Origin: Actinomycetota bacterium
GTDB taxonomy: Bacteria; Actinomycetota; Acidimicrobiia; Acidimicrobiales; Ilumatobacteraceae
Direction of reading: 5' to 3'
Length of the DNA: 48,205 bases
NCBI GenBank assembly: GCA_009702045.1
Contig: WLIV01000026.1
Location: 1 to 48,205, forward strand
A program made the translations under genes and the position numbers. The notes beneath the pieces are model-generated. The model was not told the DNA's origin. It did not search any database and was given only the letters and a program-made list of their open reading frames with translations. Below, in pieces: positions 1-48,205 of this stretch. Position 1 is the first letter of the stretch; each line of letters starts with the position of its first letter.

Positions 1-118
<118 letters not shown>

Positions 119-142
119 ACGACACAGAGCGGGAAATCTGGC

Positions 143-775
143 TCAGGTGGCGGTGCTGTCGGTGGACGTGCTGTGCCCACCGAAGGGCAGCATTGTGCAA
201 TCGACGACGCGCCAGCGGCCGGCCTCGAGCTGGTAGTTGATCCAGTTGTCGTTGCCCTCCTGCGCAGGCGGCAGGTCGGTGGTCACCGATGCCTGCGCGT
301 GGCCTCCGCCGAGGTCGCGGACCTGCGTACCGGTGATCGCGATCGAGTCGGCCGGCGATCCGATCGCCTGCTGGATCCCGGCGCGCACTCGTACCAGTTC
401 GTCCGGAGTGATCGCGTCGGTGCACGACGAGCTGTGCCACGAATTGATGTCGTCAGCTGTCCCGCGCAAGAACGTTTCGGCGTAGCGGCGCGCGTCCGTG
501 CGCAACTCGTCCAGCGTTCCCGACGACCCGTCGGCCGTGGTGTCAGTCGTCGCCGTCCGGGCATCATGGTTCGATCTGCCGAACACGAGGACGCCGCCGA
601 TGACCAGCAGCACCGCGCCGGCGGCCACGGTCCGGGGCAACAGCACGCGAGGCTGGCGGTGCAACGTCACCACCGCGACCAAGTCCAGATCGGCGGCCGT
701 TGGAGGGACCGGTGCGCGGCCAACGATCTCGATCACGGCAGCGCGGGCACGTGAGGTGGCGGCTTCAGTCGTCAA
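143..775 (-). CDS. Single-pass membrane protein, probable sigma-factor partner
   Basis: 210 aa. About 45 N-terminal residues (predicted cytoplasmic) precede one hydrophobic segment (about 48-66), followed by an exported domain of about 140 residues. The end of that domain (DNWINYQLEAGRWRVVDC) resembles SnoaL/DUF4878-type lipoprotein domains. Cys118 and Cys193 in the exported part could form a disulfide. The start codon lies 11 nt inside the 3' end of the ECF sigma gene, so the two are translationally coupled. That arrangement is typical of an anti-sigma factor or sigma-dependent membrane protein. I see no zinc anti-sigma (HxxxCxxC) motif, so anti-sigma function is inference. The gene ends 24 bp from the poly-C edge. 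Confidence 0.7.
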   Translation of the reverse strand: MTTEAATSRARAAVIEIVGRAPVPPTAADLDLVAVVTLHRQPRVLLPRTVAAGAVLLVIGGVLVFGRSNHDARTATTDTTADGSSGTLDELRTDARRYAETFLRGTADDINSWHSSSCTDAITPDELVRVRAGIQQAIGSPADSIAITGTQVRDLGGGHAQASVTTDLPPAQEGNDNWINYQLEAGRWRVVDCTMLPFGGHSTSTDSTAT

Positions 776-1229
776 GGTGTCGCTCCATTCGTCGGAGGCC
801 GGCTTCGAGTTCCCGTTGGACCGTGCGCACCGACAACGACAGGACGTTCGCGATCTCGTCGCTCGATGCGTCCATCCAGAAGGTCATGAACACGACTGCA
901 CGCTGCCTCACGGACAACGAGCGGGCAGCTGCCACGACCTCGGGATGCAGCCCCGGCACCGAGTCGGCGCCCGCCCACAGCCCCACCCGCTGTTCGCGAC
1001 CGACGCGGCGACGCGCTGATCGTGCCACTGACGCCGCCTCGCTGAGCACCGAGCGGTAGAGGTACGCCCGCTGATTCGACACACCGCGCCACGCCGGCGA
1101 AGAGAACACGCGCACCACCGCACCCGCCACCAGATCCTCGGCATCCGAGGGTCCGGCCAGCATCGTCGCGAAACGGACCAGTTCGTCGGCGTACTTCTCG
1201 TACACCTCGCCGTCTGCTGCGTCGATCAT
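765..1229 (-). CDS. ECF-type RNA polymerase sigma factor
   Basis: 154 aa, short even for an ECF sigma. A region-2-like part (about 8-75) includes DAEDLVAGAVVRVF, the counterpart of the usual DAEDLxQExFxRx core-binding segment. A region-4-like helix-turn-helix (about 98-150) contains LSVRQRAVVFMTFWMDASSDEIA followed by a recognition helix near LSVRTVQREL. It would redirect RNA polymerase to a small regulon. Its 3' end overlaps the membrane protein at 143-775, the likely regulator or output of the pair. The promoter region upstream shows no clear ECF -35/-10 pair that I can assign. Confidence 0.85.
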   Translation of the reverse strand: MIDAADGEVYEKYADELVRFATMLAGPSDAEDLVAGAVVRVFSSPAWRGVSNQRAYLYRSVLSEAASVARSARRRVGREQRVGLWAGADSVPGLHPEVVAAARSLSVRQRAVVFMTFWMDASSDEIANVLSLSVRTVQRELEAGLRRMERHLDD

Positions 1230-1307
1230 CGCAACTCAGACGCCGTCGAAGTCATATCGACGACATCGAATCACAGTCGCGCGCTCGAACGACCCCACCC
1301 TTGCCTT

Positions 1308-1359
1308 TCTGTGTCATGCCTCTGACCACCGTGCTCGGTGGTCAGAGGCGCGACACAGA
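1308..1359 (-). terminator. Strong hairpin terminator downstream of the M20 hydrolase
   Basis: A perfect 13-bp stem (1319-1331 with 1336-1348, loop TGCT) is flanked by a second 8-bp stem (1308-1315 with 1352-1359). It follows the stop codon of the minus-strand gene at 1406 and has no U-tract, as is common in actinobacterial terminators. Confidence 0.85.
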
Positions 1360-1405
1360 GCGGGGAATCGGGCCGGAGGGGTGGCGGGCAGGGGGACGAG
1401 AGGGC

Positions 1406-2920
1406 TCAGGTGGCGGCGAACAGGCTGGGGAAGCGAGCCAGGACGGCGATCGCGTGCTGCAGTTCGCGCTCGTCGACGTACTCGCCGATGCGGTGCGTGT
1501 TCTGCTCGATGCCGGCGCCGATGCCGAACATCGCCGGATGGGTGACCGCTCCGGAGACGACCCACTGTTTGGTCGCTGGCACAACGAACGGCATCGGATC
1601 GACCGGCACAGGGAAGCCCACACCGTCCGTGGAGAACACCCACGTGTCGACGCGCGGTTCGGCCCGCAGCGCACCCGCAACACCGTCCTTCACGTGCGGT
1701 GTGACCACACGACGGTAGGCATCTACTGCGGCCTGGATAGCGGGGTGTTCGTCGGGAGTGACCCAGCCCGGGTACACCTGCTCGTTGTCGACCGCGCAAC
1801 CGGTCCACGTGGGCTGCTGATATCGCGGCACACCGACAGTCACCGTCAGGCCCGCAGCACGAGCGACTGCGACCGCGTCGAGCGACTCGATCTGACCCAC
1901 CGCTTCCTCGGCCGTCTCGCCAATAGAGAGGCGACGATCGAAGCGGAACACGAACCGATCGGGAACCGCGCAGTCGCTGGGTGAATCGAGCACGGCCCAC
2001 GAGGCAGTGCGCGTACCGCGCCCGACGAACGGGTGGTCGCGCATCCCCTCGCCGCGAGCGTGCCGTTCGGCGGCCTCGGCCAGGATCGCGGCACCGTGCT
2101 CCAACGGGTTCAGCCCCTGGGCCGGCATCGATCCGTGGCACGAGCGGCCGATCACCGTCACCTCGATCTGCATCCGGCCGCGCTGCCCGCGATAAATGCC
2201 GAGCGCGCCCTTCACCGCATCGCCGGTGCCCTCGGTGAGGATGACGACATCGGGGATGACATCGGTTCCGCCCGTGGGGAACAGATGGCGAACCAGATGG
2301 CGCGGGCCACCACCATCGTTGTCCTCCTCGGCCACGGTGGCGTAGGCGCGCACGATGCAACCGTGCAACGCGCCTTCCTCGCGGAGCTCCAACAGGATCT
2401 TGGTGGCAATGATCTCGGCGACCACACCAGCGAGCTGGTCGGCCGCACCACGACCGAACAACAGGTGCTGCCATTCATCCTCCGGCGGCAGGTAGCCGAG
2501 TTGTGCGCGCAGGGCAGCAGGGTCGAGCGCTGCCGGGTTCACCAATCCGTCGTACGGGTCGACTGCTCCCCCGAGCTTGTCGCGCCATTGATCGCGCAGT
2601 GCTTGCACCGTGTCGGAGTGGCCATCCAGGTAGATGACCTTCTTGTGATCCGGCGGCATCTCGTCGTGCCCGTTCATCACGGTCCACACGAGGTTGCCGA
2701 ACTCGTCGAAGCCCACGTCGTCGGCGTGTTGCACAGCATCGATGTCGATGATCGTGTCGCGCAAGAAGCGCAGCCGCGGACCTTCGTGGTTCGACAGACC
2801 GCTGCTGGGGTCGTCGTCATCGGCGGGGATGCGGATGGCTTCGCGGAGGATGGCGACGGCCAAGGGCCGGTAGCGCTCGGCGAGTTCCGCCACCCGCAGG
2901 TCGAGGTTCGATGCAGTCAT
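1406..2920 (-). CDS. M20-family metallohydrolase, YgeY-like
   Basis: 504 aa, longer than the usual 400-450 for M20 enzymes. Dinuclear-zinc motifs are visible: YLDGHSDTV (first His/Asp pair), FGRGAADQLAGVVAEI (bridging Asp), TVAEEDNDGGG (Glu-Glu with the catalytic base), and the dimerisation-domain segment CHGSMPAQGLNPLEHG. There is an insertion of roughly 40 residues between the first two motifs. It is followed by a strong terminator and lies 10 nt downstream of a YgeW-like carbamoyltransferase; ygeW, ygeX and ygeY are neighbours in enterobacteria, which is why I favour a YgeY-like role over a generic peptidase. The substrate is unknown. No diaminopropionate ammonia-lyase (YgeX) is in the window. 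Confidence 0.8.
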   Translation of the reverse strand: MTASNLDLRVAELAERYRPLAVAILREAIRIPADDDDPSSGLSNHEGPRLRFLRDTIIDIDAVQHADDVGFDEFGNLVWTVMNGHDEMPPDHKKVIYLDGHSDTVQALRDQWRDKLGGAVDPYDGLVNPAALDPAALRAQLGYLPPEDEWQHLLFGRGAADQLAGVVAEIIATKILLELREEGALHGCIVRAYATVAEEDNDGGGPRHLVRHLFPTGGTDVIPDVVILTEGTGDAVKGALGIYRGQRGRMQIEVTVIGRSCHGSMPAQGLNPLEHGAAILAEAAERHARGEGMRDHPFVGRGTRTASWAVLDSPSDCAVPDRFVFRFDRRLSIGETAEEAVGQIESLDAVAVARAAGLTVTVGVPRYQQPTWTGCAVDNEQVYPGWVTPDEHPAIQAAVDAYRRVVTPHVKDGVAGALRAEPRVDTWVFSTDGVGFPVPVDPMPFVVPATKQWVVSGAVTHPAMFGIGAGIEQNTHRIGEYVDERELQHAIAVLARFPSLFAAT

Positions 2921-2930
2921 CTCGTACTCC

Positions 2931-4061
2931 TCAGTTCAGCGCCGAAAGGCGGTCGGCGAGATGGGGAACCTTCGCCGCGGCGAGCATCGCCATGATCACG
3001 TACACCTTCTTGTTGGCTTCCTGCGCCACCGCCACCCGGAAGCGATCCATCACACCGGGGCTGACCTCGGCGCCAATATCGGCGGGTAGACAGTGCAGGT
3101 ACAGCGCCTCACGCGTGAGTGCCATCCGTCGTTCGTCGCAGATCCAGTCGATATGCCGTGCGTTGTTGGCCAACGCCCGCTGCTCGATGTCCTTCATCGC
3201 CGCACCGTCACCGACCTTGTTGGCGGCGACTCGCTCGGTCATCAACGCCAGCGGTCCCCACGACTTTGGGTACACGGCATCGGCGCCGGTGAAGGCCTCG
3301 TCCATGTCGTGTACCACGCGGAACGATCCGCCAGACTCAGCAGCACCTTCGGCTGCCCATGCCATCGGCTCGGGCAGCAGGTCGTAGCCCTCAGGGTGCG
3401 CCAGCGTCACGTGCGCCCCGAACCGGGTGAGCAAGCTCACCACCCCCTGGGGCACCGACAAGGGTTTGGCGTAGCTGGGCGAGTAGGCCCACGACATCGT
3501 GATCCGCTTCCCCACGAGGGCGCTCGCCGGATCGCCGCCGAAGTGCTCGCGCAGCCACAGCAGGTCGGCAAGCGCCTGGGTGGGGTGGTCGATATCGCAC
3601 TGCAGATTGACGACGGGCACCACCCGTTGGTCGCCCGACGCGTGCAGGTACTCGGTGATGCCGCGCAGCACATCGCGCATGAACGAGTTGCCCTCGCCGA
3701 GGATCAGGTCGTGGCGCACACCCATCGCGTGGGCGTTCATGCCCAGCATCGCCCCGGTCTCCTCCGCGGTCTCGCCGTGCGACACCTGCGTACTGGAGCC
3801 GTCGACGATCACCGGTTGCATGCCCAGCCGTGCGGCGGCTCCGGCCCACGCCGATTTCGTGCGCGTCGAGTTGTCGAAGAACATCGCGTACGCCAACTCG
3901 TCGCGCAGCAGGTCGGTATGCACACCCGCCCGGTCCAACCGCTCGAGTTCCGCAGCAACCGCCAGCAGCGCATCGAGATCCGCTGCCCCCCAGTCGTGTG
4001 TGGTCAACAAGCTGCGGCCGAACAGCGCGTGGGTGCGATCGGGGTCGAGTACGTGTGCCAT
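2931..4061 (-). CDS. YgeW-like carbamoyltransferase
   Basis: 376 aa, aspartate/ornithine carbamoyltransferase superfamily. Carbamoyl-phosphate-binding motifs are FFDNSTRTKSAW (the STRT loop) and DHPTQALADLLW, and the second-substrate motif is YLHCLPAD. The extra segment SSTQVSHGETAEETGAML and overall length resemble the knotted YgeW family rather than ArgF or PyrB. The start is placed at MAHVLDP; an in-frame upstream extension to 4148 looks non-coding. It precedes the M20 hydrolase by 10 nt, so the two are surely co-transcribed. The second substrate cannot be read from sequence; in enterobacteria the linked genes have been tied to purine/diaminopropionate catabolism. No carbamate kinase is nearby. 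Confidence 0.85.
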   Translation of the reverse strand: MAHVLDPDRTHALFGRSLLTTHDWGAADLDALLAVAAELERLDRAGVHTDLLRDELAYAMFFDNSTRTKSAWAGAAARLGMQPVIVDGSSTQVSHGETAEETGAMLGMNAHAMGVRHDLILGEGNSFMRDVLRGITEYLHASGDQRVVPVVNLQCDIDHPTQALADLLWLREHFGGDPASALVGKRITMSWAYSPSYAKPLSVPQGVVSLLTRFGAHVTLAHPEGYDLLPEPMAWAAEGAAESGGSFRVVHDMDEAFTGADAVYPKSWGPLALMTERVAANKVGDGAAMKDIEQRALANNARHIDWICDERRMALTREALYLHCLPADIGAEVSPGVMDRFRVAVAQEANKKVYVIMAMLAAAKVPHLADRLSALN

Positions 4062-4167
4062 GCACCGAGTCTGCGCTCGCGGTGTGGCGCTGCGCACGGG
4101 TCCTTGGCCCCCAGGTGGTGGGCGAAGTACCCGCAGCGGACGACCCACGGTTCACATCACCCACGGC

Positions 4168-5199
4168 TTACAGCGTGGTGACGACCGAGACTCCCGGTTG
4201 CTGGAAGCGGCCCATCGCCGGCAGGGCGTCGATGAGGTCGGCCAACTGCAGTTCGCGGGTGATCATCGCCGCCGGGTCGAGCTTCCCCGCCTCGATCAGC
4301 GCGAACACCTCGCCGAACCTGGACGCTGACAGACCATGCACGCCGGAGACCTCGAGTTCGTCGCGGATCACACGTGAAATCGGGAAGTCGGTCGTCGCTG
4401 ACGGGAACAACCCGATCTGCACGTGACGGCCGAGCGCGCGCAGACTGAAGATCGAGTTGGTCGCTGTTGCCGCGTGGCCAAGGCAGTCGACCGACACGTG
4501 TGCGCCACCGGTGAGATCGTGCACGGCCTGACCCACGTCGGTCACCGTCGAGGCATCCAGCAGATCGTCGGCACCGAGCGCACGGGCCAGCGCCAGCGCC
4601 TCGGGAGCGATGTCGATTGCCACCACCCGCGCACCCGCCGCGCGTCCCATTGCGATCGCTGCCAGCCCGACGCCGCCACACCCGTGCACAGCCAGCACCT
4701 CACCGGCACCGAGTCGACCACGTTCGATCACACCGCGGTAGGCGGTGGAGACGCGGCACCCCACGAGTGCCGCAGCGCTGTTGGTGACACCGTCGGGAAC
4801 GGCCACTGCGTTCACATCGGCAAACGGAACAGTGGTGTACTCGGCAAAAGCGCCCCAACGCGTGAAGCCCGGCTGCTGCTGCCGCCGGCACACCTGGTGC
4901 TGGCCCAGACGGCACGGTTCGCACGTGCCGCAACCACACACGAACGGGGCGACGATGCGGTCGCCCTCGCTCCAGCGGGTGACGCCGGCACCAACGGCCA
5001 CCACCCGGCCGACGAACTCGTGACCGCCCACGTGCGGGCAGGCGATATCGGGGTCGGTGCCGTGCCAGCCGTGGTAATCGCTGCGACACAGGCCGACGGC
5101 CAACACCTGGACCACCACCTCACCCGGCTGTGGTGTCGGGTCGGCCACCTGCTCGACATCGATCGGCCCGCCGAAGTGTCGATACACGACTGCTTTCAT
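4168..5199 (-). CDS. Zinc-dependent alcohol dehydrogenase (MDR family)
   Basis: 343 aa. Catalytic zinc ligands include Cys38 (GLCRSDYHG) and His60-Glu61 (GGHEFVG). The structural-zinc lobe has Cys90, Cys93, Cys96 and Cys104 in the standard spacing. The nucleotide-binding loop GCGGVGLAA lies near 170-178, followed by VVAIDI ending in an acidic residue, which favours NAD over NADP. It starts 18 nt after the SDR upstream, suggesting an operon of SDR, ADH, carbamoyltransferase and M20 hydrolase. The 106-bp gap to the carbamoyltransferase could hold a separate promoter. The alcohol substrate is unknown. Confidence 0.9.
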   Translation of the reverse strand: MKAVVYRHFGGPIDVEQVADPTPQPGEVVVQVLAVGLCRSDYHGWHGTDPDIACPHVGGHEFVGRVVAVGAGVTRWSEGDRIVAPFVCGCGTCEPCRLGQHQVCRRQQQPGFTRWGAFAEYTTVPFADVNAVAVPDGVTNSAAALVGCRVSTAYRGVIERGRLGAGEVLAVHGCGGVGLAAIAMGRAAGARVVAIDIAPEALALARALGADDLLDASTVTDVGQAVHDLTGGAHVSVDCLGHAATATNSIFSLRALGRHVQIGLFPSATTDFPISRVIRDELEVSGVHGLSASRFGEVFALIEAGKLDPAAMITRELQLADLIDALPAMGRFQQPGVSVVTTL

Positions 5200-5217
5200 C
5201 GATGCCCCTCGCGCTCG

Positions 5218-5949
5218 TCAGTTGAGATGCAGACCACCGTCGACATGCAAGACGTCGCCGGTGATGAAGCGTGAACGGTCGCTGACCAGGAAGAGTGCAG
5301 CCTCGGCGACGTCGGCAATGAGACCTTGCATCTTCAACGGCCGCCGACTGGCGGAGATCTTCTGCAGCTTCTCGTCCATCTGTGCACCCATATCCGTGGG
5401 CACAGCCGGGGAGAGCGAGTTCACGCGGATACCGAACTTCCCCAGTTCCTTTGCCCCGGTGAGCGTGAGCGCATGCAGCCCAGCCTTGGATGCTGAGTAG
5501 GCGGCCTGGCCCACGTTGCCCCGCTCGCCAGCCCACGAGATGACGTTCAGCACCGCACCGCCGTCGCCCCCCTTCATCACCCGTACCGCAGCCCGCAACA
5601 CCGAGAACGGGCCGGTGAGGTTCGTCGACAGCGTTGCCGCCCAGCGTTCGTCGGTGACGCCGGTGATGAAGTTGTCGATCGCCACGCCAGCGTTGTTGAC
5701 CACGATGTCGAGCCGCCCCAGCTGTTGCACGGCGTTATCGATCAACTCGTCAGCGAATCCCGCTGCTCCGATGTCACCGGCCACACCGATCGCGCCCGGC
5801 AGTTCCGCAGCCACGGCGGCGCACATCGCGGCGTCGCGTCCGTGCACCACCACTCGCGCGCCCTCTGCCGCGAAACGCTCGGCGATTCCTCGGCCGATCC
5901 CTCGCGTCGACCCGGTCACAATCGCTACACGGCCCTCAAGTTCACCCAT
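5218..5949 (-). CDS. SDR-family oxidoreductase (FabG-like)
   Basis: 243 aa, classical short-chain dehydrogenase length. Cofactor loop TGSTRGIG (12-19), NNAG (85-88), catalytic Ser138 and Tyr151-x3-Lys155 (YSASK) are all present, and the C-terminus FITGDVLHVDGG is typical. HGRDA after the second strand suggests NADP use. The start is the ATG at 5949 (MGELEG). An open frame continues to 6282 but that part encodes a Val-rich shadow of the divergent deacetylase gene. First gene of the minus-strand group ending at 1406. Confidence 0.9.
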   Translation of the reverse strand: MGELEGRVAIVTGSTRGIGRGIAERFAAEGARVVVHGRDAAMCAAVAAELPGAIGVAGDIGAAGFADELIDNAVQQLGRLDIVVNNAGVAIDNFITGVTDERWAATLSTNLTGPFSVLRAAVRVMKGGDGGAVLNVISWAGERGNVGQAAYSASKAGLHALTLTGAKELGKFGIRVNSLSPAVPTDMGAQMDEKLQKISASRRPLKMQGLIADVAEAALFLVSDRSRFITGDVLHVDGGLHLN

Positions 5950-5991
5950 GGAGGCATGGTAGCGAGAGTGCACTGCGCCAGTCCCACCGTC

Positions 5992-5997
5992 TAATCT
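5992..5997 (+). promoter_or_regulatory. -10 box TAATCT, probable leaderless promoter
   Basis: TAATCT ends 7 nt before the ATG at 6005, which would place the transcription start at or within a few bases of the start codon. No Shine-Dalgarno sequence precedes that ATG. Confidence 0.5.
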
Positions 5998-6004
5998 CCG
6001 CCCG

Positions 6005-6892
6005 ATGCCTCGCACGCCGATGACCACCATGCTGACGGCGGTCGCAGCCTCGACGCTGGTGGTCGCGTGCGTGGGCACCCCCCGATCCCCCGATTCGGTG
6101 GCCGCGCCGGGCGCATCCGGTCCCGTGGCCGTGGCGGTCGAATCCACCGGCGCCACGGCGACGACCAGCACCCTCCCCACCGGAGCCGTCCCCGCCACGA
6201 CCACGACCACGTCCATGAGCAGCACGTCGACCAGCAGCACGACCACGACCACCACCGCTGCGGCATGGCAGGCGTTCCCCACCTCCCCGGTGAAGCCCTA
6301 CCCGATCCCGCACGGATCGTCGCCGTTGCTCAGCCGAATCGACACCACGGATCCGGTGGTGTTCATCACCATCGACGACGGGCTGGTGCGCGACCCGCGC
6401 GTCGCGCAGCTGCTGGCCGACCACGGGGCCACCGCCACGCTGTTCCTCAACTCCGGCCCGATCCGCCTCGACCCGGGGTACTTCGTGCCGTTCCTGTGGA
6501 TCGGCGGCTCGATCAACAGCCACACCAGCCACCACCCACATCTGCGCGGACTTGATTTCGACGCACAGCGCAAGGAGATCTGCGCGGTCGTCCAGCAGAT
6601 CGACAAGGTCTACGGCGGCAACGGCGGGTACTTCCGACCGCCCTACGGCGAATGGGACCGCACCACCCTGGCTGCAGCGGCGAGTTGCGGGGTGCGCGCC
6701 GTGTTGCTGTGGAAAGAAACGATGGCCGACGGCGAGATCCGCACCCAGGGCAGCAAACCGATCCAGCCTGGCGACATCGTGCTGCTGCACTTCCGAACAG
6801 ATCTGTACGACAATCTGACGGCGTTGTTCGCCCAACTCGACCTGCAGGGTCTGTCGGTCGCCCGCCTCGAGGACTACCTCCCGGCCGCCTGA
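6005..6892 (+). CDS. Polysaccharide deacetylase (NodB domain) lipoprotein
   Basis: 295 aa. The N-terminus is a lipoprotein signal with lipobox VVA-Cys22. A Thr/Ser-rich spacer (about 53-85) separates it from a NodB homology domain (about 115-295). Motif 1 is TIDDG (122-126, Asp124/125), motif 2 is HTSHH (173-177, metal ligands His173 and His177), motif 3 FRPPYG (210-215) and motif 5 LLHF (260-263). All metal-binding positions are kept, so it should be an active de-N-acetylase on the outer face of the membrane, acting on peptidoglycan or another amino-sugar polymer. It is transcribed divergently from the SDR. Confidence 0.9.
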   Translation: MPRTPMTTMLTAVAASTLVVACVGTPRSPDSVAAPGASGPVAVAVESTGATATTSTLPTGAVPATTTTTSMSSTSTSSTTTTTTAAAWQAFPTSPVKPYPIPHGSSPLLSRIDTTDPVVFITIDDGLVRDPRVAQLLADHGATATLFLNSGPIRLDPGYFVPFLWIGGSINSHTSHHPHLRGLDFDAQRKEICAVVQQIDKVYGGNGGYFRPPYGEWDRTTLAAAASCGVRAVLLWKETMADGEIRTQGSKPIQPGDIVLLHFRTDLYDNLTALFAQLDLQGLSVARLEDYLPAA

Positions 6893-6984
6893 GTGGGTCG
6901 CACCCGTGCCCACCCGATCTACAGAGCGTCGGCCACCACGTGAGTTTCATGGGTGTTGCTGAGCTCATGGGAGACTGACCGGCG

Positions 6985-7743
6985 ATGGACCGCAACACCG
7001 CTGAACGATTGCATCCCGGAGGTCGCCTCGCCGTCGTCGGTGCTGGCCGCATGGGCCACGCACTCGTGGCTGAACTCGCCGGCGCCGACGGTCCCTTTGG
7101 CCGCGGGTTCGACGGCAGCGGGTACGACGCGGTGTTGCTGGCCGTCCCCGATTCGGCAATCGCCGAGGCCGCTGCGCAGATCACACCCGGACCGCTCGTG
7201 GGCCATTGCGCCGGTGCTCTCGGTCTGGCCGTGCTGGCGCCTCACGAAGCGTTCGGGCTGCACCCGTTGATGACCGTCACCCGTGCCGGCGCAGTATTCC
7301 GCGGTGCGGGTGCCGCGGTCGCCGGTTCCACTCCGCGCGCCTTGGCCCTCGCCAACAGGCTGGCGACGGAGTTGGGGATGCACGCAGTGGAAATCTCCGA
7401 CGCCGACCGTCCGGCGTACCACGCCGCCGCCTCGATCGCCTCCAACTTCCTGGTCACGCTGGAGGACGCCGCCGAGCGACTCCTGGCCACCACCGGCGCC
7501 GACCGCCGCATCCTCGTTCCACTGGTGCGCGCCTCGATGGAGAACTGGGCGACGCTCGGCGGCCCGACCGCGATCACCGGACCGATCGCCCGTGGTGACG
7601 AAATCACGGTCGCCCGCCAACGCGCCGCTGTTGCCGAACGCACCCCCGAACTGTTGGCGTTGTTCGATGCGTTGTGCGAACGCACACGGGCGATGGTGGA
7701 AGTCAGATCACCAGACAGCGGAACCCGATCGCCAACACCGTGA
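6985..7743 (+). CDS. Rossmann-like/DUF2520 domain protein
   Basis: 252 aa. An N-terminal NAD(P)-binding Rossmann fold (LAVVGAGRMGHALVAEL, about 15-31; DAVLLAVPDSAI) is followed by a helical DUF2520 domain from about 125. The family resembles pyrroline-5-carboxylate or ketopantoate reductases and is often found beside panC, but no pantothenate gene is present here. Its biochemical role is unknown. The 3' end overlaps the convergent membrane-protein gene by 41 bp, so one of the two may be partly silenced by antisense transcription when the other is active. Confidence 0.85.
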   Translation: MDRNTAERLHPGGRLAVVGAGRMGHALVAELAGADGPFGRGFDGSGYDAVLLAVPDSAIAEAAAQITPGPLVGHCAGALGLAVLAPHEAFGLHPLMTVTRAGAVFRGAGAAVAGSTPRALALANRLATELGMHAVEISDADRPAYHAAASIASNFLVTLEDAAERLLATTGADRRILVPLVRASMENWATLGGPTAITGPIARGDEITVARQRAAVAERTPELLALFDALCERTRAMVEVRSPDSGTRSPTP

Positions 7744-8938
7744 CCGGCGCGACCACAGCCATCGCCCACCACAGACGACGGGTACCCGACCCCGACCACA
7801 GCACGAGCCATGCGCAGCCGACCAACTCATACGCCTGTCGGAAGTCCGCCGGCGCTACCAGCACGTTCCGCGATGACAACGTGAACACGCCGATCCCGGC
7901 CGCACCGGCGAACAGCTCCCACGGTCGCTGAGCGAACGCCACCTGCACACCGTCCGACGTGACAGCGAGTCCGACCATCCACACGATGGCGATGAAGCAC
8001 CCGAGGACCAACGCCGAGCCGCCGCCCATTCCATGGATGAACTCGTCCACCCATCTGCGCAACGCTCGCGGAAAGTCGACCAACGGCCACGTCGCACTGA
8101 GCTGGGAGCTACTGGCTGCTGGCAGCTCGCCGATGACGTGTCGCACCGCCAGCTGGGAGGCGAGGAACAACAGCGCTGGCGGAATCGCGAACGTGGCGGC
8201 TGCTCGTCCGGCAGCACTCCACGACCCACGACGCCACTCGAACACGACGATGCCCAACGTGATCGCAACCACCGTCAGCACGGCCTGCTCACGGGTCACG
8301 ACCGCCAGCGCGGCGCACGCTCCCGCCCACAGGTGCGCACCGCGGCCGACGAGCAGCAACGCCGAGAACACCGCAGTCGCGGCCACCAGCTCGGACAGGT
8401 CGCGGCCGAGCACGACACCGAACCCGAAGTAGCCGGCGATCACCAAACCCCACAGCGCAATGCGACCGTGATCACGGGCCAGGTGCGCCCCCACCCACGC
8501 CAGCAGCCCGACGGCGAGCACGTTGACGGCGACCATCATTGGCGCGACAAGGTTCGGTTGCCCACCCATCGACGCCAGCCACACGAGCGCCGGATAGCCG
8601 ACGCGACCGCTGCGCACGCCGTAGTCGAACGCGATGCCGTGGGCGCGCCCCAACCCCACCGTGAACGGATCGACCGCCAGCCGGTAGAAGAACTGCCCGT
8701 CGAAACCCGCGCCCGCCATCACCGGAATGCGACCGGTCACAGTCTCCGAATCCGTGAACGACCGACCAGCCACCACGAACGTGCCCCATCCCCCACCGAG
8801 TCGCAGCACGCGGATGACGCAGAACACCATCGCCGCCACGAGCCCGGCCAGGCCGACCGTGCCCGGCGTCGGTCGCTCGACCAGTCGCCGAACACGTACC
8901 AACGTGATGGAAGACACTCGCTCATTTGAACACACCAT
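7703..8938 (-). CDS. Polytopic membrane protein, glycosyltransferase-like
   Basis: 411 aa with roughly ten hydrophobic segments. The periplasmic loop between the first two TMs carries AGFDGQFFYRLAVDP and GVRSGRVGYPALVWL, the signature of integral-membrane glycosyltransferase-like proteins of cell-surface glycopolymer assembly (the 'YDGQFFYxxAxDP ... RxxYPxLxWL' pattern). A donor- or lipid-carrier-binding role is inferred from that pattern only. I use the ATG at 8938; a TTG at 8983 in frame is possible. Divergent from the PAS-EAL sensor gene. Confidence 0.75.
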   Translation of the reverse strand: MVCSNERVSSITLVRVRRLVERPTPGTVGLAGLVAAMVFCVIRVLRLGGGWGTFVVAGRSFTDSETVTGRIPVMAGAGFDGQFFYRLAVDPFTVGLGRAHGIAFDYGVRSGRVGYPALVWLASMGGQPNLVAPMMVAVNVLAVGLLAWVGAHLARDHGRIALWGLVIAGYFGFGVVLGRDLSELVAATAVFSALLLVGRGAHLWAGACAALAVVTREQAVLTVVAITLGIVVFEWRRGSWSAAGRAAATFAIPPALLFLASQLAVRHVIGELPAASSSQLSATWPLVDFPRALRRWVDEFIHGMGGGSALVLGCFIAIVWMVGLAVTSDGVQVAFAQRPWELFAGAAGIGVFTLSSRNVLVAPADFRQAYELVGCAWLVLWSGSGTRRLWWAMAVVAPVTVLAIGFRCLVI

Positions 8939-8987
8939 GTCGGGACACCGCCGCGGGCCACCGTACCTTCGCCGCGACAACAAGAGT

Positions 8988-8993
8988 TACACT
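8988..8993 (+). promoter_or_regulatory. -10 box TACACT, probable leaderless promoter
   Basis: TACACT ends 9 nt before the ATG at 9003, with no ribosome-binding site in between. It lies in a 64-bp divergent gap shared with the membrane protein at 7703-8938. Confidence 0.5.
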
Positions 8994-9002
8994 GTGTGCA
9001 CG

Positions 9003-11813
9003 ATGGGGATCACAGGTTCAACCGTTCGCGTCTCGGTGGCGCGCTGGGGACTCCTCTATCTCGCGGTCGGTCTGATCGTTGCATTCGTTCAAAGCGACAA
9101 CGGACAAACCGCCTGGTACCCGGCAATTGCGGTGGGTGTTGCGCTCCTGTTGCTCCACGGCCTGCGCTGGTGGCCGGTGGTCCTGGCGGTGGAACTTGTC
9201 GTCTCCGGTGCACAGCACTGGCAACTCACCGGCGGTCTGGTCAGTGCCATCGTCACCACCGGCGAGATCGTCGCGATGGTGTGGCTCTTGCATCGGTTTC
9301 GTTTCCGCACGACATTCGAACGGGTGGACGATGTCGTCCTGATGGGCGCCATCGCTACGGCGGTCGCGATGGCCGGTTCTGCGCTCGGCAATCTGGCTCT
9401 GCACCTGACGAACAGCTCACACTGGTCCTACACCGACGGATGGAAGATTTGGACCGTCGGCGACCTCACCGGCACTGTGCTGGTACTTCCAACCCTGTTG
9501 CTGCTCAGCCACCGGCAGCCGACGACGCCCGGCGCTCCGGTGCTGCCGCGCAGCTCGCGACTCGAAGCACAAGTCGTCAGCCTGCTAACCGCCGGCGTCC
9601 TCGCTAGGTACTTCGCCACGGTGAGAGTGCACGAGCTCACCATCGTCAACGCCGGGCCACTCACGCTGTGCCTGATGCCGATCATCTGGATCGCTGTGCG
9701 CTTCGGCCTCGCCCGCACGGCTGCGCTGATCGTGGCGCTCGATGGTGTCGCCGTCGTCGCCTACGTTGGGATCGGCCCGCACCTCAGCACGATCACCATC
9801 GATAGCCCCGACTCACTCGACCTGGTGACACTCCAGTTGCCGATCCTGGCCGTGGGCTTGGCTGCGCTCGGCGTCGCTGCCGCCATCGAGGCGGTACAGC
9901 GTGCAGTTGGGCTCGAGCGGGTGCTGATCGATGCCAGCCCAGTGGCGATCGTCGCGCTCGACGAGGACGGAATCGTGCAGAGCTGGAACGCAGCAGCGGA
10001 ACAGATCTTCGGCTACAGCGCTGCCGAGGCGATCGGCCACACCCCTCCGATGGTCGCGAACGCGCAGGAACTCGACGAACAACGAAATCGATTCGTGTCT
10101 GGCGAGGTGACGATCGTCCAATATCGTCACAAGAATGGCTCGGTCGTCACTGGCCGCCTATTCGGCTCATCGGTCGTCGGCGCAGATGGCAAATGGGGCC
10201 GCGTCGGCATCATCGAGGACATCTCCAAAGAAGTGGCCGCGATCGAGCGCCAGGCACTGTTGAACACTGCGTTCGACCAGGCAGGCGAAGCGATCATCAT
10301 CACCACTCCTGAACCAGCGATCATCTACGCCAACCCCGCGGCGTTGAACTCCAGTGGGTGGTCGCTCGCAGAGGTGCTCGGTGAGAACCCGCGCATCTTC
10401 AAGTCGGGGCAACAGGGTCCTGAGCTGTACGCGCAGTTGTGGCAGACACTCATGAACGGCGAACGGTGGGAAGGTATTCTCGTCAACCGCCGCAAGAGTG
10501 GCGATCTGTACGAGGAGCGCTGCACCATCGGTCCGGTGTTCAGCGCGCAGGGCAAATTGATCGCCTACGTCGCGGTGAAGCACGACCTCAGCCGCGAGCG
10601 ACTGCTCGAGGCCGACCTCGAGCGGAGTGTCCAGATCCGGGGCACGGCCCTGCAGGCGATGGAGCACATCGAGCGCCAGGCGACGGCGCACGACACGGCC
10701 CACGCGTTCTGCGAACGCATCGCACAGGTGACCGGCACGGAAGTCGTCGTCGCCACATTCCGTCACAACGGGTCGATCACGGCGCTGGCTCACCACGGTG
10801 CAACGGTGAGTGGCATTGCCGATGTGGCGATACCACAGGAGATGGCCGAGATCTACCTGCGCGTCACCAACGAAGGTTCGTGGGCGTCGTCACCCATCTC
10901 GCCCAGAGTGCCCACGTCGCCGTGGACAGCTCACTTCATTGCTCACCAGGTCTCCGGGACGCTGCAGGCCGCGATCCGCTCCGAGGGACGCCTCGTGGGC
11001 GCGCTGATCCTCATCACTCGCGCCCCGAATGGAGCCACGTGGATGGCGGAGCACCTCGACCTCGCTGATGAACTCGGCTCGTTCGCCAGCGTGTTGCTCG
11101 GTTCGCAGATCGATGCCGAACTCGAGCGTGAGGTCAGCAAAGACCGGATCGCCGGTGTGATCGAGCGGCACGAGTTCCACCCGGTGTTCCAGCCGTTCGT
11201 GTCACTCGAGACCGGCGAAGTTGGCGGCTACGAAGCACTGACCCGCTTCGACGATGGCACACGCCCCGACCTGATGATCACCGAGGCGTGGAACGTCGGG
11301 CTGGGCCTCGAGATGGAGGAAGCGTGTGCCCGCGAGGCGATCGTCATGGCACAACGAATGCTGCCAGGTATGTCGATCAGCCTCAACTTCTCACCCGAGA
11401 CGGTGCTGTCCGGACGAGCCGCTCTGGTGGTTGCCAGCGCGAACTTCCAGGTGGTCGTCGAGGTCACCGAGCACACTGCGATCACCGACTACCCGGCACT
11501 GCGCGCCGCGCTGGAGGGCTGCGGCAAGATCAAGGTGTCCGTCGATGACGCTGGCGCCGGTTTCGCGAGCATGCGCCACATCCTTGAGTTGCATCCTGAT
11601 GTGGTGAAGCTCGACATCGCTCTCATCCGCGACATCGACACCGACCTCGGCCGCCAGGCGCTCGCTGCTGGTCTGTGCCACTACGCCGCAGAGACCGGAA
11701 CCGTGTTGATCGCCGAAGGTGTGGAGACACAAGCAGAAGCCGACATGGTGCGCCGACTGGGCGTACAGCATGGTCAGGGCTACCACTTCGGCAAACCCGC
11801 ACGCATCGGCTGA
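9003..11813 (+). CDS. Membrane PAS-PAS-GAF-EAL sensor, c-di-GMP phosphodiesterase
   Basis: 936 aa. The first ~300 residues form 8-9 TM segments resembling the MASE1 sensory domain. Then come PAS1 (about 310-415, LDEDGIVQSWNAAAEQIFGYSAAEAIG), PAS2 (about 425-545), a GAF-like domain (about 560-690) and an EAL domain (about 700-930). Catalytic residues of active EAL enzymes are kept: Glu744 (YEALTRF), Asn in SLNFSPE, Glu in VVEVTEH, Asp-Asp in SVDDAGAGF, Lys in VVKLDIALI, Glu in LIAEGVET and Gln in QGYHFG. There is no GGDEF domain, so the predicted output is c-di-GMP hydrolysis controlled by a membrane or redox/ligand signal. The ATG at 9003 is chosen because the upstream frame overlaps a divergent gene. 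Confidence 0.92.
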   Translation: MGITGSTVRVSVARWGLLYLAVGLIVAFVQSDNGQTAWYPAIAVGVALLLLHGLRWWPVVLAVELVVSGAQHWQLTGGLVSAIVTTGEIVAMVWLLHRFRFRTTFERVDDVVLMGAIATAVAMAGSALGNLALHLTNSSHWSYTDGWKIWTVGDLTGTVLVLPTLLLLSHRQPTTPGAPVLPRSSRLEAQVVSLLTAGVLARYFATVRVHELTIVNAGPLTLCLMPIIWIAVRFGLARTAALIVALDGVAVVAYVGIGPHLSTITIDSPDSLDLVTLQLPILAVGLAALGVAAAIEAVQRAVGLERVLIDASPVAIVALDEDGIVQSWNAAAEQIFGYSAAEAIGHTPPMVANAQELDEQRNRFVSGEVTIVQYRHKNGSVVTGRLFGSSVVGADGKWGRVGIIEDISKEVAAIERQALLNTAFDQAGEAIIITTPEPAIIYANPAALNSSGWSLAEVLGENPRIFKSGQQGPELYAQLWQTLMNGERWEGILVNRRKSGDLYEERCTIGPVFSAQGKLIAYVAVKHDLSRERLLEADLERSVQIRGTALQAMEHIERQATAHDTAHAFCERIAQVTGTEVVVATFRHNGSITALAHHGATVSGIADVAIPQEMAEIYLRVTNEGSWASSPISPRVPTSPWTAHFIAHQVSGTLQAAIRSEGRLVGALILITRAPNGATWMAEHLDLADELGSFASVLLGSQIDAELEREVSKDRIAGVIERHEFHPVFQPFVSLETGEVGGYEALTRFDDGTRPDLMITEAWNVGLGLEMEEACAREAIVMAQRMLPGMSISLNFSPETVLSGRAALVVASANFQVVVEVTEHTAITDYPALRAALEGCGKIKVSVDDAGAGFASMRHILELHPDVVKLDIALIRDIDTDLGRQALAAGLCHYAAETGTVLIAEGVETQAEADMVRRLGVQHGQGYHFGKPARIG

Positions 11814-11823
11814 AAACGATGTT

Positions 11824-11872
11824 CGCCCGCCGGGACCTGCAGTAGACGGGAGTACTGCGGCCCCGGCGGGCG
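11824..11872 (+). terminator. Hairpin terminator after the PAS-EAL gene
   Basis: Arms CGCCCGCCGGG (11824-11834) and CCCGGCGGGCG (11862-11872) are exactly complementary, and inner arms TGCAGTA/TACTGC extend the structure. It starts 11 bp after the stop codon and has no U-tract. Confidence 0.8.
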
Positions 11873-12001
11873 GGATCATGCACCGTGCGGATCTTCCGCT
11901 GCACATGGCACCGTGGAACCGCTGGGTATGACCACAGAATAACACAGTTGCATCATTTGTCCAGTTGAAGTTCCGGCCTTCGCCACGCTCACATCCGCGC
12001 C

Positions 12002-12007
12002 TACAGT
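12002..12007 (+). promoter_or_regulatory. -10 box TACAGT upstream of the aldo/keto-reductase remnant
   Basis: TACAGT ends 7 nt before the ATG at 12015, compatible with a leaderless transcript. The AT-richer 11930-11970 stretch upstream may hold the rest of the promoter. Confidence 0.45.
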
Positions 12008-12014
12008 GCCCCGC

Positions 12015-12095
12015 ATGAAGTACTCGAAGCTCGGTGCCACCGGAGTCGATGTGTCCCGCAGCTGTCTGGGTTGCATGAGTTACGGCTTCGTCTGA
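12015..12095 (+). pseudogene. Aldo/keto reductase 5' remnant (26 codons)
   Basis: The open frame encodes MKYSKLGATGVDVSRSCLGC followed by MSYGFV and a stop. This is the start of an aldo/keto reductase (family pattern MKYxxLGxTGLxVSxxCLGxMxYG), cut off where the catalytic barrel should begin. No further AKR sequence follows in any frame. The TGA shares its A with the ATG of the next gene (TGATG at 12093-12097), so the remnant now acts at most as a short leader peptide translated ahead of that gene. It has a -10-like box at 12002. Confidence 0.8.
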
Positions 12096-13156
12096 TGAGC
12101 GAGATCACTCAGGACACACCGTTCGTCCCCGAGGACGATCAGTACCACACACCGACCAGCGACGACCCGACGTACGTGGAGACGAACTGGTGGTGTTTCA
12201 ACGTGCCGGAGCGGCGCATGGGGGGCTGGCTGCACGCCGGTTACCACGTCAATCGCGGCACCGTCACGTGGCGTGTGTTCGTGTGGGACCACACCGGCGC
12301 CGACCCCGGCCGACTGGCGTACTACCGCAACACGCCGGACGTGCCGATGCCTGCGGACGCCGACCTGCGCAACTTCACGTTCCCCGAGGGTGGCTACAGC
12401 GTGAAGATGTTGACGCCGTTGATGGACTACCACGTGTCCTACGCCGACCCGACCGAGTCGTTCTCGATCGAGTTCGAGCATCGCAGCGTGCATCCACCGC
12501 ACCGCTTCACCCCGGGTGAGGCACCGGCGATGCACAACCCGCACCTCGACCAGTTGGGCCACCTCACCGGCGAACTGCGTTTCGGTCGCGATCGCATCGC
12601 GATCGACTGCTACTCGGTGCGCGACCGCACGTGGGGACCGCGCACCGGTCACCACACACAACGGCAGGAATCAGCCACCACACCCGGCCGTCAGCGAGTG
12701 CTGAACCCGGGGGGCGTGCAGTGGCGCGAGGTCGAGCGCGAACGCGGTCGTGGCCGCATCCAGTACATCTTCGGCCACACCGGGGCCACCACCGGCTTCC
12801 TCGGGTTCGTGCGCCCGGGTGATGGCGACGCGCAGGGTTGGTCACCGATGAACGTCGGTTGGCTGCTGAAGGACGGCGAGTTCCGCCGCCTGGACAAGAC
12901 GCGCAGCGTGATGAAGAACTACCGCGACCAGTCCACCGGCTGGAGCGACCACATGGAGGTGCGCCTGATCGATGTGAGCGGTCGCACGATGGAGGCCGAA
13001 GGTGTCGCCGTCAGCCACATGTGCGAACACGGGGCCGGTTCGAACGCGCTGATGCGCTGGGAGTACGACGGTCAGATCGGCTGGGGCGAAGACCAGGACG
13101 GCTGGCGCCTCGACCACTTTCGCCGAATGCGCAACGCGCTGCGCGCGCTCGACTGA
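12095..13156 (+). CDS. DUF7064/DUF7065-like protein (lipocalin/CrtC-like fold)
   Basis: 353 aa, no signal peptide or TM. It resembles actinobacterial proteins annotated DUF7065 (N-terminal half) and DUF7064 (C-terminal half), distantly related to hydroxyneurosporene-synthase-type lipocalin folds. Typical features are the N-terminal TNWWCFNVPERRMGGWLHAG and the mid-protein YSVRDRTWGPR. Such proteins tend to sit in lipid or steroid catabolic regions; function unknown. The start overlaps the stop of an aldo/keto-reductase remnant (TGATG), so translation is probably by reinitiation or coupling. It converges on the VOC gene with a shared terminator. Confidence 0.7.
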   Translation: MSEITQDTPFVPEDDQYHTPTSDDPTYVETNWWCFNVPERRMGGWLHAGYHVNRGTVTWRVFVWDHTGADPGRLAYYRNTPDVPMPADADLRNFTFPEGGYSVKMLTPLMDYHVSYADPTESFSIEFEHRSVHPPHRFTPGEAPAMHNPHLDQLGHLTGELRFGRDRIAIDCYSVRDRTWGPRTGHHTQRQESATTPGRQRVLNPGGVQWREVERERGRGRIQYIFGHTGATTGFLGFVRPGDGDAQGWSPMNVGWLLKDGEFRRLDKTRSVMKNYRDQSTGWSDHMEVRLIDVSGRTMEAEGVAVSHMCEHGAGSNALMRWEYDGQIGWGEDQDGWRLDHFRRMRNALRALD

Positions 13157-13162
13157 CCTACT

Positions 13163-13187
13163 GTCGAGTGCGAGGTCAGCACTCGAC
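13163..13187. terminator. Bidirectional hairpin between convergent genes
   Basis: GTCGAGTGC (13163-13171) and GCACTCGAC (13179-13187) form a perfect 9-bp stem. The 7-nt loop contains the stop codon of the minus-strand VOC gene. It serves both that gene and the plus-strand gene ending at 13156. Confidence 0.75.
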
Positions 13188-14105
13188 CAGATCGATGAGC
13201 AACCCGCCTAGAACGTTCGGGTCGATGCTCACGCGTTCGCCGTACAGGGCATCGTCGCCTCGGCTGAACCCGATACCGCGGTCGACGAGACGGTCAACCG
13301 CGTGGCTCAGGCCATTGACCGACATCGCGACGCGATAATGCCCGTCGCCGAACTGGGCGAGGTGATCGGCCACGGGGCCGTCGCCAACCGGCGACATGAT
13401 CTCGAGCCGGGCGGAGGAGGCGATGGAGCCTTCGTAGACCGCGACGCGAATGTTCTCGATCGGAGAGTCGATGTACCTGCTGGGAGCCAAGTCGAGATAG
13501 CGCTCGAGGGTTGCGACCGTTGCGTCCAGATCGCCGACGATGACGGCCCGGCTGGCGACGCGAATCGGGGCACCGCTCGCCAGACCCTCAGGGATGATCG
13601 GCTGCACGGTCTCATCGCGCAACGCCAGCGCCCACGTTGGAACGAACTCGATCATCAGACCGGCGTCGAACGTCGGGTCGTAGTTGTTCGGGTCGCTCGG
13701 CGACTGGCCGACGAACAGACGGGTATAGGGGGACTCCTCATCCGGGATGGCTTCACCCAATCGGTATTGGACACCGAGCGACCGGAACCGCTCGACCAAC
13801 TCGAGCGGTTCCGGCACAGCGAAGTTCATCGAGTGGGTCTTCATCGGCCGAGCGCCCTGCAGCGCGTGCAGATGAGTGAACCACGGGTCGTAACCACCTT
13901 CGGGATGAGGTCCGATCACCTCGAGATAGGTAGGAGCGCCGACGCGACGGTGGTTGGGACGAAGGAAGTACACCTTGAACTGGCCGGGTACGTCGATCGT
14001 CCAGGAGGGCTTCAACTCGGGCAAGCCGAGTACGTCCACGAGTTGGCGTGCTCTCTCGTCGGGGTCATCGACCGACAGGTCAGCGGCGACTAGTGCGTCA
14101 AACAT
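13176..14105 (-). CDS. VOC-family (glyoxalase-like) protein
   Basis: 309 aa with two vicinal-oxygen-chelate-like halves: about 1-150 (LVDVLGLPELKPSW...YLEVIGPHPEGG) and about 175-305 (RAVIVGDLDATVATLERYLDLAPSRY...RVAMSVNGLSHAVDRLVDRGIGF). Members isomerise or cleave small hydroxylated or CoA-bound substrates, or act only as binding proteins. A strong ribosome-binding site (AGGAGG, 6 nt before ATG) fixes the start; a longer upstream frame overlaps the amidohydrolase. Last gene of the catabolic run and 22 bp after the amidohydrolase, so the two probably act together. Metal ligands are not obvious, and the activity is unknown. Confidence 0.8.
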   Translation of the reverse strand: MFDALVAADLSVDDPDERARQLVDVLGLPELKPSWTIDVPGQFKVYFLRPNHRRVGAPTYLEVIGPHPEGGYDPWFTHLHALQGARPMKTHSMNFAVPEPLELVERFRSLGVQYRLGEAIPDEESPYTRLFVGQSPSDPNNYDPTFDAGLMIEFVPTWALALRDETVQPIIPEGLASGAPIRVASRAVIVGDLDATVATLERYLDLAPSRYIDSPIENIRVAVYEGSIASSARLEIMSPVGDGPVADHLAQFGDGHYRVAMSVNGLSHAVDRLVDRGIGFSRGDDALYGERVSIDPNVLGGLLIDLVEC

Positions 14106-14127
14106 GGTTTCCTCCTGGAGCCGCTGT

Positions 14128-15843
14128 TCAGAGGCTGCCGGTGGTGTCGCGGCCCGAACGCAGGAGCGTGCCGGGGCGAGCAGCGGTGAACTCCGTGCCG
14201 CGCACGATCTCCACGCCGTTGCACACGACTGAGTCGATGCCGTGGGCATCGGCATACAACCGAGACGCGCCGCCGGGCAGGTCGTGCTTGTAGACCATCT
14301 CGTTGCTGCCCACCGAGTGCTCATCGAGCACCACCAGGTCGGCGTAGGCACCCTCCACGAGACGGCCGCGATCGACGATGCCGTACAGGTCGGCCGGCAC
14401 TGCAGTGAGCAGATTGATGGCCTCCTCGATCGACATCATCCCGCGCTTCACCACTGCCTCGCTCAACATCACGGTGGAGTAGTTGGCGCTGAGGAACATG
14501 TCGAGGTGTGCGCCCGCGTCGGAGGCACCTACGACTGCGCGAGGGTCGCGCCACGTCTCGACGCGGGCCTCCCACAGATCTTGCGGTTCGTCCTCGACGG
14601 TGGGGTGGCCGAACGATGTGCGCAAGCCGTCGGCGAGCGCGATCTCGCACAGCGTGTCCCAGGGGCTGAGGCCGCGCTCCTCGGCGATCGCGCCGATCGT
14701 GCGGCCTGCGCATCCCTCGTTCGCGGGGTCGAACGTGTCGTGGATGATCATCCGCCGCCAGTTGGTGAAGTGCCGCATCGGATGTTCAGCGGCAGCCAGT
14801 TCACCGAGACGACGTCGCTCGGCCGGGTCGACGAGCAACGCCAGTTTCTCCCCCTTCGAGAGCAGCATCACATCCTCCCAGCCGGGGACGGCATCGAGGA
14901 TGAAGCCACTGATGAACGACAGGCGGAAGTTCAGCGTCATCGGCGCAGTGAGGCCAACGACCTTGCCGCCGCGCGCCGCAGCGACGTCGCTACTAGCCAG
15001 CTTCTGCTCGCGCTCGGCCTTGTTCGAGGGGTGCGCCTGCAGCACGTTCCAGTTGAGTGGAGACTTGGCAACCACCGACATCTCGGCCATCAACTCGAGT
15101 GTCTCAGTGTCAAACAGACCAATCTTGGGGATGAACTCCAGCGTCGTCCCAGGGAAGTCGGCGAGTACAGCGCACAGCGCCAGCAACTCTCCGCGTGACG
15201 AGTAGCGACTGGGCACCATGTGGCCCTCAGTGTCGTTGTGGGTGGTGGACCACGACGAGGAGAACCCCAGCGCTCCGGCACGGAGGCCGTCGCGCAGGAG
15301 TCCGCACATCCGCTCGATTTCCTCGGGCGTAGCCTCACGAACGGTCGCGTCGGTGCCCATCACTACTCGGCGCAACGCGCTGTGACCCACCTTGAAGCCG
15401 GTGTTGATCGACAACGTGTGGTCCAGCGCGGCGAGGTACTCCTCGGTGGTGTCCCAGTTCCACGGCACACCCTGCTGCAGGCTCTCCAGCGGCATACCCT
15501 CCACGCGGCTGAGCATCTTCATCAGGTACTCCCCGTCGGCCGGGTTAGTACCCAGCGGCGCGATCGAGAAGCCGCAGTTGCCGGCGATGGCGGTGGTGAC
15601 GCCGTGGAGCGGTGACGGCGACAGCGTGGTGTCCCAGAAGGCCTGCGCGTCGATGTGCGTGTGCACGTCGATGAATCCGGGGGTGACCACGCGGCCCGTC
15701 GCGTCGATCACCTTCGTGGCCTGCGCCGTCGACAGGTCGCCGATGGCTTCGATGCGGGTGCCCTTGACGCCGATGTCGGCGCGACGGCGCGGTGCCCCCG
15801 TGCCATCGACGACATCGCCCCCCCTAATGATCAGATCGAACAT
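14128..15843 (-). CDS. D-aminoacylase-family amidohydrolase
   Basis: 571 aa, full length for N-acyl-D-amino-acid deacylase-like enzymes. The N-terminal beta-sandwich start FDLIIRGGDVVDGTG precedes PGFIDVHTHIDAQ (HxH metal motif), AGNCGFSIAP (the conserved Cys metal ligand of D-aminoacylases), and VVGASDAGAHLDMF (catalytic Asp). The C-terminus GRLVEGAYADLVVLDE is typical. In actinobacterial lipid or aromatic catabolic clusters, such enzymes are annotated as amidohydrolase 3 with unknown substrate. It lies 22 bp after the acyl-CoA dehydrogenase, so it probably hydrolyses an amide or ring intermediate of that pathway. Confidence 0.88.
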   Translation of the reverse strand: MFDLIIRGGDVVDGTGAPRRRADIGVKGTRIEAIGDLSTAQATKVIDATGRVVTPGFIDVHTHIDAQAFWDTTLSPSPLHGVTTAIAGNCGFSIAPLGTNPADGEYLMKMLSRVEGMPLESLQQGVPWNWDTTEEYLAALDHTLSINTGFKVGHSALRRVVMGTDATVREATPEEIERMCGLLRDGLRAGALGFSSSWSTTHNDTEGHMVPSRYSSRGELLALCAVLADFPGTTLEFIPKIGLFDTETLELMAEMSVVAKSPLNWNVLQAHPSNKAEREQKLASSDVAAARGGKVVGLTAPMTLNFRLSFISGFILDAVPGWEDVMLLSKGEKLALLVDPAERRRLGELAAAEHPMRHFTNWRRMIIHDTFDPANEGCAGRTIGAIAEERGLSPWDTLCEIALADGLRTSFGHPTVEDEPQDLWEARVETWRDPRAVVGASDAGAHLDMFLSANYSTVMLSEAVVKRGMMSIEEAINLLTAVPADLYGIVDRGRLVEGAYADLVVLDEHSVGSNEMVYKHDLPGGASRLYADAHGIDSVVCNGVEIVRGTEFTAARPGTLLRSGRDTTGSL

Positions 15844-15865
15844 GTTCTTCCCCCTTCATGTGTTG

Positions 15866-17053
15866 CTATGCGATTCCACGTCGAGCGACGGCCCACGGTA
15901 CGGAGCGGTCGGTGCGTTGTTCTGACGGAAGGCCGAGGATGCGCTCGGCCAGGATATTCAGCTGAATTTCGTCCGTGCCGCCGCGGATGGACATCGACGG
16001 CGCCGTCAGCAGATCGACGTGCCCGTCCCAGTCGCTGAGCAGCGCGTGGGCCCCACCCGCCGTGGCCTGCAACGCTGCTCGCGCCTTGAACGAGCGCGCA
16101 CCGTTCAGCTTCATACCGGATCCCTCGGGCCCCGGCTTGCGACCGGCGCGCTGGTTGGCCAACGTGCGCAGCTGCGTGAGGCGGATCGTCTCGTCGAATG
16201 CATACAGCCGCATCGTCCGGTCGCGGAGCACCGGATCGGCGAGCGCCGGTGTCCCGATCATCCTCGACAACCACAACGGCACGGTCGTGCCGCCAACGGT
16301 GGGCGCGCTGCGATCCGCGCCGGCACGCTCATGTGCAAGTACGGCGAGCGTGATCGTCCATCCGCCGTGTGTCTCGCCGATCCGCTGCTCATCGGGCACG
16401 AACGCATCGTCGAGGAACACCTCGCTGAAATGAGAGTCGCCGTTCATCTGCACCAGTGGGCGAACGAGCACACCGGGCGAGCGCATATCGAGCGCGAACA
16501 TCGTCAGGCCGTTGTGCTTGGGCACGTCGGGGTTCGTGCGGGTAAGGCAGATACCCCAATCGGCGTACTCGCCGCGGCTGGTCCATACCTTCTGTCCGTT
16601 CAGCCGCCAGCCATCACCGTCGCGCACAGCCGTGGTGGACACATTGGCCAGGTCGCTACCCGCATCCGGCTCGCTGAACATCTGGCACCAGATCTCGGCA
16701 CCCGATGCCATGTTGCGCACCCACCGGTCGCGTTGCGCGATGGTGCCGTGCTCCAGCAGCACCGGCCCGGCCATGTTGGTGCCCACGCGGAACGGGTACA
16801 GGTCGGGCACCACGTACTGCTTCGTCGCGCTGGCGATCTCAGCGGCCTCGGATCGTGTTGCGTCTCGACCGCCGTACTGCTGCGGCCAGGTGGGCAACGC
16901 GAGACCGTCCTCGACGGTGGCGGCAAGGTACGCGCGCCCGGCCTCAATGTCGTAGCCGCCGGCACCCAGCGTGGTGGCGCGTTCGTTCCCGTCCCGTCGC
17001 GGCAGGAGCCCCGACAGACGATCATCGACGAGCGCGGCCAGGTCGGTGCTCAT
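15866..17053 (-). CDS. Acyl-CoA dehydrogenase (FadE-like)
   Basis: 395 aa. The FAD/acyl-CoA-binding segments are MFSEPDAGSDLANVSTTAVRDGDGW, LNGQKVWTSRGEYADWGICLTRT and the C-terminal IRGGTDEIQLNILAERILGLP. The position taken by the catalytic Glu of medium-chain enzymes (YEGT) is Gly here, so the base must lie elsewhere, as in many actinobacterial FadE proteins, some of which work as heterodimers. No second FadE subunit is adjacent. The start is MSTDLAAL at 17053, overlapping the upstream SDR stop by 4 nt (ATGA). Confidence 0.9.
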   Translation of the reverse strand: MSTDLAALVDDRLSGLLPRRDGNERATTLGAGGYDIEAGRAYLAATVEDGLALPTWPQQYGGRDATRSEAAEIASATKQYVVPDLYPFRVGTNMAGPVLLEHGTIAQRDRWVRNMASGAEIWCQMFSEPDAGSDLANVSTTAVRDGDGWRLNGQKVWTSRGEYADWGICLTRTNPDVPKHNGLTMFALDMRSPGVLVRPLVQMNGDSHFSEVFLDDAFVPDEQRIGETHGGWTITLAVLAHERAGADRSAPTVGGTTVPLWLSRMIGTPALADPVLRDRTMRLYAFDETIRLTQLRTLANQRAGRKPGPEGSGMKLNGARSFKARAALQATAGGAHALLSDWDGHVDLLTAPSMSIRGGTDEIQLNILAERILGLPSEQRTDRSVPWAVARRGIA

Positions 17054-17976
17054 GCAGGGAACTGCTGCCCCACGAGTTCCTCGCTGAGTGCCCACAAACG
17101 CACTGCGATATCGGGATCCGTGGCGTACTCGGCAGCTGTCGATACTCGGCTGTCCTCGCAGTACGCGCCGCCATGCTGCAGCACCGCCGCATCGGTCGCG
17201 CAGTAGACGGAGGTGGCTGCGCCCTGTTGCGGTGACTTGTGCAGGATGCCACCCTTGGCGATGGACTTGGATACACGTGCCGCGTCGGCCTCGCCGAGGT
17301 AGCGGAACAGATCGGTGTCCACCACACCGGGGTGCACGGCGAACGCGTGCACGCCGCTCGCCGCGTAGCGCCGTTCGAGCTCCACCGTGAACAGGATGTT
17401 GGCCGTCTTCGACTGTCCATAGGCAACCCAGGCGTTGTACGTGCGGGTGCGGTAGTCCGGGTCGTCGAAGTCGATACCGGCGATGTCGTGGGCCGACGAG
17501 CTGAGGTTGACGATGCGCGCCGGTGCGCCCGCGAGCAGGTTTGGCATCAGCAGGTTGGTCAGCAGGAAGTGGCCGAGGTGGTTCGTACCGAACTGCAGTT
17601 CGTGGTCATCGGCAGTGCGCCCATGAGGCGTGGCCATCACACCTGCGTTGTTGACCAGCAGATGGATCTTAGGGTGCGCGGCACCGACAGTGGCGGCAAA
17701 CTCGCGAACGCTGGCCAACGACGCGAGGTCGAGCGCGATCGTCTCCACCTGCGCGCCCGGCACGGAGGAACGGATCTCGTCGGCGGCGGCGGCGGACTTC
17801 GCCGCGTCGCGGTTGGCCAGCACCACCGTGGCGCCGACTCCTGCGAATTCGCGTGCCGTCTCCAAGCCGATGCCACCGGACGAGCCGGTGACCAGCGCTA
17901 CCTTGCCGCTGAGGTCGACCCCTGCGATCACCTCGTTCGCGGTCGTGTGTTCCGTGTACCCCATTACTGCCCCCAT
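17050..17976 (-). CDS. SDR-family oxidoreductase, retinol-dehydrogenase-like
   Basis: 308 aa. Cofactor loop TGSSGGIG (30-37), NNAG (LLVNNAGVMATP), and YGQSK active site are present. The NHLGHFLLT segment marks the subfamily of retinol-dehydrogenase/WW-domain-oxidoreductase-like enzymes. The strand-2 end LANRD suggests NADP. Starts at 17976 or the in-frame ATG at 17964 are both possible. Its stop overlaps the acyl-CoA dehydrogenase start, and it begins 12 bp after the ALDH stop, so it belongs to the same operon. Substrate unknown. Confidence 0.9.
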   Translation of the reverse strand: MGAVMGYTEHTTANEVIAGVDLSGKVALVTGSSGGIGLETAREFAGVGATVVLANRDAAKSAAAADEIRSSVPGAQVETIALDLASLASVREFAATVGAAHPKIHLLVNNAGVMATPHGRTADDHELQFGTNHLGHFLLTNLLMPNLLAGAPARIVNLSSSAHDIAGIDFDDPDYRTRTYNAWVAYGQSKTANILFTVELERRYAASGVHAFAVHPGVVDTDLFRYLGEADAARVSKSIAKGGILHKSPQQGAATSVYCATDAAVLQHGGAYCEDSRVSTAAEYATDPDIAVRLWALSEELVGQQFPA

Positions 17977-17988
17977 GTGTCGTGCCGC

Positions 17989-19422
17989 TCAACGCGCGGC
18001 GATTGCTTTCGATTCGAGGAACGAGTCGAGCCCCTCGGGCCCGTACTCGCGGCCGATGCCACTCTGCTTGTACCCACCGAACGGCGCATCGGTGGCGAGT
18101 GCTGCACCGTTCACCCGCACCTGGCCGGTGCGCATCCGCTTGGCCACCTCGACACCACGGGCCACGTCGGTGGTCCAGACGGAACCCGACAAGCCGTAGG
18201 CCGAGTCGTTGGCGATGCGCACCGCGTCGTCGACGTCGTCGTAGGGGATGACACACACGACCGGCCCGAAGATCTCTTCCTGCGCGATGCGCATCGAGTT
18301 CTCCACGCCGGTGAGGACCGTGGGCTCGACGAAGAACCCCTTGTCGAAGCCCGGCGCACGGCCACCACCGATGGCCACGGTGGTGCCCTCATCCTTGGCG
18401 ATCTGCAGGTAGCCCATCACCCGGTCGAGTTGTGCCTGCGACACCAGCGGGCCGGTGCGCGTGCGCTCGTGGAACGGGTCGCCTGCGGGCCACTTGGCCA
18501 CGGCAGCGCACAGCGCCTCGACGAACTCGTCGTGCCGCTCGCGCGACACCAGCATGCGGGTCTGGGCGGTGCACGCCTGGCCGGTGTTGCTGATCGCCAA
18601 TGGCACGAGGCGCTTGAGCGCGTCGGTGAAGTCTGCGTCGTCGAGCACGATGGCCGCGCTCTTGCCGCCCAGTTCCAGCGACACGCGGGTGAGGTTGGCA
18701 CCGGCCACCGACATGATCCGTCGGCCGGCCACGGTGCTGCCCGTGAAGGCGATCTTGTCGACCCCAGCGTGGCCGACAAGGTGCTCGCCGACCTCGCGCC
18801 CGCCGGGCACGATGCTGACGACACCCTTGGGCATACCGGCGGCCAGCAGCAGGTCGCCCAGCAACATGGCCGTGAGCGGGGTGTTCGGAGCCGGCTTGGC
18901 GACGACGGTGCAACCCGCCACCAACGCAGGTGCGAGCTTGTTGATGATGCTGCGCAATGGCGCATTCCACGGCACGATTGCAGCCACCACGCCAATCGGC
19001 TCATACATCACCGTGGTGGGTCGGCCGACGGTGCGCTGCTCTTCGAACGGGTACGTGTCGGCCAGGCCGACGTAGTACTCGATGGTGCCGACCGGTTGCT
19101 GCACCTGATCGGCCAGCGCAGACGCGATCGGGGCGCCCATCTCGGTGGTGATCAGGTGGGCGAGCTCGTCGGCCCGCTCGGTGATCAGTTCGCCGACGCG
19201 TGCAAGGGTGCTGGCGCGCTCCTGTGGCGTGCGGTTGCTCCACTCACCTGCATCGAACGTACGCCGTGCAGCCTCGACCGCACGGTCGATGTCGACCTCG
19301 GTGCCCGCCGGCACGCTGCCGACGCGTTCTTCGGTGCTGGGGCAGATGACGTCGAAGCGATCGCTCCCGGCAGGAGCCACCCACTCGCCGCCGATGAACA
19401 ACTTGTCGTGGTGCAGGCTCAT
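17989..19422 (-). CDS. Aldehyde dehydrogenase (NAD(P)+)
   Basis: 477 aa, full-length ALDH superfamily. Key residues are Asn153 (PWNAP), Lys176, FTGST (226-230), general-base Glu250 (LELGGKSA) and catalytic Cys284 (GQACTAQTR). The start MSLHHDKLFIGGEW at 19422 overlaps the preceding SDR stop by ATGA; the longer open frame to 20043 is a shadow. It would oxidise an aldehyde produced by one of the neighbouring dehydrogenases. The carboxylic acid reductase across the divergent promoter runs the opposite reaction, so acid/aldehyde balance may be set here. Confidence 0.93.
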   Translation of the reverse strand: MSLHHDKLFIGGEWVAPAGSDRFDVICPSTEERVGSVPAGTEVDIDRAVEAARRTFDAGEWSNRTPQERASTLARVGELITERADELAHLITTEMGAPIASALADQVQQPVGTIEYYVGLADTYPFEEQRTVGRPTTVMYEPIGVVAAIVPWNAPLRSIINKLAPALVAGCTVVAKPAPNTPLTAMLLGDLLLAAGMPKGVVSIVPGGREVGEHLVGHAGVDKIAFTGSTVAGRRIMSVAGANLTRVSLELGGKSAAIVLDDADFTDALKRLVPLAISNTGQACTAQTRMLVSRERHDEFVEALCAAVAKWPAGDPFHERTRTGPLVSQAQLDRVMGYLQIAKDEGTTVAIGGGRAPGFDKGFFVEPTVLTGVENSMRIAQEEIFGPVVCVIPYDDVDDAVRIANDSAYGLSGSVWTTDVARGVEVAKRMRTGQVRVNGAALATDAPFGGYKQSGIGREYGPEGLDSFLESKAIAAR

Positions 19423-20309
19423 GAGGTCGCCTTTTGTGCGGGCGCCCAGAACATGCCGGCGGCGATCATCGGATGATGTTGCTGCGACACCAGGCCACTG
19501 GTGAGGCCGGCGTCGACGCAGAACGTGGCGCCGTTGACGAAGCTGGCGAACGGGCTGTTGAGAAAGACCATTGGCCATGCCTGCTCGTGCGGCTTGGCCA
19601 TGCGGCCCATCAGCTTCGGCCAGTGCTCGAGCATCTCCGCGCCGAACTCCTTCGACTTCACTGCCTTGGTGAAGTCGCGGCTGGCCGGGGTGAACGTGCC
19701 GCCGGGGTTGATGCAGTTGATGCGCACGCCCACCTCGTTGAGGCCGATGGAGCGCCATGCGGTGTAGAGGTTGACGGCCTCCTTCGACACGTCGTAGGGG
19801 TACCCGAGGTCGGCAAGCTTGCCCTCCAGCATGTCGAGCGCCGCGGCGTACGACGGCTCGTGCAGCACCTCCATCAGGCTGTCGACGTGGTAGATCCAGT
19901 TCACCGATGCCGTGCTGCCGATGTTGCAGATCGCCGAGCCGGGGGTCAGCTGTGGCAGCAACGCCTCGGTGAGGTGTCGCAGGCCGCAGAAGTTGATCGC
20001 CAGGATGGTGCGCGGATCGGCCGTGCCGGGGATGCCGGCGCAATTGAACAGACCGTGCAGTTCCCCCGTGATTGCCGCGGCGACCGCGCTGACCGATGCT
20101 TCGTCAGCGAGGTCGACCGTGTGCGTCTCAGCGACACCTTCCACCTCGATGGCCTGGCGATCGATACCGACCACGGTGGCACCGAGGTGCACCAAGATCT
20201 CGGCCGCAGCGCGACCCATACCGCTGGCGGCGCCGGTGACCACCACCCGCTTCCCGGCGTAGCCCCAGTCGTGGGCCGCAGCCAGGTTCATCGGGTCGTC
20301 GTTGCTCAT
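19419..20309 (-). CDS. SDR-family oxidoreductase, coenzyme-F/3-alpha-HSD type
   Basis: 296 aa. Cofactor loop TGAASGMG (25-32), NCAG (89-92, in place of NNAG), and Tyr172-x3-Lys176 in YDVSKEAVN. The large segment between about 140 and 170 and the VNGATFCVDAG C-terminus resemble 3-alpha-hydroxysteroid dehydrogenase/carbonyl reductase-like SDRs. The start MSNDDP at 20309 shares one base with the TetR stop (TGATG), and the 3' end overlaps the ALDH gene. Probably the alcohol-oxidising step ahead of the ALDH. Exact substrate unknown. Confidence 0.88.
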   Translation of the reverse strand: MSNDDPMNLAAAHDWGYAGKRVVVTGAASGMGRAAAEILVHLGATVVGIDRQAIEVEGVAETHTVDLADEASVSAVAAAITGELHGLFNCAGIPGTADPRTILAINFCGLRHLTEALLPQLTPGSAICNIGSTASVNWIYHVDSLMEVLHEPSYAAALDMLEGKLADLGYPYDVSKEAVNLYTAWRSIGLNEVGVRINCINPGGTFTPASRDFTKAVKSKEFGAEMLEHWPKLMGRMAKPHEQAWPMVFLNSPFASFVNGATFCVDAGLTSGLVSQQHHPMIAAGMFWAPAQKATS

Positions 20310-20971
20310 CAGTGCGCTTTCGTGTGAGGGGCTGCGGGGCTGATCGCCCGGAGACAGAAGTTCACGACATGCTCGATGTCGTCGGAGGTGGGCGACTCGC
20401 GCCGCCACATGAAGTGCTCGAGCCGGCCGAGCGCGGTGTCGCACACTGCGAACGCGTCGCGTTCCGGATCGGTGCTGCCAAGGTCGCGCACGGGCTGCAC
20501 GAGCAGTTGCGCCAACGAGGAGCGGGCAACAAGCCGGCGCGTGCTGTCGTCCGCTGTGCGTGCTGCGTTCCACGTGAGGACACGGAGGTTCTCGGACGCC
20601 GTCGGGTCGACCACGATGCCGATGATGCTGCGCACCAACAGTGCCACCTGCTCCTGCGGCGAATCGGCGACAGCCATACGGGCGCTGAGGGCCGCGCAGG
20701 TACGTCGAGTGCCGTCCTCGATGATCGCCCCCACCAGCTCGTCCTTGCTCTTGAAATGGCGGTAGAACGCGTCGTTCGACATGCCGACCTCGGCCAGGAT
20801 GTCGGCCACCCGCGGGCTCTCCTTGGTGCCGCAGCGGCGGAACACCGCCTGCGCACCCTTCATCAGGCGGCGGACTTCGGCGGCGACCTCGGCCTCACGC
20901 CCGGCGACCTCTCGCCGGGCGATTTGGCTCGCCACGTCGGGCAGCTCATCGTTCAGAATCCTGCTCGCCAT
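20309..20971 (-). CDS. TetR-family transcriptional regulator
   Basis: 220 aa. An N-terminal helix-turn-helix (about 53-76: RVADILAEVGMSNDAFYRHFKSKDELV) matches the TetR pattern. An N-terminal extension of about 30 residues precedes it. The C-terminal ligand domain (about 90-220) is variable as usual. First gene of the minus-strand catabolic operon and divergent from the carboxylic acid reductase; a candidate operator sits 5 nt before its start codon. It likely represses both directions until an acyl or aldehyde ligand binds (inference). Confidence 0.9.
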   Translation of the reverse strand: MASRILNDELPDVASQIARREVAGREAEVAAEVRRLMKGAQAVFRRCGTKESPRVADILAEVGMSNDAFYRHFKSKDELVGAIIEDGTRRTCAALSARMAVADSPQEQVALLVRSIIGIVVDPTASENLRVLTWNAARTADDSTRRLVARSSLAQLLVQPVRDLGSTDPERDAFAVCDTALGRLEHFMWRRESPTSDDIEHVVNFCLRAISPAAPHTKAH

Positions 20972-20975
20972 CGAC

Positions 20976-20988
20976 AGAATGTTATTCT
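20976..20988. promoter_or_regulatory. Candidate TetR operator overlapping divergent promoters
   Basis: AGAAT-GTT-ATTCT is a perfect inverted repeat with a 3-nt centre, in the 63-bp gap between tetR and the carboxylic acid reductase gene. On the plus strand it contains TATTCT (20983-20988), a plausible -10 box for the reductase; on the minus strand CATTCT lies just before the tetR start. A dimer bound here would block both. Confidence 0.55.
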
Positions 20989-21034
20989 TCGCCAGGGGGC
21001 CGAGTCAAACCTCGGCGAGCGAAAGGGCACCGTG

Positions 21035-24000
21035 GTGAACACGACCGACGACAGGCTGCCGCGATACGCACAGCGCGTGCTGGGGATGGCAGAGACGGAC
21101 ACGGAGCTGCAGGCCCTGTTACCCGACCTCGACGTACTGGAACGGGTGACCGCGAAAGGTCAGTTGTTCGAGCAGGTCATCGAGCACGCGCTCAGCGGCT
21201 ACGGCGATCGGCCCGCGCTCGGCGAACGCGATGTGGAAGTCGTCGTCGAGTCCGTCACTGGTCGCAACGTCCGCGGCTACCTGCCTTCGTTTCACACCGT
21301 CTCCTATCGCGAACTGCGGCGGCGGGTGCGCGCGCTCGCAGAAATCTGGCGGCGTCACCCGGCACACCGCGTTGAGCGCGATGAGTTCGTAGTCATCCTC
21401 GGATTCGCCGGCATCGACTACGCCACGGTGGATCTCGCGATCGCACACGTGCGGGCTACCGAGGTACCCCTGCAGACCACCCTCGCCGGGCACGACCTCG
21501 AAGGCATCATTCGCGACACCGCGCCGGTGACAATCGCAGCGACGATGAGCGACCTGCTGCACGCGGCACAGTACGCCGGCACCTTCCCCAGCATCCGCAG
21601 CATCATCGCCTTCGAGTACGACGACCGTTTCGACGACGACCGCGACCACTTGGCTGCAGCTCGTGCCGAACTACGGCGAAATGGCTCGGCAGCCGAACTG
21701 ACCTTGCTTCACGACCTCATCGCCCAGGGCGACCCTGACGCCTTCACACCCCTGCCGGTCGAGCCGCACACAGCCGAGCGCCTTGCGGTGCTGGTGCACT
21801 CCTCCGGCAGCACAGGGTCGCCGAAGGGAGCAATGTTCCCCGACCGCCTCGCCAGTGTGCAGTTCGGCATGGTGGGCCGCGTCGCCATCCCAGTGGTACG
21901 GCTGTGCTTCGCAGCGCTCAACCACCAAATGGGCCGCAGCCAGGTGCACTCCACTCTGGCGCGTGGCGGCACGTGCTACTTCACCGCGCGTGCCGACATG
22001 TCCACGCTCTTCGAAGATATGCAGCTCACCCGACCCACCGAGTTCTCCCTGTTCCCGCGCATCCTCGACATGGTCCACCGTCACTTCCTCACCGCGGTCG
22101 CGCACCGCTGCGCGGCGGGCCGCGACATCGACGAGGTCAAGGCCGAGGTGATGGCCGAGATGCGCGCCGGGTTCATGGGCGACCGCATTGTCACCATCGT
22201 CACCAGCTCGGCGCCGCTCACCAAGGAGGTCGAGCAGTTCACCCGTGCGCTCTACCCCGACGTTGCGTTCGTCGAGGCCTATGGCAACACCGAGTCGAAC
22301 GCCTCGGTCACCGTTCGCAACCGAGTGCAACGCCCGCCGGTCATCGACTACCGACTGCTCGACGTGCCCGAGCTGGGCTACTTCGGCACCGACAAGCCCT
22401 ACCCGCGTGGCGAGCTGGTAGCGAAGACCGAGAATGCCGTTCCGGGGTACTTCAAGAACCCGGCGGCGTCGGCGCAGCTCCTCACCGACGACGGCTTCAT
22501 CCGCACCGGCGACATCATGGAGGAGCACGGCCCCGACCACCTCGTGTTCATCGACCGCCGCAACGACGTGATGAAGCTGGCACAGGGCGAGTTCGTCACC
22601 TGCGGCGCGGTCGGCACCACATTCGAGAACGGCAGCGATCTGATCCTGCAGATCTACGTGTACGGAAACGGCGCCCGTTCGTACCTCGTCGCCATTGTGG
22701 TGCCCAACATGGTGCTCGTCGATGCCGCACTCGGGTCCGGCGCTTCCCCCGAAGCCGTGAAGGCGCTGTTGCGTAGCGAGATCAAGCGGACCGGTGCCGA
22801 CGCCGGTCTGCGCTCGTTCGAGATCCCGCGCGACTTCCTCGTCGAGTACGAGCCGTTCAGCCACGCCAACGGACTGCTGTCGTCCATCGAGAAGAAGATG
22901 CGCCCTAACCTCCAACGCCGCTACGGCGACGCGCTCGAGCAGCTCTACACGGATCTCGAGCAGCGACAGCACGATGAACTGATGGCCTTACGCAGCGGCA
23001 GCTCGGGCGACGACGTCGTCACCAAGGTGTCCAAGGCGCTGGCAGTGTGCATTGGAGTCCACGACCTCGATCTCACGTCTCCGCACGGTTTCGCGGCACT
23101 GGGCGGCGACTCGTTGGGTGCCGCGGAGTTTGCGGCGCTGTTGCACGACGTGTTCGGTGTGGAGGTGCCCGTCAGCGCGATTCTCAGCCCCACCGGCTCG
23201 ATCGCCAGGTGGTCGGCACAGATCGAACGTTCACTCGCCATCCGCGAAGGCGACGCGGTAGCGCCCACGTTTGCAGGTATCCACGGCCGAGGTGCGCGCA
23301 CGCTGCGCGCCGACCACCTCGCGCTCGAACACTTTCTCGACCCTGCGGTGGTTGCCGCCGCCGCCTCGGACAACCCGCCCCAACAGTCGCGACACGTGTT
23401 GTTGACTGGCAGCACCGGCTTCCTGGGACGCTTCCTGGCGATCGAGTGGCTCGAGCGGATGGAGAAGGTCGGCGGCACCGTCACCTGCCTGGTGCGCGCC
23501 GCCGACCCGGATGCAGGACGACGCCGCCTGACCGCCGCACTCGCCGGCGACCCCGAGTTGGAGGCGCGCTTCGAGCGACTTACTGCGCACCTTTACGTCG
23601 TTGCGGGCGACATGGCCGAGCCACACCTCGGACTCGATGACGCCACCTACAAGCGCCTTGCCGACTCAGTGGACCGCATCGTTCATCCCGGCGCGTTGGT
23701 GAACCACATCCTCGACTACGAACACCTCTTCGGCCCCAACGTCGCCGGCACGGCCGACCTGATCTCACTGGCGATCACCGGCCGCCGCAAGCGCATCGAC
23801 TTCGTGTCGTCGCTGGCGGTGACCGCATTCCTTGATCGCTCGCAGGGTTACGACGAGGATTCGCCCTTGCTACCCGAGATCGAAGTCGGTGGGGCCTACA
23901 ACGTCGGCTACGCCGCGTCGAAGTGGGCGGGCGAGATCCTGCTGCAGAAAGCGCACGAGCAGTTCGGTGTCCCCGTAAACGTGTTCCGCGGCGACATGAT

Positions 24001-24568
24001 GTTGCCGCACACCCGCTATGTCGGGCAGATCAACGTTCCCGACATCTTCATCCGCATGCTGTTCAGCCTGATCACCACCGGTCTGGCCCCACACTCGTTC
24101 TACGAGTTGGCCCCCGACGGCGGCCGCGCCCGCGCCCACTACGACGGACTACCGGTCGACTTCATCGCTGCTTCGGTGGCCGACCTCGGGGAACACTCCC
24201 ACGACGGCTACCACGTCTACAACACCATCAACCACCACGACGATGGACTGTCGCTCGACTCGATGGTCGACTGGATCGAATCGGCCGGGTTCCCGATGAC
24301 TCGTGTCGCGACGCACACCGACTGGGTCGAGCAGTTCGAACTGCGGTTGAAAGCCCTGCCGGAACGTCAGCGCGTGCAGTCCTCGGTGCTCGTGCTCGAT
24401 CCCTGGCGACGCCCGTTCAAGAGCTCGTGGCGCAACGTCGGCAGCGCAAGGTACATCGCCGCAGTCGCAGCAGCTCCGTGCGGGCCGGAGATACCTCAGC
24501 TCAGCGAGGCGTACCTGCACAAGTGCATTCGCGACCTCCGAACGCACGACCTGCTCACGACTGGTTGA
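21035..24568 (+). CDS. car: Carboxylic acid reductase (A-PCP-R domains)
   Basis: 1177 aa, full length. Adenylation domain (about 1-640): A3 loop VHSSGSTGSPKGAMF (about 254-268), YGNTES, and RTGDIMEEHGPDHLVFIDRRNDVMKLAQGEFV. The carrier domain has LGGDSLG with the phosphopantetheine Ser near 692. The reductase domain (about 785-1177) has LLTGSTGFLGRFL (about 787-799) and Tyr959-x3-Lys963 (YAASK). It activates a carboxylic acid with ATP, loads it on the arm and reduces it with NADPH to the aldehyde. A 4'-phosphopantetheinyl transferase is needed but is not in the window. The GTG at 21035 is chosen because GAAAGGG lies 7 nt upstream; GTG at 21032 is possible. Confidence 0.95.
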   Translation: MNTTDDRLPRYAQRVLGMAETDTELQALLPDLDVLERVTAKGQLFEQVIEHALSGYGDRPALGERDVEVVVESVTGRNVRGYLPSFHTVSYRELRRRVRALAEIWRRHPAHRVERDEFVVILGFAGIDYATVDLAIAHVRATEVPLQTTLAGHDLEGIIRDTAPVTIAATMSDLLHAAQYAGTFPSIRSIIAFEYDDRFDDDRDHLAAARAELRRNGSAAELTLLHDLIAQGDPDAFTPLPVEPHTAERLAVLVHSSGSTGSPKGAMFPDRLASVQFGMVGRVAIPVVRLCFAALNHQMGRSQVHSTLARGGTCYFTARADMSTLFEDMQLTRPTEFSLFPRILDMVHRHFLTAVAHRCAAGRDIDEVKAEVMAEMRAGFMGDRIVTIVTSSAPLTKEVEQFTRALYPDVAFVEAYGNTESNASVTVRNRVQRPPVIDYRLLDVPELGYFGTDKPYPRGELVAKTENAVPGYFKNPAASAQLLTDDGFIRTGDIMEEHGPDHLVFIDRRNDVMKLAQGEFVTCGAVGTTFENGSDLILQIYVYGNGARSYLVAIVVPNMVLVDAALGSGASPEAVKALLRSEIKRTGADAGLRSFEIPRDFLVEYEPFSHANGLLSSIEKKMRPNLQRRYGDALEQLYTDLEQRQHDELMALRSGSSGDDVVTKVSKALAVCIGVHDLDLTSPHGFAALGGDSLGAAEFAALLHDVFGVEVPVSAILSPTGSIARWSAQIERSLAIREGDAVAPTFAGIHGRGARTLRADHLALEHFLDPAVVAAAASDNPPQQSRHVLLTGSTGFLGRFLAIEWLERMEKVGGTVTCLVRAADPDAGRRRLTAALAGDPELEARFERLTAHLYVVAGDMAEPHLGLDDATYKRLADSVDRIVHPGALVNHILDYEHLFGPNVAGTADLISLAITGRRKRIDFVSSLAVTAFLDRSQGYDEDSPLLPEIEVGGAYNVGYAASKWAGEILLQKAHEQFGVPVNVFRGDMMLPHTRYVGQINVPDIFIRMLFSLITTGLAPHSFYELAPDGGRARAHYDGLPVDFIAASVADLGEHSHDGYHVYNTINHHDDGLSLDSMVDWIESAGFPMTRVATHTDWVEQFELRLKALPERQRVQSSVLVLDPWRRPFKSSWRNVGSARYIAAVAAAPCGPEIPQLSEAYLHKCIRDLRTHDLLTTG

Positions 24569-24576
24569 CTGACCAC

Positions 24577-24891
24577 ATGAGATACACCCGGGTGACGGAC
24601 GATGAGTTCGCTGGCATGACCGACCTCGCCGATTGGCGACTGATCGACAATGCGCTCCGCGCCGATTTCCGTGCTGGATCGTTCATCGCTGCGGCGGCGC
24701 TGGTGCCGGCCATCGCCGAGGCTGCGGAACTGATCGACCACCACCCCGACATCGATGTTCGGTATCCCGATCATGTGGTTGTCGTGTTGACCACCCATGA
24801 CGCAGGTGGCGTCACCACACACGACACCGATCTGGCACGCACGATCTTGCGCTTGGCGGTCAACGCGGGAGCACGCGCCGAGCAGAAATGA
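24577..24891 (+). CDS. 4a-hydroxytetrahydrobiopterin dehydratase
   Basis: 104 aa, normal size for pterin-4a-carbinolamine dehydratase. The active-site pattern is complete: His55-His56-Pro57 (IDHHPDIDVRY), V-VVLTTHDAGGVT with His74, and the trailing THDTDLARTI. It recycles the pterin cofactor of aromatic amino acid hydroxylases; none is in this window, so it may instead serve another pterin or act as a stand-alone protein. It starts 8 nt after the carboxylic acid reductase stop and may be read through from that transcript. Confidence 0.92.
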   Translation: MRYTRVTDDEFAGMTDLADWRLIDNALRADFRAGSFIAAAALVPAIAEAAELIDHHPDIDVRYPDHVVVVLTTHDAGGVTTHDTDLARTILRLAVNAGARAEQK

Positions 24892-24964
24892 CGACCGGAA
24901 TGGATGAGATCGGCCGCTGCCGGTGTTGACTGCTTCGATCCGACCGCCGCAGGAGGCCCACCGC

Positions 24965-25510
24965 ATGAGCACCATCCAGGAAATTCCGATCACCACGATC
25001 TCGGGCGAAGCGACATCGCTTGCTGCCTATGAGGGCTCGGTGCTGCTGTTGGTGAACGTGGCCTCGCAGTGCGGCCTCACCCCGCAGTACGAGGCCCTCG
25101 AGCGGTTGTACGAACAGCGTCGCGGCGACGGCTTCGCAGTGCTGGGCTTCCCGGCAAACAACTTCGGAGCGCAGGAACCCGGCACCGATGAGGAGATCGT
25201 CGAGTTCTGCAACACCAACTACTCGGTGCAGTTCCCGCTGTTCTCAAAAATCAGTGTCGTCGGCGACGATCAGCACCCGCTGTATTCGGCGCTCACCGCT
25301 GCGGCTCCGCGGGCTGCAGGCGACCCCGATGCATTCCGCGATCGCCTCCGTGGGTTCGGTATGACCCCGAACGAAGACCCTGAGGTGTTGTGGAACTTCG
25401 AGAAGTTCCTCATCAACAAGTCCGGAACGGTGGTCGCCCGCTTCGCGCCCACGGTTGCACCTGACGACCCGATCGTCACGGCAGCGATCGACGCCGCACT
25501 CGCCGGCTAG
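24965..25510 (+). CDS. Glutathione peroxidase family (thiol peroxidase)
   Basis: 181 aa. Peroxidatic Cys36 (NVASQCGLTPQY), Gln70 (FGAQEPG), and Trp143-Asn144-Phe145 (VLWNFEKFLI) make the catalytic tetrad. The usual FPCNQF Cys is replaced (FPANNF), leaving Cys82 (EFCNTNYSVQFP) as the likely resolving Cys, as in thioredoxin-dependent members. It reduces peroxides in the cytosol, probably with thioredoxin. A strong ribosome-binding site (AGGAGG about 10 nt upstream) sets the start at MSTIQEIP. Confidence 0.92.
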   Translation: MSTIQEIPITTISGEATSLAAYEGSVLLLVNVASQCGLTPQYEALERLYEQRRGDGFAVLGFPANNFGAQEPGTDEEIVEFCNTNYSVQFPLFSKISVVGDDQHPLYSALTAAAPRAAGDPDAFRDRLRGFGMTPNEDPEVLWNFEKFLINKSGTVVARFAPTVAPDDPIVTAAIDAALAG

Positions 25511-25520
25511 CTCTTTCTGA

Positions 25521-25530
25521 GAATATATTC
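25521..25530. promoter_or_regulatory. AT-rich palindrome GAATATATTC
   Basis: A perfect 10-bp palindrome (in the broader CTGAGAATATATTCAG) 10 bp after the glutathione peroxidase stop and 46 bp before the next start. Its AT-richness is striking against the local GC content, so it is probably part of the promoter or an operator for the gene at 25576. Confidence 0.4.
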
Positions 25531-25575
25531 AGTTAGATTTCGACATCAGCGCCGAGAACTGCAACACTGTCCCGC

Positions 25576-25902
25576 ATGGAGCGGCGGCATCCAAAGTCAT
25601 CAAATTCCTCAGAACGACAGCAGGCGAACGACCGAACCCGGACATCGTTCTGGGTACGCACATTCGAACACGCGCGCCAGAGCGGTGAATGGGTGCGAGT
25701 GCCCCGCACCTACACCCACTCGACCGCGGTGCAAATTGCTTCGGACATCAGCAACGCCCATCGTCGCGAGTTCGACGCACACCGCGTTCGTGGTATTCGC
25801 CACGGTGAACGGTGGCTCACCCGTTGGCATTCCGAGGACGGCAACGACATCGGCGGGCATTCGGTCTGGCTTCGCCTGGAAACCGACCCCGAATCGGCCT
25901 AA
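25576..25902 (+). CDS. Small hypothetical protein (DUF2188-like size)
   Basis: 108 aa, not confidently recognised. An N-terminal polar tail (1-25) is followed by a compact region with GEWVRVPRTYTHSTAVQIASDISN and RVRGIRHGERWLTRW, Trp- and Arg-rich, then GGHSVWLRLE. No signal peptide, TM or Cys. The stop codon TAA lies in the loop of a hairpin that terminates transcription from both sides. The preceding palindrome and AT-rich DNA suggest its own promoter. Coding status is supported by a defined promoter-like region and terminator, but no homology call is made. Confidence 0.6.
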   Translation: MERRHPKSSNSSERQQANDRTRTSFWVRTFEHARQSGEWVRVPRTYTHSTAVQIASDISNAHRREFDAHRVRGIRHGERWLTRWHSEDGNDIGGHSVWLRLETDPESA

Positions 25903-25913
25903 GCCGATCGGGG
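25887..25913. terminator. Bidirectional hairpin terminator containing the stop codon
   Basis: CCCCGA and TCGGC (25887-25898, with one bulged A) pair with GCCGA and TCGGGG (25903-25913). The 4-nt loop CTAA contains the TAA of the gene at 25576. It separates convergent genes ending at 25902 and 25924. Confidence 0.75.
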
Positions 25914-25923
25914 CCGGTCTACA

Positions 25924-26340
25924 TCAGACACCTCGACCGATGCCGGCCTTCTTCAACACCGTCGGCTCAACGCCGACGGCGCGCCACGCTGCATACGAGA
26001 TGCCTTTTCGAGCACTGTACGCCGCGGCGACCTCGGTGAACTTGGCCTCCACCGTCTTCGGGTCGACCTTGGATTCCATGTTGCCGAGTTCATGCTGCAG
26101 GTCGAGACGCTCTTGTACGAGTTCCAACTCGCGCACGGGGCTCGCCCCGGCGATTTCGGACTCAATCGTCTTCAGCCGAAGCGCCACCGACTCCGGTGTG
26201 CGCTTACGACCCGGCTTGCCCCTACTGGAGCGGATCGCTTCGAGGTATTCACGAACGACGCGACCCTCGGTACGACCTTCGGCGAGTGCAGCTTTGTGCT
26301 GATCACTCATTGCTGACTTGGGACCCCTTTTTGCTGCCAC
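25924..26340 (-). CDS. Conserved actinobacterial small basic protein
   Basis: 138 aa. It begins MAAKRGPKSAMSDQHKAALAEGR and contains GKPGRKRTPESVALRL, two Arg/Gly/Pro clusters that look like AT-hook-type DNA contacts. A helical middle (about 55-100, IESEIAGASPVRELELVQERLDLQHELG) may be a short coiled coil. The C-terminus GISYAAWRAVGVEPTVLKKAGI resembles the DNA-binding or SAP-like tail of nucleoid-associated proteins. I recall similar small proteins in Acidimicrobiia, without known function. Start GTG at 26340 is preferred; ATG at 26310 is possible. The 26341-26430 region upstream is unusually AT-rich and probably holds its promoter. Confidence 0.7.
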   Translation of the reverse strand: MAAKRGPKSAMSDQHKAALAEGRTEGRVVREYLEAIRSSRGKPGRKRTPESVALRLKTIESEIAGASPVRELELVQERLDLQHELGNMESKVDPKTVEAKFTEVAAAYSARKGISYAAWRAVGVEPTVLKKAGIGRGV

Positions 26341-26483
26341 GGCGAAAAACTACCCTGATTTTTCCCCACCCCACACGCGGCTGAGACAAATTATCAATTA
26401 CCCACAGTTCCTCTACAACTGGTGTGTGCAGCGGAGAAACGCCGCCAATACGCTCAGAAACGTGCCCGGGGCGAATGCGGTGG

Positions 26484-27176
26484 TCATGCAGTACCCGCCA
26501 GGAATCGTTCGGGATCGATGGTGATGAATGTGGCCGTCGTCCGCGCGATGACTCGCCCCGCATCGGCGAGTTCGCCGGTCATGAACAACTTGCGCCCCTC
26601 CCGACCAGCGAGACGGCAGCGGCACTCCAACGGCACCCCGACAGGTGTACCCGCCTCGTAACGCACGGTGAGTTCTCCGGTAAAGGCCGGCACCGAGAGG
26701 ATGTTCAACACGAAGCCCAACACATCGTCGAACAGTGCCGCCACCAGCCCACCATGGCTGCGACCCGGGGCACCCTCGTGCGCGGCGCGCATGGTGACCA
26801 CGGCTACCACCTCATCACCCTCGCGATGCACCTCGAAGTCGAGCCCCCACGGACTGCTGCGCCCGGAGATCGGTCGTTCGTCGTGGCTGGCCATGATCTC
26901 GCCATCGACCGGTGGGGAGGCCCACACACCGGCGCGCGGTTCGTCCTCGTAGCGGTTGCGGAGCGCTCCTCGATCGAGCTGTGCCGCCAGGAGTTCGATC
27001 GTCGCTGCCGTCGACTGCAGGTCGTCCACTGAGGCATGCCGCCCGACGACTGCGTGCCCCACATCGCGGATTGCACGTCCCAGGCGTGCTCGCACCTCCG
27101 CCTCGGCGTCGGTGCGGTCTGGTGGAGCGACGTGCACCAGTGGGTCGTAGTGCGCTGTGTGCTGCGGCTCGCTCAT
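26484..27176 (-). CDS. PaaI-type hotdog-fold thioesterase
   Basis: 230 aa. A non-conserved N-terminal helical part (1-95) precedes a hotdog domain (about 105-228). The motif HEGAPGRSHGGLVAALFDDVLGFV matches the HGGxxxALxDxxxG helix of PaaI thioesterases, with Asp as likely catalytic residue, followed by TGELTVRYEAGTPVG. It probably hydrolyses an acyl-CoA. The start at 27176 follows a -10-like box, so the mRNA may be nearly leaderless; the in-frame extension to 27200 lacks support. Confidence 0.85.
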   Translation of the reverse strand: MSEPQHTAHYDPLVHVAPPDRTDAEAEVRARLGRAIRDVGHAVVGRHASVDDLQSTAATIELLAAQLDRGALRNRYEDEPRAGVWASPPVDGEIMASHDERPISGRSSPWGLDFEVHREGDEVVAVVTMRAAHEGAPGRSHGGLVAALFDDVLGFVLNILSVPAFTGELTVRYEAGTPVGVPLECRCRLAGREGRKLFMTGELADAGRVIARTTATFITIDPERFLAGTA

Positions 27177-27186
27177 GGTGCGGCCA

Positions 27187-27192
27187 ACGCTA
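27187..27192 (-). promoter_or_regulatory. -10 box TAGCGT before the thioesterase gene
   Basis: On the minus strand TAGCGT ends 10 nt before the ATG at 27176, with no ribosome-binding site between, fitting a leaderless or near-leaderless start. Confidence 0.35.
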
Positions 27193-27213
27193 CGCCGCAC
27201 GCGCCGCCGGGTT

Positions 27214-27654
27214 TCAGTCCTGGTGGTAGCGCGCGACCGTGGTGGCGATGAGGAACGGCACGTCGAGCGCGAACACGACGAGCATCCCGGAGACCACCTG
27301 GATGACGTTGTGTGGGGCCTTGTTGTGCACGAACGCGAACTCGATCATGCCCGCCGACACGCAATATGCGAGCAGCGCCCAGCGACCGACACGGCGGAAG
27401 GTGTTCCAGCTGAAGCCTTTGACCCGGCTGACCATCACAACGGCCACGGCGAGCAGCGATGCAGCAACGGCAAGCAGGACTGCCGGGAATGTCATCGAGG
27501 TCGTCATCACGGTGTGTGCGCCCAACCACACACCACCGACAACCACGCAGGCAAGCGACAACGTGGCTACCTCGATCGCCCGGGGGAACGGCCGGTCGAG
27601 TGCGCTCGGCGCGCCGACGGGATCTGCCGCGATGACGGTGCTCTCCGCGTTCAC
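27214..27654 (-). CDS. Four-TM membrane protein
   Basis: 146 aa with about four hydrophobic segments (roughly 24-42, 50-70, 86-102, 118-138). The start is a GTG that overlaps the stop of the previous membrane-protein gene (GTGA at 27651-27654). The much longer open frame upstream is the shadow of that gene. No recognisable family motif; SMTFPAVLLAVAASLLAV and FAFVHNKAPHNVIQVVSGMLVVFALDVPFL are its conserved-looking parts. It likely forms a complex with the 201-aa partner. Confidence 0.7.
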   Translation of the reverse strand: MNAESTVIAADPVGAPSALDRPFPRAIEVATLSLACVVVGGVWLGAHTVMTTSMTFPAVLLAVAASLLAVAVVMVSRVKGFSWNTFRRVGRWALLAYCVSAGMIEFAFVHNKAPHNVIQVVSGMLVVFALDVPFLIATTVARYHQD

Positions 27655-28256
27655 AGCGTCCCCACTCTCGTCATGATCACCAAGGTGGCAATCTGCATGA
27701 TCCCGGTGATGCCGGCCGTATAGACGAAGCGCTTCATCATCCGACCAATGATCTCCGGGTCGGGCTGCGACTTGTTCATCTCCCACAACACGGTGATGTT
27801 CGCCGGCTCGAGCACACCGAGCGCCACCACGGCCATGATCCCGACGACGATCATCGACGCGATCAGCCACGGGCGGGCGCCAGAGCCGATGTTGAGGTTG
27901 TGCATCTTCATCGCGATCTGCAGCCCGGTGGCCAACGTCATCGTCACCACGGTGGGCATGATGATGACCATCTTGGGCATGAACTTGGCCGAGAACTCCG
28001 CACGAGCTGGCGGCGACATCGTGCCGATGATCGGGCCGACGGCCAGACCGACGAACAGGTCGATGCTGGTCCAGAGCGCTCCCCCGGCCACGTGAGACAA
28101 CATCAGCGGCCACAGCTCGTCGGACGCGATCGCGTAGATCACGAACCCGACCAGCAGTGCCACGACTGGCAGGCTGACGAGCGGCACGATCTGTATCCGT
28201 TTCGGCAAATGCCCCTGCGACGCGCCTGTTGGCGCGTCCATGGTTGCTGTGTGCAT
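27651..28256 (-). CDS. Membrane protein, CopD/DUF2269-like
   Basis: 201 aa with five hydrophobic segments. Loop/TM features HVAGGALWTSIDLFVGLAVGP and MPTVVTMTLATGLQIAMK resemble small CopD/DUF2269-type membrane proteins, where a helix-embedded His (HVAGGALW) may bind metal or heme. This is a similarity judged by eye. GGGAGGGG precedes the ATG at 28256. It is coupled to the four-TM protein downstream. Confidence 0.65.
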   Translation of the reverse strand: MHTATMDAPTGASQGHLPKRIQIVPLVSLPVVALLVGFVIYAIASDELWPLMLSHVAGGALWTSIDLFVGLAVGPIIGTMSPPARAEFSAKFMPKMVIIMPTVVTMTLATGLQIAMKMHNLNIGSGARPWLIASMIVVGIMAVVALGVLEPANITVLWEMNKSQPDPEIIGRMMKRFVYTAGITGIMQIATLVIMTRVGTL

Positions 28257-28306
28257 GAACCCCTCCCAAGGTCTGCGATGATCCCGAGCGCTTTTCTACA
28301 CCCATT

Positions 28307-28324
28307 GGTGCACCGCACTGCACC
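28307..28324. promoter_or_regulatory. Inverted repeat GGTGCA-N6-TGCACC
   Basis: Perfect 6-bp arms 50 bp upstream of the membrane-protein pair and 36 bp downstream of the 327-aa surface gene stop. It could be an operator for the former or a weak terminator for the latter; the sequence does not decide. Confidence 0.4.
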
Positions 28325-28359
28325 ATACGCTGACAGGACGCGACCGGACGCGCTCTGGT

Positions 28360-29343
28360 TTAGGCGTCGACCAACTGACGATCGTCGTTGGCCTCACGAC
28401 TGCCGACATCGATGATCTGCTCGTCGTCCGGCCGGAACTCGTCGGCGGCAGCACCCTCACCGAGTTGGATGCGACGGCGGATACGGAACCGCACCAGGAG
28501 CAGCGCGATGTCGATGACAAGCAACGCGACGAAAGCCAGCAGGAGCCACGGCACGTTCTGCGTGCTGGTGGTCGCCTGTGCACCCATACCGGCTCCGGCG
28601 ACGGCTGCCCTCCAGTTGACGGTGCCCAGCGACGGTGCCGACACCGTGGCGGTCACGGTCTGCTGCCAGGTCTGGCCCGGCAGGATTGTGCCCGGGTCGC
28701 CGAAGTCAGGAACCGCGATATCGCTGTTCCCTCCGCTACCGGCCGACGCGGTCACAGCCAAATGACTGATCGGCGTCGTCGACTGGTTCTTGACCGCAAT
28801 CGTGACGTCGTACGCGGCGCCACCGGCAAGGCTGGCCTTCAACCAACCGGTAACGCCCTTGGGTGCGGCCACTGCGTGGATGGACACTGCGACGCTCGGC
28901 GGCGCGTCGACAGCGTCCACGACTTCAGCCACCGGATGGCCGACGACAGTGACCGCGGAAGTCGCCACCTGATCGTTCATTCGACTTGCGACCCGGATGA
29001 CACACGGGCACGGCGTCGGCGGCGCTGAGATGGGCATGACATCGATCGTGGGCGTTCCGTCCTGGTGCAACGGGCGACCGTCGCTTTGCACCATGTTGCA
29101 GTCGGCTGAGCCACGACGGGCCTCGTTACCGCACACCGAGATCACCACATAGCTCGTGTCGAACCCGGTGATCGTGACGCGCACGGAGTCGCCAACCGCC
29201 AACTTGTCGCGATCGAGTGTGATCTTCGGACCGCTCGTGAACGGTGAGGCTGACGCGATACGCGCCGCCACGCCGTCCACACCGAGCAGACACAGAACAG
29301 CGATGAGGAACCCCAGGAGCCGGGACCGAGATGTAGTCGTCAT
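28360..29343 (-). CDS. Exported, membrane-anchored surface protein
   Basis: 327 aa. Signal peptide (1-33), an N-terminal beta-domain (about 35-135) starting GPKITLDRDKLAVGDSVRVTITGF and holding VISVCGNE and CPCVIRV cysteines, similar in layout to neocarzinostatin/IgG-like secreted actinobacterial domains. A second beta-domain (about 150-260, AYDVTIAVKNQSTTPISHLAV, PGTILPGQTWQQTVTATV) resembles CARDB/DUF11-type stalk domains. One TM (about 270-290) and a basic, then acidic cytoplasmic tail follow. Its start overlaps the DUF916 gene stop (ATGA), so it is last in the surface operon. Function inferred as a cell-envelope structural or binding component. Confidence 0.75.
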   Translation of the reverse strand: MTTTSRSRLLGFLIAVLCLLGVDGVAARIASASPFTSGPKITLDRDKLAVGDSVRVTITGFDTSYVVISVCGNEARRGSADCNMVQSDGRPLHQDGTPTIDVMPISAPPTPCPCVIRVASRMNDQVATSAVTVVGHPVAEVVDAVDAPPSVAVSIHAVAAPKGVTGWLKASLAGGAAYDVTIAVKNQSTTPISHLAVTASAGSGGNSDIAVPDFGDPGTILPGQTWQQTVTATVSAPSLGTVNWRAAVAGAGMGAQATTSTQNVPWLLLAFVALLVIDIALLLVRFRIRRRIQLGEGAAADEFRPDDEQIIDVGSREANDDRQLVDA

Positions 29344-30410
29344 ACGAGCTGCGATTCGCGATCGCCAGCAGGTGATCCGGCAGCGTGCAACGCCGCGTTC
29401 CGGTGGCTGCGCACCCGCAGCACCAAGAGCACCAAGATCAAGATCAGCGCGAGGAACAGCAGGCCCAGCGGCGGGGCGAACGTGGTGTCGTCACCGGCGG
29501 TGACCTTGAGGTTGGCGAGGCCCTCGGCACCGGTCGGTGCAATCTCCACCGTGGTGGAGTCGAGGAACCCGGCCGGCACATCCTTCAGGTCGGCCGACAG
29601 CTCCACCTTTTGCCCGGGGAGCAGCTCTGCGAACGCGGGCAGGGTGATCTTGCGCTCGCCGATGCCGAACGGACCGGACACCGACACCGTGGCGGTGCCG
29701 CCGAGACGGACGTTGCCGCGGTTGACCACCGTGAACGTCACGTGCGTGCTGCCACCGAATGGATTGAGTGAGTGGTGGTAGGTGGTGTCGACCTTGCTGA
29801 CACCCAACTCCGGGAACAGGTCGCCGTTGACCCGCAGGTACAGGCGGGTGCCGGTGCGGCGGTCGAGGGTGATCGTCTGCCCCTGCTCGCCGACGCCCAT
29901 CGTCGGGCTAGAGGCCATGATCGCACCGGCGTAGTCGCCCGGGGCGATATCTGCGGGCACATGAATCGTGATCGGGATCGTGGCTTGTTTGCCGGCCGGC
30001 ACGGTGATCAGGTCTTGGGCGAGCGTCACCCAGGTGCCCGCAACGGTGGGCTGCTGGTCGCCCGGCAACACCTGGAAGGCGCCGGCATTGCCGTTGTAGG
30101 CGTCGGTGGCGTAAAGGCGGAACGTGAGTTGCACCGTGCCGTAGTTGTAGAGGGTGACCGCGTCCTCGATGGTCGCGCCACGGTCAGAGACGTAGGTGAG
30201 CTCGGGCCGGTTCCCGGCCTGCGACGGGTCGAGCGAACCAGCGGGCGCGAGCGCCCAGCTCTCCTCGACGACGGGGTCGCCGGTTCCGGCAGCCGTGGCC
30301 GGCGCGGTCGTCGGCGGTGCAGGCGGCACCGAAGCATTCACCGTGCCGGAGAACGCGAGAAGAGCCACCGGTGCGGTGGCCCACGATGCGAGGTGTCGCC
30401 TGATGCTCAT
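29340..30410 (-). CDS. DUF916/WxLIP-like anchor protein
   Basis: 356 aa. Signal peptide (1-27), Thr/Pro-rich start, a DUF916-like domain (about 55-180: RGATIEDAVTLYNYGTVQLTFRLYATDAYNG, VTVPAGKQATIPITIHVPADIAPGDYAGAIM), a second beta-domain (about 200-310: THVTFTVVNRGNVRLGGTATVSV), one TM (about 315-335) and a short basic tail. In Firmicutes, DUF916 proteins (WxLIP) bind peptidoglycan and WxL proteins. Here it follows a WxL-like gene, which supports the same pairing. A strong hairpin separates the two and may set their ratio. Confidence 0.78.
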   Translation of the reverse strand: MSIRRHLASWATAPVALLAFSGTVNASVPPAPPTTAPATAAGTGDPVVEESWALAPAGSLDPSQAGNRPELTYVSDRGATIEDAVTLYNYGTVQLTFRLYATDAYNGNAGAFQVLPGDQQPTVAGTWVTLAQDLITVPAGKQATIPITIHVPADIAPGDYAGAIMASSPTMGVGEQGQTITLDRRTGTRLYLRVNGDLFPELGVSKVDTTYHHSLNPFGGSTHVTFTVVNRGNVRLGGTATVSVSGPFGIGERKITLPAFAELLPGQKVELSADLKDVPAGFLDSTTVEIAPTGAEGLANLKVTAGDDTTFAPPLGLLFLALILILVLLVLRVRSHRNAALHAAGSPAGDRESQLV

Positions 30411-30445
30411 GTGTGCAGTTGCTTTCTTTTCGTAGAACGCCGTGA

Positions 30446-30479
30446 GTGGTGTGGTGCGACCGAGGCCGCACCACACCAC
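30446..30479 (-). terminator. 13-bp hairpin between WxL-like and DUF916 genes
   Basis: GTGGTGTGGTGCG (30446-30458) and CGCACCACACCAC (30467-30479) are perfectly complementary, loop 8 nt. It begins 38 bp after the WxL-like stop and ends 36 bp before the DUF916 gene start. Probably a partial terminator or mRNA-stabilising stem that makes the surface protein more abundant than its anchor. Confidence 0.8.
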
Positions 30480-30516
30480 ACAACTTTTGGCATTACTTCA
30501 CTTCAATGGTTTCGGT

Positions 30517-32253
30517 TCAGATGACGTCGAAGGTCAGCGTTGCCGAGTAGTTACCGCTGATGGCCTCGATCGGGATGAGGAGCGTCAGCGGGGCGGCGAG
30601 CACGGCGATGCCGAGGCCATGGCCAGCAGCTGCCGAAGCCAGCGGCTTCTTGGCTGCGTTGAGGCCGGTCAGCTTGGCCGGGGTGACCGCGGCGCCAGCC
30701 GACACGACCTGCGTGTAGCCGGTGATGCTGGCCGGGGTGCTCGTGGTAACTGCCGGGGTCCAGCCGAGGTAGTTACCGCTGAACGAGTTGCTGCCACCAT
30801 CGGTGAAGTTGGTGACGCTGCCCTGGACGGTCCAGCCGCCATCGGTGTCACGGGTGTCCACGACGGTGATCGCGTTGATCGCACCAGTTGCCTTGAAGAA
30901 CTGACCTGCCTGGGCGCCAGTCGTCAGCAGGGCGGCGTTGCCGAGTGCCAGACCGCAGTGGGTCGGGTAGATCGCGGCCGACGTCTGATCAGCGTTCACC
31001 GGGTACGGGTACTGGGTGAACCCCGGGTCAGCGACACCGAGCTTCGTGGGGGCGGTGGAGCCGGCGCAGACCTGCGTCAGCACCAAGGCGCCCACGGGGC
31101 GGGTGACGGTGATGTCCTGGATCAGCACCTGGGCTGCCAGCGGGACGGCGCTCGTCGAGGCACCGGTCGCCGAGTACGGCGAGGTGTACGACGGGGTGAC
31201 CGTGATGGCGTAGTTCAGACCAGCGGTGAGGCTGCTGAGCGTCGTCGTCTCCGTGGCGCCGGCGCTGGTGAAAGCGACGGTGAACGGCGAGCCGGCGATC
31301 GGCGTGCTGGCCTGGGTGACAGCCACCTGGTAGTTGTTCGGCACGTGGTCCGAGACACCGGTGAAGCTCAGTGCGATGGCGCCCGTGGCCGGGGTGGCCA
31401 CGAGGCTCGTCACTGCGTTGTACGGCAGCGGGTTGGGCGTACCGTTCACCGAGTTCGAGGCAACGCTGTTACCCACCGTGTTCGTCGCCACGATCGTCAC
31501 CGCGTACTGGGTGCCGTTCGCGAGGCCGGTCTTGGTGAACGTCGTGACACCCGCGCCGAGTGACGCGGTCAGGTCGGAGCCCGATGCCGGGTGGAACGTC
31601 ACGGTGTAGCCGGTGACCGCCGGGTCGGCCGTCGCCTGCGTGAACGAACCGGCCAGCGAGCCGTCGTTAGCCGTCAGCGTGCCGCCGAGCACCGGGGCGG
31701 CCGGAGCCGTACCGAGCACCCACGCCAGCGTGCTGGCGTTGGTGATGGTGAGCTTGGTCTCCCAGAAGTGACCGGCGTCGAGGGCGCCGCTCGAGCTCAG
31801 GTTGGCGCAGAAGATGCCGAGCTTGTAGGCACCCACGGGGGCGCCGGCGAGGCTCGACAGGTTCACCTGCGTGATACCCGAGATGAGGCCCACCGGCGAA
31901 GCCGACGGGTTCTTGGTGCCGAGCACGTTGCCGGAGATATCGGTGAGCTGGCTGGCGTAGCTGCCGCCGGGGACGTTGCCGATGGTGCCGGCGTTGAACG
32001 TCAACGTCGAGGCATCGGTGGCGGCCGCGACGAAGTACGAATCCCAGCGGTAGTTGCTCGAACCGGAACCCGAGCAAGCTGCGCCAGCGGGCAGGCTGAT
32101 GTTGAAGTTGGTGGAGCCCGTACCGCTGGACACCGACAGGGTGGCAGCACCCTGGGCGGCGACCGCGGACGCAATGCTGGGTGTGCCGAGGACGGCGAAG
32201 CCGGCCACTGCTGCACCGAGCGCTGCGAGGCAGCTGATGGTCTTGCGAATCAT
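30517..32253 (-). CDS. WxL-like surface protein with FN3 domains
   Basis: 578 aa. Signal peptide (1-32). A domain at about 38-180 (LPAGAACSGS, YRWDSYF, GLISGI, GAYKLGIFC, FWETKLTI) is shared with two other proteins in this locus. Two fibronectin-III-like repeats follow (about 183-275 and 278-372). The C-terminal ~200 residues look like a WxL domain: ITVVDTRDTDGGWTVQGSVTNF (counterpart of the WxL motif) and the terminal YSATLTFDVI (counterpart of the YxxxLTWxL motif). No TM, so attachment would be through the WxL-like domain, presumably to the DUF916 protein and peptidoglycan. Likely an abundant, non-covalently attached wall protein; what it binds is unknown. Confidence 0.75.
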   Translation of the reverse strand: MIRKTISCLAALGAAVAGFAVLGTPSIASAVAAQGAATLSVSSGTGSTNFNISLPAGAACSGSGSSNYRWDSYFVAAATDASTLTFNAGTIGNVPGGSYASQLTDISGNVLGTKNPSASPVGLISGITQVNLSSLAGAPVGAYKLGIFCANLSSSGALDAGHFWETKLTITNASTLAWVLGTAPAAPVLGGTLTANDGSLAGSFTQATADPAVTGYTVTFHPASGSDLTASLGAGVTTFTKTGLANGTQYAVTIVATNTVGNSVASNSVNGTPNPLPYNAVTSLVATPATGAIALSFTGVSDHVPNNYQVAVTQASTPIAGSPFTVAFTSAGATETTTLSSLTAGLNYAITVTPSYTSPYSATGASTSAVPLAAQVLIQDITVTRPVGALVLTQVCAGSTAPTKLGVADPGFTQYPYPVNADQTSAAIYPTHCGLALGNAALLTTGAQAGQFFKATGAINAITVVDTRDTDGGWTVQGSVTNFTDGGSNSFSGNYLGWTPAVTTSTPASITGYTQVVSAGAAVTPAKLTGLNAAKKPLASAAAGHGLGIAVLAAPLTLLIPIEAISGNYSATLTFDVI

Positions 32254-32316
32254 GTGTGAATACCTTTCGAAGGTGTGTTCAGAAGTGGGAGTACTAGAGG
32301 GAGGGTTGCTTCAGGC

Positions 32317-33684
32317 TCAGGCCGACGCAGCGTCGGAGCCCCAGGCCTTGGTCAGGCTGTAATCGCCGCAGTTGCTGATCTGGCCGAAGCCGAACTTCTC
32401 GATGACGGTGCTGTTCTGACACAGCTTCGAGGAGTTGTTAGCCGAGGTGTTGTTCGGGGCGCCCGCGGTGCCGTTGGCGGCAACGTTGGTGTCGAGGAAC
32501 AACGCCACGAGGCCGTTGGTCAGCGTGAAACCGGTGCCGGTGTTGATGATCGACGAACGCTTGAACACGTTGTACACGTCACGGCCGACGCCGGCGCTGG
32601 CGTAGAACGTCAGGTTCGGGGCCAGGTTCGGGGCAGTGCCGGTGGTCGGCGAGCCGAGGTCTGCGCCGCCGGTGCCGGTGGTGCCATCATCGCTGATGCC
32701 ACCGAGGGTCACGTTGGTGTAGCCGTTCGGATCGGAGACCCCGTTGGCCTGGGCGATGTAGCCAGCAGCCGACATCGGAGCGATGACGACGAGCTGGGTG
32801 TCAGCCGTGTAGGCACCGGCGCCGAGCGTGCCGGCGTAGAAGGCATCGCCCTTGGCTTTGAGCTGATCGCCCTTGCTCTCCTGCAGACGGTTCACTTCCG
32901 CCGGGGTGCACAGGGCGACTGCTGCTTGCTCAGATCCGGTGCTGGCGAGCGTGACGATGGTCTTGAAGAACGACATCGTGCCGGACGACGTCTGCACGCC
33001 GCAGGGGACGATGGTGACGGTGCCAGTGCCGTCCGGGTCGGCCACGGTGACGCGGGTGGCGCTGGCGTAGGCGTCGATCAGGTTCTTACGGGTGAGCGTG
33101 GCGAGTGCCGCGCCGCCACCGGGACGGTAGGAGATGTAGGTCACGGCGTCACGGCCGAACGGCACGTACACCTCGTCGGTGCCAGTTGTGGTCCCCACCG
33201 ACGACGAGCGAGCGAAGTTCACCGCACCCGAGATGTTCACCAGCGTGGCGCAGGTGGGCAGCACAGTGCTGTTGTCGAGAGTGAACGACGCGCCGGTCCA
33301 GCCGAGGCCAACACCCGAAGTCGCCTGGTACAGGGCCTTACGACCGGCACCCGAGCCGTTCGGGCGGGTGAAGGTCGGTCCGTTGAGCACGGGAGTGATG
33401 CAGTTGTCACCGGCGGTCTGTGCCGGGGCTGCGTTGAACGAGATGATGTGCTTGTAGCCGGTGGCCGAACCCGAGTTGATTGCGTTGTAGTCCAGGCCGT
33501 AGTTGAAGCCCGACATCGCGTTGATGACGTCCTGGGTGGTGTCCGAACCCATGCCGACGTACGCGTCGAGCTGGGTCGGGTCGGCCTTGACCGAGGAGAT
33601 ACCGGAGCCCATGGTGAGGCCGGCGGCCAGCGTGGCAGCGATCAGGCCGAGACCCACTCGCTTCGTGGTGGAAGAAGTCGACAT
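32317..33684 (-). CDS. Phosphate-type periplasmic binding protein-like
   Basis: 455 aa. Signal peptide (1-34). The mature start YVGMGSDTTQDVINAM and later GTDEVYVPFGRDAVTYISYRPG and VVIAPMSAAGYIAQANG match the PstS-like PBP fold found in exported actinobacterial proteins (GSDT loop as possible anion-binding site). Six Cys are in the mature part. No TM or lipobox, so it is probably secreted or held by partners. A PHO-box-like repeat lies 77-104 bp upstream of its start, between it and pstB. It is 63 bp before the WxL-like gene, suggesting co-transcription. The start is the ATG at 33684 (MSTSSTTK); the upstream 42 codons overlap the PHO box. Confidence 0.75.
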   Translation of the reverse strand: MSTSSTTKRVGLGLIAATLAAGLTMGSGISSVKADPTQLDAYVGMGSDTTQDVINAMSGFNYGLDYNAINSGSATGYKHIISFNAAPAQTAGDNCITPVLNGPTFTRPNGSGAGRKALYQATSGVGLGWTGASFTLDNSTVLPTCATLVNISGAVNFARSSSVGTTTGTDEVYVPFGRDAVTYISYRPGGGAALATLTRKNLIDAYASATRVTVADPDGTGTVTIVPCGVQTSSGTMSFFKTIVTLASTGSEQAAVALCTPAEVNRLQESKGDQLKAKGDAFYAGTLGAGAYTADTQLVVIAPMSAAGYIAQANGVSDPNGYTNVTLGGISDDGTTGTGGADLGSPTTGTAPNLAPNLTFYASAGVGRDVYNVFKRSSIINTGTGFTLTNGLVALFLDTNVAANGTAGAPNNTSANNSSKLCQNSTVIEKFGFGQISNCGDYSLTKAWGSDAASA

Positions 33685-33748
33685 TGTGTTGTTGGTTCCC
33701 TTCGGGTGACGGATGCCCAGGGGTTTGCGACCCGAGCGAGCGTCACTC

Positions 33749-33788
33749 TGACAGCCCAACTTGACGACAAACTGACCGCCAGATGAAC
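33749..33788 (-). promoter_or_regulatory. Candidate PHO box (PhoP-type direct repeats)
   Basis: On the minus strand, GTTCA, GGTCA and CGTCA begin 11 nt apart (plus-strand TGAAC at 33784, TGAC at 33773 and 33762), with a fourth GTCA after 13 nt (33749-33752). Eleven-base spacing of (G/T)TCA repeats is the hallmark of PhoP/PhoB sites. It lies in the 148-bp gap after pstB and would control the genes from 33684 downward. Confidence 0.65.
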
Positions 33789-33832
33789 GCTGCACATACC
33801 TTCGGGGCATTCATCAAGTGGCCGAGTTCACG

Positions 33833-35134
33833 TCACCCGAAACGCCCGTTGACGTAGTCGAGCGTTCGCGGATCCTGCGGCGATGCGAACATCGCGTCGG
33901 TGGGGCCATGCTCCACGATCACACCGGGAGTTCCTTGCTCTGCAAGGAAGAACGCACACTGATCGCTCACGCGCGCAGCCTGTTGCATGTTGTGTGTGAC
34001 GATCACGATCGTCACCTCCGCGGCCAGGTCGATGATCGTTTCTTCGATGCGTCGCGTCGACGTCGGATCGAGTGCAGAGCACGGTTCGTCCATCAACAAC
34101 ACGCGCGGCTTGATCGCCAACGCGCGAGCGATGCACAGACGCTGCTGCTGCCCACCGGACAGACCGCCACCGGGCTGACGCAGCCGATCCTTGACCTCGT
34201 TCCACAGCCCGCCCTTGGTGAGGCACGACTCCACGGTCTCGTCCTTCACCGACTGGCTGGCCTTCACACCCGTGAGGCGGAAGCTGGCGAGCACATTGTC
34301 GTAGATCGACATCGCCGGGAACGGGTTCGGCTTCTGGAACACCATGCCGATCTCGCGGCGGGCATCGGTGAGCTTGCGCTCGGGGTCGTAGATGTCGTGC
34401 CCGTCGAGCAACACGTGGCCGGCCATCGATGCCGACGGGATCATTTCGTGCATGCGGTTGAGGATGCGCAGGAACGTCGACTTGCCACAGCCCGACGGAC
34501 CGATCAGCGCGGTCACCTTGCCGGCCGGCATGTCGAGCGACACGCGGTCGAGCACGTTGTGCGTACCGAACCAGGCGGAGATGTTGCGCGCGTGCAGACC
34601 TGCCAGCGCGCTCGGCACAGTGCCCGTTGCCGACTGCACGGGCGGCGAGGCGATCGGGTGCGTCACCATCGGCGGGGCTACCGACGGCAGCGGGGCGATG
34701 GGCGGCGGCGTCAACTCGGGCAGCACCGGCGCGGTTCCGTCGACGCGACCGTCCTGATCGCGCACGTTCACACCAGGCAGGCTGTCGATCACGCGGCGGA
34801 ACTCGTCGACTCGTTCATCGGGCAACGTGACGCCGAAGTCGGAGATTCCCGGCACCTCGAACACCGTCCACGCGCCACGAGCGCTGTGCACCGCCCCGAC
34901 CAGTTCGTCGACGAGCCATGACCATTCGAACTCGCCATCGATCGCGCTGATGCGCTGATGGGTGACGGTCACGGTGGCGAGATGCAGCGTCGACACCTCC
35001 GCATCGGCATCCGTTGCGCCGCCAGTGACGACCTGCACCACCGCCGCATTGGGGAACACGCCGAGGACGTGCTCGACCGGTGTGTTGTCGCCCGAACGGG
35101 GCATCCGTGACGTGTAGTGCAGGTCGGTGTTCAT
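33833..35134 (-). CDS. pstB: Phosphate ABC transporter ATPase with N-terminal extension
   Basis: 433 aa against about 255 for ordinary PstB. Residues about 180-433 are a complete PstB: Walker A GPSGCGKST (212-220), NPFPAMSIYDNV, signature LSGGQ (325-329), Walker B RVLLMDEP (344-351) and VTHNMQQAARVSD. Residues 1-133 form an unrecognised alpha/beta domain (EWSWLVDELVGAVHSARGAWTVFEVPG), and 134-178 a Pro-rich linker. GAGGAG 6-8 nt upstream supports the ATG at 35134, so the extension is really translated. pstB follows the sortase-like gene by 17 bp rather than sitting beside pstA. Confidence 0.92.
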   Translation of the reverse strand: MNTDLHYTSRMPRSGDNTPVEHVLGVFPNAAVVQVVTGGATDADAEVSTLHLATVTVTHQRISAIDGEFEWSWLVDELVGAVHSARGAWTVFEVPGISDFGVTLPDERVDEFRRVIDSLPGVNVRDQDGRVDGTAPVLPELTPPPIAPLPSVAPPMVTHPIASPPVQSATGTVPSALAGLHARNISAWFGTHNVLDRVSLDMPAGKVTALIGPSGCGKSTFLRILNRMHEMIPSASMAGHVLLDGHDIYDPERKLTDARREIGMVFQKPNPFPAMSIYDNVLASFRLTGVKASQSVKDETVESCLTKGGLWNEVKDRLRQPGGGLSGGQQQRLCIARALAIKPRVLLMDEPCSALDPTSTRRIEETIIDLAAEVTIVIVTHNMQQAARVSDQCAFFLAEQGTPGVIVEHGPTDAMFASPQDPRTLDYVNGRFG

Positions 35135-35151
35135 CGGGGACTCCTCAGGGT

Positions 35152-36108
35152 TCACAACAGGTTGGGCAGGAGGCGCGCGGCCTCCCCGCTCGCGGCGAGG
35201 CCGACGAGCAACAGGGGCGGCAGGAACACGACCCACGTCTGGGCGCGACCCCAGCGGTGCCACGACCAGACCGCGCCGATGGACAAGATGATCAGCGCTT
35301 GCAACCAGAAGGCCAGCACCCACAGCGTGCGCGAATCGCCGGCCATCACGCGTTCCTGCGACGGCAGACCGGCGGCCGACACCAACCGCCGCGGGCCCAC
35401 GACTGGAGTGCCGTCGAGGTCGGCGTCGACGCGCAGCGCGCCCTCGGGCATGAACGCCCGGCCGGCAGCGGTGACGAGCGTGATCCGCGACGAACCCTTG
35501 GCCGCAGGGGGCGGAGTCGGGTCGCCATCACGGCGTACGCCGAGCACCTTGTACAGGAAGACACCTTGGCCGGTGGTGACCGTGATCGCATCACCCTTGT
35601 GCAGACCGTCGATGTCGGCGAATGGCCCGCCGAACGATGCCCGCCGACCCATGACGACACTGGTGCCGAGTTGTCCTGGCAACGGTGTGTCGCGGCTGTG
35701 GCCGGGACCGGTCATCAACACCCCCGACGTGGTGCCCTCACCGATTACCTGGTGCAGACCGATCGACGGGATCTCGAGATACGCGACTGGCGTGCCGAGC
35801 GCGATGACCGTGCCGGCTTCGTTCATCGGGCCGATGGCGACAGTGCCCAACGCCAGCTGCTCGCGGAAACCGTCGAACGCTCGGGCCTGCGACGCATGCT
35901 GCTGGAGGCCGCTGATGAGCACCATCTCCAACAGCAAGGTGAACGACAACACGAACGCCAAGAGCAGCGCCGAGCGCACCAGTTGCAACTTCGAGCCCAG
36001 CGGTGGCACCGAGGGGCGCTCCGCGACCGAGCGCGAACGAGCCGACCGTCGGGCAGAACGGTCGGCGGGTTCGGCCTGCGAACGGCGCAGTGTCACCGTG
36101 GCGGTCAT
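35152..36108 (-). CDS. Sortase-fold protein lacking catalytic His and Cys
   Basis: 318 aa. One N-terminal TM (about 45-66), a sortase domain (about 95-235) and two C-terminal TMs (about 262-284, 291-308). The fold is plain: AYLEIPSIGLHQVIGEG, GPGHSRDTPLPGQLG, FGGPFADIDGLHKGDAITVTTGQGVFLYKV, ITLVT. At the catalytic His (AGHR in active sortases) it has MGRR with Arg155, and at the catalytic Cys (LxTC) it has LVTA with Ala214; the Arg (226, ALRVDADL) remains. It cannot do transpeptidation by the known mechanism. It is coupled by ATGA to a protein with a VPVTG sorting-like tail and precedes pstB by 17 bp. A binding or scaffold role is inferred. Confidence 0.8.
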   Translation of the reverse strand: MTATVTLRRSQAEPADRSARRSARSRSVAERPSVPPLGSKLQLVRSALLLAFVLSFTLLLEMVLISGLQQHASQARAFDGFREQLALGTVAIGPMNEAGTVIALGTPVAYLEIPSIGLHQVIGEGTTSGVLMTGPGHSRDTPLPGQLGTSVVMGRRASFGGPFADIDGLHKGDAITVTTGQGVFLYKVLGVRRDGDPTPPPAAKGSSRITLVTAAGRAFMPEGALRVDADLDGTPVVGPRRLVSAAGLPSQERVMAGDSRTLWVLAFWLQALIILSIGAVWSWHRWGRAQTWVVFLPPLLLVGLAASGEAARLLPNLL

Positions 36109-36944
36109 CGCGCCCTGGGCGGCAGCACCTTGACGCGCCGTCCGGAGAGCAGGGCCATACGTCCCATCACCAACACCAGCAGCGCCCACATCGCCACGAC
36201 GGCCGGGTTCGTGCCGGTGACCGGCACCTGACCGCTCGAGTCGACGGCGGTCGTGGTGGTGATGATTGCGACGGTGGTGACGGTGGCTGCCGCGGTGGTG
36301 ACGGGTGCGGTGGTGGTCGGCGCAGTAGTGGTGGTGGTGGTCGGCGCCGCGATGTCCCACTGGATACCCAATGGTGTGTCCTGCACGTTGGCGGTCACTG
36401 TGATCGTGGCCACCCAGAACTCCTGGGTCGCTCCGCTGAACTGACAGGCGATACCGATCTTGTAGTCGCCGACCGGCAGCGAAGCGAGTGTTCCACCCAG
36501 CGAGGTCTCCGGAATGCCGGAGATCAGGCCCAGCGGGCTGTTGCTCGGTTGCTTGGTGGACACCGGGTCGCCGATGGTGGAGTACAGCCTGGACACGAGG
36601 GCACCGGCGACAGCATTCGGCCCGTCTGCCCAGGTGAGCGTGGCGGGGTCGACCGAGGCGGAGACAATGAACGATTCCCAGCGGTAGCCGCTGGCGCCAC
36701 TGCCCTGGCAGTGCCCACCACTGGGCAGTTGCATGGTGAACGCCCCGCTGCCGCCTGTGGTGGTGGGGCCGTTGCCGTCGATGAACGACACGGCACCGGT
36801 CGGGGTTCCAGAGGCGTACGTGCGACCGGCGACTCCTGCGGTCAAGCCGACGACGCTGATCGCGAGCATCACGCTCGCGAACGCTGTACCCAACCGTGCG
36901 GCGCGCACGCGGCCGAGGCCGGTGGTCCGAGCGATGCGATTCAT
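36105..36944 (-). CDS. Surface protein with shared domain and VPVTG tail
   Basis: 279 aa. Signal peptide (1-45); the shared domain at about 56-197 (LPSGGHCQGS, YRWESFI, GLISGIPETSLG, VGDYKIGIAC, FWVATITVT); a Thr-rich stalk (201-233); then VPVTG (240-244), one TM (248-266) and a basic tail (GRRVKV). The last three parts have the architecture of an LPXTG-class sorting signal with V in place of L. A catalytic sortase is not present in the window, only the degenerate one translated next. Start at 36944 is favoured because AAGGAG sits 5 nt upstream; an ATG 3 nt earlier is also possible. Confidence 0.78.
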   Translation of the reverse strand: MNRIARTTGLGRVRAARLGTAFASVMLAISVVGLTAGVAGRTYASGTPTGAVSFIDGNGPTTTGGSGAFTMQLPSGGHCQGSGASGYRWESFIVSASVDPATLTWADGPNAVAGALVSRLYSTIGDPVSTKQPSNSPLGLISGIPETSLGGTLASLPVGDYKIGIACQFSGATQEFWVATITVTANVQDTPLGIQWDIAAPTTTTTTAPTTTAPVTTAAATVTTVAIITTTTAVDSSGQVPVTGTNPAVVAMWALLVLVMGRMALLSGRRVKVLPPRAR

Positions 36945-37735
36945 CATGACTCCTTCTTCTTCAGGTTTCCGGCGACGCGGTGACGCCACAGCAGGAACAA
37001 CACGAGCACTGCCGCGCCGAACACGACGAACAGCACCCAGGACTTGGACGAGGACGGCTTCGACGCAGCGACCTGTTCGGGCGTCACTGTCGGCAGCGAC
37101 CACGTCAGCGACTCCGGGTGTCCGTCGACCGCAACAGTGAGATCGATCTGCACATCCCAGAACTGGGTGGTCTGGTTGAAGTACGTGCACGCAACACCCA
37201 GGCGGTAGTGGCCGCCGGGAAACTGGTTCTGAGCGATGACGATGAAGCTGGTCTGGGGGATGGCGCCGATGAGCGCCGGGCTTCCAGGAGCCGGGTTGCG
37301 GCGCAGGAACTGCGTGGCCATCGGCATTTGCTTGGCATTCTCGAACAATGGGTAGCGGCCCGAGGTCCACGGCGGCTCGGGGCCGGTGCTGCTGTAGATC
37401 ATCTGCATCGGGTCTTCATTCACCGGAATGAGGAAGCTGTTCCAACGCCACTGATCGTTGGCGCTGTCGCCTGGGCAGGTGGCGCCGTCGGGCAGGTGCA
37501 CCAAGAAGACCGTGTTGCCGTCACCCTCGCGCAGGACGTGGCCGGTGGTGTCCTGCAACACCACGTCACCAACGCGCCCGGCGACCTGATCGGCGGGGAT
37601 CGTCGGCCCGGATGGCGGCACGGTGGTGGCCGGGCTCGCCGCCAGTGCGACGAGTGCCGGCACCACCAGCAGCGAAACGGCCGCGACGAGCAGTCCCGTC
37701 AGGCACATCGAGCGGGTGTTCGGTCGGCAGTTCAT
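36944..37735 (-). CDS. Membrane-anchored surface protein with shared domain
   Basis: 263 aa. Signal peptide (1-32), shared domain at about 60-216 (LPDGATCPGD, QWRWNSFLI, LIGAIPQTSF, GGHYRLGVAC, FWDVQIDLTV, ESLTWSLP), a short linker, one TM (about 232-250) and a Lys-rich tail (KKKES). This copy is the most diverged and has an insertion of about 15 residues around 115-140. No sorting motif: it would remain a TM-anchored protein with its domain outside the cell. Its start and stop codons both overlap the neighbouring genes by 1-4 nt. Confidence 0.75.
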   Translation of the reverse strand: MNCRPNTRSMCLTGLLVAAVSLLVVPALVALAASPATTVPPSGPTIPADQVAGRVGDVVLQDTTGHVLREGDGNTVFLVHLPDGATCPGDSANDQWRWNSFLIPVNEDPMQMIYSSTGPEPPWTSGRYPLFENAKQMPMATQFLRRNPAPGSPALIGAIPQTSFIVIAQNQFPGGHYRLGVACTYFNQTTQFWDVQIDLTVAVDGHPESLTWSLPTVTPEQVAASKPSSSKSWVLFVVFGAAVLVLFLLWRHRVAGNLKKKES

Positions 37736-40419
37736 AGTTCCGGAACCTCGTGGTCGATGAGGATGTCTGCGGCCGACCTTGCGCGCCGCGGTCGCTTGCT
37801 GATCTCGAGCGCGCCCATCGCTGAGCCCAGTGCAGCAATCCCCAGCCCGACGACCGTGTACCTGCCACCGCCGACGTTCACCGACGGTGTCGGCACGGCA
37901 GCGATAGTGGTCGTGGTGGTCGGTGCCGAACTCGTGGTGGTGGTGGTGCTGACCTCGACCGGCGTGGTCTCCTCCGTGACCGGCGGGGGTTCGGCCGTGG
38001 TGCCGCCTCCTCCCGAGGAGGTGCGGCGCGTCGTGACCGGTGGTTCGCTCTGCGTCGTCACCGTCGTGGTGGGCACCGGCGGCATCGAGAGCACCTGCGC
38101 GATGGCGGCGTCCGATTGCGCCTTCAGCGCGCTCGGCAACGGCGCGTAGCCACGAGGTAACTGACCGGCCTGCACACCCACCACTTGGCCAGGCCCGACT
38201 GCGTAGGTGAGAAACGCGGCGTAGTTCGCCCGTGCGGTCGTGTCCAGCGAGAGCGGTTTGACGGCCGCGTAGCTGAGCATCGTCAGCGGATACGCACCGT
38301 CGGTCAGGGTTCCCGGCGCTGGTTCCAGCACGCTGGGGTCGGCTCCCGGCTGCATCGCCGTCACCCCGGCCAGCAGACCCGCCGTGTCGGGGGCGATGAA
38401 CTGACGTCCGGCACCATCGTCACCGGCACGACTGAGGTGGGCCGTCTGCACGCCGAACTGGAAGGCACTGGCGGTGTCGGTGAGCGACAACATCATCTTG
38501 CGACCGATGAACTGCGGCTGACCCTTGGACCACACACCCGACGACGACAGCGCAAGAGAGTTCTCGTTGATCTTGGCTGCATCGAACGCGGCCCGTGCAA
38601 TGCGGGCCGTATCGCGGTAGTTGCGGGCGTACGGCATCCAGTCGGTGCCACACAGCGGCGGCGGGATGATCGAGTTGTTCGGGCCGCGCGGCGCACCTTG
38701 GAAGCAGTACGGGTCGGCCTTGGGGAAGCTCTGCGGCACCGGGGTGTCGAACGCCGTGTGCGTGGGGTTCAGGCTCGCGTCAGTGCTGTACATCGGGTTG
38801 ACCCTCATCCCCCACGCGTCAGGTGTGCCGTTCAACCACGCCTTGGCCTCCGGGTCGGCGAACACCCACCGCCACAGTTGCTGGGCGGCATCGGAGGTGG
38901 CCGAGGGCAACTGCAGCCCGCCGAAGCTGCGATCATCGCTGGAGAGCAGCAGCGTGAACTCCGGGTTGAATTGCAAGAAGTCCGGGTCGGTCATCATCGA
39001 CAGCGGGTTGTTCGCTGCCCAGGTATAGGTCGGCGGCAGGGTGCCGGTGATCGCCACCTGTTGGAGGTACGACTGCGCCAGCAACTTGGCGACCAGACGG
39101 GGCGTCAGGTTCATCTGCGCGACGCGCATACCGGAGAGTGCCGCCTCGTCGATGTTGCCCGACTTCGTGTTGCGCTCGACATTGAAACCGATGGTGAGGC
39201 CCGACACACCGACCGGCACATAGACGACAGGGCTCTCTGGATCGAGCTGCGTGTCCTCGAACGGCTTGGAGACCACCACCATGCCCGGGCCACCCTCGAC
39301 GGACTGAGCGAGCTGTTGGCGAGCCGCTGCGTCCCCGACCGAGACATACGAGTACGGCGGCAACGTGCCGCTCGCGCACAACACCGGCTGCCAACTTGAG
39401 ACAGCTGGCTGGATGAGGTCGGAGCCAGCGATGCGCCGCTCCTGCTGGCCAGCAACACACGATGCATCCAGCGGCTGGAACTCGAGCGGGATCGCGATGC
39501 GGTGCTGCCATACCGATGCACGCATCGGGGACGTGACGACCGGGGTGGATGCACCGAAGCCGGCGAAGGGCGTCCCTGCGTTCTCGGCGGCTGCGGTGCC
39601 GCGGGGCACGATGACCAGCCAGCACTTCGGGATCTTGGTTCCCCCACCGGCGACCGGCTGCACACTCTGCCCGCAGCCAAGACCCGACGATTGTTGCCCG
39701 GTGTGCACCTCGAACAACTCGGCACCCTTGCCATCGGCATAGGTGCGGCCACCGGCGATCTCATTGGTGGTGGTGGCGTTGAAGAACGAGTTCAGCCAGT
39801 AGTTGCCGCCCTGGTTGGTGCCGGGGCTGAAACGCGAGTTCGTCTGGAAGGGCACGGTCTCGCCCGTGACGGAGCGGAACGGGCGCCACACCTGACCATC
39901 GTTCATGTCGACGACGCCGTCGGTGAGGTCGAGCCCCGGCCAGCCGACGACACCGATCACGCGACCGACCGCGTTACCGTCGGGGTAGATCGAGGCCGGC
40001 GGCGCGGAGATACTCCCGACCCCGCCGAACACACACTGCTCGGGCGGCGGGCCGGGGTTGGCCACATTGGTGCCATCATCCTCGCCCCAGCACTGCATGA
40101 TCTGCAGGAAGTTCCCCGAGAACGTGCCCGGGCTGGTGACGGTGGGGGCGGCTCCTGTCCAGGTGAGCGACACGGTCTGGTTGGTGAGGTTCGTGGTCTG
40201 GTTCACCGTGACCGCGAGAGTGGAGAATGCGTCGCGACCGTTCACCGTGACCTGCGAGTCCGTGGCCGGCAGCGCCGTGTCGGTGCCCTGGCTGCCGACC
40301 AATGGATCGACGATGCTGGGACGCGCGGCCGTGGCCGTGTTGTCAGACGATGGCGCGAACGTCAGGGCCACGATCGCGCCGAGGCCGAGTACCGGCCACA
40401 CGTGTCGACGGGCGCTCAT
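37732..40419 (-). CDS. Giant exported PstS-like protein
   Basis: 895 aa. Signal peptide (1-32), a large N-terminal beta-rich region (about 35-400, with GNFLQIMQCWGEDDG and several Cys), a PstS-like binding domain (about 400-770: VYVPVGVSGLTIGFN, MNLTPRLVAKLLAQSY, NNPLSMMTDPDFLQFNPEF, DGAYPLTMLSYAAVKPL and FLTYAVGPGQVVGVQAGQLPRGYAPLP, the typical PstS C-terminus), a Thr/Pro/Ser-rich stalk (about 780-845), one TM (about 850-870) and a basic tail. It follows pstS with an ATGA overlap. The phosphate-contact residues are not obviously intact, so the ligand may differ from orthophosphate. Likely projects a binding domain away from the membrane. Confidence 0.78.
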   Translation of the reverse strand: MSARRHVWPVLGLGAIVALTFAPSSDNTATAARPSIVDPLVGSQGTDTALPATDSQVTVNGRDAFSTLAVTVNQTTNLTNQTVSLTWTGAAPTVTSPGTFSGNFLQIMQCWGEDDGTNVANPGPPPEQCVFGGVGSISAPPASIYPDGNAVGRVIGVVGWPGLDLTDGVVDMNDGQVWRPFRSVTGETVPFQTNSRFSPGTNQGGNYWLNSFFNATTTNEIAGGRTYADGKGAELFEVHTGQQSSGLGCGQSVQPVAGGGTKIPKCWLVIVPRGTAAAENAGTPFAGFGASTPVVTSPMRASVWQHRIAIPLEFQPLDASCVAGQQERRIAGSDLIQPAVSSWQPVLCASGTLPPYSYVSVGDAAARQQLAQSVEGGPGMVVVSKPFEDTQLDPESPVVYVPVGVSGLTIGFNVERNTKSGNIDEAALSGMRVAQMNLTPRLVAKLLAQSYLQQVAITGTLPPTYTWAANNPLSMMTDPDFLQFNPEFTLLLSSDDRSFGGLQLPSATSDAAQQLWRWVFADPEAKAWLNGTPDAWGMRVNPMYSTDASLNPTHTAFDTPVPQSFPKADPYCFQGAPRGPNNSIIPPPLCGTDWMPYARNYRDTARIARAAFDAAKINENSLALSSSGVWSKGQPQFIGRKMMLSLTDTASAFQFGVQTAHLSRAGDDGAGRQFIAPDTAGLLAGVTAMQPGADPSVLEPAPGTLTDGAYPLTMLSYAAVKPLSLDTTARANYAAFLTYAVGPGQVVGVQAGQLPRGYAPLPSALKAQSDAAIAQVLSMPPVPTTTVTTQSEPPVTTRRTSSGGGGTTAEPPPVTEETTPVEVSTTTTTSSAPTTTTTIAAVPTPSVNVGGGRYTVVGLGIAALGSAMGALEISKRPRRARSAADILIDHEVPEL

Positions 40420-42128
40420 TCGTTGCCCCTGTTCGCGAGGTGCCGCCACACGAGTGCCGGAGCCAGGATCAGCACGAGCGTCAGGCCGATCACCAGCAGC
40501 AACAGCGCAGTGGAAACAGTCCATCCGGATGCTTGGTCCAGTGTCGAGGGCGAGATCGCCCCGACCTCGGCGGCGCTGGGCCCGTCCTGTGAGGAGCCAC
40601 CACCGCCGGAACAGTCGCTCACCGTCGGATCGCACACCTGGTCGCCAGTGCCGTCGCCCGTGGGCACGGTGTCGACGGTGCCGGTGTCGGTGCCAACGGG
40701 CCCGGTATCACCGGTGGCCGAACCTGCCGGAGGCTTGGTTCCACCCGCCTTGACCGTGGTGACCGTGCTGCCGCCGCCGGTCGTCGCGACTGCCTTCACC
40801 GCGGTCTGAACGTTCGACATGCCTCCTGTGCCATTGGGGCACTGGCTGGCGTAGCCCTTCTTGTCGCACGCCTGCGGTTGCGGTGCCTTGGTCGCCAAGG
40901 TGTTGGTGCCGTTGGCCGAGAAGGTGGGGTTGTTGCAGGCCGAGATGTCGACCTCGCGAGCCACCACGCCGGGAATCTTCATGATCTGGTCGAAGCTGGC
41001 CTGCACCAGGTTGATCGGCATCGGCGAGTAACCGAGCGACTCGGACTGTTGTTGCGCCTCACACATCGCGTAGTAGGCGAAGTCACCGAGTGTCTTGCCC
41101 TTGGCCTCGTTGAACTGCCCGGCCACCTTGGTGGGCACGATCAGGTACGAGTACGAGGAGAGTTGGTAGTTGCGCGGGTCGGTGTCGGTGTACACACCTT
41201 CGAGCTTCTGCGTGAGGTACTCCGCCGGGTCACTGGCGTCAGTGTTGATCTGCGCCTTCAGCAACGACACGGCCACGTTCTTCGGTGTCGGCTCGGTGTA
41301 GTAGCCGGCAGCGTTCAACACCTTGGCCACCGGGAACGCTGAACCCAATGCGTAGGAGTAGTTGACGTAACCAATGGCGCCTTCGGCGAAACCTTGGCTG
41401 ATATAACCGGCCACACCGAGGTCGCCAGACTGGGCAATCATGCCGGTGATGGTGGGGTAGAACGAGGTGAAACCGCACGCCGGGGCACGGCCCGAGGTGT
41501 TGCAATACTCGGTCCACAACGCCGGGTACTGGGTGATCATCCACTTCGTGAACTGGGCGCTCGAGCCGGAACCATCAGAGCGCACCACCGGCACCACTGC
41601 CCGGGCAGGCATCACGATTCCAGGGTTGTCGGCTTGGATCGCGGCGTCGTTCCACATCTTGATCTTGCCGGTGAAGATCTTCACCACGTTCTCACCGGAA
41701 AGGCGCAGGTTGGTCACCCGCTTGCCGTTGATCTTCAGGTTGTACATGAACGACGTGCCGCCGGCGACGACGGGGATGTACGCATAGCTGTCCGGTGCCG
41801 GGTTCTCCGGCGCCGAACCATCCTCGGGACGGAACTGGAACGGGATATCGGAGGCGGCGAAGTCGACCGTGCCGTTGAGGAAGTTCTTACGACCGGCGCT
41901 GGAACCACTGGGGTTGTAGTCGACGACCATGCCCTTGTTCGACTGCACGTTGACTCGCATCGCCTCGAGCGCGTTGGCGGCCCACGACGAACCCTCACCG
42001 GAGATGCGCTGATAGGCGAGCAGTGCGTCGGCCTGCTGATGCGGCGCGGCAGAGACCGCGGCCACGAGAAAGGCGACGACCATCAGCAGCGCACTGCGAC
42101 GACCGGGTCGATGTGTACGGGGGTTCAT
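40416..42128 (-). CDS. pstS: Phosphate-binding protein PstS, TM-anchored
   Basis: 570 aa. Signal peptide (1-36) without a lipobox Cys; PstS fold about 40-400 with ISGEGSSWA, YNPSGSSAGRKNF, DFAASDIPF, RSDGSGSSAQFTKWM and GAIGYVNYSYAL, which carry the phosphate-contact loops. A linker rich in Gly, Thr and Asp (about 440-530) and a C-terminal TM (about 537-560) replace the usual lipid anchor. So the substrate-binding domain hangs on a stalk rather than on lipid. It delivers phosphate to PstC/PstA, encoded just upstream with ATGA overlap. Confidence 0.92.
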   Translation of the reverse strand: MNPRTHRPGRRSALLMVVAFLVAAVSAAPHQQADALLAYQRISGEGSSWAANALEAMRVNVQSNKGMVVDYNPSGSSAGRKNFLNGTVDFAASDIPFQFRPEDGSAPENPAPDSYAYIPVVAGGTSFMYNLKINGKRVTNLRLSGENVVKIFTGKIKMWNDAAIQADNPGIVMPARAVVPVVRSDGSGSSAQFTKWMITQYPALWTEYCNTSGRAPACGFTSFYPTITGMIAQSGDLGVAGYISQGFAEGAIGYVNYSYALGSAFPVAKVLNAAGYYTEPTPKNVAVSLLKAQINTDASDPAEYLTQKLEGVYTDTDPRNYQLSSYSYLIVPTKVAGQFNEAKGKTLGDFAYYAMCEAQQQSESLGYSPMPINLVQASFDQIMKIPGVVAREVDISACNNPTFSANGTNTLATKAPQPQACDKKGYASQCPNGTGGMSNVQTAVKAVATTGGGSTVTTVKAGGTKPPAGSATGDTGPVGTDTGTVDTVPTGDGTGDQVCDPTVSDCSGGGGSSQDGPSAAEVGAISPSTLDQASGWTVSTALLLLVIGLTLVLILAPALVWRHLANRGNE

Positions 42129-43336
42129 ACGTTCACCTGTCCGGGATGTGCCTGGATACGTTCGAGATCGCGTATGGACTTCGCCGCCGCCTTGCGCGCC
42201 TGTCGCTTGGAGAGACGACCAACCGGACGACCACCGAGCACACGAGCGATGGTGAACAGCACCAGCACCAGCACCATCAGCACGGCTGCCGTGGCGAAGC
42301 CCCGGGCCACTTGTGTGGGCTGCGGCGAGCGCACCAGTTCGAAGGCTGCGAGCGGCAACGACACCATCGGACCCTTCATCGGATTGACGTTCATCGTCGA
42401 GGTGAAGCCAGCGGTCAACAACACCGGGGCCGTCTCGCCGACACCGCGGGCGACGCCGAGGATCACCGAGGTGGTGAGGCCAGAACGGGCGGTCGGCAGC
42501 ACCACATGCCACACCGTGCGCCACTGCGGTGCACCGAGCGCCGCCGACGCTTCACGCAGGCCACCGGGCACCAAGCGCAACACCACGTCGGCCGAACGGA
42601 TGATGATCGGCAACATCATGATGCTCATCGAGATCGCCGCTGCGAGACCCGACCGCTCGAAACCGAGCACCAGGATCCACGTGGCGAAGATGAACAGACC
42701 GGCCAGGATCGAGGGCAGTGCAGTCATGGCGGTCACCACAGTGCGCACCAACGTCGCGAACCAGTTGCGGGTCTCGTTGAGGAACACCGAGCAGGCCACG
42801 CCCAGCGGCACGGTGATGAGCAACGCGATCGTTGTCATGATCACGGTGCCGGTGATCGCGTGGGTGATGCCACCCTTACCGAGCGGGTCGAGCGGGCCGG
42901 TACTGCTGAGGTCGGTGGAGAAGAAGTTCGAATGGAACAACGCCTTCGAACCACGCATGATCGTGAACACGATCACCGAGAACAACGCGGCGAGCGCCAC
43001 GAGCGCTGCGGTGGTGAGCATCACACCCATCACACGGTCGACGACCGCCGGGCCATCCTCGGTGGTGGCGACCAGCACCGCGTAGGTGCAGAGGAACACG
43101 AGGAAGAACACGACCACGAAACCGAAGTCGCCGGACAGCGGTGTGAGACGCCCGAACAACAGCATCGTCGTGCACCACGCGCTGAACAGACCGCCGGCGA
43201 GCGGCATGATGTCGTTGCGCGAGAGCTTCCCGAGCGAGCGCCGCTCCGGCAGTGACGCCAACTGCTCGGGGCGTGGCGGGAGCACCGTACGCGGAACGGT
43301 GTCGCCGGACGGCGTGTCGTGCAGCAGCGGGGTCAT
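42125..43336 (-). CDS. pstA: Phosphate ABC transporter permease PstA
   Basis: 403 aa; longer than the common ~300 because of an N-terminal cytoplasmic tail and two extra TM segments (about 55-100). The permease core has GTVIMTTIALLITVPLGVACSVFLNE, PSILAGLFIFATWILV and the EAA-like loop REASAALGAPQWRTVWHVVLPTARSGLTTSVILGVARGVGETAPVLL. A basic C-terminal tail (KRQARKAAAKSIRDLERI) may contact the ATPase or its extra domain. Start MTPLLHD at 43336 overlaps the PstC stop by 4 nt. Confidence 0.93.
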   Translation of the reverse strand: MTPLLHDTPSGDTVPRTVLPPRPEQLASLPERRSLGKLSRNDIMPLAGGLFSAWCTTMLLFGRLTPLSGDFGFVVVFFLVFLCTYAVLVATTEDGPAVVDRVMGVMLTTAALVALAALFSVIVFTIMRGSKALFHSNFFSTDLSSTGPLDPLGKGGITHAITGTVIMTTIALLITVPLGVACSVFLNETRNWFATLVRTVVTAMTALPSILAGLFIFATWILVLGFERSGLAAAISMSIMMLPIIIRSADVVLRLVPGGLREASAALGAPQWRTVWHVVLPTARSGLTTSVILGVARGVGETAPVLLTAGFTSTMNVNPMKGPMVSLPLAAFELVRSPQPTQVARGFATAAVLMVLVLVLFTIARVLGGRPVGRLSKRQARKAAAKSIRDLERIQAHPGQVNV

Positions 43337-44358
43337 GCGTCGCTGCTCGCTCCGGAACGCGACCGCGCCACGAACCACGATGCGGTGAAGTTGACCACGA
43401 GGGTGACGGCGAACAGTACGAGGCCGGCGGCCATCAACGCCGAGAGGCCGAAGCCGGTGGCTTCGCCGTAGCGCAGGGCAATGAGGCTGGACACCGAGTT
43501 ACCGCCAGCCTCGAGGATGTGGAAGTTGATGTCGAAGCGCGGTGAGATGATCAACAGCACGGCGATCGTCTCGCCGAGCGCCCGACCTAGGCCGAGCATC
43601 GTGCCGCCGATGATGCCGCCGCGGCCGAACGGCAGGGCGACGACGCGGATCATGCCCCAGCGGGTGGAGCCGAGTGCGAACGCACCTTCACGCTCACCGA
43701 TGGGTACCTGCGAGAACACCTCACGCATCACCACGCACTGAATGGGCATCACCATCATCGCCACGACGACACCGGCGATGAACGCAGACGCGGTGTAGAC
43801 GGTGGAACTTGCGAGTGGGCTGTTCGGGTCGGCGCCGGTCACCTTGAAGATGGGGATCCAGCCGAGCCAGGTGTTGATGAAGCGGGAGACGCCGATGATC
43901 TGACCCTGCAGCAGGAACAGACCCCACAGGCCGTAGACCACACTGGGCACCGCGGCCATCAGATCGACGAGGGCGACGAGCGTGGCGCGCAGCCACTTCG
44001 GGCAGACCTCGGTGATGAACAGCGCAGTACCCATCGAGATCGGGAGGGCGATCGACACCGCCACAGCGGCGATGAGCACGGTGCCCAGCAGCACGGACGC
44101 GATACCGAACTTGCCGCGGTCGGGTTGCCAATCGGAGGTGGTGAGGAACGACAGACCCGTTGCCCGCAGCGCGTCGGTTGCCTCGTAGGCGAGGAACGCT
44201 CCGACGGCCACCATGATCGAGAGCACCAGGGCCCCGCTCATTGACGCGCCGCCGTAGAAGATGCGGTCGCCGCGGTTACGCGCGGCCTTCACCTTGCGCG
44301 GCGCGTGATCTGCCGCGGCGATGTCCGGTGCGGCCGGAATGGTGGTGATGCCGGACAT
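43333..44358 (-). CDS. pstC: Phosphate ABC transporter permease PstC
   Basis: 341 aa with six TM segments. The signature parts are GTVLIAAVAVSIALPISMGTALFITEVCP, VPSVVYGLWGLFLL and the EAA loop GEREGAFALGSTRWGMIRVVALPFGRGGIIGGTMLGLGRALGETIAV. It pairs with PstA to form the phosphate channel. The long periplasmic loop near TM4 (WIPIFKVTGADPNSPLASSTVY) is typical. It starts 3 nt after the coiled-coil membrane protein gene and is coupled to it. Confidence 0.93.
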   Translation of the reverse strand: MSGITTIPAAPDIAAADHAPRKVKAARNRGDRIFYGGASMSGALVLSIMVAVGAFLAYEATDALRATGLSFLTTSDWQPDRGKFGIASVLLGTVLIAAVAVSIALPISMGTALFITEVCPKWLRATLVALVDLMAAVPSVVYGLWGLFLLQGQIIGVSRFINTWLGWIPIFKVTGADPNSPLASSTVYTASAFIAGVVVAMMVMPIQCVVMREVFSQVPIGEREGAFALGSTRWGMIRVVALPFGRGGIIGGTMLGLGRALGETIAVLLIISPRFDINFHILEAGGNSVSSLIALRYGEATGFGLSALMAAGLVLFAVTLVVNFTASWFVARSRSGASSDA

Positions 44359-44361
44359 CGG

Positions 44362-44982
44362 TCACCCCATCCAGGCGAACATCACGGTGACGACGATCGC
44401 CGCCGCAAGGCCGATGAGCACCACGTCGAGGTGCTTGGCGTGTTGCCAGAACGACGGCTTCGGCTGCATCTGCGGCACCATTGCGTACCCAGGCATCACC
44501 ATCGGCACGGCGTTTCGTGCGCTCAGGTGCTCGTCGAACTTCGCCGCGAACACCGTGGCGAACACGGTGGCAAACACCTCGGCATCGAACCCTGCGCTGT
44601 GAGTGACCGCGATCGCGGTGCCGGGCGGCGGCGGAACCAGCGTCGTCGCCACGACGGGTACCTCGGCCATGAAGAGTGGTGCCGCCGCGATCGGGGGGGC
44701 CATCGCGGCGGCGATCTTGGCTGCCTCGGCGTGGGCAGCGGCAACCAGCGCGGCTGCCGCTTCTAGGGCAGCACCGAGTTCTGCTTCGAGCGCACGGGTG
44801 CGCTGCTCGACACTGGTGTCGGATTCGGCGGCGGCCAGTTCGTGTTCGGCCGCATGCTCTGCGGCATCGGCAGCAGCTTCGGCCCGGTCGGCATCCTGCT
44901 GGGCGGCGCGCAGCTTCAACGTGAGCATCGCGATACCAGCGCGACCCGACATCGTCGTCGGGCTGACCACGGTGTCAGACAT
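44362..44982 (-). CDS. Coiled-coil, tail-anchored membrane protein
   Basis: 206 aa, not recognised. An Ala/Glu-rich coiled coil (about 18-105, LRAAQQDADRAEAAADAAEHAAEHE) is followed by a Pro/Ala stretch, a segment with EVFATVFATVFAAKFDEHL (115-150 region) and one C-terminal TM (about 186-204). No signal peptide, so the bulk is cytoplasmic with the tail in the membrane. It overlaps the previous small gene by 8 nt and leads directly into pstC. It may organise or regulate the transporter; inference from position only. Confidence 0.65.
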   Translation of the reverse strand: MSDTVVSPTTMSGRAGIAMLTLKLRAAQQDADRAEAAADAAEHAAEHELAAAESDTSVEQRTRALEAELGAALEAAAALVAAAHAEAAKIAAAMAPPIAAAPLFMAEVPVVATTLVPPPPGTAIAVTHSAGFDAEVFATVFATVFAAKFDEHLSARNAVPMVMPGYAMVPQMQPKPSFWQHAKHLDVVLIGLAAAIVVTVMFAWMG

Positions 44983-45256
44983 GGTGCATGCCATTCGTGT
45001 TCCGACGGGCTTGGGCGACGATGTGCTCGGCCTCGAGGCGAGCCGCCTCGCGCACCTGCTGAATCGCGTTCGCGTACTGCTGCTCGATCTCGGCGAGCGA
45101 GTCGACTGACGCCAGAGCGGCATCGTGAGTGAGGGCCTCGGCGCGAGCGGCACGCTCATTGGCCACGACAGTTCGCCGACGAGCAGTTGCGATCTCAGCC
45201 TCGAGACAGCCGATCGCGAAGGCCTCCTGGTCGACGGCTTGCATCGTGATCGTCAC
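44975..45256 (-). CDS. Small coiled-coil protein
   Basis: 93 aa, not recognised. Almost entirely helical, Ala/Glu/Arg-rich, with heptad-like spacing (EAEIATARRRTVVANERAARAEALTHDAALASVDSLAEIEQQYANAIQQV). No TM or Cys pair. The start is uncertain: GTG at 45256 gives a GTGA overlap with the preceding gene, GTG at 45265 and ATG at 45244 are alternatives. Probably a partner of the tail-anchored coiled-coil protein it overlaps. Confidence 0.55.
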   Translation of the reverse strand: MTITMQAVDQEAFAIGCLEAEIATARRRTVVANERAARAEALTHDAALASVDSLAEIEQQYANAIQQVREAARLEAEHIVAQARRNTNGMHHV

Positions 45257-45480
45257 CCGAACCACACGAAGGGAAGGTCGAGTTCGACCTCCGCGACGGG
45301 AGCCGTGCGGGCGGACTCCGCCATCGCGTTCAGGGCAACGTGCAGCGCAGCAGCGTCGCCAGCCGACGGGTGCACGAGACGCGCCGCGCCAGCGTCAGCT
45401 CGGACGCGGAGTGCGTCGAACAGTTCCGTGGCGATCTCCATAACGTGTGGAATCGTAAAATCCACGCCTGACGAGTCCAT
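45253..45480 (-). CDS. Small protein heading the pst operon
   Basis: 75 aa (or 62 aa from the ATG at 45441), not recognised. Helical, acidic: IPHVMEIATELFDALRVRADAG, then ALHVALNAMAESARTAPVAEVELDLPFVWFG. The longer open frame up to 45888 is the shadow of the SnoaL-like gene. No ribosome-binding site is visible before either ATG; a TACGAT -10-like box 13 nt before the 45441 ATG would fit a near-leaderless start and make it the first gene of the pst operon. Confidence 0.5.
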   Translation of the reverse strand: MDSSGVDFTIPHVMEIATELFDALRVRADAGAARLVHPSAGDAAALHVALNAMAESARTAPVAEVELDLPFVWFG

Positions 45481-45525
45481 GAACGAATGCTGAGCCGAAG
45501 GTGGACGCCAGATGAATTCACCGAA

Positions 45526-45540
45526 GCGACGCTCCGTCGC
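45526..45540 (-). terminator. Weak GC hairpin after the SnoaL-like gene
   Basis: GCGACG and CGTCGC (6-bp stem, CTC loop) 17 bp after the stop at 45557. It may separate the SnoaL-like transcript from the pst operon. Confidence 0.35.
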
Positions 45541-45556
45541 CAGCTGATACTTCTTC

Positions 45557-45961
45557 TCAGTCGGCGAACGTCTGCTGCAACACGAGCGGGTCGAAGTATT
45601 CACGCCACAACAGCACGCGCCCTTGGTCGTCGAACTCGAACACTCCGATATAGGTGTTGAGGTACGGCTTGCCGGTGTGCGTGACGGCATCGCCCCTGTA
45701 CTCCACGACTGCAGAGGTGGGGGTGGTGCTCTGGTGGTAGCGCCGCTCGACAAAGTCGAGGCGGGCGAACAGCTTCGGCAGCAACCGCATGAACTTCTCG
45801 ATGTCGGCGCCACGCAGTTGCCGGGGCAACGGCTCGGGACGCATCGGCAGCTCCAGCACACCCTCGGGGGCGAATCGACCGGCGGCACCGGCGATGTCGA
45901 AGGCCTGGATCATGTCGAGGCATTCGCGTGCTGCCTCAACGGCGGAGAACTCGGCGGTCAT
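45557..45961 (-). CDS. SnoaL-like (NTF2-fold) protein
   Basis: 134 aa, one SnoaL/NTF2 domain. Characteristic segments: IQAFDIAGAAGRFAPEGVLELP, RGADIEKFMRLLPKLFA, EYRGDAVTHTGKPYLNTYIGVFEFDDQGRVLLWREYFDP. Members are isomerases, hydratases or small-molecule binders; the active residues cannot be assigned. Start MTAEFSAV at 45961. Divergent from the PPOX gene with a 51-bp gap. Not obviously part of the phosphate locus. Confidence 0.8.
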   Translation of the reverse strand: MTAEFSAVEAARECLDMIQAFDIAGAAGRFAPEGVLELPMRPEPLPRQLRGADIEKFMRLLPKLFARLDFVERRYHQSTTPTSAVVEYRGDAVTHTGKPYLNTYIGVFEFDDQGRVLLWREYFDPLVLQQTFAD

Positions 45962-45999
45962 GGTGCACAGTGTCGCAGGAACTGCCCGGCCGACATCGC

Positions 46000-46005
46000 T
46001 ACCGT
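46000..46005 (+). promoter_or_regulatory. -10 box TACCGT before the PPOX gene
   Basis: TACCGT ends 7 nt before the ATG at 46013, with no ribosome-binding site; probable leaderless start. Confidence 0.45.
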
Positions 46006-46012
46006 TACAGCC

Positions 46013-46405
46013 ATGACGACGGAACTCGACGCGGCGAAGTACATCTCGTTCATCACCTACAAACGTGATGGCACGGCAGTCGCCGCACCCGTGTGGGTGG
46101 TGCCGTTCGAAGGCGGGTACGCCTTCACCACCGAAGGCACATCGTTCAAGATCAAGCGAGTGCGCAACAACCCCGCGGCGGCGGTGAAGGTGTGCGGTCT
46201 CCGTGGCACCGTGAAGCCCGACGCCACCAAGTACATCGGCACGGCCGAAGTGCTCGACGAGGCGACGTCGATACGAGTCGACTCGGCGATCAAGCGCAAA
46301 TACTGGCTGGCCTATTCGATACTGATCGCGCCAGGGCATTGGTGGCGCACACTGCGCAAGACGGCAACACCGCACACCGCGGTCAAGTTCACCGTCGCCT
46401 CCTGA
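46013..46405 (+). CDS. PPOX-class (F420-dependent type) oxidoreductase
   Basis: 130 aa. The split-barrel fold opens with YISFITYKRDGTAVAAPVWVVPFEGGYAFTTEGTSFKIKRVRNNP, closely matching the actinobacterial PPOX-class F420-binding proteins (Rv2061-like). RNNPAAAVKVCGLRG lines the cofactor groove. It probably uses F420H2 or FMN to reduce or oxidise a small substrate. A hairpin follows the stop. Confidence 0.85.
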   Translation: MTTELDAAKYISFITYKRDGTAVAAPVWVVPFEGGYAFTTEGTSFKIKRVRNNPAAAVKVCGLRGTVKPDATKYIGTAEVLDEATSIRVDSAIKRKYWLAYSILIAPGHWWRTLRKTATPHTAVKFTVAS

Positions 46406-46417
46406 GTCCGCTCGCCA

Positions 46418-46462
46418 ATGTTGGCGCTGAGGCGTGGCCTGGCCCCGCCTGAACGCCGACAT
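46418..46462 (+). terminator. Composite hairpin after the PPOX gene
   Basis: Outer arms ATGTTGGCG (46418-46426) and CGCCGACAT (46454-46462; one wobble) enclose inner arms AGGCG/CGCCT. It starts 13 bp after the stop codon. Confidence 0.6.
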
Positions 46463-46480
46463 TGCTCGTGAGCCCGGCCG

Positions 46481-46498
46481 GCCGTCACGCGTGACGGC
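46481..46498. promoter_or_regulatory. Perfect 18-bp palindrome, candidate operator
   Basis: GCCGTCACGCGTGACGGC is fully palindromic and lies 47 bp before the VWA gene start. The form and position fit a dimeric repressor site. A terminator is less likely because the palindrome has no loop. Confidence 0.5.
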
Positions 46499-46499
46499 G

Positions 46500-46537
46500 C
46501 TGTGTGCGTTTCATCTCTGCCCCCGCAGCGCACACAG
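46500..46537 (+). promoter_or_regulatory. 5'-UTR hairpin touching the VWA gene ribosome-binding site
   Basis: CTGTGTGCG (46500-46508) pairs with CGCACACAG (46529-46537), and the last two bases of the stem are the first two of the AGGAG Shine-Dalgarno (46536-46540). Folding could reduce translation of the VWA gene. Confidence 0.4.
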
Positions 46538-46545
46538 GAGTCGCC

Positions 46546-47823
46546 ATGCAGCCCACCGTCAAGTTCGACCGCACCCTTGTCACCGTCCTCGTTGACGAAG
46601 TCCTACACGTCCTGCTCGAGCTCGCTGCCCCGCCGGCCGCGCCAGTCGAGCGAGCACCGCTCGATGTCGTGGTGGTCCTCGACCGCAGCGGCTCGATGTC
46701 CGGCGCACCTCTGGCCTCGGTCACCGCCGCCACCTCGCAACTGTTGCGTCTGGCCGGCAGCGATGACCGCATCGGCGTCGTCGCCTTCGACGACACGGTG
46801 CAGTTGGTGCTGCCCCTCGCCACACATCAGGCCGACCCCGCTGCCGCCACCGTGCTCGCGATCGGCGCTGGTGGCTCGACGAACCTGTCGGGTGGCTGGC
46901 TGAAGGGTCTCGAGATGCTGACCGGTTCACCTCGGGCGGGGGCGCTGCGTCGCATCATCGTGCTCACCGACGGTCACGCCAACGTCGGCCTCAGCACGGC
47001 CGATGTGCTGGTGCCACTGATCAAGAGCGGCTACCAGCAGGGTGTCACCACCTCGTGCATCGGCTTCTCCGACAACTACGACGAGCAACTGCTGGCGGCG
47101 CTCGCCGACGGAGGAATGGGCAACGAGTACTGGTGCGCCGGGCCCGACCAAGCGGCGAAGGTGTTCGCCGATGAGTTCGGTGGTCTCGCCTCGGTGGTGG
47201 CACAGAACGTGTCGGTGGAGATCACACCGTCGGCGGCGGTCGCTGCCACCGCAGTGCTCAACGAGTTCCCGGTCACCGATGTGCCGGGTGGGTTACAGGT
47301 TGCGCTCGGCGACGCGTACGGCGGCGAGAAGCGCAAGGTTGTGGCCAGGTTCCATCTGCGTCCGTCGAGCACCACCGGGCAGGTCGAGGTGGCCACGCTC
47401 ACCATCCGTTGGGCGGCGGTCGTCGGCGATGTCGCACTGCACACCGTCACCGTGCCCGTGGTGGTCACGGTCGGCGACGGCAGCGGCCCCGACACCGGAG
47501 CCGACGCCGCGGTCACCGAAGAGGTGCTGCGCCTGCAGGTGGCACGCACCCGCAAGGAAGCCCGCGACGCCGCCGAGCGTGGCGACTACAACACTGCCTC
47601 GGCGATGATGACCGCAGGCGCCGACCTGGCCGAGTGTCTGCCCGACGAATTGCGCATGGTGCGCGAACTGCGCCTCGACGCAGAGGCGCTGATGACGCAG
47701 ACCTGGACGGCCACCGATGCGAAGCGCAACTTCTCGCGCAGTCGCTCGGCGAGCAAGGGACGCCGCACCGATTACGTCGCCGAACCGGTCGCCGAACCAG
47801 AGGGCGACGACACCGTGTCGTGA
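46546..47823 (+). CDS. von Willebrand factor A domain protein
   Basis: 425 aa, no signal peptide and no TM, so cytoplasmic. The VWA domain (about 38-215) has a complete MIDAS: DRSGSMS (Asp-x-Ser-x-Ser), Thr in GAGGSTNLSGGW, and Asp in IVLTDGHANVG. A beta-domain (about 220-330) and a helical part (about 340-400, RLQVARTRKEARDAAERGDYNTASAMMTAG) follow. The architecture is that of bacterial VWA proteins with a C-terminal beta-sandwich, thought to mediate Mg-dependent protein interactions. ATG 46546 is preceded by AGGAG. It ends with a GAAA-loop terminator. Confidence 0.88.
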   Translation: MQPTVKFDRTLVTVLVDEVLHVLLELAAPPAAPVERAPLDVVVVLDRSGSMSGAPLASVTAATSQLLRLAGSDDRIGVVAFDDTVQLVLPLATHQADPAAATVLAIGAGGSTNLSGGWLKGLEMLTGSPRAGALRRIIVLTDGHANVGLSTADVLVPLIKSGYQQGVTTSCIGFSDNYDEQLLAALADGGMGNEYWCAGPDQAAKVFADEFGGLASVVAQNVSVEITPSAAVAATAVLNEFPVTDVPGGLQVALGDAYGGEKRKVVARFHLRPSSTTGQVEVATLTIRWAAVVGDVALHTVTVPVVVTVGDGSGPDTGADAAVTEEVLRLQVARTRKEARDAAERGDYNTASAMMTAGADLAECLPDELRMVRELRLDAEALMTQTWTATDAKRNFSRSRSASKGRRTDYVAEPVAEPEGDDTVS

Positions 47824-47848
47824 ACACGACCGATCGCGACCGACAGCA

Positions 47849-47880
47849 GGGGTGTGGCAGGGGAAACCCTGTCGCACCCC
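47849..47880 (+). terminator. 14-bp hairpin with GAAA tetraloop after the VWA gene
   Basis: 47849-47862 pairs with 47867-47880 (12 Watson-Crick pairs and two G-U), closed by a GAAA loop (47863-47866), 25 bp after the stop codon. Confidence 0.75.
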
Positions 47881-47901
47881 TTCGTCATACTCACCCTTGT
47901 C

Positions 47902-48024
47902 ATGAACAACCCCACCACACCCGCCGCCGCACAGCGTGCGGCCACCCACAAGGAGCTTCCCGCCAACACCTTTCCCGCTTCCCAGATCGCCCAACCCTCA
48001 CGCCAGCCAGGAGCCTGCCGATGA
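47902..48024 (+). CDS. Possible 40-aa small protein
   Basis: ATG AAC AAC CCC... encodes 40 aa, Ala/Pro/Thr-rich (MNNPTTPAAAQRAATHKELP and onward, ending GACR). Its stop TGA overlaps the ATG of the next gene (ATGA, 48021-48024), which favours real, coupled translation. A CATACT -10-like box lies 10 nt before its ATG. No homology seen; it may only be a leader for the downstream gene. Confidence 0.4.
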   Translation: MNNPTTPAAAQRAATHKELPANTFPASQIAQPSRQPGACR

Positions 48025-48205
48025 CCGACACCCAGCCCACCCCCCGCCTCGATGCGGCGGCGCACGATTACGCGGTCGCCGTGTTCCGCGAGGTCATGCG
48101 TGTGGCCGCAGCCGTCCGCCGCGGTTTCGACGCCGGCGATATCGCTGCCGAGATCAGCGCCGAGGTGCTCGAGCGCCCCGAGTCGATCATGTCTCGCTAC
48201 CCCGA
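48021..48205 (+). CDS. Truncated gene at window end
   Basis: First 61 codons only (MTDTQPTPRLDAAAHDYAVAV onward, reaching SIMSRYP at the edge). The segment AVRRGFDAGDIAAEISAEVLERP resembles sigma-factor region 2 (DAxDxxxExxxxV), so it may be an ECF-like sigma factor, but too little is present to be sure. GCCAGGAG about 10 nt upstream could be its ribosome-binding site, inside the 40-aa ORF. Confidence 0.5.
   Translation, partial: MTDTQPTPRLDAAAHDYAVAVFREVMRVAAAVRRGFDAGDIAAEISAEVLERPESIMSRYP

Follow-up and report, generated by a model that had tools for sequence, protein, structure and literature searches.

A conserved branch of class E sortases with a replaced catalytic triad is associated with pst genes in Actinomycetota

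Sortases are enzymes that fix proteins to bacterial cell walls. Analysis of the 48,205-nucleotide stretch of DNA studied here (the window) revealed a gene whose product carries a sortase domain but lacks the catalytic residues, and which is positioned within a group of pst genes. This raises the question of what a sortase fold without its catalytic centre does beside a Pst transporter. The gene, located at positions 35152 to 36108, encodes a protein of 318 amino acids, here called the pseudosortase. These coordinates, already given in the initial annotation, are correct; the coding strand is the minus strand (36108-35152), and a reading of the plus strand gives a different frame.

The proposed sortase fold was borne out by a match of the protein to the Pfam Sortase model PF04203 (52.7 bits, cut-off 26.6) and by overlay of its predicted structure on known sortases; conservation in the family also supports the gene. 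An AlphaFold2 model generated from an input of 66 family sequences had a mean pLDDT of 92 and a pTM of 0.83. Superposition (Foldseek/VIA) on SrtE1 from S. coelicolor (5cuw) gave a Z of 15.4 with an rmsd of 2.4 over 131 residues, and superposition on the class D sortase 4d70 gave a Z of 18.4 with an rmsd of 2.9 over 153. By its fold, the window protein belongs to the sortase superfamily. The model places an N-terminal transmembrane (TM) helix inside a helix of residues 39-87 and two hydrophobic C-terminal helices at residues 261-286 and 288-313; the sortase beta-barrel, delimited by the model and the SrtE1 superposition, spans about residues 104-236. The C-terminal TM pair had been regarded as a special feature. 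It was rejected as a distinguishing one, since the same segment is aligned in 14 of 17 relatives with an intact triad. The class E model NF033747 of NCBIfam matched the window protein at 65.3 bits, below its cut-off of 160; at an E value of 0.001 or less, it matched all 66 members of the pseudosortase family. The NCBIfam search with the window protein returned no model specific to pseudosortases.

Alignment with the 17 triad-intact relatives placed Arg155 (codon 35644..35646, minus strand) in the column of the catalytic His (His251 in SrtE1) and Ala214 (codon 35467..35469, minus strand) in the column of the catalytic Cys (Cys320 in SrtE1), as the initial annotation had read them. The column of the catalytic Arg (Arg329 in SrtE1), absent from that annotation, is occupied by Ala224 (codon 35437..35439, minus strand). 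Hence, each of the three residues that characterize a class E sortase enzyme, His, Cys, and Arg, is replaced in the window protein. Displacement of the catalytic His and Cys to other positions, named beforehand as an outcome that would overturn this reading, was rejected. The framework columns are aligned, and the protein contains no Cys residue at all, so that a displaced Cys nucleophile is impossible.

A sortase-like match was found in 56 of 61 genomes (the window's own and 60 relatives). Thirty loci were read among these genomes, and they comprised 13 pseudosortases and 17 proteins with His and Cys. Of these 13 pseudosortases, one is the window's own, ten are full orthologues with 48-64% identity, and two are more remote relatives with 37-38%. 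Each of the 13 has Arg in place of the His; in place of the Cys, 11 have Ala and 2 have Ser. Within the genus, 15 genomes including the window's own gave a full copy in 7, an edge fragment in 1, and no close copy in 7. A 27-residue fragment at G009:C329:6137-6217 is 96% identical to the C-terminus of the window protein and is probably what the assembly left of a very close relative. A scan with one genome per species was then evaluated for the best 80 of 88 passing loci, many pseudosortase loci being contigs of metagenome-assembled genomes (MAGs). Among these 80, the His site was Arg in 77, Lys in 2, and His in 1, with the Arg count partly selected by one of two DNA patterns, which contained [GA]RR; the Cys site was never Cys. 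According to their titles, all of the best 80 of 88 loci belong to Actinomycetota, e.g., Streptomyces, Kitasatospora, Amycolatopsis, Saccharothrix, Agromyces, Microbacterium, Nocardioides, Actinoplanes, and Bifidobacteriaceae.

Because of the [GA]RR pattern, profile searches free of a GRR requirement were added, with profiles built from the pseudosortase family itself. In 296 genomes of the phylum, 27 of 30 listed loci were readable, and nine of them have Arg or Lys at the His site and no Cys (G000, G003, G225, G288, G251, G257, G061, G076, and G339). In 395 genomes of the class, the 30 loci listed comprised 24 with Arg or Lys together with A, S, G, T, M, or V at the Cys site, five with H-C-R (residues at the His, Cys, and Arg sites), and one unscorable locus (L215). 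Another 395 genomes were drawn from the phylum, in part the same as before; the loci read there added one new exception, L246 (F-T-R). The matches read at the top of the profile-search lists were all pseudosortases with Arg or Lys and without Cys. The residue counts of the family search and the profile searches refer to loci that were read, and lower-scoring matches without a locus mostly stand outside them. Scores did not separate pseudosortases cleanly from triad-intact sortases, as G339 (R-S-L, 154.6 bits) lies below several H-C-R proteins. The exception L246, also recovered as L268 (genome G722), has Phe in place of the His and Thr in place of the Cys and keeps the Arg; its 19.6-kb region contains no Pst genes, and it possibly represents an independent triad loss outside Pst loci. 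In the pair of loci L112 and L113, the pseudosortase under the title Rhodococcus rhodnii is 97% identical to the one from Kibdelosporangium aridum; the Rhodococcus record may carry a wrong label, or a gene transfer may have occurred. The window protein is not a decayed copy; it belongs to a branch of the class E sortases that is widespread in Actinomycetota. The homologue search by HMM, suggested in the initial annotation, did find relatives that keep Arg (or Lys) and a non-Cys residue beside pst genes.

The tree was calculated from 74 branch rows and 32 triad-intact rows and is read as unrooted. At the His site, the branch rows have Arg in 71, Lys in 2, and His in 1 (Arg or Lys in 73/74), whereas the 32 triad-intact rows, picked by a GHR pattern, have His by selection. 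At the Cys site, all 74 branch rows carry Ala (58), Thr (6), Ser (6), or Gly (4), against Cys in 32/32 triad-intact rows; the catalytic Arg is found in 6/74 branch rows and 32/32 triad-intact rows. This pattern of triad replacement is far beyond chance. With all columns, one split separated branch rows from triad-intact rows (SH-aLRT 97). When the triad columns were removed, row L139 lay outside the branch in the free tree, and the tree with the 74 rows held together had the higher likelihood (pAU 0.92); when two long rows were left out, a single split with a support of 95 was obtained. Six divergent branch rows keep the catalytic Arg, and one of these (L122, H-T-R) also keeps the His. Triad loss therefore exists in grades, and the states H-T-R, R-S-R, and R-A-V occur within the branch. 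The dN/dS ratio was 0.03-0.32 in 13 close pairs. The triad loss is fixed in orthologues under purifying selection, and the protein is a conserved pseudoenzyme. A decaying sortase remnant was rejected on the basis of these ratios and of the conservation. Homologues in the form of random decayed copies, which would have contradicted the initial annotation, were not what the comparison gave, and the selected non-enzymatic role that it suggested is supported.

All genes of the window operon lie on the minus strand, in the order pstC, pstA, pstS1, pstS2, orfA, orfB, pseudosortase, pstB, pstS3, a gene for an fn3/WxL-like protein, a gene for a WxLIP-like protein, and a gene for a further TM-anchored protein. 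The permease genes pstC (43333..44358) and pstA (42125..43378) were assigned by sequence similarity and position. At 44362-45256 (minus strand), an ORF whose product has a hydrophobic C-terminus ends 3 bases before pstC, so that the operon may begin further upstream. PstS1 (40416..42104) carries the motif RSDGSGS and a C-terminal TM and matches TIGR00975 at 176.9 bits (cut-off 205). PstS2 (37732..40422) is a protein of 896 amino acids in which the PstS fold (residues 326-784) is preceded by an additional N-terminal part, and a TM lies at the C-terminus. Sequence comparison revealed that orfA (36944..37735), which encodes a secreted protein of 263 amino acids with a C-terminal TM, is related to orfB. 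The product of orfB (36105..36944) is a secreted protein of 279 amino acids that ends in a VPVTG motif (codons 36213..36227), a TM, and a basic tail, as read from the ORF and the relatives' sequences. The sorting-like tail on the adjoining gene had been noticed before, and the stop of orfB indeed overlaps the start of the pseudosortase gene by 4 bases (36105-36108).

Directly downstream of the pseudosortase gene, pstB (33833..35131) encodes an ATPase that matches TIGR00972 at 340.5 bits (cut-off 343.2). Its N-terminal extension comprises about 180 amino acids, and tblastn suggests the same in several loci of the class. The PstS3-like protein (32317..33687) is secreted, has no TM, and carries the motif QTSSGT; it has no family match of its own, and its relatives have PstS-family matches. 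Upstream of pstS3, at 33760-33788 (minus strand), lies an 11-base-spaced repeat (GTTCATCTGGC GGTCAGTTTGT CGTCAAG), which resembles the PHO box of Streptomyces. Across the window, repeats of this kind gave 4 matches against 1.74 expected, which is not significant. The fn3 protein (30517..32253; fn3 E value, 2.4e-10) has a weak WxL-like C-terminus (E value, 0.0018, below cut-off), and the WxLIP-like protein (29340..30407) has a C-terminal TM and a WxLIP_PGBD match with an E value of 1.5e-4, also below cut-off. The last gene (28360..29343) encodes a TM-anchored secreted protein that is kept with the operon in several relatives; a WxLIP label for it is a guess. The ten orthologous loci have the same order where contigs permit, with additional orfA/orfB-like copies in some. 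Elsewhere, the window's genome contains a separate pstS-C-A-B locus, followed by PhoU-like, sensor-kinase-like, and response-regulator-like genes (named by eye from their sequences). The presence of this ordinary pst locus makes the window operon a second Pst system. The genome also contains three other sortase-domain genes, each with His and Cys.

The link to the Pst complex that the initial annotation had considered was confirmed by the surroundings of the family. Among the best 80 of 88 loci, a strict Pst gene was found in 79 and a PstS-like gene in the remaining one, which brings the count to 80/80. A strict pstB was found in 77/80, and PstS-like genes were found in 64/80, many of these loci being short; the nearest Pst or PstS-like gene lay at a median of 129 and at most 3782 bases. 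In contrast, Pst genes were found in 0/20 regions around triad-intact sortases, each of which holds at least one H-C-R sortase. Three more triad-intact regions (L166, L171, and L172) also contained no Pst genes. The class and phylum searches contributed another 20 loci, and in 17 of them strict Pst or PstS-like genes were located near the pseudosortase; two of the other three are cut by contig starts and had none at threshold, and the third, L268 (F-T-R), had none. Divergent loci commonly show a PstS-like gene followed by the pseudosortase gene, often oriented divergently from pstC-A-B-S. A plasmid search with an Agromyces homologue gave one weak match. These results indicate that the pseudosortase is constantly associated with pst genes.

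The gene directly upstream varies. An upstream ORF, picked by TM score, was available in 57 of the best 80 of 88 loci, and 23 were unscorable. A C-terminal TM was present in 50 of the 57 products, of which 21 also carry an LxxTG-like motif and 29 do not, and absent from 7, with the calls for L076 and L079 (both LxxTG) and L105 doubtful in detail. Besides the window's class, some loci of Actinoplanes, Saccharothrix, Allonocardiopsis, and Streptomyces have LxxTG-tailed proteins, and the tail motifs of the orfB orthologues include VPVTG, LPGTG, LSATG, LVVTG, LPTTG, LASTG, and LARTG. In tblastn searches of the best 80 of 88 loci, homologues of orfA were found in 19 and of orfB in 15, those most like the window. 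With LxxTG in just 21 of 57 upstream proteins, the VPVTG tail is a lineage feature, and it was rejected as a universal partner. In the more divergent branches, the upstream neighbor is a PstS-like protein. In G061, this neighbor is a PstS that matches TIGR00975 at 127 bits and carries the motif RSDGSGT; the stop of its gene shares 4 bases with the start of the pseudosortase gene. The PstS-like neighbor at L164:7195-9021 has an N-terminal neocarzinostatin-like domain (PF00960; E value, 1.2e-7). The gene immediately before the pseudosortase in Agromyces and others encodes a WxLIP-like or other TM protein and not PstS2, so that the direct partner may differ.

Superposition of window PstS2 (37732-40422) on PstS3 (4lvq) gave a Z of 31.1 and an rmsd of 2.5 over 309; in a Pfam search, PstS2 had no match of its own. 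PstS1 of the window carries a phosphate motif (RSDGSGSS), the PstS phosphate motif being RxDGSGT. A regular-expression search for RxxGS[GA][TS] gave no match in PstS2 and 38 homologues (0/39). The motif was found in three of nine divergent loci tried (L164, L259, and L249), and a match in L256 looks spurious. In L122, which has the least altered triad (H-T-R), and in several others, the upstream protein has no phosphate motif. Motif loss and triad loss are therefore not strictly parallel, and a strict parallel was rejected.

Comparison of 66 core pseudosortase rows with the 32 triad-intact rows (positions in window numbering) revealed a remodelled active-site groove. Arg or Lys occupies position 138 in 82%, position 139 in 98%, position 155 in 100%, and position 192 in 94% of the core rows; position 139 is mostly Pro and position 155 is His in the triad-intact rows. 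Position 196 is mostly Asp (Pro in 31/32 triad-intact rows), position 153 is bulky (mostly Ala), position 201 is mostly Pro or Ala (mostly Val), and position 224 is mostly Val or Leu (Arg). Substrate-contact roles are ascribed to SrtE1 Tyr229, Ala249, Pro293, Val298, and Arg329 in PMC5148588, in which Tyr229 of the b3/b4 loop is the proposed reader of LAXTG. Our own mapping along the alignment places these five residues at positions 138, 153, 196, 201, and 224, respectively. Tyr229 is replaced by Ser138 in the window protein and mostly by Arg in the branch. The replacement of most mapped contact positions argues against sorting-signal binding in the manner of SrtE1 and in favor of a new surface for a ligand. 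Among the branch-specific positions of this comparison, none stood out as a newly conserved nucleophile. Judged from topology, the arginines would cluster at the rim of the old active site.

The fold is kept by selection beside Pst genes and the catalytic centre is lost, so that the protein is probably a non-enzymatic part of the transporter. We consider it probable (about 0.58) that the pseudosortase is a non-catalytic, membrane-embedded accessory subunit, with a scaffold or docking function, of a specialised second Pst-type ABC transporter. Its barrel would sit outside the membrane. The remodelled rim with arginines at 138, 139, 155, and 192 (Ser138 in the window) may be where a TM-tethered surface protein encoded in the operon docks. 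Gene order and topology suggest that the docked partner was originally a PstS-like protein, held beside PstC and PstA. The pseudosortase would keep this membrane-anchored partner at the membrane, with neither cutting nor transfer to the wall, and additional LxxTG-tailed and WxL-like proteins would have joined the system in the window's class. A more specific version of this scheme is less probable. The groove may have been rebuilt as an Arg-lined pocket for anions or acidic peptides, and a pair of dead enzyme and dead receptor, i.e., the pseudosortase and the motif-less binding protein, may assemble or gate a membrane-tethered Pst transporter, in which case the family would be a previously unrecognised one.

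Two other functions appear unlikely, to about the same degree. The old groove might bind LxxTG-type tails, such as VPVTG of OrfB, without cleavage and either present them to an active sortase or retain them. The overlap of orfB with the pseudosortase gene, the LxxTG-like tails of the orthologues, and the tail called in 21 of the 57 scorable loci fit this explanation, and the three sortases with His and Cys encoded in the genome could act on such a tail. However, 29 of the 57 upstream proteins are TM-anchored without LxxTG, the SrtE1 contact sites are mostly replaced, and divergent branches pair the pseudosortase with PstS-like proteins. Holding the VPVTG tail, which the initial annotation had offered, thus does not stand as a general role. 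Alternatively, an anion sensor would bind phosphate, or a lipid or polymer that bears phosphate, in its Arg-lined pocket and would either signal to the transporter or gate it. Such a sensor would account for the Arg or Lys gained at the four rim positions in the core rows and for the linkage to Pst genes. Arginines could equally bind acidic peptides or pack structurally, however, and the window protein has Ser138.

That the protein is still an enzyme, with another nucleophile or other chemistry, is very improbable. Several intermediates do combine Ser at the Cys site with a kept Arg (R-S-R), but the window protein has Ala214 and no Cys. Moreover, the Cys site varies among A, T, S, and G and also M and V in further relatives, the His site is Arg or Lys nearly throughout, and the branch-specific positions offer no substitute nucleophile. 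We give still less credence to a functionless remnant. Loss of the triad and the patchy occurrence within the genus would be expected of one, but the frames are open, residues have been newly fixed, dN/dS is low, and the gene is kept in conserved operons over many genera. If the accessory-subunit reading holds, the sortase fold, which otherwise serves an enzyme that anchors proteins, has here become part of a transporter. The sortases would gain a conserved pseudoenzyme branch in which graded stages of triad loss stand side by side, and the Pst systems would gain a type whose binding proteins are tethered to the membrane and degenerate. A match to the Sortase domain above the Pfam cut-off could then belong to a catalytically dead protein.

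Known systems share parts of this arrangement. The pseudosortase has the fold of class E sortases (SrtE1, 5cuw; NF033747), their framework motifs GPGH, PG..G, and G.PF, and the C-terminal segment found in most of the triad-intact relatives. Class E sortases keep His, Cys, Arg, and the specificity Tyr, whereas all four are replaced in the pseudosortase, which in addition has a GVRRxGDPxP-like stretch in the b6/b7 region and is linked to Pst, unlike the triad-intact sortases with their 20 Pst-free regions. Like PstSCAB transporters, the window operon combines PstC-, PstA-, and PstB-like genes with a PstS that carries the phosphate motif; it differs from them in that its binding proteins are anchored through a C-terminal TM, that its second PstS lacks the motif, and that additional secreted subunits and the pseudosortase are present. 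WxL/WxLIP surface-protein loci occur in Firmicutes. The window locus resembles them in its weak WxL and WxLIP matches, which are below cut-off, but it is actinobacterial and joined to Pst. Among open-licence PMC papers, no pseudosortase family or example of a dead sortase was found described, which is no proof of absence. Dead paralogues elsewhere, such as the prozyme (PMC6221367), likewise keep their fold, lose catalysis, and take a new role in a complex. Among the sortases, this Pst-linked and conserved branch of pseudoenzymes within class E appears to be new.
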